From Tachypleus tridentatus (taxonomy: Eukaryota; Arthropoda; Merostomata; Xiphosura; Limulidae): a stretch of 64,000 bases of DNA. Where the stretch lies: NCBI RefSeq assembly GCF_004210375.1, contig NC_134834.1, forward strand, positions 90,028,170 to 90,092,169, given 5' to 3'. The notes beneath the pieces are model-generated. The model worked only from the letters and a program-made list of their open reading frames with translations, was not told the DNA's origin and did no database searches. Below are positions 1 through 64,000 of the stretch, piece by piece; position 1 is the stretch's first letter, and each line of letters begins with the position of its first letter. A program made the translations under genes and the position numbers.

Positions 1-2530
1 TATTTTTATAGGCTTTTTGCTGATTTGAGTATTTTGTGTTTAATGGCTAAAACGTTGTCAGTGCTATGAAGATAAGAGAAGGAAATATATAATAGCTATC
101 TATATGCTACATATAAGACGGTGTTTTACTGTTCCTGCGGTTTATTTTTTAGCTCTCTGACATGTTAAAGGACTATGGTATGATATTCCGCAATACGTCG
201 TATGTATATATCTAGAATAGTGGCTGGTGAATAACCTTCTTGATATCTACAGATTATTTTGAGGTAGAACAGTCTGTGGCGTTATCGAAAGAATGTATAT
301 TTAATATTTGACGTCCATGACGTGTTTCTGTTAAAAATAACACTAAAACTTTATGTGTTTCGTGAGAATTATACGACGTTCTCAGTGACTGTGTTTTTAT
401 CATGTGTAGATATATGTGTCGTCTGACCAAATCGCTATGTTACAGGTATACTGTTATGCGTGAGTTTTCCTTAATTTGGAAAACGGTATTTAAAGGGTTA
501 ATGACTGATCCTTAAGGAATACCTGTTTTATATTAAATTGTTCTTAATATTCAATGTTAATTCCTACTTCAGTTGTTCTGTTTATGAAAAATTGTGACAA
601 ATCGGGAGGACATCGTGCCAAAGAGAGTCGAACAAGCGTATGTCGTCCAAATATTGTTGCTATGGTAACGTGTGTTTGCGGTTGAAGGCATGAAGTATTT
701 ATTCTCTCACTGTTGTTAGTTAGGTGGTCAGCTGTTTGTCTATCACGTCTGGAACCGTTTTGTATGTTTGATAAGATTCTGTTTCTAGGTGGTACAGGAG
801 TCTAGTCACGATGATGATGTTATTAAAGAAACAAATGAACCGATAGTAGGATGGATCACTGAGTTTATTGTCGGACTTAGCTATTACTGTGGTTATCTCA
901 GTCATCAGAGTGGTTTCCGTGTGTCAGGGATAAGGTTACTAGATATCTTAGAGTTGTCACCTAATATTTTATTTATAAGATTAATAATTCCTTCTTCATT
1001 CGGTTAGTGTTATGAGACTTGTGAGAAATTGTATTGGGTCGTAAAGTTATGTGCCTCGTTTGGATACGAGGTTTTGTGTGACCATAATTGAGAGTTCGTG
1101 AAATAGTTTATTTACTAATTCGTTGTGTAGTTTGTGTAAATGTTGGGAAATTCGGTGTATTGAAGGATTTTTTTCAGGTATTTGGGAAACAGGTTTTGTT
1201 TTCTTTATTCTGTTGTTGAGGAAGGTGACAGAGATATTTAAGTTTCTGACACAATTTACTAGCTTGATTTATTGAGTTGTCTAGTAAGATTAAAAGGTTT
1301 CATAGTTCGATTGTTGTTGTAATTTGATTAGATCTTTCAGTCTGTTATTCTCTTGGTTGGTATAATAAATAGCCAAGGTAAACGACGACTTTCGATAATA
1401 TGTTTATGCATCTCTAGATTAGTTTACAATGATTTAAATTGCATATGGTTTGCTTTAAGGGTGCGGTTTCGTTTATTACCTCCTGAATGCCAGTTGATGA
1501 TGATTGGGCTTCGTCGTCTATGATTTCTATTTTTTTTTTATATTATCCAGGACGTTTACGCAAGAGTTTTGGAAAATTTTTCCCATTTATTATTCTTGTA
1601 TACATAGGACAGAAGAAGTGGATAATTGGGTTGTGAGTTTTTCGTGTATAAATAGAATGAAATAGGAAGATGATCTCATCCTATGTATTAGTTAACTTGA
1701 AATTATAAATATTCTTTAAAATATTTTATATGACTAATGCTATGTCTAAGATGTCTTATGTCCCATCAGTGTGTGTATGTGGAGGCTGATCGTTCTCGAT
1801 ATATTATTATTATAATGTATAAAGTTCCTCAGTATAGTTCCGTTATTTTTACTTGGTTTACTTTAAAAATATGGATGTTTTCACTTTACGTCGCAGATCA
1901 GAAGTATCCTTTGATATTTTGCAATAAAAATTTGAAATATGTTAATATTTGGAATAAATTTAGGTCTTACATGTAGAACGATTAATGTAACTTGTGGAAA
2001 CTTGTAAATAATTTCACAATTATTTTGTTATTTGTAACAATGTTGATGTCGCGAAACTGAACTTTAATGTTGCATATGAAAACGAACTAACTAACTGGTG
2101 TTCCTATTTTGATTTTCTTTGATATTATAGCTTGTTGGAAACCAGTTAGTTTTACCTGAATGTTGATTTGGCATGTCTTCGATCAATATATCCAGCCATG
2201 GACACTCGATCACTGTTTTCTAGATCTCAGTAGAATTCCGCTGATAAGCAGATCTCTTTGTAAAGTTGCGGAATGAATCAGACGGAGCTGGAAGAGAAGT
2301 TTATTAAATAGTCGGTGATAAACCTTTAATGAATCCTTCAACTCTTTTTGTTGTCTTGATTGGTCGGTTGTCTTCATATGATTGTCATTTTAGTGGAAAT
2401 GCGGTTTTGCCCTCTATGCATAAGATATCTGCATTGGTTGAGCCGTTTGTTTCTGTTACTATTGGTCTGTCGTGGATTCTTTAAGTTTGCTTAATAAGAG
2501 AAGTATAGGAATAGATAATATTGGACTTAC
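1..2530. other. No supportable gene; T/G-rich plus strand
   Basis: I see no gene here. Open frames are short and lack family motifs. The plus strand is noticeably T/G-rich, so the minus strand is A/C-rich, as is the coding strand of the LINE at 21.4-29.3 kb. This continues into the minus-strand LINE ORF1 relic that begins near 2.55 kb. Part of the stretch could therefore be decayed minus-strand retroelement sequence, but I could not read endonuclease or reverse-transcriptase motifs in it. A good minus-strand splice-donor-like site (CAGGTAAGT) lies at about 2527-2535, with no gene to attach it to. Confidence 0.4.
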
Positions 2531-2545
2531 CTGGTAGAAGGTGTT

Positions 2546-3470
2546 TTAGGTAATTTCACTGGTTCCAAAGATCCAAAACTTGTTGATATTTAGAGATCCA
2601 TGAAATGAAGATGCAAGTTGTCCCTCACAGTTGATGCATGTCGCTTCTTGTTGATTTTTTTCGCATTGACTGACATGATGTATGCCTCCGAACATGACAA
2701 AGCGTAGTGTGGACTTGAAGGCTTCACGGGTGCGGCACATCGATGGCTGTTTAGACACTGAGGCTGCTGGATAGGATTTATCTACTTCCATGGGGTGTTT
2801 TGGGATCCACAAGGTAACAACGTTGGTCAGTAGACTCTTAGCTTATTATAAATCCTGTAATGACAACTTAATTAGTGTGGATTCCATACCTGTTTTGTTA
2901 GATTTGATCCTTCCAATCCTGATTGGTTTCATTCGTCTATAGTTAATACCAAGTGTGATTCCTCTGATGACGATCGAAGTTCTTTACTGTGAAGCTCCTG
3001 GAAGGTTGTTTGAATTTTTGCTTCCGTTAAAGGCAGGTGACGGCGAGGATTTGAAAAGTATTGGGTGGTGTCATGGCTGATTGGATTTAACGACTATTTT
3101 CCCCATTGGTAGACTCCGTGTTTCGGTGAAATGTATTTCATGGAAACATTTTTTTTTTCCATGGCGTTTTCCAGTTGATAGAGTTGTTGAATAAGGGTGC
3201 TTCGTCGAGTTGTGGAAAAAGAGAGCTGGATGTAGAGATAGACTTGTCTGCGTTGTCAAATTCCGTCGCAGTATCCTGAGAGCTTCCGCAGACCGCTTTC
3301 GATACGGTCCGACGTAAAATGGCAAGTCGTTGCGGCGAAATGAGGATAAGTACTGATGGACGCGTTATCGGCGATGACCGTTTTTCTTCTTTATGACGAG
3401 TGTGTGTTAGAATGTTTAACCATGATAAAAAACTGTTCTTCATAGGTAGAGATAAAATCTTATATATGAG
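2546..3470 (-). pseudogene. Relic of non-LTR retrotransposon ORF1 (gag-like, zinc knuckles), copy 1
   Basis: Minus-strand fragments read as a decayed LINE ORF1. The 3' part (2546-2812) contains a Cys/His cluster around the residues GGIHHVSQC and CINCEG, which matches the second and third CCHC knuckles of Jockey-type ORF1 proteins (GG-x-H-x-x-x-x-C followed by C-x-x-C-x-G). The 5' part (3138-3443) is a Ser/Thr/Arg-rich N-terminal region that also appears in the copy at 34.8-35.7 kb. Reading needs several frame changes and stops intervene, so it is dead. About 175 bp present in the other copy (roughly 35,300-35,475) is missing here. No ORF2 was recognised downstream. The family assignment rests on the zinc-knuckle pattern and on comparison of the two copies. 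Confidence 0.55.
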
Positions 3471-5560
3471 ATAAACGAAGTCTTACCTGTCTTTTACCTT
3501 TTATTAGTGAATGAATATAATACAATATCAATAAATACCAAGTTCAAAATATTAATCAATACCATTCAAATGAGTCAATTCTAAATTAAACTCTCTAACG
3601 TTGGCTCTGCCGTACATAAGGTCTCTTAGAGTTTTAGAACCATTCAGGAGAGACATTGGGTCCATACATTTATGTCACATTAGAAGGCTACCAACTGAAT
3701 GAATGATGTATGATGAACTTACTGATTTATCTCTTTAAATATTTAGACAGATACATATCAGTAACCATATTTAGAGGAAGATGCGATATTTATATATTAT
3801 TCACCACTGCACAAATGACAAAAGAAAAGTCTATATCTTTCTCTATGTATCATGGTCAGTAATATATTTACAAGAGTGAAAATTGCATTATTTCATTACC
3901 TGTTAGCAAATATGTCAGCAAATGCGTATCATAAAAATATATTTTTGTACTGCTATTTCGTATTCTTGGGAAAAGGAAAATATTATTTTAGCCTGTGTAT
4001 ATTGTATATTTTGTTTCTGGATTTTTCTATTAAAAACATAAAATACACTCTAAAATTGGGTAATTACCATTTTTTGATAAGGTTTGAATTCCAATACACC
4101 AGTGGGTCAGCCGTATAAAACAGAAACAAAATTAAATTTCCGTTGTATAAACAGCTTCTGTTTTTACATACATTTAGACTAGTCGATAAATATTCAATCT
4201 TTGAGGAAACTTGGACAATAATATCAATGAGGTTTCAAGTGTAGTCTGAAAACTTACAATTCTAAAATTCGTGGTTTTGTCCTTGTAATTATAAAAGCAC
4301 AAGTAACTCACTATACAGACTTTTTCTTAAGAACAACAACACAAAAAAACGAATATAGGGTTTTTTTCAAGAATAATTATAAATATTTTGAATAACTATT
4401 ATTGAAATTCTAATTCAGTTTGCCGACCTTCTCGTACTGTTTTAAAACTGGTTTATAAAGTGTTTTTAAATTCGTTAAAATTCGCATACTTCTCTATTAT
4501 GTCATTTAACGTGTGATTAGTAAAACAGGTATACTACTTTTCTTTTTTTATCAAGTTGGCAAGTAATAAGTTATTATTTTGCATTTGTTATCAAAATAAC
4601 CAAACTCTGTTATATATATATAACTTTAAAACCTAAAACAAAAACGAGGACTTTTTGTAAAGATATTTTTTTCCGGTAAATATCTGCCAGAGAAAGGGAT
4701 CAGAAAAGTCTACAGGTAGTGAAAGTTCATGTAGATGTAGGTGTTTGTTAGCTTGAGTACTTATATCTGTATATCTATATCTATTATTATAAATGTAATT
4801 TATATTTATATTATTTCACTTCATTTTATTTCTTTATGTCATTCTGGCAAATGGATGTTAAGAATGATAAAAGGTGTTTCCCCACCACAGTGAGTCCTAT
4901 TTCCACAGTCACCTCCAAGACATAGGGTACAATTTATATCCCACGTTTTAGCTTGTACCCTGGAATCCTTTCAATTTGTGTAAAGTTTTTATATTTGTTT
5001 CGGTTTTTTTGTTATAACAAACTATTATAATTATTCAGGCCATGATTTGCTGTTTTTAACGCAGTCCTCACTTTTGATTTTGTTTTAATTTACTTACCAG
5101 TTTTAATATTCTTTTAAAGTATACACTTGTCTCTATGTTGTCTTTAATAACTAAGTTTGTGATCAAAATGATTTATAGACATATATTTCATCAGTCGATA
5201 TTACACTGTAGCTCATGTCAACAATGATATACTCACAAATGTGCGTGTAGACAGTTTCGCCTTCTTGGTAAGCATTTTATGCAACTCTCTCATATAAACG
5301 TTCTAAAACCTGATCAATATTTATATAGAAACTAACGTATTACTAGCAACAGGTATTTTATAAAGTATACTGTTATCACGAAGACTATTTTTGCAATTTT
5401 AATATTTTGTAAGACTCGGTGAAATGATTTTTTTTAAGATTCCAGAATATATGTATTTTAATTTTTTTTTCTGTTATTCTAATTAATCGAAAGATGAAAG
5501 ATTTTGTTGTTTATAAACAAACTGAAAAATGTTGATTGTTTTCTAAACCTTTATTGATTT
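2640..5560. repeat. Duplicated block A, copy 1 (partner 34.8-37.0 kb)
   Basis: About 2.9 kb aligns in direct orientation with 34,795-37,020. Shared landmarks are GCATTGACTGAC at the left edge, CTCACTATACAGAC near 4308 and 36,044, and CACAGTCACCTCCAAGAC near 4907 and 36,369. Copy 1 has roughly 0.6 kb around 3720-4290 and 0.26 kb around 4625-4885 that copy 2 lacks. The block includes the LINE ORF1 relic and about 2 kb on its 5' side. It could be two insertions of one element with a long 5' region, or a segmental duplication. Confidence 0.7.
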
Positions 5561-8025
5561 TTAATATCAACACAAATTCCTTTTAAGAAGCTTCTCAGTT
5601 CCTCAGCTGGAGGCTTGACGACTTAAAACTAAAATACATGTTTGATACCCTTAATAAGCATAGTACAGTTAGAAAACACAAAATCAAACATTATTATTGA
5701 GAAACGTTAACACTTCTCATCTAGAGCATACAAAACTTTGTACATTCATTACAAGAGACAAAGCTGAGTTTTACAGAGAAAGTTATTAACATGAACCTGC
5801 ATGAAAAAAATTTTGTTCTTTTTAAACAACCGAACTTTACGTAGTGAGAAAACACAATCATCTGATCCATCAATGTCTATGTTTTCTTACTATGAGTTCA
5901 AGAAAAGTGATTTAGAAATTTTAATAATACGTTCGGTTCTATCGATTAAGAAAAATACAATAACTTAATTTGATCATTTTGGCCTTTGCTATCTTACTTA
6001 GAAAAGTGGTGCAATTTTCTTTTGATGAATTTGAATAAGGACTTATCCATCGTGTTATTTTTTCGTCATTGTTGGCGATGCAGAATCTACCAAACGTAAT
6101 ATTAAAATATACCTTTTTGGAGTACCACTTTCTATGCATTGTGTTTAGAGAAGGTACCATTTTGGTAAACAACTCAATTGCTTTATTAATATAGCCACGT
6201 AGAAAAAAATAACATAGTGTTAATATTTTTATTGGGTTCTGTACTAAGTTTGTCATCATAATTCTTTTTGATTTGAAAGAATACAAGTTTACAATAGTGA
6301 ATTTCATTTTATTATAAATATGTCGTATTTATATTGTCTATTTTATTTCCATTATTCACACACACACAAAAACATATATATACATATGCGGTTCTCTATA
6401 CACTTAAATTTGTTGTAAACTTTTGGAAAGTTAAAAACTACTACTAAGGCAATGTGTTATGTTAAAATAAAGGAACGAATCTGTTTCTGTGGTGTTAACT
6501 TCAACCTTAAATATTGTTCTTTGATAGAATAAATTAATTTTACTACTTTACCAATAATTCACTTAAGTCTATCATTAAATCGTTTTTGGAACCAGAAAAT
6601 TCAGTTAATCATAACGAAACCGCTTCACAGTAATTTCATTCACCAATCACAATCTTGATCGTCTTCAAATATGTCAGTTTTACTGTAAATAGAATAAAAA
6701 TGGTATAAAACAGGTAACAGAACAGCTATATGAATTGTAAAGGTTTACTTTGGTAACTACAACTTTGTGTAAGTGATGTCTGTAATTTTATGACATCTGT
6801 AGAGAAAGTTCAGTTTTCTTTACCGAACACATGGTAACGAGAATCAGTAATATTTTCACAAAATCAGTAATTAAAATTCACTGGTAACTAATTATGTGAA
6901 TTTGGTTCGTTTCATGGACCAGTAGTGAAAATAATAATATTCGTCATTTGTGATGTATATTTTGAATACACTTTGTTGTAGATGGTAAAGCAAACGCTAT
7001 TTGGTAATAAGAATCGTTTCCATAGTAGTTTTAATATTCATCATAAAATGAAAAAAATATAACTTAATTGTATTTTATAAAACCAGTATCAGTACAGATG
7101 TAAGAACAGTAAGAAGTTATTTTAATAAATCATATCTAATGTTTATCATTTCGTTTTACAGAACATCATTTCTACTCGCTCATCACATATCTGTAAGTTG
7201 AAAAAAACTTCGCGTGGTGTACAATGCATGTGCATGTTCGAGCCTGAGTGAATATATACATAGGTAGAAAATAGACTCTAATGAAGATGGAAAATTTGGA
7301 TTTACGTAACAGTGGCAGGTACACAGATGATGTGATAAATATTAAGACAATGCTTTCTTGAAGGAGTGTGCTATGTATAGGTGTTGGGTTCAGAGCTTAT
7401 TCAGTTTCTTGACAGTTTGTAAATAATCACTCTTTCTACATTGGATTGGCTTACCGTGGGTTCTAGGGTGTTTATCAGATTTCACAGTTACTATCACTAT
7501 AATTTTCACATCTGATTGCTTTACAGACACATTATATAATAAAGTTCTAAACCTTTTTAAAAACGTTTGATGTAACTTAAACAGTTATTTGCGTTTGGGA
7601 ATGGACAGGAAATAACTGGTTTCAAAGAAAGTATGACATATACATGAAGGAAGAATAATATTCTTCAACCAACATAATATTATGTGTTGCACATACAATT
7701 CATTTAGTTAGATTGAAAAAAATGGTTGTCAATTAAAATATCCAAATGTTATTTTGTAACTGCAAAACATTTTTATGATCTCTATGGCTATATTTGTTGT
7801 TGAAACTAATTAAAAGAGTTCAAATTGTTAAATATGATATTTTTTCTATGAAATCGCAAGAGTTGTACATGATAGATAACAATAACTCAACTTAAATTTG
7901 CATTAAAAATAAGAGTAAAGTATCAAAGCTTCAACATATGAACATGTGCAGCATTCTTTTATAAAAAGATTTGCAAAGACAGAAAATGGTGGTCCCTCAA
8001 AAGTGCCAAAAATATTGAAATATAG
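5561..8025. other. No recognisable gene; one unassigned 122-codon frame
   Basis: AT-rich sequence. A minus-strand frame of 122 codons (5939-6307) is the longest here. It has no recognisable domain, no homopolymer-free codon bias I can argue from, and no splice context, so I do not call it a gene. A short (CA)n tract lies at about 6356-6369. Nothing else is supportable. Confidence 0.35.
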
Positions 8026-8031
8026 ATAAAA

Positions 8032-8640
8032 GTGGTCTTTGCAAATTACTTATACTTATTGTCTAAGATTTGTTTTATTGTTTGTTTTAATTTCGCGCAA
8101 GGCATAAGAGGGTTATCTGCGCTATCTATAAGACTAGAGGGAAGGCAGCTTGTCATGACCACCAACTGCCAACTCTTAGACCACTTTTCACCAACGATTA
8201 CTAACTTTATAAGGCCCCCACAGCTTAAAGGGCGAGCATGTTTGTTACAGCTTGGATTCGAACCCGTGATCCTCAGTATTTGGTAATGAATTTGATATAC
8301 ATGTGTTTACGTTATCAAATATATTAGAATCAGCTTACTGCTAGTTATATAATTAACAAAAAATAGATATGCTACATCAGAAAAAGATAAACAATTTATT
8401 ATTATTAATTAAAAACAAATAAATAAAAACATCGAAACATAAAGAGTAAAGTAGCCCGTTTTCCATTTTGAAGGATTCTCTCGTCATACACAAATACCTT
8501 TCAGGAAATACAATAAAACCTAAAGATATCAAAAAAATACTTTCCTATTATATGAATTTTTTTGAGGTATAATTGTTATTACTGTAAACGCTGTAAGGCC
8601 TGGTATTTGTGAAAGGTATAACTTATCAGTTTTCTTCTGT
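8032..8640. repeat. Duplicated block C, copy 1 (partner 32.9-33.5 kb)
   Basis: This segment aligns directly with about 32,935-33,510. It begins with a shared degenerate SINE, then shows the common strings TCAAATATATT, CTGCTAGTTATATAATTAA and AGTAGCCCGTTT. Similarity fades after about 8640. It lies just upstream of the first receptor gene, whereas the partner lies downstream of the second, so the duplicated units have been rearranged. Confidence 0.7.
8087..8283 (-). repeat. tRNA-Thr-type SINE, degenerate
   Basis: A decayed copy of the SINE seen best at 38,833-39,114, here reversed. It has the tail (AATTTCGCGCAAGG), the body (AGACTAGAGGGAAGGCAGCT, then GCCAACTCTTAGACC) and a truncated tRNA-like head with the B-box GATTCGAACCCGTGA. 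The head ends after the T-arm region, so the 5' terminus is lost. The same insertion is present in block C copy 2, so it predates that duplication. Confidence 0.8.
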
Positions 8641-9119
8641 AGATTCCTTATTGTTATTGTTAATTTTCTAAGTTTCACTAAATTAAACCCTCCAAATGTT
8701 ACATTTTCTTAACCATCTTTCTTAACCATTTTCATTGTTAAACATCCGTACTGGAATATATAGAAAAAGAAAAAAAATAGAAAAATTGCTTTCAAATTTA
8801 GTACTTTAAATAACATTAACAGAATACTTAATAAAAGAAGATAATCATATAAAGTCTTAAACAGAAAAAACTAAAGAATATTTCCCAAGTAAACAAAAGC
8901 GTTACCTCGTTAATATTACATTTTGCTCGTCGCAATTATGTACACACAGTTTATGGCACTTGACATTTATGAAAAGACTGTGTTACAATATATAGTTCTT
9001 TTGTTTATATACGTTGGAACTAATAAAAGGCTTAGACTAATCGAAAACACCTCTTTCTCATGTAAACCAGCTTTAGGTACGTTATTACTAAGTGAAGGTT
9101 CTGTTATCTTCCAATAATT

Positions 9120-10483
9120 ATGGGCTTGATTAGTCGAATAATTCAATCAAATCAATTCCATGTTAGGCCGATATCGTCTGTTAGTGTGGACATGGTCAGC
9201 GCAAGAACTCAGTCGATTCAAGAACATGAGATGGTACAATCGTCTGTCGGTACCGACCTAGTCAGTTCTAAATCTCAGTCATATGAAAAACCTCAAGTGA
9301 GACAAGTTGTCCCGTTTTATTTTCTATTGATGTGCTCTTTGAGAATCTTGGGTTTTGATCTTCAAAATTTATCCACAGAACTTTCGGTTCAACGAGGATG
9401 TGGAAAATATTGTAAACTAAGAAAGTTTTGGAACATCATAACAGTTGTGTATGCTGTTTATAACTTAGGTTATAGTATTTCTCTTTGTGTCATCCACAGT
9501 AAAGATGAGTTTTTGTTGTATATGTCCTGGATTTTAAGAAACGCTGGTTCTTTTCTTACTATGATTATTTTTTTGAGAAATAAACAAAAGATTGGACACT
9601 TGAGTAAAACTATAATCAAAAACATGATGTTCGCGGATAAAAGTCAATTATTGGGTTTAAAGAAATTATGCTTGTGTTCTGTTATCAGTGGTTGGATTTA
9701 TGTAATCCTATTTTTCACAACCGGATCGCTGAGCCTACTATCGAAATATGACTTAGACGTTATTCTAGAAAAAAGCTATTTTGGTATGTCAATTAAGAGT
9801 TTCAACGGAAAATGTTTTGTTTACCTTTTTCTCCTTCTAAATTATGCCATGTACAGTATTGTTGTCTTGGGAACTCTTGTGTTTGTTCCAATATTTTATA
9901 TTTATCTTTCTGTAGCAGTAGAAATATGTTTTAGAAAGTTTAACCGTAGAATTGAAAAGCTGACGAAATCTAAAGAACCCATTATTTTGGAACACATTAA
10001 GGAACTGTCACTTAAACACGACAAGCTACGAGAATTGGTAGACCTGATGAATATTTGTCTGTCATTCGCTCCCTGGTTTGGTATAGTCTATTACTGTTGG
10101 TCACTAGCTTAGAAGTAACATATCTACTTACAGTTTCATCGACTTGGGAACTTTATTGGATTTTTGAAATTTTTGTATACATTCATCTTTGGCTGATATT
10201 TCTGGGAACAACTATTTCAGCGGGAAAACTTTTCAAGACGTCACAATTGTCTGTATTTCTCATTCAACTGTTAGCGAGGAAAACTAATGTTACAACTCCT
10301 TTTCATACTTTTTTCCACGTCCAAATGCTGGAGAAGCAAGTTTGTGGTCCTGTTTTTCTTATGGCAGGAGGATGTCTTACTATATCAGAAAAACTTATTT
10401 TATCTGGTTTTGGTGTAGTTTTCACCTATACTGTGTTATTAATTCAGCTAACGCCAAAAGCTTTAGAACAAATTACTGGTTAA
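9120..10483 (+). pseudogene. Gustatory-receptor-like 7TM chemoreceptor, single exon, one frameshift
   Basis: Insect-type chemoreceptor (7tm_7/Gr family): ligand-gated cation channels of sensory neurons, N-terminus inside. Hydrophobic segments are spread along about 455 residues. Near the C-terminus is the Gr signature, read as TYTVLLIQL (consensus T-Y-five hydrophobics-Q). The N-terminus has two 22-residue repeats (residues 18-61). The frame is open from ATG 9120 to about 10,070. It then needs a -1 shift to continue through VWYSLLLLVTSLEV to TAA at 10,483. At the shift this copy reads TCCCTGG, whereas the paralogue at 30 kb reads TCCCCTGG, so one C is missing. There is no intron. It is either a recent pseudogene or an intact gene with an assembly error. 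The start is chosen as the first ATG after an in-frame stop; M25 is an alternative. Confidence 0.8.
9171..9302 (+). repeat. Two 66-bp in-frame coding repeats at the receptor N-terminus
   Basis: Two adjacent 66-bp units encode 22 residues each: one starts ISSVSVDMVS, the next QSSVGTDLVS. Both carry TCGTCTGT early, GTCAG in the middle and CTCAGTC later. The paralogous gene has three such units at the same place. The repeats precede the first hydrophobic segment, so they lie in the predicted cytoplasmic N-terminus. Confidence 0.75.
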
Positions 10484-10489
10484 AAGCGA

Positions 10490-12955
10490 TTTATTTATAT
10501 ATGCGTTCACGAAATATCTCTAGACTGAATGAATAAAAAACAATTAGAAATACTTAATAGAAATTTTATGTATTTCAATTACATTAAACAGTGTTTTCAT
10601 ATATACACAATTTAAATCCGTAACGATTAACGAGAAGTCAGATTTTGAGCAACGCTTATTTTTTCTTACATGCAATTTGAATTGCCTGTGAAAATGTTTT
10701 TCACATAATTTTTGTGTGTTAATTGCTTCTTGACAAAACAAATATTTTCAAAATGAGAGACTCCGTTAAAAATAGCACACTTCTTAGCAAGAATTAATTG
10801 ATTTTGAACTTGGATCCCATCTATTTTCTGGACTGTGAAAGCTTTGTGGTTCAGACGTACGACACGCATCGTTCGTGTCACGAGTTAGAATTCCTTTGAA
10901 CGAATAGGCTTGTAATATTTTGACCTATGGGCTTTCTTTTATGTTGATCAGTTCCACATTATAGTGTGTAACTTATAATTTGCATTAACTGGTGTTAACG
11001 AGCTGCTTTCGTTTGAGTTAGTAGTCATTGCTAAATTGGTTGGAGCAGGTAGCCTTGGTGTAGTTTTGTATAGAAGCATGGATGTGCATGTACATTAGTA
11101 TGGGTTAACGAAAGGGACACATAAATACATTATGTCCATCTGGTGTACATGTGATAATGCACTGCCTGCTCATCAAAATAAGGACCATTTATTTTACATG
11201 TAAATTTAAAATAATGAGTGTGTTACACACATTACTTATTAGTTACATTATCTTTGATTTTGTACTTGGATCTTAAAAGTTGTATTACGTTTGGTGTCTA
11301 TTAGAAATAGTCAAACGAAGAAATACCTAAAATCATGTATTTTATAATTAAATTGACATAGTTCACAGTTTTCACTGTGCATAAATTTTGTTGTTAACAA
11401 ACTAACGTTAAAGCCATTTTTACATTACGTTTCGCTACCAGTTGTAAGAGTGGTTCATTTTATTCCTCTACTAAAATCTTTTCCCAACTATATTCATAAA
11501 TCTTTGTCAGAGATGACAGTGTATTTAAACAAAACTTTAAAACACATGTACGTAAAAAAGGAAATTGGTGAATAATTCGAAATATATCCATAAGAAATAG
11601 AACCACTGTAATTAGAAATGAAGGTGTATCTTAAAGTAAAATTTCTTGGTTGAAAAATTCACTATGAACCAATGCAATCTTCTCTGTCAACTAATTTTCT
11701 ACGAATGGTTTAATCTATACAACGTTATGATTTTAGAACTATCATATATTTGTAAATTTTTTATGTTACACATTATTCATTGAATCCTTAAAATAAGAAT
11801 AATTTTATTATTAGTTTTTTTTTCATATTTACTTTATATATACTACAGTGTAATTACTAAATGTTTTAAGAGAAAGGTTTTATAGTAAATTGTGCACGTT
11901 ATACAGCTCTTCTGAAACTTATTACCTATGAATGTATGCATTTTTACTGTTTTCACTGCTATACTGTAACAACAACAAAGAATTATATTTTTTAACATAA
12001 GGACCAAGAAGCAACTATCAGTGTGTATATAGACAGATATATACAGTAGACATTATTTACTTTCTAATCCTTTGATCTGACCACATAGAAAGATCCGACA
12101 TGAAACAGCTGTCAGTCTACCGTGAATTTGACCGATATATGGAAAGCCAGTTAAACAACGTGAAGGTATAAAACATTTAATGAGTGTTTCAAAGTGAGAC
12201 ATAATGTTCGATTGTGTTCGGAAGTTTTTGACTAAGAAGTATAAAAGAATATGTGTGTACAGCAGTACCGATTTTGTATTGATTGTATGGAATGAAGAAA
12301 GTTAATCATCAGTAATAAATCCAACATTTATATGACAATTTCTGGGTATTATCTACACTCTCAAAGTGCAATCTGAATTTCAAAATGTTGAGCGTATTTG
12401 TTACTTTCTATCTGAAATGAACCACTAATCGCGTATCCTCGAATTTACAGTTCAATCACTCTCACCACCAGACAACACCAGAAAAGTGCTCACGTAAAAA
12501 TATTGCTAGTTTCTACAAATTTTAGTATGTAAGTTCCCATAGTTTGTAATTTGAAACAATTCTTAATGTTCGAATTTATTTGAAATAGATAAATGTTTTG
12601 ACTTGTTAATTAGCAATAGATTTCAGAGATCTGAAATGAATTTGTGACTGTCACACAAAAGCGGCTTTAAAGAGAGAAATAAAAATTATTTTACCACCTA
12701 AAATTTAATTTTTGTATTTAAATTTACAGGAGAAAAGTAAATTACTTGAAACCAAATATTTGTGTTGGAAAGAAGTAATAACACCATTTATTGCTTCATT
12801 GAAAATAATTTAACCTCCATTCATCTGTAATATTACAATTCTTTCCTTGAAGTCGATATTGAAGTAAATAAAGGATAAATTAATTGATTTCATTGTTGAG
12901 TAGTTTACTGACTTTAATTTCTCTATAACATCACATGACCTGTATGAATATTTGT
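10490..12955. other. 3' flank of receptor gene; no gene seen
   Basis: AT-rich sequence. An AATAAA at about 10,533 lies 50 bp past the receptor stop and could serve as a polyadenylation signal. The string TTGATTTTG(A/T)ACTTGGATC occurs at about 10,799 and 11,254, and a relative (TTGATTTTGTACTTGAGA) at 31,774 follows the second receptor. These are the only hints of shared downstream sequence. No coding region is supported. Confidence 0.4.
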
Positions 12956-12959
12956 GTCT

Positions 12960-13225
12960 TGGTTTGTTTCTCAATTTCTTCCAAAGCTACACGAGTACAA
13001 TGTGCGCTATCCCTCCATATTTTATTTCTGTAATACTACAGCGAAAGCAACAAGTGATCAACACACACAGCCAACTCTTGCGCTGCTATTTTACAAACTA
13101 ATAGTGAAACTAAACATCACATTGTAATTCTTCCACGGCTGAAAAAAGTTACAAATTGTTCGTGTGGTGGGGATTCGAACCCGCTATCCCCATATTTCGA
13201 GTCGAACACCTGAGTTATATATACA
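12960..13225 (-). repeat. tRNA-Thr-type SINE, old copy
   Basis: A strongly diverged reversed SINE. It retains GCCAACTCTTG, CCACGGCTGAAA and the B-box GGGGATTCGAACCCGC, followed by a decayed tRNA head (TCGAGTCGAACACC). The tail side (CAAAGCTACACGAG) is present at about 12,984. It is the most decayed of the copies here. Confidence 0.7.
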
Positions 13226-14029
13226 TGTCTGGACATTATCCTTAAACAAGAGTTAGTCGAACATTTACCTTTTTGTATGTATATCTTTCTAAGCGAATAT
13301 TCACCAAATGATTGTTTCGTTCGTATATTTATTGTTTGTTTATATTTTACAACAACTTACAAGCTCTGAATTTTGTTTTGTTCTTCCTATAATAGCTGTG
13401 TTAAGTAATTACCTCAAGTAATTATTAACCTCTTGTATATATTAAATAAATATAATATTATTAAGTCTATAGCACATAAAGGTCGATACTTATTCTGCGT
13501 CTAGTTGGAGTACATATTGGTAAACATACTAATGCACGCTCTTTTCCTGCAAAATAATAATAATCACTTAAAACTTACAGAGTTTCACTTATAATAAACA
13601 CACGTTACCTAATATGAAGCTGAAGTACATTCCTCACATGTACAGACACATACATAGAGAAAAATTAAGTGACTTACAAACCGTTAATGTTAAGACATCC
13701 CACAACCACATTTTTAAAAGCTGGCGAAAACTAACTATAATTATTCTTTTCATAAGTGATTATGCTAAGCCTACTACATTTTTAACATATAATTTTATTC
13801 TTTAGAAAATTTAAAGAATTGGAAGACTATTTAATACTGGAGTTTCGACCACAATGCATTTTTTTATCCATTGACGATAACGCGGTTCGTTCATTACACA
13901 TCTTATGAGGTGTTTTTCGTACGCAGAAGCGATGGTAATACTATTCTAACAAATAATAAGTTTTACATCTATAGTGGAATGATAACATGATTTTCTATGT
14001 AGGTAATTGAAATATAAATACAGTGGATC
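13226..14029. other. No gene seen
   Basis: AT-rich sequence without a supportable coding region. Short frames near 13.6 kb have no recognisable content. Confidence 0.4.
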
Positions 14030-14630
14030 TTATGTGCTGATATACTACAAGATCTTAAAGCAATTGTTCCCCAAGCACTGTGAAGTACACCTTATATCGT
14101 GACAGCGAGATTGATTAATCTGAAAATAGGAAAGAAAGAGGCAGAACATCTAAACCTAATGATATTGATGTTAAGTATCTTCGATTATGCAGATCTTACT
14201 TGGAGCAGATGAAAACTGCTGCTTATCTCTAGTATGAGACATACGACCCTTTACTAAACAAAAAAAAAGTGTCTAGATCTACAGAATCAACGACAATACA
14301 ATACTTGGTCACATAACAGATGAAAATACCTTTACTTTTATCTTCAAATATTGTCAAGATACTTAAGTGTTAAAAAGTATATTATGGATGGATGATTCCA
14401 AACTTTAAATAGTTGTTTCAAAGCTTATGTTGAACGTCTGACAGAAGAAAGACGAAATATTCTAAACTTAATGCGAAGCGCCTACAATGAAGAATGGGAG
14501 AAGCAGTGTAATGATTTAAAGTACTTTTTCTGCTGAGGCGAAAAGAGATATTTGCAAAGTAGATGGAATAATAAACCAGTTGAAGTACCCCTAGATACTG
14601 ATATGTCATGATAAATTCAAAAGGTCCCTT
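14030..14630 (+). pseudogene. Tc1/mariner transposase relic, copy 1
   Basis: This reads as a shredded Tc1-type transposase only by comparison with the copy at 18.9-19.6 kb. Both show nucleotide strings corresponding to the second helix-turn-helix (AACATCTAAACCTAATGATA, cf. 'TPKLND-DVKYLR'). They also share the region around the first catalytic Asp (TATTATGGATGGATGATTCC, cf. K-R-V-L-W-T-D-E-S-K) and a block ending AGATATTTGCAAAGTAGATG. Stops and frameshifts are frequent, and the second catalytic region and the DDE glutamate are not visible. It is embedded in duplicated block B. Confidence 0.55.
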
Positions 14631-15440
14631 TGAATGAATTGGTTTTACAAATGCCTGAAAGAATCTATAGTTATTAAAGGAAAATGTGAAACATAAAATA
14701 GTAAGGTTTTGCTTAAATCAAGAAATTGAACAGGATTTCTATTGTAATAATTATAAATATTAATAATCGTTCTGATGTTTTATCTAAAATTTACCTAATA
14801 TTGTTATTTCAAAGTAGCCTGAAATCTAATTTTTAGCTTTGTACTAAGAGTTGTGAACAATACTGTACTTTTACTAATCCTTATAATTTTGTTTGCATTG
14901 TTTTCGGGACTGGAATCCAAACACCATATTGTATTCACAAAATGGTTTTATTTCTTGTTTTGTGAATTTAGTTACCCTAACAGATGTTTAATGTATTCCA
15001 TTTTATTAACATTTTGTGAAACGAAATTTAATATTTCTAGCACTGATTTATTTAACTGCTTTATTTCATACACAATACATTTGATGTCTGCCTAAATATA
15101 CTGATTTTGTAGTGCACAAGACATTAAGCAATCTATTTGTTCCATTCATCTAATATTTATCTATAAGAGGTTGGCAGTTCCTGTTTTATCCTGAAATTAA
15201 GATTTTTAAAGGAAAACCAAATGTCTTTTAAAAACTAGCTGAAAAGTGCTATGATAACACCTGCTTATATAAAACATTTTCTTCTTTCCTGTATGGACTA
15301 TAAAACATTTATTGTACGTACGTACTGTAGCTATTACTCCAATTTCTTAAATTTGTTAATTATAAGGATAAATCTTCATTACGTATCTTTACTTCACTTC
15401 CATGGTTTAGGAGAGTACACTGGCTTCTTTTCTTTTCGTG
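14030..15440. repeat. Duplicated block B, copy 1 (partner 18.9-20.6 kb)
   Basis: About 1.4 kb aligns directly, with many indels, to about 18,940-20,560. Landmarks beyond the Tc1 relic are TTTTTAGCTTTGTACTAAG versus TTTTTAACTTTGTCTTAAC (14,830 and 19,969), and AACACCTGCTTATA followed by AAAACATT (15,256 and 20,380). Short open frames inside have no recognisable product. Confidence 0.65.
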
Positions 15441-16335
15441 ATAATAAACTCTAGAAGTATCAGTCTCATAATTAATATACCATCAAATTGTTTTTTCCTA
15501 ATTCTAAATATTTATTAATTTATATTTAAAAACTACCAGTTATAACTGTCAGTTCATTATTTTATATAGTAAATGGATAACGAGGAACTACTTTTATTGA
15601 TATTAAAACAATATTTCTCTCACTTTTCTCTGATAATTGATTAATAATATAAATATATGTATTTATACAGCTTTGTACTTTATGTATAAATGGTTCAATC
15701 CTACCCATCATTGTTCTTAAACTTTTCTGAATTTTAAAATCTTATAATTACTTAACAAGTAATCATATTTTTGAACATCTTTGGAGAACTCATCTTCACA
15801 GTTATTCTTATCATTTGATCCATTATAACAAAACAGTTTTCTCTGTTTTTGCTCCTTCTATCTTCTGTTTTAAATTGTTTTTATTTTCTGAATACGTTTT
15901 ACAAACTTTGATCCTATTTTAACATATATTTGAATTGTCTTTATTTATTATCTCCAAATCACCTCATTATTTTCTTCTCCCGAGCAAATATCACTTCAGT
16001 AATTTACCAGTGTGTCTTATATATGATCATTGATTGCTAAATGTCTTAATAGTCTTGTTACTGAAGAATCAGTTTCTACAAATTACCTGCTTCTGTACTA
16101 TTAACTTTTAAGAGCTTCAATGACTATTTCCAGACATTTAAAATAATCAGATAATTTTTCGATAACAAATTTAGTCTATAATTTTAAAATATATGTGCTA
16201 GAAGAGAGATTTTTCTTTGGATTCTCACAATCACAAATCAAAACATCAAACGGAGCCGTGCAGCTTCAATTTAAAATAACTCTAAATGTGTGCGTTTCAC
16301 TCTCTTAAAGAGAGAAATAATCTTTACATCCACTA
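15441..16335. other. No gene seen
   Basis: Very AT-rich, T-rich on the plus strand, with no coding region, RNA or repeat that I can support. Confidence 0.4.
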
Positions 16336-16339
16336 CTAA

Positions 16340-17840
16340 CCAAAATCTTAAAGCCAATGAACATAAATAAAAAATATACATTTTGCGTTGTTAAACTCAA
16401 TCACTTATTTGAATAGAGCCTCGAAAGATGAAAATAAGGAAAGGAAAAATAAAATTAAAAAACCGTTTTAGCATTTAATAGACAAAATGTGAACAATATA
16501 AAATTAGCATAAATACTAACTGGTCAAAAGTTTAAGACCATACTGAAACGAAGTGTTAATTGGTAAACACGTAACGAAATTTAGTCATTTGTGTTCAAGC
16601 ATTAGCATTGTCAACAACTCCCACAGACATCTCCTGTGTTACATTGGGTAAAAACATGGCAAAGGCTAAAAGCTGACAGAGTTTGAACGTGGCAGAATTT
16701 TCGAGCTGCAAAATCAAAGTCTCTCTCAACGTTCCATCGCTTGTGAGATTGGGTGAAGTGAAATTGCTGTTGCAAATTTCTTAAAATACTCAAAGGGATG
16801 TGGAACGAGAATTTCAAGTGGTCAGCCCAAAAACATTTCGCCGGCGTTGAGTAGGAGAATTCGACGGGTTGTCCGGCAAGACACCATCCGATCGTCGAAC
16901 CAGATTAAGGTTCTTACGGACGCCTAATACATCTCAAAAACAATAAGACGGTATCAACGAGAGAAAGGCCTTTAAAACCGTAAACGTCTTCAAAGGCCAC
17001 GCGTCCTTCCACACCACAAAACAGCTCAGTTAAACTATGCTGAGAAGCACCAAACATGGAACGTAGGAAGTGGAAGAAGGTTTTGTTCTCTAATGAGAAA
17101 AAAAATGCAACTTGGATGGCCCAGATGGCTTCCAACGTTACTGACACGATAAGGATATCCCACCGGAGATACTTTCTACACGACACAGTGGAGGAGGTTC
17201 CATCATGATCTGGGGTGCTTTCTCCTTCCATGGAGCAATTGAGCTTCAGGTTATACAGGAGTTGGCTACGTGGGCATGTTGGAGAGAGCATCCATATTGA
17301 CTGAAGGCCCTCGCTTGTTTAGAAATGACTGGATCTTTTAGCAGGACAACACTGCAATCCACAATGCCCACAATGGAAATGACTTTTCATGGCGATCAAC
17401 GTGATTCTTTTGGACTATCCAGCGTGTTCGCCCGAACTGAACCACATTGAAAATGTTTGGGGTGTATGGCAAAGAAAGTCTATAGAAATTGACGACAATT
17501 ACAATAAGTGCATGATCTTCGTGAAGCCATCTTCAACACATGGAATAACATTTCAGCCAGCCTTCTGTAAATGCTTATATCGACCATGCCAAATCGAATC
17601 TTCGCAGTTATTCGCAATGACAGCCTTGTGACTTACTCCTGAGACCTCTTGTTGGGCATATCCTACCCTGTTTAGGACTTGCATGGCATTCATATTTTCC
17701 TTAATAAATGCTAGAAAACTTTTTTATTTTTCCTTTTCTTATTTTCATCTTTCAAAGCTCTACTCAAATAAGTCGTTGAGTTTAACAACGCAAAATTTTT
17801 TCTTTATGATCATTGGCCTTAAGATTTTCGCCAGCTGTTT
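16340..17840 (+). mobile_element. Degenerate Tc1/mariner-type transposon with long inverted repeats
   Basis: Terminal inverted repeats of about 170-200 bp. TTTTGCGTTGTTAAACTCAA at about 16,380 is mirrored by its complement at about 17,773-17,792, and GATGAAAATAAG at about 16,427 by CTTATTTTCATC at about 17,738. The outer ends (CCAAAATCTTAAAGCCAATGA at left, the complement of GCGAAAATCTTAAGGCCAATGA at right) resemble an inner motif, TGGTCAAAAGTTTAAGACCA, at about 16,522. This suggests the IR/DR layout of Tc1 elements. Between them lies a dead transposase gene. The exact ends are uncertain by several bases. Confidence 0.7.
16656..17530 (+). pseudogene. Tc1-type transposase, multiply broken
   Basis: Reading starts at ATGGCAAAGGCTAAAAG (16,656), giving MAKAK followed by ELTEFERG-like and S-L-S-Q-R-S-I-A residues of the first helix-turn-helix. 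A second HTH follows (RRVVRQDT, then SSNQI). The C-terminal catalytic block (17,389 on) reads DYPACSPELNHIENVWG, matching the D-x-x-P-x-L-N-x-I-E-N-x-W motif with the DDE glutamate. The DDE core between is full of stops and frameshifts. It is not functional. Confidence 0.7.
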
Positions 17841-18930
17841 ATATGGGCTGTGTAGAAATTACCCGTAATAGTAATGAACAGTTATAAACAGTTTGAGGTC
17901 AAGAACCAACTAACATAACCTTACCACCCAACCCTTGTCATATAATGTCCCAGAAGAAACTGTTGAAGTAGTTCTGGTTTATTTTTTTCATAAAGTTTTT
18001 TTTTCTTGAAGTGTCTGTGTGATAACTGTAAGATTTTAGAAATCTACAAAGTTGATGTTTTCAATACAATTTTGAAAGTTCTTGCCCCTGTAATTTGATA
18101 TGTTCTATACATCTAAAAGAGGTCTAGAGCGTTTTCAAGCTTAAAAGATATACATAACACCTGGATCTTGGTTTATTAGTTTACAACACTGAAGTCCCTC
18201 GCGTTATGTCAAAATAACTGCTGATACATTTATACACGAACATATTAGATAAGGTAATAACTTTTTTTTTTTTTTCTCAAGAAAAAGGTACTGAGTGGGC
18301 TTTCCACTATCATCGAAAACCAAGTTTAACACAGCAAATATAAATATCATTCAAAATATAAGAGATATAATCTAAACACATAATGAAAAATAAAACTGTA
18401 TTACATTTTCACCTCAGTTAAAAATTAAAATGACATTAAATGTAATTGGTTATTGTACATTTTTAGATCAACAATGTCACTTTTCTAAAATTAAAAAAAA
18501 GCGGTTTTCCTGGAGTCGACCAGTCACCATTCCATTATTATGCACTTACACATTTCAAAGTGTAACAATATGTTTTAATGTATAAAGTCCTGTAGGGATG
18601 ATACTTGAATAGTACAGTGCGAAAATGTCAGGACAATAGAATATTTTGTAATTCTTTCCATTTGATAAAGCTAATTCTGCCATGCCATAACTGAGTGTAA
18701 TCTTGATAGATATAGTTAGGCTTCACTGATTTTGATTGAGCAAGAGTGAGAATACTTATCATTCTTTAGGATTCTCCTATAATTGTACTACTTGAAGGAT
18801 ACTATTTTAATTAACATATTGATAAAATTCATTGTTTGAAAGACTCCGTAATTAAACCTAAAAAAAAACCTTGTTTTACATTATATATTAAGTTTTGTTA
18901 CTATGCAACAGTCCAAAGAGTTTGGAGAAT
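17841..18930. other. No gene seen
   Basis: AT-rich sequence with a T-run near 18,260 and no supportable coding region. Confidence 0.35.
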
Positions 18931-19565
18931 CTGCAGTAGAGCAACAACTTGCATGAAAGATTTACTTGCTGCTGGTTGGACAAATTACTGCATACTTGAA
19001 GTGCTCCCTAAACACTTTCAAGTACATCCGAAAACGTGAGACCGATACAAGTAAATTCGAAAACAGAAAATAAAAAGTAAGAACACCTAAACTCAATGAT
19101 ACCGATGTTAAGTATCTTCGAATATGCATCCCCCGAAAAGAAGGAAGACTACCACTGATCTCAATTATGAGATAAATTACCTTTTACTAAGTGACAGAAA
19201 AGTGTCCAAATGTACAGTATCCAGATAACTCAACGCTAATATAATATTTCGTCATATAACAGTTGAAAAACCTTTACTCCAAATATTGTCAATAGACTGA
19301 AGTTTGCTAAAAAATTCAAAGACTGGACAGTTGATTTTGGAAAAGAGTATTATGGATGGATGATTCCAAGCTTTAAATTTTATTTTAAAGCATATGTTGT
19401 ACGTCCGGCAGAAGAAAAGTGAGAAATTCTTCACTTAATGCATAGTGCCAACCATGAAGCAAAGGAGAAGCAGTGTTTTTCTGCTGAGGCAGCAGAAGAT
19501 ATTTGCAAAGTAGATGGAATAATAGAGCAGTTGAAGTACTACTAGATACTGATATTTCATGGTAT
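18930..19565 (+). pseudogene. Tc1/mariner transposase relic, copy 2
   Basis: Better preserved than copy 1. The first HTH resembles LLAAGWTNYCI (about 18,960), and the second HTH reads RTPKLNDTDVKYLRIC (about 19,080). A short basic segment with S-D-R-K-V-S-K follows at about 19,190. The site of the first catalytic Asp reads RVLWMDDSKL (about 19,345), where functional proteins have R-V-L-W-T-D-E-S-K-F. Sequence after GAGAAGCAGTG jumps to a block ending ATATTTGCAAAGTAGATGGA, with the conserved K-H-G-G-G segment degraded. Several stops and shifts make it non-functional, and the third catalytic residue region is missing. Confidence 0.65.
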
Positions 19566-20560
19566 ATCCAACTGTTTCCTAATTATTGGTAACGAATCTA
19601 CTACGAAGACCACAGATACTCATCTGATCTGCGTAGAATTTACTTACGTTAGAAAAAAGATACTGGAGTCATTAGGTCTCAACCTAATTAAGTAGGTCTG
19701 GGTCTTGTTGTATCCCATACTTGAAAAATCAAAGTTACATTCAAAGAAACTTCGTAGAATTGTTTTATAGTCATTTGAAGAAATATTTAAAGAACACAAA
19801 AGAACAATAAATATAAACATATGCCAGAAAGACAGTCTGCAGTCACTAAAGCAAAAGAGACACAAAAATAATTATTGCTTGTGATAAATATGAATTTTAA
19901 TAAACGTGTTGATGTTTTACTTATGACTTACCTTCCTTAGTTTTTGAAAGTAGCCTGAAATACAATTTTTAACTTTGTCTTAACACTTGTGAAGAATACT
20001 TTATTTCTACATTATTCCTATATTATTATTTGTATTTTTGGAACTGCCATCCCTACATCATCTTACATTTACAACATATTTTTGTACTTTTTTTAAAGTT
20101 TATTGCCGTGATGGAAAGTTAATATGTTCTATGAAGCTGTCTAATGAAATTTAATGTTTCTGGCATTGATTTGTTTTACGCCTTCAACTCATATATTATA
20201 CATTTATTGGCTACCGAAATATACTGATTGTATAGTGCAGAAGACTTTGGATACTCTATATGTTCCATTCATCTAATATTAATCTATTTCTGGCTGGCAA
20301 TTCTTCTTTCACCCTGTACTGAAGCGTTTCAAAAGGACACCAACTGTCTGTAAAAACCTAATCTAAAAGTGGAATAATAACACCTGCTTATACAAAACAT
20401 TGTCTTCTCTCCTATATGGACTGTAATAAATTTATTGTATGTACTCTGTATTTTACCTGAATATTTATGTTTGGTGATATATAAGGAAAAATAACTTTGT
20501 TAGGTATCTCTACTTCATTTCACTTCTTTATGACACTACATTGTCTTCTTTTTGTCTTCG
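18940..20560. repeat. Duplicated block B, copy 2 (partner 14.0-15.4 kb)
   Basis: Second copy of block B in the same orientation, about 4.9-5.1 kb from the first. It has about 0.2 kb of extra sequence at 19,570-19,790 relative to copy 1. Divergence is high with many indels, so the duplication is old. Confidence 0.65.
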
Positions 20561-21340
20561 AGATACACGATTTTGCATTTTCGAAAAGTGGCTTTTTCAA
20601 TTTTATATATAATATTTTTCGAGTTCGTTTTGTATATAATTTACATTAATTTTAACTTTATGATAATAAGTAATTAGAAAAGGAATGAGTTGTTGACCTT
20701 CTTTGCATGTTTTTGTTAATTTTCTTTCTTTCTTTATATAGGTTAAATTCTCCGTTTATTATAGTTTGTGGAAAATTACACATTCTAAGTGTGAACTTTA
20801 TATTATGTATAATTTCGTTTAAGTTTAAAAAAGATATTTAAATTCGTTTACGTTTTATTTTAAAGTACTAATATAAATACATTAAAAATAAGTTGATAAA
20901 CTATTGAACATTTCACTTCTATTTTGAACCATCAAACTGGTTTGTATTGAAATTCTAAAGATTTATTTATTTACATATTTAATAAAAATGACTTTAAATA
21001 CGTGGATGCAATAAACACGAGTATTTATTTAAATATTATTCAGTAACAGTCCATTAATCATTTTATACATTAACTGGATAACGAGAAAATACATTTATTA
21101 GTTAGTGATAAGTAAGGTAAATATGTATATATGTATACACTATCTGCAACTAGAAAAAAGGAAAGAAATGATATAAAGGTATGTTAACCTCTTATAAACT
21201 GAACTGTTTCATTACACAGAAAAAGTAATTTTTATCAACTCCAGATTGCATTGCATTTGATAGTGTAATTTGTGTGTTATCATAGGTTTTTAAAAGCAAA
21301 TAAATATTATGTAAACAGAAAACCTACAAATAAGAATACA
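20561..21340. other. No gene seen
   Basis: Extremely AT-rich sequence immediately left of the LINE insertion site. Nothing coding is supported. Confidence 0.4.
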
Positions 21341-21357
21341 TTTGCTTCAATTCGTAT
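21341..21357. repeat. Left target-site duplication of the Jockey-type LINE
   Basis: TTTGCTTCAATTCGTAT here matches TTTGCATTCAATTCGTAT at 29,253-29,270 with a single inserted A. The two copies bracket the whole LINE. Confidence 0.75.
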
Positions 21358-21534
21358 TCAATTCAATTTGAGTCGGAGTTTCAAGGTCGTCGTCAAGCGG
21401 AGCGGACGTGCAAGTCGAGAGTTGCGAGAGACGTACTATAGAGACAAGGAATATTTTGCTTAAGTGCTTTATTTTCAAGTTTTACTTTAAAAGGTTTACC
21501 CTTAGTCCTTGTCAGGACTAGTAAAACGAATAGG
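21358..21534 (+). promoter_or_regulatory. LINE 5' UTR with presumed internal promoter
   Basis: About 177 bp between the left target-site duplication and the ORF1 ATG. It is locally GC-richer (AGCGGAGCGGACGTGCAAG) than the surrounding AT-rich DNA. Jockey-type elements carry an internal Pol II promoter here; a Drosophila-like Inr/DPE was not identified with certainty. Confidence 0.4.
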
Positions 21535-23134
21535 ATGAAGAGGAGAAAGATCGTAACACGATCTAATGGAAACGCGCTAACGAACGAGGAGATAATAGAA
21601 ATGCTGAATGAGATGATCGAAGGACCAGCCTCAGAATCCCCGGGCAGTTCGACAGAGAGTGACTACTCAGGATCAGAAGATATAACAAGACAAGAATCAC
21701 AAGAAGCAAAAACTACCACGAACAAAAGGAGGCTGAAGAAGAAAAAGGATAAGGTAAATATAGTTTCGAACAATACTACTAACCTTAACTCTAATAACAC
21801 TAACCCTGGTACTAACAATACTAAAAATTCCAGTGTCAGTAACGCAACTAATGTAAGTAATATCAAAGCCACTAGTTCTAATAATAACAATGCCACTAGT
21901 TCTAGCAAAAATAACGCAACTAACCAGGATACTAATAATATCGCTAACAGTAACATGGATAACGCCACTAACTCTAAAAACACCACCGCTGTTATACAAT
22001 CACACGATTCTCCTCAATACAGAATCCCAACTCTGTTCATTGAAGGAATAAACAACACAACACGCATCCCTCAGATAGTAAAACAACTGAGGGCTTATTA
22101 CCCGGGCATCCTGTTTAAGGACATTAAACGTCTTCCCAACGGAAGAATTATGTTAAGATGCACAGAACCACACAAGTTTGCACATATTTTGGCCCACTGG
22201 CCCAAGGATGCCTTCGGGGTCCAAGCCACCATCAACACACCAAAGTTAACTGTTATTATCAGAGGTGTCGATTTCGACATCGAAGATAACGAGATCACAG
22301 AGGAGTTAAAAACACAAAACATTGTAAAATCAGATGGAATCATCTCTTTCAGAACGAAACAAAAAACGCCACTGGTCAAGGTAACCGTGAACAATAAAGA
22401 TGATCAGGACAAACTATTAAAAAACGGTTGCCTCTTATTCTTCAAAAGACACACGACCGAACCGGAGAAAACACACCAAAAGCCTATTATACAATGTTAA
22501 ATGTCAAAGGTTCGGACACACGAAAAACAATTGCATGGCCAAAGACAGATGCGTGAGATGTGGCGGACCTCACGAAGTTGCTCAGTGTCCTTATGAGCGT
22601 AACCAAGTGAGATGCGCAAACTGTCAGGGCCCTCACGCAGCCAGTTACAAAGGCTGCCCTAAATACACTCAGATACGAAACAAAATTATTTTCAAAACCA
22701 CTAACAGTAACAAACAAACCCTCGACACACAGATCACTAAACAACCCTTACTACAAACTCCAACAGACACACAGATCACTAAACAACCATTACTACAAAC
22801 TCCAACAGACACTCATATCACTAAACAACCATTACTACAAACTCCAACAGACACACAGATCACAAACTCTCGGCCACAACCAACACGTACATACGCAGAC
22901 GTCACACGCTCGAAAACAACACATACATTCAACCCCACAGAATTCACCACAAATTTATTAGCAATGCTAATAGAATTGAGTGAATTCCCTATATTTGAAT
23001 CAAGGCACGAATCACTCAAGGCTCTTTGTAGCCTTGCAAGTTATTACTTTCACCTTCCCCATCTCAAACCACACCATCTTTCACTTAAAATTCATGCAAG
23101 GGAAGTAAAACAACACAATGATACAACACATTAA
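21535..23134 (+). pseudogene. LINE ORF1: RNA-binding gag-like protein with zinc knuckles, one frameshift
   Basis: ORF1 proteins of Jockey-clade LINEs bind element RNA. The N-terminus (from MKRRKIVTRS) is acidic and Ser-rich, followed by a long Asn/Thr/Ser low-complexity tract (residues about 75-155). Then comes a PRE_C2HC-like domain (starting near LTVIIRGVDFDI, about 22,240). The CCHC knuckles follow: CQRFGHTKNNC, CVRCGGPHEVAQC and CANCQGPHAASYKGC. The frame breaks near 22,480-22,500: one frame stops at TAA 22,498-22,500, while the +1 frame continues as YNVKCQRFGHT. A 42-nt repeat lies downstream of the knuckles. The stop at 23,132-23,134 overlaps the ORF2 start by 17 nt. Confidence 0.85.
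22730..22862 (+). repeat. 42-bp coding tandem repeat inside ORF1
   Basis: About three copies of a 42-nt unit (14 codons, read as QITKQPLLQTPTDT) follow each other after the zinc knuckles. They are nearly identical, so the expansion is recent or homogenised. The length is a multiple of three, so the frame is preserved. Confidence 0.9.
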
Positions 23135-23241
23135 AATTTTACACATCAACTGCCAAGGAAACCTCAAAGATAAAAGAATAGAAATATACAACATAAACAA
23201 ACATATAAATGCCAACATTATCATCGTATCAGAAACACTCT

Positions 23242-23249
23242 GCATAGAG
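23242..23249. repeat. hAT target-site duplication, left
   Basis: GCATAGAG, 8 bp, directly before the hAT terminus. An identical copy is at 26,291-26,298. An 8-bp duplication is diagnostic of hAT elements. Confidence 0.95.
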
Positions 23250-23726
23250 CAGGGGTGTGCAACAGGCGGCCCGCGGGCCACAACCCGGCCCGCCAAGCCA
23301 TTTAGTGTGGCCCTAGTTGTTGTAATCTAACCATGTGGCCTGATCTGTAATCCAACGCAAATGGAATATTTTTAAAAGCATCGATCCTACGGGATTCCCA
23401 GGCTTCGACTCGACAAACTTCTAAAATTATCTTTGCTAGAGAGGAGCAGGCCGAATTCGATTGGTCGGCCTCCTTAGGGCATGAATAGGTGACGTGCACT
23501 AGCACTATTGTCTACGACTCAACGTCATGTCCTGAACCTCGCCTTCGCCCGCTGGCGACAATTTTCCCTAACCTCTGCTGTCCGTCATTCATTATTGGTG
23601 AAAATTTTATTACCTTTTACAGTTACTACAAGAGATTGAAGGTAAATTGATTATTATTTAGCATATTGTTGTGACTTTACTGAATTTATTAAAATTTTTG
23701 CTTTCAGATGCATCTGATTCTATGTA

Positions 23727-24169
23727 CAGTGTGACCTCTGTACGTTCTTTACCCTCCCCGCGAATAGCGAAAAACCGCGAATATTGGATGCAGTTTTAAA
23801 ACGTATATGTATGCGATTATATACTATATGAAATGCTTCCCAAACACTAATGATACTTATACTCATTGATGCAGTAATAATGTAGCAATATTGCATACTG
23901 TTATGTATTTCACTAAATTGTACCGTGCGTTACCGGGCTGTGCTTTGCCGTTTGCGTTGTTGGGGAAGCTGAGGCAGTCAGCCAATAGCAGTCCAATCTT
24001 GTTTGGTGAAGACGACAATTGATAAAAACGGCTTGATTGAGTAAATACAACAGAAATCTCCTCGAAAAGCCCTTTCAGTCTCTGTGACCTACAAAAAACG
24101 CAGTTCGCGCATAACCCGCGAATATGCGGGGCCGTGAATGGCGAACCGCGAATAGGCGAGGTCACACTG
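23727..24169. mobile_element. Tigger/pogo-type MITE nested in the hAT
   Basis: 443 bp bounded by CAGTGTGACCTC and its exact complement GAGGTCACACTG, with TA on both sides (23,725-23,726 and 24,170-24,171). TA duplication plus a CAGT start fits the pogo/Tigger branch of Tc1/mariner. Subterminal CCGCGAATA-type motifs recur in opposite orientations at both ends. No transposase frame is present, so it is non-autonomous. Confidence 0.85.
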
Positions 24170-24339
24170 TATTTTGCTATTCTCAATTAATTTAAGTACC
24201 GGAAGGCTATGATCGGGATGCCAATTTAGAAACATGTGTTTCTGTCCATAAGAGGTTCCATGTGTAAATAAATTCTATGTTTTTTCTACTTTGCTATTTT
24301 CGTGAGAATAATTTTTGTTTTGATTTCAGGGCTAGTAAA

Positions 24340-26127
24340 ATGTCAGCAGTTAAGAAACGAAAAATTGATGATGAGGGAAGGTTATTCAACAGTGAATGGT
24401 GCACAAAATATCTTGTTGTCCCACATAATCAAGGTGTTGTCTGCCTCGTCTGTCAAACTACAATTGCAGTCATGAAAGAGTACAATATTAAGCGACATTA
24501 CGCAACTAAGCACTCCTCCCAGTTTGATGAAATTGTTGGTCAGGCACGAAAGGACAAAATTGAACATTTAAAACATCCATTGAAAAGCAACAAGGTGTTT
24601 TACCACTTTCAAGAAAAATTCAGAACTGGTGACAAAACTGAGTTTTAAGCTTTGTGAATGTATGGCAGAAAAGGGAAAGCCTTTCAGTGATGGAGAATTT
24701 ATTAAAATTGTTTAACAATATTCACAGAATATGCATGTCCAGAGAAAAAATATTTGGTGGAGCAAACTAGCCTTTCCCGCTTTACTGTCTCACGCAGGAC
24801 AAAAGATCTTTCAGAGGACATCAAAGAAACTTTGAAAGAGAGATTGAATTCGTGTGAAGCTTTCAGTCTGGCTTTGGATGAAAGCACTGATATCAATGAC
24901 ACATCCCAACTTGTCATTTTCATCAGAGCTGTTACTGCAGGCTTTGATGTTTTCGAAGAGTTTTAGATATGGCAAGCCTTTCCTCCACAACCACAGGACA
25001 GGATATTTGTGAACAAGTGCTTAAGGTTGTAGAAAAGTTTGAACTGAATCCTTATAAATTATGTGGTGTTACAACAGATGGTGCTCCTTCCATGACAGGT
25101 AGGACAAATGGATTCACCAAGAAATTTCTAACTGCAATTGGAGCACAAGACGTAGTTGTAAGCCATTGCATTATTCACCAAGAGAGCTTGTGCACCAAAG
25201 TTCTGGATTTTGCAGAAGTTATGAAAATGTCGTCCAATGCGTAAATTATATTCGAACACGAGGATTAAATCATCGACAATTTAAAACTTTTTAGATGAGC
25301 TGGACAGTGAGTATTCAGATGTTTTGTACTTCTCTGCTGTACGTTGGCTTAGTAGAGCTGCTACTTTGAAGAGATTCTGGAATCTGCGAGAGGAGATTAA
25401 GTTCTTCATGGAGAGCAAACGTCAGAATGTGGACTTCTTGAGCAATGAGAACTGGCTGAATGACTTAGCATTCCTCACAGACATTACACAGCATCTGTCT
25501 GATTTAAACTTAAAACTACAAGGGAAAAGTCAACTTGTGAATAAGTTGTTTGAGCATATTTGTGCTTTTGAGAAGAAATTGGAACTTTTCCAGGTTCAGT
25601 TGAGAAGAGCCATATTGACCCATTTTACATGTCTTGCAACCAGGAAACTGGAATTTCCTAATCTGGATTGCAACAAATATGGAACCAGTGTACAAAAGCT
25701 GCGTGATGAGTTTGCAAACAGATTTCCAGATTTCAGACAAACTGAAATTAGATTGAAATTGTTCGCTCAACCTTTTGATTTGGCAGTGGAAGACAGTCCT
25801 GATGATTGCCAAATGGAACTCATTGAACTGTAGGCTGACATGGACACTAAAAGGAAATTCTCTGAAAACAGTTTGCTAGACTTTTACAAACTCTGTGTAC
25901 GTGAAAAGTTTCCCAATTTGTCCCGTCATGCACAAAGAATTGCCTCCCTTTTTGGTAGCACCTACTGCTGTGAGCAATTTTTCTCCAAAATGAAGCTAAT
26001 CAAAACCAAATGTAGAAGTCAGCTGACTGATGAACATTTGACCAGTCAGTTAAGAGTGGCAACCACTTCTGTCAAAGCTGATATTGACAAGCTCTGCAAG
26101 GACTCTAAATTTCAAGTGTCGCACTAA
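24340..26127 (+). pseudogene. hAT transposase with BED zinc finger (GTF2IRD2/SCAND3-like group)
   Basis: A transposase, or domesticated-family relative, of about 590 residues. ATG at 24,340 (MSAVKKRKIDDEG) follows a good splice acceptor (TTTGATTTCAG at 24,329), suggesting a 5' intron. The N-terminal BED-type finger reads C-L-V-C at about residue 35 with H-Y-A-T-K-H downstream. The catalytic core includes LALDESTDI, GVTTDGAPSMTG and AVRWLSR. The C-terminal hAT dimerisation region reads LFGSTYCCEQFFSKMK. Breaks: a stop near 24,646, a frame change around 24,720-24,760, another near 24,965 and 25,240-25,320, and an in-frame TAG at 25,831. It is dead as written, although overall conservation is high. 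Confidence 0.9.
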
Positions 26128-26290
26128 AATGATCACTCATGCAAAAATATAAAATATTATTGCTTGCATTTTGAGAATTTTTTTTTAATTTATTGTGCAT
26201 GTACACGAATAAGCTTGTTTTTTAAGTTGCCCCGCTTGATTAATGAAGTTGGTTATATGGCCCACCGACGAAAAATGTTGCACACCCCTG

Positions 26291-26298
26291 GCATAGAG
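26291..26298. repeat. hAT target-site duplication, right
   Basis: GCATAGAG, identical to 23,242-23,249. Codon phase across the duplication matches on both sides (xGC ATA GAG), so LINE coding resumes without a shift. Confidence 0.95.
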
Positions 26299-28917
26299 AA
26301 ACAAAATACCACAATCCCCGGATTCATCACGCACAGCATACCTTACTCAGAAAACAACAGAGGTATAATAGCCTACTTTACTACAGAATTTTCGCATTTA
26401 CTATCAATAGAAGATTCCTTTAGATCTAACATAAATGAAACTATTTTTTGTAATATACACTTTAACAACCGGCTAACTAGTCCGATTCTAGCCATATATT
26501 GTTCACCATCTAAAGATATTGACATTAACTTCCTTCAAAAATGTGTAAATCGCAAACTCAAACCAATTATTATTGGGGATTTTAATTCTCCGCATACAGA
26601 ACTAAGGGGAAACAGAAACACACGCAGAGTTTTGTGCATAAAAAATTTTCTTTTTTAGTAACAAAATGCACCTAATTAACGACCATACACCTACACACTT
26701 TTCAGCCGCCAACGGCTCATACGATGTACTTGATTTCATCATAGCACCCAAGGACACAGTAAACAGAATCTCTAACTTTAAAGTACATGATGAAATCACG
26801 AGTGACCACTTCCCCATTTCATGTATGATTCACCCTCGCCACCCTGCCGTGGCGTACGTGCCTCCCTCTGCATACCCAATACCAAAACTGACTGGCTCAC
26901 TTTCAATGCTACACTGGACCCTACCCCACCCAAGTGAACATGCTAACAACAAGACAGAACTAGACAATTATGTAAATCAAGTTACAGAAGCCATAAAAAA
27001 CACAATTCCTAAAACAAGAAGAAAGCAATCACATAATGAATGGACTCTAACACCAGAAATTCACGCACTAATAATCAAACGCAGACAATTAAGACGAACA
27101 CACTATATTACACGTGATCCATCTATCAAAACACAAATCAATAGAACAAATGCAAAAACTAAACAAGAAATTAAAACAACAAAAGAAACTAATTGACAAA
27201 ACTTCTGTAAAAAATTAGAAAAAATCAAGAACAATCCAAAAGAATTTTGGAAAAAATTCAAGAGTATTGCTTCAGACAAAAACACAAATCACATGCTACA
27301 ACATATCACACACAACAATAAAATCGCAAGGACGGACGTAGAGAAAGCCGACCTATTAGCTGACTACTACAAATCCTCCTTTAGCGACCTAAATTCAGTA
27401 GACTTTGACGCACAACACCAACATCATGTCAACAAGTTCATAAATACAAACCAAGCTTCATTCTCACCACGGTTCCCTGGCGAGACGCTAGAGGCATACT
27501 CAAATTCATTCAATAAAAAAGTAACCATAACTGAACTAAAAATTAATATCAAAAACTTGAAGAATACTTCCCCCGGACATGACCAAATTCCAAACATTAT
27601 TCTGAAAAAAAGCTCTACTCTCCTATTACAACACCTCACAAACATCATGAACATTTCACTAGCAACTGGATATTACCCTGACACTTGGAAAAAATCCATT
27701 ATAACCACGATCCCAAAGAAACAAACCAACAGAACTAATCCAGATAATTTCCGTCCTATCAGTCTGTTAAGCTGCCTTGGCAAACTGATGGAGAGAGCTA
27801 TCTCCAACCGTCTTCTCCATTTTGTGAATCAAATAACATCCTTCCAGAATCCCAAAATGCCTCCAGGAAAAACAGGCAAACAACAGATCACCTCACGCGA
27901 CTAACCGAATCAATCTATAAAGCTTTCAACAACAACCAAGTAACCATTGGGGTATTCCTAGATGTCAAAATGCATTCGACAGCGTATGGCACAATGCCAT
28001 CAAATACAAACTAAAACACCTGAAAATAAATCCCACTATAGTTAAATGGATTTCAAATTTCTTAACAGATAGAACAGCACAAGTAAAAGTCAATAAAACT
28101 ATATCTAAATCATTTAATATAACCGCAGGAGTGCCCCAAGGATCAGTCCTCTCTCCACTTTTATATATTATTTTCGTCAGTGACATACCTTTCCCAAATC
28201 TAACATACACGCATAATTCACAATACGCAGACGACATCGCTATCTGGAGCACCTCCAGAAACCCAGTGATGGCCATGTCTCGCGTACAAGAATCACTGAA
28301 CAACGTCTCAACATGGAGTAACAAGTGGAGAGTAGTGTTAAATCCAACCAAAACACAAGCAATCACCTTCTACAGGAAATTAAAAAAAAAAAATTATCAC
28401 TCGGAAATACGACCATTAACATGAGCAAAAACATCACATTCCTTCGCATCACTTTCGACACAAAACTAACATGGAAAAACATGTTAACTACATACACTCA
28501 TCAATTAGAAAACGGATTTCACACCTAATGACTCTAACCAGTAGACAATTGAAATGTTCACCAAACACCATTATCCAAATAAACAAGGCTTACATCCGTC
28601 CACTAATAAAGTATGGATGTCAAGTAGCATACAATATGTCAAACAACACACTCCAGAAAATCCAAGTTCAACAGAACAGAATACTAAGATCTGCATTCAG
28701 TCTACCGTCATTCACGCCAGTAAATTATATACATCAAATCAGTAACTTACTAACACTAAGAGATAGACTAACCGAAATATCACACAAATATTATATAAAA
28801 GCAGAAAACAGAAACAAACTAATGGCATCACTATACAAATTAACTAGTGCACCAACAAAATACATTTCACCTTACAACATATTTCAAGAATCACAAATTA
28901 CACAACAAAGTATCTAA

Positions 28918-29252
28918 AGAACTAAACTCATGTTAATAATATGTATTCTCTTTTTCAGATATCGGGCACAGGACAGGCAAAACTTTCGGCGCCTGTCTTA
29001 TGAAAGTGGGTTTTCTTGGGGCACTCCGTTTCCCCACAGCAAAAAACTTAGGCATTGGATTTTAGATCCCAGCCCAAGCAACTTTATTGCCAAACCCTGA
29101 TTCGGGTCGTTTGAGTTCATGTTCAAAACTAAACCTAATAACCTTTCACGAAAGGGGACGAAGAGGAACCACAACGTTCCTAAACACCCCAGTTGGAGAG
29201 AGAATTCTTACGATTTCTCTCTCTAAACTAAACCCTGCCACGTTAGTCTGCG
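28918..29252 (+). other. LINE 3' UTR
   Basis: About 335 bp after the ORF2 stop, GC-richer than the flanks and without coding content. It includes CAGGACAGGCAAAACTTTCG and CCAGTTGGAGAGAGAATTC. It ends at the right target-site copy without an A-rich tail. Confidence 0.65.
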
Positions 29253-29270
29253 TTTGCATTCAATTCGTAT
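29253..29270. repeat. Right target-site duplication of the LINE
   Basis: TTTGCATTCAATTCGTAT, matching 21,341-21,357 apart from one A. It marks the end of the LINE. Confidence 0.75.
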
Positions 29271-30047
29271 ATTTGTCAATTGCTAAAATAATTTACTTTC
29301 TTATCAGTAGGATAAAGAACGCACGATTATTTTACGTTTGCTGAAATAATCTAACCATGTTATATATCTGACTAACCTACCATTAAATCTGGGCACAACA
29401 CCGAATTTTCTAATGTTTTGTCATCAAATGAAGGCTTGTACAATATATATAGTTTCCTGTAAATGTCTGTTAGAGAATATGATTTGTAAAATCGATTTAA
29501 TAGTTAATATAATATTATAACAGAAAATAAGACAATATCGGCTACTTTTAAAATGTTTCAATTTCAATGTTGCGTTTTTCAAAATATTAATACTCCTTTT
29601 TATATATGTGTTTAAAGTACATCAAAAAATTCAGTTAGATAACGTCTTGTCGACATCCAACTTACATGTATGAATATGGTATAAAAATTAGCAAAATTAT
29701 GTGTTTAAAGAGCTGTTACCATGGTGACTGAAGCACAAATATACACTGTTAATAAAAAAAAAGACTTACGTAAATTTACTTACCTCACACACGGTTCAAA
29801 CTTTTATTTTGCTTTTTGTAATAATGTACACAAATCAATCATTCTCTATTTTAACTCTCATAACAACAGTGTGTGTATATGTATTGCTTTTGTTGGTTGG
29901 AATAGATAAAACACGTAGACTAAAGGAAAATACCTTCTACTCATATCAAACCATCATTCGTAATGTTCGTCTATGGTAAACCTTCTATTACCTTCCTTAA
30001 GTGAGAATCTAATCAAGCAGAGAGCTTACCCAAATAAGATAAATTAG
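29271..30047. other. 5' flank of the second receptor gene
   Basis: AT-rich. The last 150 bp resemble the 5' flank of the first receptor gene: GTTGGAATAGATAAAACACGTAGACTAA here versus the matching stretch GTTGGAACTAATAAAAGGC and CTTAGACTAA at about 9013. The promoter is probably shared by descent, but I cannot name individual elements. Confidence 0.5.
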
Positions 30048-31435
30048 ATGCCGCTATCGTTCGCTAGTATGGATTTGTCTAATCCTAAATATCAAACAGG
30101 TGAAGAATATGGAAAGCAGCTATCATTCGTCTGTATTAAAATGACCAGTCCAAGAGATGAGTCACATGAAGAGCATGGAATATCGCGTTCGTCTGCCAGT
30201 ATAGGCTTAGATAACCACAAAACTCAATCACTTCAAGAATCTCAAGTGAGACCAGTTGTCCAATTTTATTCCCTGTTGTTGTGTTCACTGAGAATTTCGG
30301 GTCTTGATCTTCTTTATCCATGCAATGGTTCATCAGTCCAACGAATATGTTGGAAAATATGTAAACTCAGAATGGTTTGGAACGTCGTAATATTTATTTA
30401 TGTTTTGTGCTACTTAGGTTATAGCATTTCTCTTTACGTCATCAACATTAAAGGTAACAGTTTATGGCTTATTATATGGATTTTAAGAAACATGAGCTCT
30501 TTGTTAACGATGATTATTTTTCTATTTAATAAACGAAATATTGTAATATTATTGGAAGCCATAAACAAACATTTAATTTTCACAGACAAGAATTTATTAA
30601 CAAAAGTAAAGAAATTCTGTTTGTATTCCATAATTACTGGATGGACTTATGTAATCATATTCTTTTTAACTTCATTACTGAGCTTATTAACGAATGATAA
30701 AGTGAATAATATTTTAGAAGAAAGCTATTTTGGCTTGACAGTTAATAGTTTTAGTGGGAAATGTTTTGCATACTTATTGCTACTTCTAGACTGGGGATTG
30801 TACAGTATTGTTTTTTGGGGAGTTCTCGTGTTTGGTCCAATTTTTTATATATCTCTTTCTATAGCAGTAGAAATGTGTTTTAAAACGTTTAACTCCAGAA
30901 CTATGGAGCTGACGAACTCTCAAGACCCTACTGTTCTGGAACACATTACAGAACTGTCATACAGATATGACAAACTTCGAGAATTGATAGATCAAACGAA
31001 TACTTGTCTGTCATTTGCTCCCCTGGTGTGGTATAGCGTTTTACTACTGATTACTTGCTTGGAAGTGACACATTTATTAACATACTCCTCAATATCGAAA
31101 CTTTATTGGATATTTGACATATCTACATATGCTCATCTGTGGATTGTATTTCTCGGAACAACTGTTGCTGCAGGAAAGCTTATGAAGACGTCACAGTTGT
31201 CTGGAGTTCTTGTTCAACGTTTGGCGAGAAAAATTAATGTGACATCACCTTCTCTTGTCTTTTTCAGTTCCAAATACTGGAGAAACAAGTATCTAATCCA
31301 GTTTCCCTTACAGCAGGAGGCTGTCTTGCTATATCAGAGAAAAGTATTTTACCTGTTGTCGGTGTAATTTGTACTTATACTGTGTTGTTGATTCAATTAA
31401 CACCAGAAGCGTTAAACAAGATTACTGGTCAGTAG
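30048..31435 (+). pseudogene. Gustatory-receptor-like 7TM chemoreceptor paralogue, one C-terminal frameshift
   Basis: Paralogue of the 9.1-10.5 kb gene, with clear identity through all hydrophobic segments, e.g. FCLYSIITGWTYVIIFFLTS and CLSFAPLVWYSVLLLITCLE. The frame is open from ATG 30,048 to about 31,262 and would otherwise end at 31,367 on an unrelated 30-residue tail. A -1 shift in the run CTTTTTCAG (the paralogue has six T residues) restores FQILEKQV and TAGGCLAISEK. The Gr signature CTYTVLLIQLTPEAL then leads to TAG at 31,435. The N-terminus carries three 22-residue repeats. There are no introns; CTTTTTCAG resembles a splice acceptor, but no matching donor is visible. Presumed role: contact chemoreception ion channel; ligand unknown. 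AATAAA at 31,825 may end the transcript. Confidence 0.82.
30051..30248 (+). repeat. Three 66-bp in-frame coding repeats at the receptor N-terminus
   Basis: Three consecutive 22-residue units start at residues 2, 24 and 46 (PLSFASMDLS, QLSFVCIKMT, SRSSASIGLD). All have C(T/G)(A/T)TCGTTCG-like or CTATCATTCG-like openings and an acidic Glu-Glu or Gln-Glu segment near the end. This is one unit more than in the paralogue. Confidence 0.7.
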
Positions 31436-32216
31436 TGCTAAAAAGTACATTAAGAAGAAATGTTCTTTTTCTTTTTCAAACTCGTCGTTTCAATACTATT
31501 ATCACTTTATGAAACAAATAATTTAACACTTATTGGAAATTCAATTTTATAAATGAAATATACAGTTTTTTAGTCTGACACCATTTGTTAAAACGTTTTA
31601 CACAAATTGTGTCTGGATAACACAGACTCTCTCTTTAAAATTGTATTTATTTGTACGTGGGTTACTTTGTATGTGGTAATGACGATCACACGTGATATCA
31701 ATTGTTTGCACTTCTGGATAGTGGCTGTTTGTCTTTACATGCATCAATATAAAATACTATAATTTAAACTCATTGATTTTGTACTTGAGACCTGTAATTT
31801 ATGTTGTGATTATATTCTGTTTCAAATAAAGTTTTAAAAATAATATTTGGAATGATGAATTTTATTGGTATATTGGTTGTTTGATTAAAACTTAAAACAG
31901 AAATATTTACAATTAAATATTTGACTTCCTTTTGGTAAATCATAAAATAAATCAACATTTCATTATCATTTGTTATAAAAGTAAGTTAATTTTTTTTTAC
32001 TTTCTTGAGTTATGTTGTTCAATAATAAGTTAATAAACTGAATATTAGACATATATCTGTAAGTATAAGCTTACTGTTTAATAATTTGAGATACACCGAG
32101 AACAAAGAGTACTGGTGTACTATCTCATTTGAATAATTACACGAATTTCATTTAATCGTATGAAATCTGTAACAATTATTTCTTAACGTTAAGTATTTTA
32201 CAGTAAATACAGAGAC
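31436..32216. other. 3' flank of second receptor gene; no gene seen
   Basis: AT-rich. It holds TTGATTTTGTACTTGAGA at 31,774 (cf. 11,254) and AATAAA at 31,825. No coding region is supported. Confidence 0.4.
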
Positions 32217-32227
32217 GGTTAAATAAG

Positions 32228-32594
32228 TTTGTTTTTGGAATTTCGCACAAAGCTACTCGAGGGCTATCTGTGCTAGCCGTCCCTAATTTAGCAGTGTAAG
32301 ACTAGAGGGAAGGCAGCTAGTCATCACCACCCACCGCCAACTCTTGGGTTACTCTTTTACCAACGAATAGTGTGATTGACAGTTACATTATAACGCTCCC
32401 ACGGCTGAAAGGGCAAGCATGTTTAGAGCGACGAGGATTCGAACCCGCGACCCTCGGATTACGAGTCGCACGCCTTACGCGCTAGGCCATGCCAGGCCTC
32501 CAAAGGCGAGCATGTTTTGGTGCGACAGGGATGCGAACCCACAACCCTCGGATTACGAGTCGAATGCCTTATCAACTAGGCTTTGCCGGGCCTA
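32228..32594 (-). repeat. Double-headed tRNA-Thr-type SINE with target-site duplication
   Basis: Read on the minus strand it starts with one tRNA-like head (32,594 to about 32,500, with B-box GGTTCGCATCCCTGTC). A second complete head follows (32,499 to about 32,425, with GGTTCGAATCC), then the usual body (CTAGAGGGAAGGCAGCTAG in plus text) and the tail with GTGCGAAATTCC. An 11-bp repeat GGTTAAATAAG flanks the whole at 32,217-32,227 and 32,595-32,605. The dimer therefore appears to have been inserted as one unit. Confidence 0.85.
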
Positions 32595-32934
32595 GGTTAA
32601 ATAAGAACACCCTTATCTTAAGTTTTCGTTGTTTTTTAAAGTTACGCATATCAATCACACAGATTACTTCTCACAAAATATTTATCCATAAGTGTGTGTT
32701 TCAGTATATTACAACGACGAACACCCGTGATACTGCTTAGTTTTTACAGAAGTGTGAACTTTGGATAATGAAAAGTATCCTTTAAAATACAAAACCTTTT
32801 AAGTTTGTGAGTCTTGTTTTCGAACACCAAATAAAGACAAATAATTTTTATTTTATTTCCACTTTCATAAGAAAATGAGATTTGGCTGCTAGTATTTTTA
32901 TCAATAGATATATATATGAAAAAAATAAAAATGT

Positions 32935-33172
32935 TTGTTTGTTTGTTGAATTTCGCGCAAACCTACACAAGGGCCATCTCCGATAGCCGTTCCTAATTTA
33001 GCAGCGTAAGACTAGAGGGAGAGCAGCTAGTTATTACTACCCAACTACAATTCTTGGGCTAATATTTTACCAACGAATAGTAGGATTGAACGTCACATTA
33101 TGTCGTCCCCATAGTTGAAAGGGCGAGCATGTTTGGTACGACTTGGATTCGAGGCCGTGACCCTCGGAATTC
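32935..33172 (-). repeat. tRNA-Thr-type SINE, degenerate (in block C copy 2)
   Basis: It has the tail GAATTTCGCGCAAACC, the body AGACTAGAGGGAGAGCAGCTAG and B-box GATTCGAGGCCGTGACC, and breaks at CTCGG before the tRNA 5' half. The same break point occurs at 8,280, confirming shared ancestry with that copy. Confidence 0.85.
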
Positions 33173-33510
33173 TGTTAGGAATGAGACCTACATTTGTTCA
33201 CGTGATCAAATATATTGAAATCAGTTTATTGCTAGTTATATAATTAATGAGAAAAAATATGCTACTTCAGAAAAAGAGAAATTCTTTATTGTTATTAATT
33301 GAAGAAAAATATGTAAAATAATCTGTACATAAAAAGCTAAGTAGCCCGTTTCCCATCTTCTAGGATATTTTCATGATACATAATTACCTTTCACCAAGTG
33401 CAATTAAATCTAAAGTTACTAAAATATGTTTATATTGTATCAATTTATTTCTTGTATTATTGTTATTATTTTAAACTCAGGAAGGCTTAGCAGTTGTAAA
33501 AGGTGTAACT
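32935..33510. repeat. Duplicated block C, copy 2
   Basis: It aligns directly with 8,032-8,640 through the SINE and about 330 bp beyond it. The receptor gene that follows in copy 1 is absent here; the alignment fades near AAAAGGTGTAACT (about 33,500). Confidence 0.7.
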
Positions 33511-34790
33511 CGAATGTGCAGGTAATGTATTAATGACATTTATTTACAAATCACAACCACTATTCACAACTCTTATGTAAAGGGCAGAATATATCACAAA
33601 TATGAACACTAATGTGAAAAAGTAATTCCATCAATCTCGTTTTATTACCCCAAAATAAGTAACTTTCAGATGGCTTAAAATCATACTAATCAATCTTACA
33701 ATACTGGCTCAACAGATGACTATACGTGTTGCTAAAAGTTGCCTTTTGTATAGTCCATCAGCTCATAATACACTATATAATATATAATATTAAAAATAGA
33801 TACCTTCAATGTTGTATTAAATTGTACGTCTACTTGGAAGTTACTAAGTACAGGGGACTATTTTACACATGTAAGCAGAAAGATCTGAGTCAACCTCCTA
33901 CTCTTTCATAGAGAGAACAAACTAAAAACAAAATTCGGAAACTCCAACATAGAAAAATATCTTAATCTTTAGAACAAATATTACAATCTCTTGGCTAACT
34001 AGATGAAAATAATTGCAGTTAATCCAGAGAACCTTTATTATTCTATTCTTAACAACATATATTTTCAAGTAATCTATTCATTCAAACTTGAGAGACCATC
34101 AAACCTTTTACCGTCCCATTTGTGATCTCCTGTTAAATATTTTTACAAATATAGTTTTCTTTCGTTTATATTATGTGGTAGTCAAGTGTTTCTGTCAAAA
34201 AAAATCAATATTTTCTGTCATGAGCTTCAGAAAAGCTCAAATATTAACAACATTTAGAATAGTTAATAAATATTAAATATAATTAGCTATTTCTATATTA
34301 TTTGTTCTCTTACTTCCATGTAAAAACTTAATAAATATAAATACTAACATTGATCTACTCCTTAAAACTGACAGATTAGAATTTCAAGTCAGTCAGTTCT
34401 CTTTGTTAAGCGATCGTTCTTCCCTAAACATCCTCGTCAATAACGAAGCGCTACAATACTATGTTAAAAATAATAAAGGATGTTCCAACTTCACCCGACA
34501 GACTATATAAAGGTCACAGACAGATCTTTACATTTCTTTTATCACTATTTAGATACAATATAACAAGGCATACAAAAATGTTTGAAACTTATATGATCTT
34601 GGATAAAATATAGGTATGTATGTTAGTGAAGGACTTTTGAAAACAGTTATAAGAATAAGGAAAAATAATGAAACTTTCGACAAAGGTATTATTTGAAATG
34701 CATAAATGTTGTTAATATGTGGTTTGGTAACCACCAATGACGTGCCCTTGATCAGAGCACAGTACGTTACAGGTATTAGGGTCTGAAAAT
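33511..34790. other. No gene seen
   Basis: AT-rich. I looked for a third receptor copy, expected from the position of block C, and found none of the receptor motifs. Short open frames have no recognisable content. Confidence 0.4.
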
Positions 34791-34794
34791 CTTT

Positions 34795-37020
34795 AACTCT
34801 TGCATTGACTGACACAATGTAGGCCTCCGCACCTGACAAACCAATGTGTGGTTTTGAAGGCTTCATGGGTGTGGCACATCGCTGGCTGTTAAGACGTTAC
34901 GACTGCTAGATAGGATTTATCGATTTCGAAGGGGTATTTTTTGTGATCCACAGGGTAACACCGTTGGTCAGTAGACTCTTAGCTTATTATGAATCCTGTA
35001 ATGACAACTTCATTAGAGTGGATTCCATACCTGTTTTGTAAGATTTCATCATTTCTATCTTGATAGGTTTAATTCGTCTTCAGATAATACCAAGTGTGAT
35101 TCCTTTGATGATGATTGATGTTCTTTACTGTGGGGCTCCTGGAACGTTGTTTGAAATTTTGCTTCAGTTAAAGGCATATGACGGCGAGGATTTGAGAAGT
35201 ACTGGGTGGTGTTATGGCTAATTGGATTTGACGACTGTCTCCCCCCATTGGTAGACTCCTAGTTTCGGGGAATTGGATTTCATGGAAACATGTTTAATGT
35301 CCAAGGCGTTTAACGGTTGATGGAAGTTGGCGGGTAGTCCTTCGATTATAATTATGGTGGAATTAACTGGGTTGTTTGCTTTGGTGAATTTGGTACGTGA
35401 ATTGGTTATTTTACTCTGTGGTTGATGTTTTACCTGAGAGATAAACTTAATTAGATACCTTACCTTTGTTCACTACCTTCGTTAGTGGTTGAATAAGGGT
35501 ATTTCGTACAGTTGTGGAGAAAGTTAGCTGGATGTAGATATAGATTTGACTGCGTTGTCAAATTCGTAGCAGTATCCGGAGAGCTTCCGTAGACCGCTTT
35601 CGATACGGTCCGGCGTAAAATGGCAAGTCGTTGCGGCGAAGTGAGGATAGGTCCTGATGGACGTGTCATTGGCGAATACTGTTTTTCTTCTTTATGACGA
35701 ATGTGTGTGTTGGAATGTTTAGCTCTGTTAAAAATTGTTCTTGATAGGTCGATATAAAATCTTAAATATGAGATAAAGAAAGTCTTACCTATCTTTTACC
35801 TCTTATCTGTGAATGAATACAATACAATATCAGTAAATACCAAGTTCAAAATATTGATCAATACCAGTCAAATGAGTCCATTCTAAATAGAAGTCTCTGA
35901 CGTTGGTTCTGCCATACATAAAGTCTCTTTGAGTTTTAGAATCATTCAGGAGAGACATTGAGTCCGTACATTCATGTGACATTAGAAGTCTGCTAACTGA
36001 ATGAAAAATGTATGTCATTGCAATTGACAAAGCACAAATAACTCACTATACAGACTTGTTCTTAACAACAACGACACAAAAAACAAATATAGGGTTTTTA
36101 AAGAATAATTATAAATATTTTGAAAGCTATAATTGAAATTCTAGTTTAATTTGCTGACCTTCTTGTACTGTTTTAAAACTGGTTTATAAAGTGTTTTTAA
36201 ATTCATTAAAATTCGCATACTTCTCTAACATGTCGTATAACGTGTAATTAGTAAAACAGATAAATACTTTTCATTTTTATCAACTTGGCAACTAATAAGT
36301 CATTATTGTGCATTTATTATCAAAATAACCAAACTCTGTTATATATAACAGCGAGAGTCCTATATCCACAGTCACCTCCAAGACAAAGAGTACAATTTAT
36401 ATCCCACGTTTTAGCTTGTACCCTGGTTTCCTTTCAATTAGTGTACAGTTTTTATTTTTGTTTCGGGTTCTTTTTGGTTATAACAAACTTATATAATTAT
36501 TCAGGTCATGATTTGCTGTTTTTAACGCAGTCCTACCTTTTGATTTTGTTTTAATTTACTTATCAGTTTTAATATTCTCTTAAAGTACACACTTGTCTCT
36601 ATGTTGTCTTTAATAACTAAGTTTGTGATCAAAATGATTTATAGACATATATTTCATTAGTCGACATTACACTGTAAAACATGCCAAATAAAATATACTA
36701 ACAAACATTTGTGCTGAAAGTATCGCCTACTTGGTAAACATTTTAAGCAAACTCTCTCATATAAACGTACTAAAATCTAATCAATATTCATACAGAAACT
36801 AACGTATTACTAGCAACAGGTATTTTATAAAGTATATTGTTATCACGAAGAGTATTTTTTGCAATTTTAATATTTTGTAAGACTCCGTTAAATGCTTTAT
36901 TTTAATTTTAACTTTTATATATTTTAATTTTTTTCTGTTATTCTAATTAATCGAAATATAAAATATTTTGTTGTTTATAAATAAATTGAGGAAATGTTGA
37001 TTGTTTCTCAAACCTTTATT
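34795..37020. repeat. Duplicated block A, copy 2
   Basis: Direct copy of 2,640-5,560, shorter through two deletions (or insertions in the partner). Similarity runs from GCATTGACTGACACAATG at the left to CTCAAACCTTTATT at the right, after which the two diverge completely. Confidence 0.7.
34800..35740 (-). pseudogene. Relic of non-LTR retrotransposon ORF1, copy 2
   Basis: Minus-strand ORF1 relic. It keeps a segment lost in copy 1. At about 35,385-35,220 it reads without stops as NSTIIIIEGLPANF and then SPKLGVYQWGETVVKSN, which resembles the start of a gag/PRE_C2HC-type RNA-binding domain. The N-terminal SPQRLAILRRTVSKAV segment is shared with copy 1. The zinc-knuckle segment is decayed (GLSGAEAYIVS where copy 1 has MFGGIHHVS). 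A perfect acceptor-like TTTTTAACAG lies at the upstream edge of the N-terminal segment; it may be chance. Confidence 0.5.
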
Positions 37021-38600
37021 TATGACAACCTTATAACATTTAAATCTGTCTCTGTCCAGAGTAACAGTTTCTGAGAGTTTGGATATATAACTTTTAACAA
37101 AATTTGAAATATTCATGTGCTTACAAATGTTTAACGTAATCACTCCAGTAACATGTTTCAAGTGTAAATAATAAATGTAATACATTGTGAAATAATAATT
37201 TGCTCTCACAACAGATACAAATACCTACAATATGCAATTAACCAATATGACACATCAATTTTGAAACACTTAAGTTCTAATTATGATTATGTTGCTAAGT
37301 TCTACATGTTTAACATACAAATACCACTGACTTTACTTTCCTCTATACTCTGTGTAGATTAAATACACTTGTGTTAGGTATAACCTTAAAATTACAACAC
37401 ATGACATATAGAATAATTTGTTGTATTTTACAGAATTTTTGCTACATTTTATAAAACGTTTATCAGCTCATAACATATACATTACTGACCTTTGTTTGTA
37501 CAGTTTTAAGGCCTGCATATAGTCTCAAAATATAAACCATGGGTGGTTTCAGACAGCTTATTCATGAAGAGAGATACAGAAATCGAATATCCTGCAGCAA
37601 AATAAAAAGAATGAAAGATGAAATCCCACAACTCACTTATCTTCTAATTCCATATTTGTTGCTTATTTATGATACATTTTGATAATCTTTAAGTACATTC
37701 ATTATGTGAAATATTCTATTCTAATAGAAAAGTTCAAAACAAAATGTTTCTATAATAAAAATAATAAACTGGGATAACATATGGGTTGATATGGTTTTAC
37801 AACAGTTAGTTTTTGTCTGATATACTATAGTACCAGAATTTACAGAGAAAGCAGTAAAACTATTACATGAAACACATAATATATTGATATACATTTTAAT
37901 TTTTATTTGATAAAAAATTAAGGGCCAAAGTGCACAAATTTAAAATAACTGTCTGCCTCCATAAAAATTTAATAACTAGCAATGTTTTCCAAATGTCTTT
38001 ATGCATTACATATATATAAACATACATACATATAAACACACACATACATATATACATACACATCCATTCATTCTTATAAATAATTAAAATTTAACAATAG
38101 ATAGCTAGTTAGACATGGTATTTGACACAGAGAAAAGCAACTGAGTATTTATTTGCTATACTACACAATAAAAGCTAGTGACCTACTTTTCAGGTTTATA
38201 TGGCTATTGCTTTTGAAATTCTTTATTATATATCCTTTCTATTCAAGTAGGGTGATACTGTCTGGTTTCAAGATTAAAATATGTCAAAAAGTAGTGAGTG
38301 GCAATTATACATTGTGAGTCTTCAAGATTTGGTCGTCAAATGAAAAAAAATTAAACTACTGGTGTTGACTGGGCATGAAAATTAGTTGATAAATGTTAGC
38401 TTTATTTGTTTAATAAATATACAGACATATACATATATATTGCTAAGCTAGAGATTACACATACAGGACCAGCATGAAAGTAGGTTAGTTGTAATAATTG
38501 AAAACTCTTGGCATGGCTTTTAACACAGAGTACAGACTTCATACTTTACAGTTTTAAGTGCAGTGTTAGTATAAGTTTATAAAACTTATGAACTACACCA
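37021..38600. other. No gene seen; (CATA)n-rich microsatellite
   Basis: AT-rich intergenic sequence. A CATA/CA-rich tract lies at about 38,008-38,066. No coding region is supported. Confidence 0.45.
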
Positions 38601-38608
38601 TCAAATAA

Positions 38609-38661
38609 TGGTTGGTTCGTTGATTTGGTATCTTATGGCACAAAGCAGCTGGCCTATCTGA
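38609..38661 (-). other. LINE 3' tail resembling the SINE tails
   Basis: On the minus strand it contains CAGATAGGCC, GCTTTGTGCCATAAGA and ACCAAATCAACGAACC in order. The SINE tail at 39,050-39,110 has CAGATAGCCC, GCTTTGTGCGAAATT and CCAAAACCAAAC. The second SINE family has CAGATAGCC and a TATAAGAAAAC-like stretch. The order and spacing suggest a shared recognition tail. Confidence 0.55.
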
Positions 38662-38832
38662 TGAAAAGTTAAAGTAAATTTAGTAAAATTCATAAAAGGA
38701 AATTAAGGTAAAACAAAACAAAGTTTAAAAAACACATAAATATCATAAAACCAATGTTTACATCTAGTCTACAAAATCAAGAGAAACCTACAGTAATTCA
38801 AGTTGTAAAGGACGTTCTATAGCGTGACTGTA

Positions 38833-39114
38833 GGCCCGGCATGGCCAAGCGTGTTAAGGCGTGCGACTCGTAATCTGAGGGTCGCGGGTTCGCATCCCGG
38901 TCGCGCCAAACATGCTCGCCCTTTCAGTCGTGGGGCGTTATAATGTTACGGTCAATCCCACTATTCGTTGGTAAAAGAGTAGCCCAAGAGTTGACGGTGG
39001 GTGTTGATGACTAGCTGCCTTCCCTCTAGTCTTACAGTGCTAAATTAAAGACGGCTAGCACAGATAGCCCTGGGTAGCTTTGTGCGAAATTCCAAAACCA
39101 AACAAAAACAAACA
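38833..39114 (+). repeat. tRNA-Thr-type SINE, best-preserved copy, with 12-bp target duplication
   Basis: The head GGCCCGGCATGGCCAAGCG begins a tRNA-like unit with anticodon-loop CTCGTAA (Thr-CGT-like) and B-box GGTTCGCATCC. The body follows (CAAACATGCTCGCCCTTTC, then CTGCCTTCCCTCTAG) and an A-rich tail. AGCGTGACTGTA is duplicated exactly at 38,821-38,832 and 39,115-39,126. The acceptor stem pairs poorly, so this is a SINE head and not a tRNA gene. It sits inside the 3' UTR of the LINE. Confidence 0.95.
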
Positions 39115-39129
39115 AGCGTGACTGTAATA

Positions 39130-39395
39130 ATCATAACTCACCAGGAAGACTAATAGGTAAGTGCAAAAACCATTGTCAGTCACTTGAAGTTGGCCTTTCC
39201 AGTCCAGATTCAGAGTTATTTGACGTTATGGCTATTTTCAAACAGTAAAGTAGTAAAAGTTTTAAAAACTTGTAGTAAAATTTTAATAAGAACTCGCAAG
39301 GATGACTAGTGGGTAGTTCAAACAGCAGCGTTAGTCACCTGAAGTTGTCCTTTCCAGTCCTAGTTTCGAGTTATTTCATGTTATGGCCATTTTGT
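39130..39395 (-). repeat. Direct repeat in the LINE 3' UTR
   Basis: Two tandem units of about 160-170 bp. Each contains AGTCAC(T/C)TGAAGTTG, CCTTTCCAGTCC, GAGTTATTT and GTTATGGC(T/C)ATTTT (about 39,178 and 39,334). They lie between the SINE insertion and the end of LINE coding sequence. Confidence 0.75.
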
Positions 39396-39479
39396 AATTT
39401 CAAATCGAACTAGATGGACTGCAATTCTTAAAGTGTAATCACATTAAAAAGGTCTAATATATAAATTAAAAACTGAACT

Positions 39480-40760
39480 GGAATTAAAAAGATTAATGGC
39501 CTTTAAAAAATTAAAAACATTTCCAAGGTGGACAGTGTCATCATCACCAATAACACTGTCTAACATTATGGACAAACCTTAGGAGATAACATGTTTAAAA
39601 TGGTTTTGTCGTTGAGAGTCGTCACAACAGCAAGAAAGTAGAATGTGGCTTAGCGTGACCTAAGTGTAACACAGAGTAAATATTGGTGCATCAGTTCCAG
39701 ATAAAAGAAAATGATGAGTTAAAAAGCCGTGACGAATGTATAGTCTAGGTAGAACAACTTCCTCTTTCTGATCTTTACAGAAGCAAGATGGCCAAAGTTC
39801 AATATAGGGTTTTATTTAGAAAAGCTTTTTTTCACGTTGCTCACTCCAAGTCGACTGCTAGCTGGCACAGAGCCGAGCCTTGAATACAGGACCATAGTCC
39901 ATGTATGGAACAGTCACAGCAGTGACAATGCCAAAGCAGATAGATTTAGCTGCGATGTTGGCAAGCTCATTCCTGCGAATAGCAACGTGGCCTGGTATCC
40001 AGAACTGGATAGAAGTAGATGTTAAAGAGAAATGGGCCAGTCAGTTTTGAATATCGGCGAGAAAATGGTATGAACTGACATTAAACGATTCCAGAGCCAG
40101 TAGAGAACTAAGCGAGTCAGTCTAAATAGCGCAGTTTGAGTACTGCTTAGATTCTATGTGATCCAGGGCAAGAGAAATGAAATACAGTTCAGCAGTGAAA
40201 CACAGAAGCTGTAGAGGGGATTCTGTGCACAACCACCGAATCTCAACAAGCCATGAGAGAGTCCACAGTGTCACCTGATCTTGAACAATCCATATAAATA
40301 GGAATTGAAGGAAGATTCGAAAGATGTTCAGCAAATAATACATAGTATTTCCAATCGAGAGTATCTGCTTTTCTCAGATGACTTAAAGTTAGGTCACATT
40401 TGGAAACTGTAAGAAGCCATGGTGGGATGGGCCTACCAGTGGATACAGCAATGTTATCCAAGGACAGACCGAATTCATCTAACTACACCTGAATAGGAAA
40501 ACCAAAAGGACCAATGGCAGATCATCTATTCTGAAAAGTATGGCCTACTGAGGAATGAAAACACAGCCCCAGGTGGAATGCTTTGGTAAGGAACGAAGAT
40601 TTGAAGCATATAGTAAAGACAGTTGCAAACAGGAGAGGTGCAAATAAGGTTCATGAGACTCTATGTATAAGCTCTGATCTGGTAAATTGCAGAAAGCCCC
40701 AGTGCAGAGTCGAGGTCCTCGATGATTAATGGAGTCCAGCATCTTTTAAGGCCAAGGTCC
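39480..40760 (-). pseudogene. LINE ORF2 C-terminus: RNase H and terminal extension
   Basis: Minus-strand fragments. The segment LDSINHRGPRLCTGAF, then SLYIESHEPYL and LRSLPKHS (40,545-40,740), follows the RT thumb in RNase H-type LINEs. The RNase H core has IYMDCSRSGD (about 40,290; functional enzymes have D-G-S), ELYFISLALDHIE with the catalytic Glu (about 40,180), and WIPGHVAIRRNELA (about 39,990) matching W-x-P-G-H-x-x-I-x-x-N-E-x-A. A terminal segment VIGDDDTVHLG (about 39,540) matches the C-terminal extension of such ORF2s. The DG to DC change and many stops show it is dead. Confidence 0.75.
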
Positions 40761-41039
40761 TGGCAGAGCCATAGACTAGTGACTCATACTCGAGTTTTAA
40801 TTGAATAACAGCATTATATACCTTTAGCACAGAACATCGATTCACTCACCAAGTGGTGGAAGAGAGTACATGGAGGATGTTCAGTGCTCTTGTAGATTTG
40901 ACTCGTAGCTGCTTGATGTGTGGTAAAAAGGTCAGCTTATGGTCAAAGTTAAACCCTAAGAACTTGTTCTCAGGGACCACAGGCAGCACAACTTCACCGA
41001 TACGGAGTTCAGGATCAGGGTGAATACTCCATTGGTGAC

Positions 41040-41900
41040 AAAAGTTCGTGCAAATGGTTTTAGAGAGAGAGAGAGAAGTTAAAACCGTTTACTGTGGTCT
41101 ACTTCAATAAATGATTGAAGGCAGTCTGTAGCTGCTGCTCAATATACCTTATGTTTGACAACTGACATGAGATGTAAAAGTCGTCAACATAGATCCCATT
41201 TGCAATAGTGAGAAAGAGTTGTTCAGTGATGGCATTAATCTTTATACTCAAAAGTGTGACACTCAAAGCACAGTTCTGAGGGACTCCAACTTCCTGTAGA
41301 AAATAACTGGGAAGTGTCGAACCCACACACTCTTTGAATCTCTTGTCTATTAAAAAGTTCTTAATAAAAATGGGTAAATAGCCACGTAACCCACATATAT
41401 ACGAAGGTCTCACAAAATGCCATACCTCCATGTTATGTCATAAGCCTTCTCAATGTCAATGATTATTGATACAAGATGTTGTCGTTTGAAAAAGGCTTCT
41501 CTGATTGACGTTTCAAGTCAAATCAGTTGATCCACAGTGGAGAGCTATCATCGGAACTCACACTGGGTGGGCAAAAGGGGGTTCATTCGAAGAACCAAAC
41601 ATGACGAGCATTAACTATCCTCTCTAAGATCTTACATAGACAGCTTATCAAAGCAATTGCATGGCTGTTTGAAGGAATCTTGGGATTCTTCCCAGGCTTA
41701 GAGAAAGGTACTAAAATAGCCTGGAGCCATGCATCAGGAAAAACATTCTCCTGCCAGATCCCGTTAAAAACAATCAGAAGAATAGGAAGAGAAGCAGGAG
41801 ATAGATGGCACAGCATTTCATAGTGTACATCATCAGGTCCAACCAATGTACTGCTAGACTGATGAAGGGCCAAAGTGAGTTTCACCAGTATAATGGAATG
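41040..41900 (-). pseudogene. LINE ORF2 reverse transcriptase, broken
   Basis: The fingers region (41,583-41,885) reads VGPDDVHYEMLCHL, then PDAWLQAILVPFSKPGKNP and ISCLCKILERIV, matching RT motifs 1-2a. The palm (41,099-41,431) has GVPQNCALSVTLLSIKIN (functional: G-V-P-Q-G-S-V-L-S-P) and YVDDF, which retains the catalytic Asp pair. Between them the frame is lost and about 60 codons are garbled. Not functional. Confidence 0.8.
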
Positions 41901-42099
41901 AGTATTGTCACAGAGATAATCAGCTCAAAAGGAAATAGGTGATCGCTCTGCCCAAGTCATCTTACCCACCGAGCATGTGTACAGGCCTGCTGGAATGCGA
42001 TGCGGTTTGAGGGTTTGAGATATCTACAGAAAGTATCTCCGGTCTGTTTTTGAGCCTTCTATGCCATGTGGCAGACAGGATTCTACCACGGATGAGGAT

Positions 42100-42945
42100 A
42101 TCGTGGTAGTATGTCTAGGTTTTAGGAATACATTGGGTATTTGTCTGTATAATACAGTCAGTTACTGTTGCCACACAGTTATCTATTGATGGCTTACAGA
42201 TGATGACAGGATCATGTTCAGCAAGAGCAGTGAAAGAGGGCCAGTTTGGGTAATCCAGCTTCCACCGTGGTACGTGAGTCAAATGGCATCGACTACAGCC
42301 AGTTTCTCTCAAACTTATGGAAAAATAATCACTGCCTCTTGAATTATTGTCAACACTCCATGAAAATGGGAGAAAAGTGAAGGGGAGCAAACTGACAGAT
42401 CAATAGCAGTAAAGGACTGACTAGGTGCATGAAAATAAGTAAAAGAACCAGTATTGAAAAGAGAAAGGTTGTGATCAGAGAGCATAAAATTTACAGAGTG
42501 ACCCCTCTTATCAATATCAGCACTTCCCCAGAGGGGATGATGTCTATTAAAGTCCCCCAGGATGAAAAAGGGAGACGGCAAGCAACTGTTCAATGAGAAC
42601 ATCAACATCTGATTGATCATGGCTCTCCAAGCAACAGGTAGAGAGAATAAACAGTAATGGTATGACTCAAGGAAACACATATGGCTATGGCCTCTAAGGG
42701 TGTGTCGAGTGGCATAGACAGAGTGGTACATGCTGATCAACCAACAGTGCCAATCCTCTTTACACTCTTCCATCACTCAGCCTGTCATTTCTGTACAAAG
42801 AAAACTGCCGAATGATGACTATCAGCAGGTTTCAGAAATGTTTCCTGTAAGAAAAGACATACAGGATGATTGGAAGCAATTAGTGTTTTGATGTCATCCA
42901 AATTAGAACATAAACCTCAACAGTTCCATATTATCAAAATGGCCA
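42100..42945 (-). pseudogene. LINE ORF2 EEP endonuclease, broken
   Basis: It starts at an ATG near 42,945 (MAILIIWNC, cf. L-Q-W-N-C), followed by NLDDIKTLIAS and LFLQETFL with the catalytic Glu. Then come FFILGDFNRHHPLWG (Asp and Asn, about 42,555) and a C-terminal part ending near 42,115. Shifts and stops intervene, including near 42,780. It precedes the RT at 41.0-41.9 kb in the expected order. Confidence 0.8.
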
Positions 42946-43429
42946 TTTTTACTTACATGTAGGTAAATTGGGTGAAGAACACTTCTGTTTATGACCATGT
43001 TTTTTCTTTACTGTCTTTATTCGAGGGAGATCTATCGACCTACATGAACCCTGCGCTGGGTCGAATTAGCAGGTCTTTGCTGTTGGAAGTGGATTCCAGT
43101 GACTGAGGACGACGAATGATTGTTTTGCATCTTGGGGTGGGAGAAGAAGATGTATCAGAGGAAATGCCTGTAACTGAAACCAAAGAAAATGGATCTTAGG
43201 ATTTGATGGAATGTATATAAGGGACAGAGATAAGTGTTAAAGTTGATTCATCAACGTTTTTCACCACGGAGGTCAAAAGACTTTTCATTTATTTTGAGAA
43301 CAATTCTTTTGGAGGCACAGAGAGATCCGTCTGCACTCTCACAATAGTAGCGGAAAAACGTGCAGCAACATACGTCCAAGATGAAGTGGTGGACAGCAAC
43401 TTTTGAACCACAGGATAAGTAATGTTATG

Positions 43430-44210
43430 AATGGTTTTAAATGCTGCACCTCTTTTTCCAACCATTTAGGGCAAGAACGAAAGTAGGATGGGTGAAATCC
43501 ATTGCAATTGTCGCAGTGAGGGTCCGTTTCAAACTCATAGGCATCATGGTCCTTGCTACCACAACAAGCACATGTCAGGGAACCACGACATGACGATTTT
43601 TAGTGGCTGAACCGCTGACACTGAAAACAAAGAGGGTTTGGAATGTATGGCCGTACCCTGCAATTGAGATAAGCTGCCTTTGTGATGGTAGGTGGACGTG
43701 GTGATGTAAATGTCAGAATTAGGATATTGGTCCGTATCGTAATTTCTTCTTTGTGAGTGGAGATACAACTCACTGCAGTAACTCCTTGAGTGGAGAAACC
43801 AGCAAGAATCTCTGACAGGGGATGTTACTCAAATCCCTCTCAACAATAACTCCTTGTGATGAATTCAAAGCAGCATGAGGTGTAACCTCAATAGGTATAT
43901 CCCCAATCACCTTTGAATGCAAGAGAAGTTCACTGTGTTGAGATGTGGATGTTTCCACTAATATGTCACCAGATTGAAGCTTCTTTCCTAACTTTGGAGA
44001 GACGGCAAGTCTCTCTAGTCTCTTCTGAATGAAAAATGGAGACATCTCCCCCTGAGGGTTTGTTTGAAAAAGACTGTAGTATAAGAAAATGAGGTACAAC
44101 AGGTGTTACAGATGTTGAAGATTGCTGTTCAGAATCATCAAGACGTGGTCGTTTACCTATGGACTGTTTTTCACCATTGTTTAAAGTTTTTATATGGAGG
44201 ATCCATTATA
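43430..44210 (-). pseudogene. LINE ORF1: gag-like RNA-binding protein with three CCHC knuckles
   Basis: The N-terminus has a basic GKRPRLDDSEQQS segment (about 44,150). A gag-like RNA-binding domain follows (43,770-44,050: SPKLGKKLQSGDILVET, then VIGDIPIEVTPHAALNSS). After a frame change come CCHC knuckles reading CFQCQRFSH (a stop replaces one residue), CACCGSKDHDAYEC-like and CDNCNGFHPSYFRSC (43,480-43,620). Order and spacing match ORF1 of I/Loa/Jockey-type LINEs. Confidence 0.8.
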
Positions 44211-44650
44211 AAAAAAATATTTCGGAGCCCACTGTCCCCACCCACCATGGAGTCCTAGAAGGGGATGCACTACAGTGTCAAACAAGGACACTGCAGCAAT
44301 GCCAGGGTTTCATGAGCTCTATACCCAAACACCAGCATCAGATACAATGTCCACAACACCTGTTGAGAACATCCAACAATGGAACTTGGTTGACTCTAAC
44401 CCAAGTGGACTAGCCGACTGACCCAAGGGGGGTCACCCAAAGGCTTCCCGTCTACAGGAATTCAATGCCAAAGTGGTGTGTTAGGTTTGGACCCCTGAAC
44501 CACGAGGATACTCTCCTCCCTTTCACGGGTTGTCATGCATGGCAAATACGTGGATGAATATTTAGATCTTAGAGGAGATAAACTGATAGAACAGAACCTT
44601 CCCTGAAAGGTCCCCTCACCATGTGCAGGAATCAACACTGAGGGGTTTTA
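44211..44650 (-). promoter_or_regulatory. LINE 5' UTR
   Basis: About 440 bp between ORF1 and the presumed 5' end, GC-richer than the flank (CCTTTCACGGGTTG, GGTCCCCTCACCATGTGC). It stops abruptly at about 44,650, where AT-rich DNA begins. Confidence 0.5.
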
Positions 44651-46530
44651 AGTTGAAATTCATGAATAGCTGAACTATCAAAAGATATTCATCAAATTAA
44701 AGACTTAACATGGTATGCAATTTTTCCTACCATTCTCTTGTCCTAATTATAATTCAATGTGTAAAAGCAAAGATAAGTTAATAAATGAAACAAATTTGGA
44801 CAAGCGTAAGATGATTTAACTTTTTTCTAATCTTCACAAATGGCTTTTTTTTTCTAACTTTCTAATTTTATTCTATCAAAATAAAATGTAAAATAAGTTA
44901 TTCCTTAATGTTTAAAAAATTATCCTAGTAATAAACTGATAAAATTATCATAAAGAAGTAACCCCTTATTCTTTAGATAAAAAATACAGTGACAAGATTA
45001 CCATAAATTTATCTTAGAAACATTAATTAGAAATAATTTAATTAGAAACACTGCTTTAGCTCTTATTCATTTCAAACTTCATTTGTTCTGCATTTTATTT
45101 AGATGTTATCAGTATATAAAGGAAAAACTTAGAAGAAAAAAGAAAGAAAGAAACTGTTAATATTTAAAATAAAGATATATAAGAATATTATAAATAGCAA
45201 ATTCTATACTGTATACAGTGATTTTAAGAACCTTTTGAATCAACCAATAAAATTTCTATTTTGTGGAATAAGCAACATTATAGTAGAGATTATAGCCAAT
45301 TAAAGAATGCATTAGGCCTGTATATCACAACTGTTTTTTTCAATTTAACTTCTAGTGGAAAAGAGATGTTTAACACATATATACAAATAAAATATCTATC
45401 ACTACAATTTACGTCAAATAATAAAGAAATTAATAGCAAAAAACAATCACTGCAATTGTTCTAACTCTTTAGAAAGCTGTAATTTCTTTAAACATAAATA
45501 TATATTTTAATTTTGTTTATACAGTCTCTGTTCGTAAGCTCAGTTTGATTCTAGATGAAATCGACCACAATGATATGAAGAAATGATATAACAAATTACT
45601 GTTAAAAATGAAAAGATGTTTTATGTAAAAAAATGTACAGTGTTGAGATGTAGCTCTGAAAAAAATGTCTAAAATTACTGTATTTGTTTTTTTTTCTAAA
45701 ACTTTTTCTGTTAATGATTTAATATGGAGATTAATTCCACCATACCAAAGTTAACAAGAAACAACAACAAAAAATTTTAAAGAACACAAGAGTTACATAA
45801 TTAAGTCATGAGGGTAATATAATCACAAGTATATTTCAAGATAATACGTTTGAGTTATTACCTACAGTTGTTCAGAAAGTTTGTACTAAATTACTTTTAG
45901 GTATACTGATGGAGCTGTGATTAAATTTGTATTTAACTTTACTTTTATTTGATAAATACCAAGTATATGATCTGTGACAAATATAAGCAAAAACAATTCT
46001 ATTACTGTTGTTAACTTCTAATTATACTTTAGGAAAAATATTAAGAAACAAAATTTTATAACTGGTAGTGAAAAGTTTACCCAATACGATCTATGAAAAC
46101 ATCATGTTAGAAATTGGGCTACAAACCTTATTATAAAGTGTAGTCCAATCCTTACACTTAAAACACGCTGTTCGACATGGAATTTCACATACAAAATAGA
46201 TGGCGTTACAAATTAAACCTAATAATGAATAAAACTCGCTTTATTAACAAGTTATTACATAAATATTAATACATTTGTTTATATATATAATAACAAAAGA
46301 GATATAAGTTAGAAAGAGGATTAAGTAGTTGTATTTTTTAATACATTGAATATTTAAAACAATTTGAAAACAACGCCAAATAATGCCAGAGAGTTAAGAT
46401 CTTAACATTAGGCTTTACATAATATGCAAGTAAAGTTAGTATATAAACCTATTTAAAATGAATGAAAAATAACTCAATGGTGTTAAAATCAAGTCTCAAT
46501 CAAATTATTAAAAACACTTATTATTAGAAC
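44651..46530. other. No gene seen
   Basis: AT-rich intergenic sequence with poly-purine and poly-T tracts. I find no coding or RNA feature. Confidence 0.45.
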
Positions 46531-46664
46531 ACTTCCTTCCAGTTACTTGTTATTTATAGTGTAGAACACTTCCTTCCAGTTACTTGTTAGTTATAGTGTA
46601 GAACACTTCCTTCCAGTTACTTGTTAGTTAGATTGTAGAACTCTTTCTTCCAGTCACTTGTTAG

Positions 46665-46820
46665 TTGTTTTCCTAGTTGCTTAATGCGAGCCCCACGCTA
46701 GTACTACGGTATGTCTACGGATTTACAACGCCAAAATCAGGTGTTCGATTTCCCTCGGTGTGCAGAGCAGACAGCTTGATGTAACTTTGCTGTAAGAAAA
46801 CAAACACAAACGCTTTATGC
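46665..46820 (+). repeat. Second SINE family, copy inside minisatellite
   Basis: A tRNA-derived unit with CTAGTACTACGGTATGTCTA, an A-box-like stretch, B-box-like GGTGTTCGATTTCCCTCGG, then CAGACAGCTTGATGTAACTTT and an A-rich tail. Its left edge joins a minisatellite unit. Confidence 0.8.
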
Positions 46821-47519
46821 GAAAAATGTATAACTCATTCTTTCAGTTACTTCACATGCAGAGTGTAGAACTCCTCCTTTTGGTTACTTCTCAGTTGGAG
46901 TGTAGAATTCTTCCTTACAGTTACTTGTTGGTTAGAGTGTAGAACTCCTCCTTCTGGTTACTTATGAGTTGAAGTGTAGAACTCTTCCTTCCTGTAACTT
47001 GTTGGTTAGAGTGTAGAACTCTTTCTTTCAGTTACTTCACATGCAGAGTGTAGAACTCTTCCTTATAGCTACTTCACACGCATCGTGTAGAATTCTTACT
47101 TCTAATCATCTCAAATGCTTAGTACAGAACTCTTCCTTCCAGTTACTTTACACACAGAGTGCAGAACTCTTCTCTCCATTTACTTCATACGAAAACAATA
47201 GAACTCTTTCTTTCAGTTACTTCTTGATTAAAAAGTGGAACTCATCCATCCATTTGCTTCATGCAAATATTGTATAACTCTTATAGTTACTTGTTAGTTA
47301 GGGTGTAGAACTCTTCCTTCCAGTAACTTGGACATTAGAATGTAGATCTCTTCCTTCCAGTTACTTGTTGGTTAGAGTGTAGAATTCTTTCTTTCAGTTA
47401 CATCACATGTAGAGTACAGAACTCCTCCTTCTGGTTACTTGTTAGTTAGAGTGTAGAACTCTTTCTTTCAGTTTCTTCACATGCAGAGCGCAGAACTCCT
47501 CCTTCCAGTTACTTGTTAG

Positions 47520-47680
47520 TTTGTTTTTTTCTAGTTGCTTCATGCGAGCACCCTGCTAGTACTACGGTATGTCTACGAATTTACAACGCTAAAATCAGGT
47601 GTTCGACTCCCCTCGGTGTTCTTAGCAGATAGCCTAATGTTGCTTTCCTATAAAAACAACACACAAACGCTTCGTGCAAA
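47520..47680 (+). repeat. Second SINE family, second copy inside minisatellite
   Basis: Nearly the same as the copy at 46,665-46,820, with the same left junction (TTTTTCTAGTTGCTTCATGCG versus TTTTCCTAGTTGCTTAATGCG). It therefore probably arose by duplication of a larger array block, not by a second insertion. B-box: GGTGTTCGACTCCCCTCGG. Confidence 0.8.
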
Positions 47681-48810
47681 GAGTGTAGAACTCATTAATT
47701 CAGTTACTTACTATTTAGAGTGTAGAACTCATTAATTCAGTTACTTACATTTAGAGTGTAGAACTGATCCTTCTGGTTACTTCTCAGTTGAAGTGTAGAA
47801 CTCTTCCTTTCAGTTACTTGATAATTAGAGTGCAGAAATCTTCCTTTCAGTTACTTGCTGGTTAGAGTGTAGAACTCATTCTTTCAGTTTCTTTACATGC
47901 AGAGTGTAGAACTCCTATTTCTTTTTACTTCAGTTGGAGTGTAGAACTCTTCCATCTAATTTCTTCTCACGCAGAGTTAGAACTCTTTCTTCCAGTTCCT
48001 TCTTACTTAGGATGTAGAATTCCTCCTTCCATTTACTTCTTATTTTGAGTGTAGAACTCTTCCTTCCAGTTGCTTCAGACGAGAAGTATGGAACCCTTTA
48101 TTCCAGTTACTTCACAGGCAGAGTGTAGAACTCTTCCTAATAGTTACTTCACACGCATAGTGTAGAACTCTTCCTTCTAGTCACTTCACATGTAGAGTAC
48201 AGAACTCTTCCTTCCAGTTACTTTACACGCAGAATGTAGAACTCTTCTCTCAAGTTACTTCATACAAAAATAATAGAACTCTCTCTTCCAGCTATTTCTT
48301 AATTAAAGTGTAGAACTCTTCCATGCATTTTTCTCATGCTAAGTGTGTATAACTCTTTCTTCCAGTTACTTGATAATTAGAGTGTAGAACTCTTCCTTTC
48401 TGTTACTTCACACGCAGAGTGTAGAACTATTCCTTCCTTTTACTTCTCACTGAGACTGTAAGGCTAGCTCTTCTTTCTGGATACTTCCCACTCAGAGTGT
48501 ATGATACTTTTTCCAGTAGCTTCTTTCTCAGAGTGTATGATACTTTTCCCAGTAGCTTCTTTCTCAGAGTGTAGGATACTTCTTTCCAGTTTCTTCCTAC
48601 TTGGAGTATAGGACTGTTACTTCTAGTTACTTCTTACTTGTAGTGTAGTATATTTCTATTCAGTTACTTCCTACTTACAGTATAGGACTGTCCCTACCAG
48701 TAGCTTCTTACTTGTAGTGTAGTGTATTTCCTTCCAGTTACTTTCTACTTGGAGTATAGGACTCTTCCTTCCAATAGTTTCTTACTTAGAGTGTAGGACA
48801 CTTGAGTTCC

Positions 48811-49465
48811 CTTAATTCCACATATCTTTGACGGTGAAATTCTTCTAACATGAGATAATTAAACAATTTTTAATTATGAAAAAAATATATGTAATCTAAT
48901 TTTGTGAAGTCTCATTACTTACCTAAAATTTGGATATTTCTTGTTCATAACTGATATGAGATAGCTTTTTAATTTCTAGCCATGGTAATTTTCTTTATGT
49001 GCTATTTTTTAATATATATGAGGAACACGATTTCAAGGTACAGTGTGTCGGAACTTAGTAAAAGTATAGCGGACAGGAAACTTATCAACAGCTTGATGGC
49101 TTTTGGCAAATGTTTTGTGGAATTTGATCGATTGAGTCTTAAATAAATTGAAGCTAACATTACTAAAATACCGCAAACACAAAGTAAATACATGTTTTCG
49201 AGTTCGAGCGATTTTTCCATCCGCCTGAGTAGACAAAAATTATACGACTAATTCGAGAAAAGAAAACAAATCCATTTTATCTGGAACTTGTTTTATAATA
49301 TTTTTGATACTTTTCTGTAGAACTGGTTTCTAAGGTTTTACTCTTTGCAACAAGACGTGTTTACAATATCACATAGATAATTGTTGTTAAGAGAAAATAT
49401 ATGATTGTTGCACTTTATTTTAATGTTTTGATAAAGTTCAGAGAAACGACCTTTACATGCCAGTT
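48811..49465. other. No firm gene; weak minus-strand frame
   Basis: A minus-strand frame at 49,002-49,220 (72 codons) begins MEKSLELENMYLL with a hydrophobic stretch and could mimic a signal-anchor exon. An overlapping frame in another phase is equally long and no good splice donor follows. I do not call it a gene. Confidence 0.3.
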
Positions 49466-49469
49466 AAAT

Positions 49470-49530
49470 ATAAAAGAATATATTTTTATTCAAACCATGT
49501 TTCGCCTTTGCGGCTTCTTCGGAATTAATA
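49470..49530 (-). repeat. Hammerhead-like hairpin motif, retroelement terminal fragment
   Basis: On the minus strand: CCGAAGAAGCCGCAAAGGCG, then AAACATGG. This is the stem-loop GCC-GCAAA-GGC followed by GAAAC, preceded by CCGAAGA where a hammerhead core needs CUGAUGA. Penelope-like retroelement termini are known to carry hammerhead cores of this form. At least one essential base (U4) differs, so activity is doubtful. Confidence 0.4.
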
Positions 49531-50520
49531 TACATAATTGAGTGATATTTAAATATTCTTAAAAATTATGAAACTGCTTGTAATGTTCTATTTTACAAGT
49601 CTTCTGTGACATGAGTTTAACAATGTGTAAATGTATTATTGTTGTTGTTGTTCTGTTATAGTATTGTTATGATACTAATTACGTAGCTATACAAACACGT
49701 AACATATATTACTTTAATAATTTATATGCAATAAAGATTTCCTATTTCTTTTGACGATTGATTAATTGCGACCGTAACAGATATATAATATGTTACATCT
49801 AAAGTCGTATCGTTGATTTTCGTTTTTAAGGATTCGAAATTAAGCATCTAAGCTAACAAAACGCGTTCTTTTTTCTTCTTCTTTTGAAATTCTTTAGTAT
49901 ATAGTTAAGTACCGCTTTTTAGCGTGTAAGTTCATAGACTTATCGCTGAGGCGCTGGACAAGTGGAAAAGGCAGTTGAAATAATCCAAAAATTGATGTAA
50001 TTTTAATAAAATGATAAAAAGTAATTGATGAGCGAAATGAAAGGTAACAGATATTTCTCTTTAGACTAAAACGTCAGTATTTGGTATATAAGTGTTTGTC
50101 TCTGTTGCAATAAAAATGAGTTTTTGTTTGTTCCGAAAATGTGTTTGCACCTACTACCTAAATGTGCATGCGTACAAACCAACGTGAGTATACTTTATTA
50201 TACATTTTAGACAGTAATTTGTTAATTCCTTATAATATTGCTCTACAACCTAACGTTAGATATTTTAAAAATTTTAAGTACAGTAAAGTTTAACAATATT
50301 TAAACTACTGTGAAAATGTACACAAGTTAGTGTTAATTAATATATTTATCGAATATAGGCGTACTTAGTAAAGGCCTGATTCGTGTTAAAGGTGAACTTT
50401 CAACAAATTTAATAATTGCCTTAGAAACTGTACTTTGGTTAGGTATAATTCCTGTGTGGTTGACATATTTTAAACACTTTAGTTTTTGAGTAAAAAATGA
50501 AACAATATATACGTGTTTTC
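49531..50520. other. No gene seen
   Basis: AT-rich flank with a short (TTG)n tract near 49,640. No coding region is supported. Confidence 0.4.
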
Positions 50521-50549
50521 GAACTCAAGCTCCTCTCGGTCGCTTGGCT

Positions 50550-50625
50550 GTTTCCGTGACGTTTTATAACTATGACGTAATACGTGCCAGACACGCTTCG
50601 TTGCGCGTCGACCATTTTGTTCCTT
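50550..50625 (+). promoter_or_regulatory. Putative promoter of the THAP gene
   Basis: A CpG-richer stretch with two CRE/ATF-like sites, TGACGTTT (50,557) and TGACGTAA (50,573), and a YY1-like CGACCATTTTG at about 50,609-50,619. It lies 110-180 bp upstream of the THAP start codon. These are motif resemblances only. Confidence 0.35.
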
Positions 50626-50732
50626 TCAGTGCTGGTGTTTTATGTAAATCTATCGGTGCTTTTTTCAGATTACATACTTTGTGAGACTATTTTTGTCTTG
50701 ATATTGCTACTTTATGTTTGTTTTATGATAAC

Positions 50733-51112
50733 ATGGTTTACTGTGTTGCTTATGTATGTAAAAACGGTTCGGCATCGGGCAAAAGCTTCTTTTCGTTTCC
50801 GTGCAAGGAGAAGGAACGGCAAGGTGGCGACAGTGGGTAGGAATGGTCAATAGGAAGAACTGGACTCCTTCACACCATGCAAAGCTTTGTCAAGATCACT
50901 TTGAACGCTTATGTTTTGTGTCGGATCCCACTGTTTTGGATTCCGTGTATTTCAAGCCAGGCAGGTTGAGACTGAAAAAACCATCGGCAGTAGACAGGAT
51001 CGTCCCCACCATCTTTCCTCGTGTAGAGCTGAGGGCTGATCTCAGCCTGCAGTGTTCAGGTTCCACCCCTTTGAAGCCATCCCTTGCCATCACGAAAAGA
51101 ATAAACTTAAAG
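50733..51112 (+). CDS. THAP zinc-finger protein, first coding exon (one frameshift as written)
   Basis: The THAP domain is a C2CH zinc-binding DNA-binding module shared by cellular regulators and P-type transposases. From ATG 50,733 the frame reads MVYCVAYVCKNGSASGKSFF, giving the first two Cys, then SFPCKEKERQ. One base appears to be missing at about 50,818-50,824 (GGCAAGGTGG); after it, RWRQWVGMVNRKNW carries the conserved W. LCQDHF supplies the C-x-x-H ligands and FKPGRLRLKK, then IVPTIFPR, match the A-V-P-T-I-F end of THAP domains. The exon ends at a strong donor, AAAG|GTATGT (51,113). Downstream exons were not found in the window. It is either a live gene with a sequence error, a pseudogene, or a THAP transposase remnant. 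Confidence 0.75.
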
Positions 51113-51659
51113 GTATGTGTGCAGTATAAAGTGATAAACAATAACTAGTATAATATAATAATTTAAAAAGTACAAGTTTTTGAAGAATGTAACTAGACAT
51201 ACACATTTCACGTTCATGAGCGTGTTTTGCATTTGTGGCACCTTAGAGTCAGTGAAATCTTGATTTCTTAGTCTAGACAGTGGACAAATCTATCCCAAAT
51301 AGAGTATATTTGAAGTTTAAAAGCTGGTAGATCATTCTGTAGATGTTTTTGTATCATTTTTACACATGGAAAAGTTTGAAGAATACCATTTTTTCAAATT
51401 TGACATATCAAGATAAATTGAAATAAGACTATGTCTTGAACATGTTGAAGTAATCAAGTACATTTTATGTATTTAAAAAAACAAACATTGTAGACTTGTA
51501 AACAATCAAATATAAACTCCATAACATATTTCCATAACTCATCATAATAAAAGTAATCTTAACACAGTACTTTGTCATTGTCATATTAAATGTAAATCTC
51601 ATAAACCTCATAAAGCATGTTGTTTTAATATATAATCTTATTTCTTCAGTATCACTCAC

Positions 51660-51839
51660 AGTTCCACTACTCTTGCTCGTGGAACTGTCCTCATCACTAG
51701 AACTTGTCAGATCTGTGTCAAAAGTAACTGTTCTAGGTTCGTTCAGAGTAGGTTCGAATTGATATGGCGCCACTCGACACTGTTCAGAACACGAAGTCAA
51801 AACAGACTCTGCCTCTGTTTCTCCGTATGCACTGGCCAT
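51660..51839 (-). CDS. Candidate first coding exon, acidic N-terminus with PYQFEP motif
   Basis: ATG at 51,839 starts exactly 60 codons that end at a perfect donor (ACT|GTGAGT, minus strand at 51,659), phase 0. The peptide begins MASAYGETEAES, has VAPYQFEPTLNEPR in the middle and an acidic Ser-rich end (SSSDEDSSTSKSSGT). A PY-x-FEP motif followed by an acidic Ser-rich stretch is, from memory, typical of the N-termini of invertebrate and fish proteins annotated as P2X7-receptor intracellular-domain-like (C-terminal C-rich zinc module). That module was not found in the window, so the assignment is tentative. Confidence 0.45.
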
Positions 51840-51909
51840 GTTTATTTACATTCAACGCTCTGGCGTTGGCAGTTTGTTTGGCAACTATTACTCCACAGTA
51901 CTTTTCCTA

Positions 51910-51946
51910 GCGGCAAACGTAAAAACTAAAACGTTCGAATTGCCGC
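51910..51946. repeat. Inverted repeat upstream of the minus-strand exon
   Basis: GCGGCAAACGT (51,910-51,920) faces ACGTT-CGAA-TTGCCGC (51,931-51,946). It lies about 70-110 bp upstream of the minus-strand ATG, in a locally GC-richer stretch. It could be a palindromic regulatory site or a hairpin. Confidence 0.5.
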
Positions 51947-52374
51947 TCGGAAAGGGCTCTTTCTGCACCAAGTTATATGTTTCATTTATTAATTAGCACA
52001 TATGTTTTATAAAAAATGTGAACCTGCAAAATTAATCAGTATGAGTAGTTCTTTTGACTACAAAGTTTTCTTTTTTCTGTAAAATTCACGTTTAAACCTG
52101 AGACCAGTGGACTTGCTGAAAAGACAAAAGAATTAGAATTGTTTTTTATTATACAAGAAATCCTCTGTTTGAAGAAGTGCTATTGCAGTGAAGACACCAA
52201 TTTGACCGTTCTAGAGGATGTTTACTATTATATATATTTATGTTGTATAGTTATCAGTTGGCGCACATTTGATGTAGCAAAATATTGTTATATTTGAAAT
52301 TTATTACTGTCCTAATTAATCTTATTTCACATTCTTAAAAGTATATTAGTTTATATTTATAAATGATTTTTAAA

Positions 52375-52475
52375 GCATGAAAGCGTCGGGTTATTTTGAA
52401 AATGACTTGAGAAGGTCAAAACGTTGTTCTGTGTTTTATTATTAAAGTTTTAATACCCATACCAGCCGTTCGCAG
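52375..52475 (+). repeat. Dispersed repeat fragment (Penelope-like terminus?), copy 1
   Basis: GGTCAAAACGTTGTTCTGTG, then TTTTATT, AAAGTTTTAATACCCATAC and CCGTT match 55,330-55,390. A hairpin GACTT-GAGA-AGGTC precedes it. The arrangement hairpin-AAAACGTTGT resembles terminal repeats of Penelope-like elements; I cannot prove the family. Confidence 0.5.
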
Positions 52476-52669
52476 ATACATTATTGGAAATATCTTTCGC
52501 GACACGATTCATTCAGACAAGGCCATGTTATATTACAACAAGCGGTGAAGCATAGTAGTAAGTAATATATACACCCTAATATACCTTAAGGAGTTGATGT
52601 TACATTACGTGAACCGTTAATTCAAGTGACTGGTTGACATTTTATGTCAACTCAGATGGTTGCTACGTT

Positions 52670-52920
52670 TATGTAGACCGAGGAATATCTGCGCTAGTTG
52701 TCCCTAATTTAACTGTAAGACTAGAGGGAAGGCAGCTAATCATCACCACCCACCGCCAACTCTTGGGCTACTCTTTTATCAACGAAAAGTGGAGTTGACC
52801 ACACTTTATAACGTTTCCACTGCTGAAAAGGTGAGCATATTAGGTGTGACGGGGATTCGAACCCGTGACCCTAAGATTATGAGTCTAGTACCTTAACCAC
52901 CTGGCGATGCCGGTACTATA
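52670..52920 (-). repeat. tRNA-Thr-type SINE
   Basis: Reversed SINE with body AAGACTAGAGGGAAGGCAGC, GCCAACTCTTGGGCTACTC, B-box GGGATTCGAACCCGTGACC and a complete but diverged head ending TGGCGATGCCGGTACT. The tail is truncated at about 52,670. Confidence 0.9.
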
Positions 52921-53590
52921 GTAAGTGAGGAGTTAATATTTATTTCGTCCCGAATTTCGTATTGGTATAGCCATGTTTCTCTCTGGATGTATAAAACAGC
53001 TCACAGTTACATCATAACACTTCCTTGCTACATTTAGTATTAAAATATTGTGATTGTTCGCAAATATAAAAATAGACTAAATTTTGAAAATCATTCTTAT
53101 TCGTTGATTTGAGACTATTTAAAAACATTGTAACCAGGTAGAGTGCTCAAAGACCCCTCATCCTTGACAACTTTATTAATTCTTAGTTACTATAGCAACA
53201 TTTAGACTTTTCCCATGATAGCTGGATATTAAACAATTCTACATGTTGTTTGTGTTTAACTGAAATTTTAGTTGTTTTTTTTAAATCTTTAAATTTATCA
53301 TTGTTGTTTAATTGATTTATTTCCATATATAAATATTTATACATTCATTGTTTTATTGTTACAGACCTTCGTCATCTATTTCGCTACTTTCTTTTTTGTT
53401 CGGCGTTTGTGGATAGTTTTTTCAGGTTTTGTATAAACTCGCCACGAAATAAATGAACCTATAGTTTAAATTTTAAATATAAATCGAATCGTCTGCATCA
53501 AACTCGAAGTAATTGGCATTACTTACGCCATTATGGGACACACCAATGATGTGAAACGCAGCTTTAGAATTTACAACCATGACTTGGATG
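52921..53590. other. No gene seen
   Basis: AT-rich sequence between a SINE and the hAT element at 53.6 kb. Nothing coding is supported. Confidence 0.4.
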
Positions 53591-54686
53591 CAGAGATGCC
53601 AACCATTATGATTTGAGTGTAATCATTACGATTTTGGTGTATACATTACGACTATACGCTCATACAGACAAATATTACGACTTGTTGCAACTCCCAAATT
53701 ATTATATATTATATAGGCCTGTACAATAAAGTGATAAATTGTTCCCCCAGGGCTTGAAAGTGGTGAAAAGAAAATTTCTAGTGAGATACAAATAAATTTT
53801 GATAATAAATAAAAGACATAGTCCAAATGGCTGCTTGCGATAATCGTGTTTGTGCTTGAAATAATAAAAAATATTTGTATCTCCGACGTTTACCAATACT
53901 TTGAGTGCGGTGCTTCTCCATACTGGGTACGTGGGTGAATCCATAGTTACGTCGTCAGTGTTTGTTAGCCAATCAGCGCTCGCGTAGATGGGCATTTCTC
54001 GTTTTCTATGCGGCATAGAAACACCAATGTGATCGTTCACAAGTGAAAAAAAAAAAAGAGGCCTCGTTCACCAGACTGTCTTGTTTCTGGTAAATCTAAA
54101 AGGACTAAAATTGTGAATCAAAAATTTAGGAAAGAGTATAGTGCAAAATATCCGGTCATTCCATCAAAAGTCAGTGACAGTCATGCATTTTGTACAGTTT
54201 GTCACATCGATTTTTCTGTGGCACATGGCGGAATAAACGATTGTTCCAGACATACAAAGTCGGCATCTCACCAATAAAAAACTGAGGCAAAGACAAAAAT
54301 GATGCAGATAACGACATTTATGAGTAAGGATTCAGAATATGAAACCATAAATGCAGAAGTGATGTTCACGCAATTCGTCATTGCTTATAATTTACCCCTA
54401 GCTGTAGCCTCTCATGCAGGACATGTATTCAGAGAAATGTTCCCAGACTCTGATGTAGCGAAAAAATATGGCTGTGCTAGAACCAAAACTACAGCCATTG
54501 TACAAATGTTGTGTTGTGAAGATGACAAAATGATTTCAAGCATACTTACTAACAGTGTTTACAGTTTAGCCACAGATGGATCCACAGACATGGATGACTC
54601 AAACCGTATCCAGTGGTTGTACGATATCTGTACGGGTTCTGTCTACCATCATTACGCTCAGTCATTTGAAATAGTTGGCATCTCCG
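53591..54686 (+). mobile_element. Internally deleted hAT-type transposon
   Basis: Left terminus CAGAGATGCCAAC (53,591-53,603) and right terminus GTTGGCATCTCCG (54,674-54,686) are inverted repeats with one mismatch. The left flank ends CTTGGATG and the right flank has C-G-TGGATG, consistent with a decayed 8-bp duplication if two bases were lost at the junction. Inside is the 5' part of a transposase gene that runs straight into the right terminus, so the 3' half was deleted. Confidence 0.65.
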
Positions 54687-54690
54687 TGGA
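54050..54690 (+). pseudogene. hAT-family transposase, N-terminal part only
   Basis: The frame reads KFRKEYSAKYPVIPSKVSDS followed by a BED/TTF-type finger (F-C-T-V-C at about 54,198, then CSRHTKSASH at about 54,250). A TAA comes at about 54,276 and the frame reopens at 54,299. Next are AVASHAGHVFREMFPD, ARTKTTAIVQML and VYSLATDGSTDMDDS, the last matching the catalytic L-x-T-D-G-S-x-D block of hAT relatives. A shift after this block (about 54,600) restores KPYPVVVRYL, analogous to x-N-P-x-x-V-R. The gene is then cut off by the right terminus. Confidence 0.7.
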
Positions 54691-54727
54691 TGTGGTCATT
54701 ATAGTAAGCCCATTTTCTTTCATATAA

Positions 54728-55285
54728 ACATATTTATTTTGGCTTGAGTTGGGGAGTATTGAAACAAAAAAAGTAATATACACACGTTTCTGTTGCCTTT
54801 TCCTTTGATATTTTTTGTTAAATCCGCGTTACCATAACAACATATATCAGCCAATGGTAGATCACATTGTATCTCAATCTCTCGGTCTCCCCTATGTGGA
54901 ATGAGATTAACTAGTCATGTGTAAAGCACTTATCACCATGAATAAATTCGATATATTTATTAAGTAAGAATTGATAGATTTAAGCAATCACGCGTGTTTA
55001 ACAAATGCGTTAGTTTACAAGACGAGTTGCTGTTGGAAGAACATTTCTTGATCATTTCACGAATACATTAAGTGAAGATGTTCAGTTTAGAAAACAGTAG
55101 CACACACCTCACTTTAAATTAACATATGTTGAACTGCAGCCAGTATTGGGTAGGGCAAGCTCGTTTAACTTTTGTTAAAACACGATTGTTCTTTAACACA
55201 AATTCGTCCATGACCTTGGCCATGTATTTTATCTATTACTTCTAATAAATCCGTGATGACGATAAACTCATTTGAAGTAAAACTG
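54728..55285. other. No gene seen
   Basis: AT-rich, no recognisable feature. Confidence 0.35.
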
Positions 55286-55289
55286 TATT

Positions 55290-55405
55290 TCAGGACGGTG
55301 GGTATAAAAAAAAACAACTTTTTTTAGAATGTCAAAACGTTGTCCTGTATTTTATTTTCGAAAAAGTTTTAACACCCATAAGAACCGTCTTGAGATACAG
55401 TTCTA
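55290..55405 (+). repeat. Dispersed repeat fragment with inverted arms, copy 2
   Basis: Homologous to 52,375-52,475: GTCAAAACGTTGTCCTGTAT, then AAAGTTTTAACACCCATA and GAACCGTC. Its right end (ACACCCATAAGAACCGTC) is partly mirrored by GACGGTGGGTATAAAA at 55,294, giving an inverted arrangement expected for inverted terminal repeats of Penelope-like elements. The family is uncertain. Confidence 0.5.
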
Positions 55406-56238
55406 ACATGTATGCAAACACCAGAGCTTTATACTCGCCTATGAAATTTTATGACAATTTTCAGTAGTTTATAGGATTACTTAAATCCAGATTAATTGCT
55501 ATTTTTATTTAAAATTTCGTTAGTTTAACATTCTTTTTCCATATAATCAAAGCACAAAACTATCACTCCAATGAGAAATAGACAAATCAACATAAACCTC
55601 CTCCTGGAACCCACCTGAGTGATTTGATAATTGTAATTCTTTTATGTTGGGTTCGAGTATTTCGGTGGATACAGCTCCTGACAGACCATTCTGTAGCTAT
55701 TCGCTAAACAAATAAAACAATGAAGTGAAATAACACACCACAAAATAGCTTTACTTAGAGAAACTATCTAGCTACGTTTACTATGTATTTAATATTATAA
55801 AAGCCAACTTTTTCTTGGCAATAGCCCATAATAAATACTGGCAGGTATCGAAAGCAACTGACATTATTGTATCTTGTATACATACCGACTTACATAATTT
55901 GACATTGTTTTAGCATTAATAATCTCTTGGGAAATTTTATCGGTTATCTTTCAGAGAAGTTAACCAATGCCTTTCTATCTTACCAAGGGTGCGAAAAAGT
56001 AGTTTTTAATAACCTTCTAAAATACTGTTAAAATATCAAATTTCACACTCAGTGACAGGAAGAAATAACTATTTCAAAATATGAATAATTACTTTAATAG
56101 CATTTCAAACTGGAAATTACATTTTTGAAGCTAAAATTTTCTTTTTAACCCATTATGTTGTTTCATATTAATATATTAACAACATAGTAAATAATAGTAT
56201 GAAATATATTATTTTCCCTAATTTGTAATTGTGAAATA
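55406..56238. other. No gene seen
   Basis: AT-rich, no supportable feature. Confidence 0.35.
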
Positions 56239-57801
56239 CAGTAATATGAAAAAGATAGGACACTCTATAAAAGCCTGTGTATTTTTGTAACATTTTTGGA
56301 TATATAGATATTTAATCTCAATTTCAACAATACTGAGAGATTATAGGAATATAACTAAACAATTAAAACTGAAGAAAAGACTTTTCAAGATCTTCTGTAA
56401 ATGTAATTCTACAAAAATGCATATTCTAACTGAGGAAAAGTTAGGACACCCTACCCCCTAATAGCTACCCCTTTGGCTGAAATAACTGCAGTGAGACGCT
56501 TCTTGTTGCCATCTACCAGTCCCTGACATCGGTCTGAAGAAAGTTTGCACCACTCCTCAATGCAGAATTCTGTCAGCTGTGAGATGTTTGAGGGTTTCTT
56601 GCATGTACAGCCCGTTTTAAGTCACTCCACAGCATCTCAATGGGATTAAGATCTAGGCTTTGACTCGGCCATTCCAGGACTCTCCATTTCTTAGTTTTCA
56701 GCCAGTCCTTGGTGGATTTACTGGTATGTTTTGGGGCATTCTCGTGTTGCAGGGTCCAGTTCTGCTTCAGCTTTAATTTTCGTACAGATGGACTCACATG
56801 TTCCTCATATACCCTCTGATACACAGTAGAATGCATGGTGGATTCTATGCTTGTGAGCTTCCACCTCCATGCTTCACAGTTGGTATGAGGTTCTTTTCCT
56901 GGAAGGGTGTATTTGGTTTATGCCAAACATGTCCTCTGTTCTGATGTCCAAATAATTCAAATTTGAACTCATCTGTCCAAAGAACATTATTCCAAAAGTC
57001 CTGGTCTTTGTCTACATTCTCTCTGGCAAACTTCAGTCTGGCCTTGACGTTTCTCTTAGAGAGCAAAGGTTTCCTCCTTGCACACCTCCCATGCAAGTTA
57101 AATTTGTGCAGTCTCTTTCTGATTGTAGAGGCATGCACTTTCACATCAACAATAGCCAGAACCTGCTGTAGGTCCCCTAATGACATGTTAGGGTGTTTGG
57201 AGACCTATTTTAGCATCTTGCGGTCTGCTCTCGGGGTGAACTTACTTGGACGACCAGACCTGGGCATGTTGGCAGTTGTTTTGAAAGCCCTTCACTTGTT
57301 GACTATATTACGGACAGTGGAATGGCTGATTTCAAAATCCTTTGGGATCTTTTTAAATCCCTTACCAGACTCATAAGCTGCTACAATTTTATTTCTGAAA
57401 GCCTCAGGCAGCTCTTTGCTCTCACCATGGTGCTCACTCTCACTTCAACAGTCAGGAGCACATCAAACTAAATGTCTGAGGTTTAAATAGGGCAAGCCTC
57501 ATTCAGACTGCTGAGTAACGATCTTCTAATCATGTGCACCTGGTGTGATACACCTGTGTGTGAGTTGACCTATTTTAAGTGGGAATAAATGTGGTGTCCT
57601 AACTTTTCCTCGGTTAGAATATTTATTTTTGTAGAATTACATTTACAGATCTAGAAAAGTCTTTTCTTCAGTTTTACTTGTTTAGTTATATTCCTATAAT
57701 CGCTCAGTATTGTTAAAATTGAGATTAAATATCTATATATACAAAACTGTTACAAAAATACACAGGCTTTCATAGGGTGTCCTAACTTTTTCACATGACT
57801 G
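56239..57801 (-). mobile_element. Tc1-type transposon with about 210-bp inverted repeats
   Basis: 1,563 bp. The inverted repeats (56,239-56,453 and 57,592-57,801) are nearly identical along their whole length. Each holds the motif GAAAAAGTTAGGACACCCT-like at its outer end and AGGAAAAGTTAGGACACC at its inner end, the IR/DR layout of Tc1/Sleeping Beauty-like elements. The left end is preceded by TA; the right is followed by TT, so the target TA is not intact on that side. Confidence 0.92.
56540..57430 (-). pseudogene. Tc1-type DD34E transposase, broken
   Basis: It starts at ATG 57,428 with a frameshift within the first codons. HTH segments read NKIVAAYESGKGFKKIPKDF, ISHSTVRNIV (stop soon after), then DVKVHASTIRKRLHK. 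The catalytic core has LWTDEFKFELFGHQ (first Asp), KHGGGS, QHENAPKHTS (the second catalytic Asp is Glu here) and SLDLNPIEMLW, with 34 residues between the second and third catalytic positions. A break at about 56,840 separates two long frames. It is inactive through both frame and active-site damage. Confidence 0.9.
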
Positions 57802-58059
57802 TTGGTTTATTACGAAGTAGTGTACCCTGATGTTGCATACAAGTACATTATACACCACGAACACTAGGTAATTCTTATGGAACCTTAAATACGTAGTAAA
57901 GTCTTTAAACACAATCAAGTGTTGTTTACAATAGGTGTATTTAATTGTTTGTAAGAATATGCTTATATACCTTCAATATTTACTAAGAAATGTTGCTGTA
58001 AAAGTATAGCCTTAGAAACAAAGATGCCTCTCACTTGCTCAGCGGAAGGTTTTTTAAGA

Positions 58060-58160
58060 TTATAACTCTAAAAACTGTGTTTTGATATCTGTGGTGGGCA
58101 CAGCACAAATAGCTTATTGTGTAGTTTTATGTTTAACAACAATAACAAAAAAAGACCAAG
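58060..58160 (+). repeat. SINE 3' part, third type
   Basis: TTTGATATCTGTGGTGGGCA, then CAGCACAAATAGC, TTGTGTAGTTTTATG and an A/C-rich tail. It has the layout (degenerate B-box, GTGGTGGGC, CAGCACA-ATAGC, tail) of the tails of the other SINEs here. The head is lost. Confidence 0.5.
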
Positions 58161-58604
58161 ATTGAATGAGTTAAACTTTGTTTTGTTTGTAAAATAATGT
58201 TAAATGTTGATGATGTTTTCAGACTTCCATTTATTTCTTCATAAGTTTAATAATCAGTTGAGATTAGTGGTTCTACTTTGTTCTTTTAGAGTAAATACAC
58301 GCACGTCGCTGTACCTTCAGGAATCTTTAGTGTTTTGTCAATAGTAGCAAGTATTACAGTCTACTCTATACTTGAAACATTTAACAGCCAATTTCCTTAT
58401 ATAATACTGGAGATAAAAGGACCAGAAGGGCTTCTTATCTCGATTTGTAAGTAAACCATAACAGTGACATGATGAAAAATTAAAAAATAATTTTAAAAGA
58501 ATTAAGGAAAAAAAAATTTTTTTTCTACTTTGTGAATTGAGAATAATTTTTGTCAAGGTCACGTTTTACTTCCGATATCCAGTTCTAGAACATGTGATAA
58601 TTTT

Positions 58605-58740
58605 ATTCCGCCTGATTGTTTAGCTGTAAGATTGAAAGCTCGACTTTTGTGGTGAACACAACTCATATGGCCAGTTGTGTGGATTTACTCTTGAGAAAAG
58701 CAAAACAAACCCAAATAAATATAAATTAATCATATAGATT
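58605..58740 (+). repeat. SINE relic, third type
   Basis: CTGTAAGATTGAAAGCTCGA, then TTTTGTGGTGAACACAACTC, ATATGGCCAGTTGTGTGG and GAAAAGCAAAACAAAC. It is comparable in layout to 58,060-58,160 but strongly diverged. Confidence 0.35.
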
Positions 58741-60290
58741 ACAATGATAAACACCTTTACAATAGAAAATATCTTATTTTTATTATTACATCATTTTGAC
58801 TAATACCATCGATACTGTGCGCAGAAACGTAATTATTAAAATAAGAACATACCCATTGAATAATTGGTTGCTGTGGTATTTGTTAATCAATTACTAATTT
58901 CAGTAGGTTTAACTTTAAATGCACAGTTATAAAGTTTATCTTTTAATTTATATACTTCAACAAATAAAGTTGAACTGTTTGTTAGGATTGTTTCATTATT
59001 AAGAGAGTTTTTGACGTTTTAGTTTAACAAATCTTCCAGTATACTCATATAAAATATTTACAGAAAATGTTTCACTACTTCTATCAGCCACATTGTAATA
59101 AAAAAGAATGCTTCTGTCACGTGAATTGACATTCTTTCTTGATTGCTTGAAGATTAAAAACAAAAAAAACAACAACCTGTTACCAGTTGTTGGAGTTAAG
59201 AAACTTTATAACCAATGTGGGAAAAATATTTTACCAGAAAAAAAAAAAAAGTTTTCAAAATTTTAATGTCGACAAGATACTCAGTGTATTCTGTGTTGAA
59301 ACCACAACTAATATATTTTACATCCTAGTGCTCAGCTGTAAATCTGAAAGTCTATAAAGCCCAAAATCTGGTTTTAGATACATAGAGTTTTGAGGGACAT
59401 ACTAACTGAATCTAGTATCAGTGTTTCTTTTCTCCACCCTCTCTTCCAAGATCTTGTGTACATCAAGTTTGAAACTGTGTTTATATTCTCACTCAAAAGT
59501 TATTGAAACTAAACATACCTTATGTGCACAGATATCAATACCATGGTTTGATATCCAAAGCTTTTTTTTTTTGTATGCATGTGTACTGATCCTACTTATG
59601 GTTAAATATAAAATAATTAGATATAATAGTGAAGCTTAATTGATACATTGGGTTGTCTGTGAATCATGAAGGGTCCTAAACTCCACAGATATTTTGTGCA
59701 AGCTATATTTAACAAAGGTGTGAGTTTACTTAAATAATGAAGAATAAATCTCTTATGTTTTAAAAAAAGGTTTTTTAATTATTGTACAATTATATGAGGA
59801 TGCAAAGTACCTTAAAGAAGTTGTGACTGTATTATTCAGTCATAGAAAGATGCTAGTTCTTTTAAAGAAGCCTTGGCTTATTATTATTTAGTTAAAGATA
59901 GTTTGAAACATTCTATTCAAGTGCTAAAGTGCCATCTATCTTGTTTTTCAATTATAACCAGGGAATATGTTTGAAAATGTTCTTGAAAGATATTATAGTA
60001 TCTTGCCATTTCTGTTTTGTTTTTTAATAAATGTGAATTTCGTATTCAAATCATTTTTTATAGACTGGCCAAATATCAGATAGAAGGTCTAGTTTGAAGA
60101 GATTGATCTTCAAGAAACAGTAACAGAATGAAAATAGAGGAATAAAAACTATATTAACTTGTGTTTAACAATATATTAAAACTGTTTTATTGACTTATAG
60201 TTTAAGAAATATAGTCTGCAGTGATGTTTCCAATATTTATTTAGCATGTAGTAAGAGAAAAGGAAACATGTCAGTAAGTAAAATTAAAAA
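58741..60290. other. No gene seen
   Basis: AT-rich; homopolymer tracts at 59,240 and 59,562. No coding region is supported. Confidence 0.4.
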
Positions 60291-60294
60291 ATAT

Positions 60295-60545
60295 ATTATA
60301 TACCAGACCATAGATCTGAGATTCTGTGGTTCGAGCCCCACTTCTATTTCACTTACAGCAAATTTAATGGGAAAAAAATGTACCATGTATTTCTACAGGG
60401 TTGGTGCTAAACACCATTATCGAGTTAGAGTGGCCCATAGGGTGGTGTTGGATTGTTTTTTCCTCCCTTCATTCTATAATTTCAAAATTAGGAACAGCAA
60501 GAAAACATAGCTCTGAGCAGCTTTAGGGGAAGTTCAATAAGCAAC
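60295..60545 (+). repeat. tRNA-derived SINE with a different head and the common tail
   Basis: The B-box-like GTGGTTCGAGCCCCACTTC (60,329) gives a tRNA-type head, a different body follows (GTGGCCCATAGGGTGGTG), and then the tail AATTAGGAACAGC, ATAGCTCTGAGCAGCTTTAG, GAAGTTCAA. The tail matches, with mutations, the tRNA-Thr SINE tail (AATTAAAGACGGC, ATAGCCCTGGGTAGCTTTG, GAAATTCCA). It is a chimera or sister family. Confidence 0.55.
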
Positions 60546-62534
60546 AAACGGAGAACACATCATTGTCAATTATATGAATAGTAAACTATTGCTGCTATAT
60601 ACAAATAAAAACTGAAAACAGAAATATCGTAATTTGGGTAAAAAGAAATCTTAATGTACTGGTAAACAACTTTTCTTTTTATCTTGGTTAACGTCATTCC
60701 TTTTTGTCTCTCTATCCTTAAATAGAACGCTACACATATCCTTGTAAATGGCTATGTGAGATAGTGGTTTCCATCATACAGTATTATAAATAACAAGTTC
60801 ATCAAAAAGAATCAGTTACATATTTCAAAAGAAGAAATAGATGTTTTTGAACATTAGTTTAATATTTTGTATAATTATTCACTGGGTGTTGAAACAAGTC
60901 AACTAAACACCCAGAACTGTAATTTTATGAGATGTCAAAAGAATTGTTAAAAGCATTTTATGTGTTTATTTTAAAAATGGTTTGTTAAGTTTCTTATGTT
61001 TTAAAAATCCTGAATAAACTCGTGAATATTTTTAACCACAGAACAGTTGAGGTTGTAGTAATAGTTACAACCGTAATTAATCTAATGTAACAATAAATTT
61101 TTTACAATCCATAAGTTGTAATGTATAAACTAACATTGAAACTTAAAACAGGTATTTGAACATTTAAATATTTAACAGAACTAGTTTTATTGTTAAATGA
61201 TGTTAAATAAATTAATACTTAACCTGTGAGAAAATAATAAATATTTGGTTATTTTTATATTACACATGTAAGTTTCTAAAACATACTAAGCACACTTGTG
61301 CTCAAATTCATAAAACATGAGCATGTGTTATGTAACTCAAAGGTTTAATGGTTTTCTTACATTCAGCAAAACTATACATTTATGTTAGAAATATAAGTAC
61401 AAGTTGTATGTGTTGACCACGAATGTCAGCTGGAACAAACATGAATATATTACGTTATTATACACATCATACCCATTACAGCTGTATACTTTAGTATTTC
61501 AGGTCATGAACATCACTTGATACCTTATGCAAGAATGTGTAGTGTCAAGGAAAGCAGATTTACACACACTATTCAGTATGCAAGCTGTGTACAGTGTAAG
61601 GTTTAACAATTTTCAGAAGTGGATAGTGTACGAGTACTCCTGACAAGCCACACAGCAAGTACAGTAGTTGCATATGTTTAGGTCTGTTTTCATCACAAAG
61701 GTTGTGTTTAATACACATGCATTATGTATAATATTGTAATAGATGAGGTCATATGAAGTATTACTTACAGAAGTATTGATCATGAACTATATAAATAATC
61801 AGTGTTTAATATTAATTATTTTTACCATACTATAACAGATCAGAAGTTTCTTTAAAGTTCACTTTTTAGTATTTGTTGCCATTTAAATAAATCTTGAAGA
61901 GCAAGTATAATAGAAACAATGACAACTGACAGTAATAAATATTCTCACAAGGAGCAGAATTAAATTAATTAATTTGAAAAGAATACAATAGAATTACCTA
62001 CAACTTGTTAACGAGTTGTGTTATTAATAAATTAATCTTAATCAATGAAAGAAATCACTGTAAGTCTATCAAGTTTCTCATCAGTATCATAAATATTAAT
62101 ATTAACAGTTTTAAGTTTATTTCTCTGTACTTCTGTATCATGATGATTCAAACATCTATAAGACAAAAAATAGTTCATGGTGAATATTGTATCTGTTTGA
62201 GGTTCACACAAGTAGTGGTTTTTACTGTTTTAGGTTACTGATGATGTCATGATCAGAATATTATTTTTGGGAGCAGTTTGGTGAAATATAAATATTGTGA
62301 TGAATAAAAATGAAGTTAATAATTTGTATTATGTAAGGCAAGACTCATTTGATAGTTATGTAGTAAAGTATGATGACCAAATAAATAGGTTACAAGGTAT
62401 GAAATGTTTTATGTATATTATTTATTTTAGTAACTGTATATATACTTGTATATCAATGTGACATATTTTATATGACACTTTAATACTTTATTAATCTTCA
62501 GTTCCACATGTTTTATTGTGAATCTTGTTGACTT
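60546..62534. other. No gene seen
   Basis: AT-rich intergenic DNA. Short frames have no recognisable content. Confidence 0.4.
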
Positions 62535-63265
62535 ATTTAGTACCAGTTCTATTTATCAGTCTTTTCACCTAATGTAGTACCAGTTCTCTTTATTAGTCTT
62601 TTCATCTAATTCTTCTTTATCAGTCTTTTCATCTAATGTTGTACCAATTCTCTTTATCAGTCTTTTCATCTAATGTAGTACCAGTTCTCTTTATAAGTCT
62701 TTTCATCTAATGTTGCACCAGTTCTCTTTATCAGTCTTTTCATCTAATGTAGTACCAGTTCTCTTTATCAGTCTTTTCACCTAATGTAGTACCAGTTCTC
62801 TTTATCAGTCTTTTCATCTAATGTAGTACCAGTTCTCTTTATAAGTCTTTTCATCTAATGTAGTACCAGTTCTCTTTATCATTCTTTTCACCTAATGTAG
62901 TACCAGTTCTCTTTATCATTCTTTTCACCTAATGTAGTACCAGTTCTCTTTATTAGTCTTTTCTCCTAATGTTGTACCATCTTTCATTATTAGTCTTTTC
63001 ACCTAATGTGTTCCCCGTTAGTACAGTGGTAAGTATAAAGATCTGCAATGCTAAGATCAGAGGTTTGATTCCCTTCAGTTGATTCAGCAGATGGCCCGAT
63101 GGTGGCCTTACTAAATGAAAACACACACACACACCAGTTTTCTTGATCAATCTGTTAACCTACTTTTCACTAATTTCTCTATCAGTTTTGTCTATTGATA
63201 CAGTATTAAGTTTTTATCACTCTTTTTGCCTACTCATTACCAGGTTTTTATTATGCTGTTTTAAA
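62535..63265. repeat. Second 37-bp-period minisatellite
   Basis: About 12 well-kept units containing AGTACCAGTTCTCTTTATCA, then GTCTTTTCA(C/T)CTAATGT (62,540-63,008). A SINE follows, then a few degraded units (ACCAGTTTTCTTGATCAATC, CTCTATCAGTTTTG) to about 63,260. The SINE therefore interrupts the array. Confidence 0.9.
63008..63136 (+). repeat. Second SINE family, copy inside the second minisatellite
   Basis: TTAGTACAGTGGTAAGTATA, then CTGCAATGCTAAGATCAGAG, B-box-like GGTTTGATTCCCTTCAG, GCAGATGGCCCGATGG and an ACACAC tail. Same family as 46,665 and 47,520. Confidence 0.8.
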
Positions 63266-64000
63266 GATGTTAAAGTTCATAAATGTCAGTTTTGTCAACA
63301 GAATGAGTAATAGTTTTAGTAAAACATCAGTTATTCTGTGTTCTAAAGTAACTAATTACTTTATTGTTAGTCTAGTTAGCTAGCTGAATACCAGATTTCT
63401 TTTGGGTTTTATGGTGTAAATGCTGGCAATCTATGATTATAATTGATTATACTTACCATAAGGCATTAGTAATAGGTCTGTTACAGTTTTAAACACTACA
63501 TGCTGTACCTAATCCGTTATTTTCAAGAATTAGTTGAGCATATAATAATAGTATTTCAACCATACTGTGTTCACCATGTATGTTACTAAATATCTAAATA
63601 TTTTAAGAACACTTCTCATTTCCTTCAGAAGTGTCACACATTTTGAATGTTGACATTACCAGTGTTTATACAGTATTTATACATATAGTGAAAGACTTAT
63701 AAACTTCCAGTAACCCTGACAACAATTCCCATTAAACATACATGCTGACACTAATATTTGATTAATGGAACTGGTTTTGAAATTGAACTACTTAAATTTT
63801 AACAATACCTACAAGTTGAAGTAATCGTACACTAACTGATAGTTTAGACATTTAACCAGTTTCATGGTAGTATTCTAGAGTACAGATAATCAAGTACATG
63901 AGACAAGGTGTACTAAATGATAGTTTACCTGTTTAACCACTTTTATAGCAGTGTTATAAAGTACAAATAATTGAAGTGACACGAGTCGAGGTGTACTAAT
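63266..64000. other. No gene seen
   Basis: AT-rich sequence to the window edge; nothing supportable. Confidence 0.4.

Follow-up and report, generated by a model that had tools for sequence, protein, structure and literature searches.

The window, by which we mean the whole 64,000-nt stretch analysed, contains a decayed LINE with a SINE nested in its 3' UTR, together with other SINE copies of families A, C and D. Tails were scored with two covariance models, R1, trained on SINE tails only, and R2, trained on 16 LINE ends only. The features are listed below with the evidence for each.

38607..44689, minus strand: LINE, full-length but decayed (parts: ORF1, endonuclease, reverse transcriptase, 3' UTR, tail)
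38607..38668, minus strand: 3' tail of this LINE, 5' arm of the hairpin gone (alignment against 38 other copies; R2 16.7 bits, E 0.43)
38833..39114, plus strand: SINE A in the LINE 3' UTR, with tRNA-like head, body and tail (12-bp target-site repeat AGCGTGACTGTA; genome-wide copies)
39052..39091, plus strand: tail hairpin of the nested SINE A (R1 48.0 bits, the copy being in the training set; R2 20.3 bits)
32227..32499, minus strand: SINE A copy, tail hairpin at 32239-32279 (sequence repeats, R1)
32934..33168, minus strand: SINE A copy, older (sequence repeats, R1)
8069..8276, minus strand: SINE A copy, older, with a GCGC stem (sequence repeats, R1)
12951..13211, minus strand: SINE A copy, older (sequence repeats, R1)
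52677..52913, minus strand: SINE A copy, truncated tail (tRNA-like head, 24.9 bits in Rfam, below cut-off)
58017..58165, plus strand: SINE C, tRNA-like head fused straight to the tail (R1)
46692..46806, plus strand: SINE D copy (R1)
47551..47664, plus strand: SINE D copy (R1)
63012..63127, plus strand: SINE D copy (family D alignment)
60427..60556, plus strand: SINE-like element B with a decayed A-type tail, the chimera of the sequence-only reading (pairwise score, R1)

The LINE is bounded by an 8-bp target-site repeat, CATCAAAT (38599-38606 and 44690-44697), which its 3' end at 38607 directly adjoins. Its endonuclease matched Pfam Exo_endo_phos_2 above the cut-off (4.6e-13, 42318-42776) and its reverse transcriptase matched RVT_1 under the curated cut-off (0.0015, 41102-41437), while a CCHC-type (zinc-knuckle-like) ORF1 and RNase-H-like motifs were recognised by eye only, with no Pfam match for RNase H in the decayed pieces of the element. 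On these traits (CCHC ORF1, endonuclease, reverse transcriptase and, by eye, RNase-H-like motifs) the LINE looks I-like to us. Its 3' UTR also holds two diverged repeats of about 111 nt, 80% identical and with a period of about 155 nt (39128..39393, minus strand). On contig C10 of the same assembly (G000), the LINE-with-SINE locus recurs in inverted orientation at 99% (C10:90160408-90160915) and its LINE end at 97% (C10:89825538-89825754), both about 0.3 Mb or less from the window copy, as local duplications.

A second LINE, on the plus strand at 21.5-29.3 kb, is split by an element at 23250-26290 whose termini are perfect inverted repeats of 14 bp, CAGGGGTGTGCAAC; it is flanked on either side by the 8-bp repeat GCATAGAG and contains transposase-like frames (hAT type by eye). 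This LINE was rejected as a source of the shared tail, its 3' region (28900-29800) scoring 15 against the SINE tail core, which is noise. The window further contains a DNA-transposon-like inverted repeat at 56238-57802 (156-nt arms, 93% complementary, 1253 nt apart), a block at 2663-5284 duplicated at 34802-36750 in pieces 81-89% identical, and two related long reading frames at 9120-10112 and 30048-31367 (DNA pieces 74% identical), which are candidate chemoreceptor (gustatory receptor) genes by their look.

For the SINEs, the copy at 38833-39114 is a clean insertion lying 226 nt from the LINE end. Next to the copy at 32227 is a further tRNA-like head (32502-32594), and the whole of 32227-32594 lies between the copies of an 11-bp repeat, GGTTAAATAAG (32217 / 32595); it looks like a single insertion with a doubled head. 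Clear target-site repeats (12 and 11 bp) were thus found in two of the seven window copies tested; in the remaining five, all older, no repeat exceeded 7 bp. SINE D has three copies in the window (46692, 47551 and 63012), and all of them lie inside or at the edge of 37-bp satellite arrays (46477-48499 and 62540-63057), as though satellite and SINE D were linked. The head of SINE D is related to that of SINE C and its tail ends in ..GCAGATAGCCCGATGTGGCTTTGCTATAAGAAAACAC, whereas the head and body of SINE A are unlike those of C and D; the tail is common to all. The Rfam tRNA model scored 24.9 and 22.8 bits on two SINE copies (cut-off 29), A and B boxes were seen by eye, and ARAGORN reported no tRNA.

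The abundance of these families was estimated from twenty 10-kb stretches spread over the genome (200 kb), which together with the window yielded 58 A/C-seeded tails. Of the 200,000 bases sampled, 17,431 (8.7%) belonged to SINEs A, C and D, as did 2,310 of the 64,000 in the window, and the sample held 57 A matches and 48 C/D matches; for the SINE A profile, 10 of 43 rows were excluded as old or rearranged, and several of the 33 kept are the same copy under two locus identifiers. At two loci (L018 and L026) the alignment, judged by eye, places SINE A copies directly against the tails of other SINEs, and SINE tails may therefore serve as insertion targets. The window SINEs have both the target-site repeats and the high copy number of tRNA-derived SINEs.

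The sequence-only reading had proposed that the LINE end and the tail of the nested SINE share a set of words in the same order. These words are where it placed them, CAGATAGGCC..GCTTTGTGC..CCAAA running from 38660 to 38624 in the LINE (minus strand) and CAGATAGCCC..GCTTTGTGC..CCAAA from 39061 to 39096 in the SINE (plus strand), with a modest excess over chance inside the window. When the LINE 3' end was compared with the 38.8-kb SINE tail, 74 and 100 of 10,000 dinucleotide shuffles scored as high; for the 32.2-kb SINE tail, 7 and 11 of 10,000 did. With the 58 SINE tails, 35, 2 and 8 of 5000 shuffled LINE ends reached the observed mean, top-five and maximum scores, as did 373, 69 and 71, respectively, of 12,103 other window stretches, many of them A/C-rich. 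In SINE-tail profile tests the window LINE end ranked about 44th of 5001 sequences and 251st of 10,001, and it was not among the R1 matches at E<=10 with filters off; a core-only scan of the window placed 11037-11078 one point above the LINE end, with an R1 score there of 20.9 bits. A 13-nt deletion in the window LINE copy takes out the 5' arm of the tail hairpin, and the match to SINE tails is therefore modest there; loss of this arm is also the likely reason for the weak profile HMM scores. Comparison of the whole SINE with the window LINE gave nothing beyond an unrelated 13-nt match of equal score. The tail of the 60.3-kb element, also named in the sequence-only reading, is real but decayed (score 42, R1 only 8.2 bits), and related tails occur in families C and D as well. 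Taken from the window alone, the LINE-SINE tail match is suggestive.

Other copies of the LINE were sought in the genome (2.17 Gb, 205 contigs) with its last 226 nt as query; this gave 1523 first-look candidates, of which 40 were scored. Two of the 40 were the window itself and its 99% duplicate, and the 3' ends of the remaining 38 LINE copies were aligned. Similarity among most of these copies fades shortly past CAACCAACCAACC, like true LINE ends. The 13 nt holding the 5' arm are also absent from L049, a near relative of the window copy, and part of the same segment is missing from L050, L058, L061 and L064; a relative in L046, 69-71% identical to the window LINE, had no recognised 3' end when followed. 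The consensus 3' end, built from 37 of the 38 further copies (the window copy and L049 excluded), reads TTTGGCACAGATAGCC-TAGCT-GCTTTGTGCCATAAAACACTAAATCAACCAACC. Its tail, GGCACAGA-TA-GCC-TAGCT-GC-TTTGTGCC, forms a hairpin of 8 + 2 pairs with a 6-nt loop, CTAGCT, and the terminal repeat (AACC)n. The LINE-tail pattern had 239 exact matches in the genome (reversed control, 0); the pattern also permitted the longer SINE loop, and all 100 of the 239 matches that were listed have the short loop (5-6 nt by pattern gap).

Comparing the LINE consensus with the SINE families, we found that its hairpin arms GCACAGATAGCC and GCTTTGTGC recur unchanged in young SINE A and in SINE C. Scores were 32 for young SINE A (0 of 10,000 shuffles), 26 for SINE C (9 of 10,000), 19 for SINE A overall (29 of 10,000) and 18 for SINE D (227 of 10,000, unconvincing alone). 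The 53 nt of the LINE just upstream of the tail scored 9-14, which is noise, versus 18-32 for the tail, and the LINE-SINE similarity is confined to the 3' end. The genome-wide consensus comparison that had been suggested as a check therefore bore out the proposal, with identity limited to the tail and far above chance; the opposite outcome, identity no greater than in shuffled sequences, failed to appear for SINEs A (0) and C (9/10,000), while SINE D was weak in this respect (227/10,000).

The two covariance models extended this result in both directions. Applied to the 38 LINE ends, R1 matched 30 at E<=1 and 18 at E<=0.01, all positioned at the hairpin, and 8 of the 38 escaped it. Applied to 264 kb, R2 gave 29 matches at E<=10, comprising 25 tails of SINEs A, C and D, the window LINE end, and three that were neither; ranks 1-12 were all SINE tails (assigned by coordinates), the best of them at only E 0.018-0.05. 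Because the consensus, R1 and R2 tests agree, common descent of the LINE and SINE tails is the sole reading that we find credible. Tail sharing exceeds chance by sequence for A and C, and by structure and model only for D.

A conserved stem-loop forms the shared tail, with 6-8 bp in the stem, then a bulge of two bases (UA), two G-C pairs and the loop; a short tandem repeat comes after it. Among the LINE ends by themselves, the eight outer pairs hold in 266 of 278 cells, and in a first count of the 58 SINE tails 420 of 478 cells were paired, versus 27-54% with slid partners, the stems having been read off the very sequences scored. For alignment A1, 29 well-preserved SINE tails (A, C and D) were chosen from the 58 A/C tails and the D copies; 92.3% of their cells are paired, versus 29-49% when slid, and double-change cells number 23, where shuffling gives a mean of 9.4 and 0 of 500 shuffles come up to 23. 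In A2, 17 of the 38 LINE copies, chosen for having both hairpin arms (16 of 38 in A3), were combined with 23 SINE tails picked from the same pool, likewise for good preservation, giving 92.1% paired cells and 31 double-change cells (0 of 500 shuffles). Three pairs change on both sides in the 29 SINE tails, and two do so repeatedly: C-G to A-U in 10 copies, a change unlike CpG decay that nevertheless splits D from A and C and is possibly one event, and G-C to A-U in 12, at a CpG, whose decay can look like compensation. The G-C / A-U pair association was found in family A (p = 0.0017) and was absent in C (14 copies, p = 1). Because the copies are related, the compensatory changes represent few events; they support the tail hairpin.

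The families differ in loop, 3' flank and repeat. SINE A has GAAATTC, then AAAC units; SINE C has TTAATTC, then AAC units; SINE D has CTATAAGAAAACAC; and the LINE has CATAAAACAC, then AACC units. The SINE loops measure 8-10 nt versus 6 nt in the LINE, and the terminal repeats differ also, so that the same loop and terminal repeat in SINE and LINE, the mark of an exact partner, were not found. In the zebrafish LINEs ZfL2-1 and ZfL2-2 the loop decides whether a tail is accepted, and the stem can be swapped (PMC4176376). Given this rule and the differing loops and repeat units, the window LINE is unlikely to be the exact partner of the SINEs. Of the original proposal, the sharing of a tail between LINE and SINEs is upheld, but a strict partner pair is not established.

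The explanation that we consider probable is that one hairpin-forming LINE tail gave rise to the last 45-60 nt both of the LINE family and of three or more SINE families (A, C and D), and that the SINEs move by presenting this hairpin, with the window LINE likelier a relative of the mobiliser. The observations behind it are the homology of the tails, its limitation to the tail, a structure in which changes compensate each other, and target-site repeats of the kind that retrotransposition leaves. Under this explanation, the LINE-encoded ORF2 protein would bind the tail hairpin on the RNA, reverse transcription would start on the terminal tandem repeat, and SINE RNAs would be mobilised by presenting the same hairpin as the LINE RNA; the hairpin is most likely the handle by which the SINEs borrow the LINE copying enzyme. 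Because loops and repeats differ, we favour a sister LINE lineage as the present mobiliser, to which the window LINE family would more likely be closely related than identical.

A narrower form of this explanation gives each SINE family a separate partner within one group of hairpin-bearing LINEs, of which the window LINE is one member. We give it an even chance, since loops, 3' flanks and repeats are family-specific in A, C, D and the LINE, but among 69 hairpins checked in the 200-kb sample (of 76 R1 matches) 63 have a SINE body upstream, and none has a recognisable LINE, including the six without a SINE body, which were inspected by eye. That no second hairpin-bearing LINE was recognised in the sample, by eye at these six of 69, counts in favour of the window LINE family as the direct partner, its ORF2 protein reading stem and UA bulge, tolerating the loops and moving A, C and D alike. 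The identity of the LINE consensus arms with those of SINEs A and C and the size of the LINE family (1523 first-look candidates, 40 scored; 239 exact tail matches) also speak for direct partnership, which we nevertheless think rather unlikely: loop and repeat unit differ, the short loop being present in all 100 listed of the 239 matches, and loop changes abolish or sharply cut the movement of ZfL2-1 and ZfL2-2 (PMC4176376).

That the likeness is a chance or compositional effect of A/C-rich ends might be argued from the modest match within the window alone and from the 373, 69 and 71 of 12,103 other window stretches that equal the LINE-end scores against the 58 SINE tails. Only 2-35 of 5000 shuffled LINE ends attain the observed scores, however, and for the LINE family R1, R2 and the consensus-shuffle tests, with consensus and covariance tests agreeing in both directions, refute chance similarity, which we hold to be very improbable. 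Scarcely any weight falls on the idea that conversion or transduction carried the tail of the nested SINE into the LINE end. The SINE does lie only 226 nt from that end, but fetched LINE copies elsewhere carry the tail and the window SINE is an insertion with its own target-site repeat, both of which contradict local conversion.

Tail borrowing is a known trick, and the LINE and SINE set described here are new members. Stringent LINEs bind the 3' stem-loop of their own RNA, and SINEs carry a copy of the tail (PMC3747384); Table 1 of that paper gives 58 SINE/LINE pairs, such as eel UnaSINE1/2-UnaL2 and salmonid HpaI-RSg-1, in which CR1/L2 and RTE LINEs predominate, and its only entry for Protostomes is the Gecko SINE with I-clade LINEs of Aedes aegypti. 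As in stringent pairs, the SINEs here are tRNA-like, match the LINE at the 3' end only and end in a stem-loop with a short terminal repeat; unlike in those pairs, the LINE has another loop and repeat unit than the SINEs, and one hairpin is common to three SINE families or more. The set resembles Gecko of Aedes aegypti in being a protostome SINE/LINE tail pair, and ZfL2-1/ZfL2-2 in that a 3' hairpin would be the recognised element, but the latter belong to the L2 clade with loop-determined specificity, and here the loops are not shared. Searches of open-licence literature for horseshoe crab, chelicerate and spider SINEs turned up no title or opening of an abstract that describes these elements.

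The UnaL2 LINE 3' element is an Rfam family, and it was absent from the 10 Rfam matches in the window at E<=10, which included no LINE-tail family and tRNA below the cut-off only. Exact patterns had no match in viral and bacterial collections, and of nine pattern matches to the LINE endonuclease in viral contigs none was confirmed.

The hairpin points to a large SINE load defined by a single tail, 8.7% of the 200-kb sample; by contrast, PMC7815833 states that SINEs account for little of the repeat content of two horseshoe crab genomes. Recognition that ignores the loop and reads only the stem and UA bulge, with one LINE family driving SINEs A, C and D, seems to us improbable; if true, it would constitute a third mode between the "stringent" (loop-specific) and "relaxed" (poly-A) modes, and would place one LINE family behind SINEs making up about 9% of the 200-kb sample. 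The set probably lies outside the CR1/L2 and RTE clades that dominate known pairs and, as it combines a single LINE family and a single hairpin with three or more SINE families and four loops, it is a natural set in which to test how LINE proteins choose their RNA.
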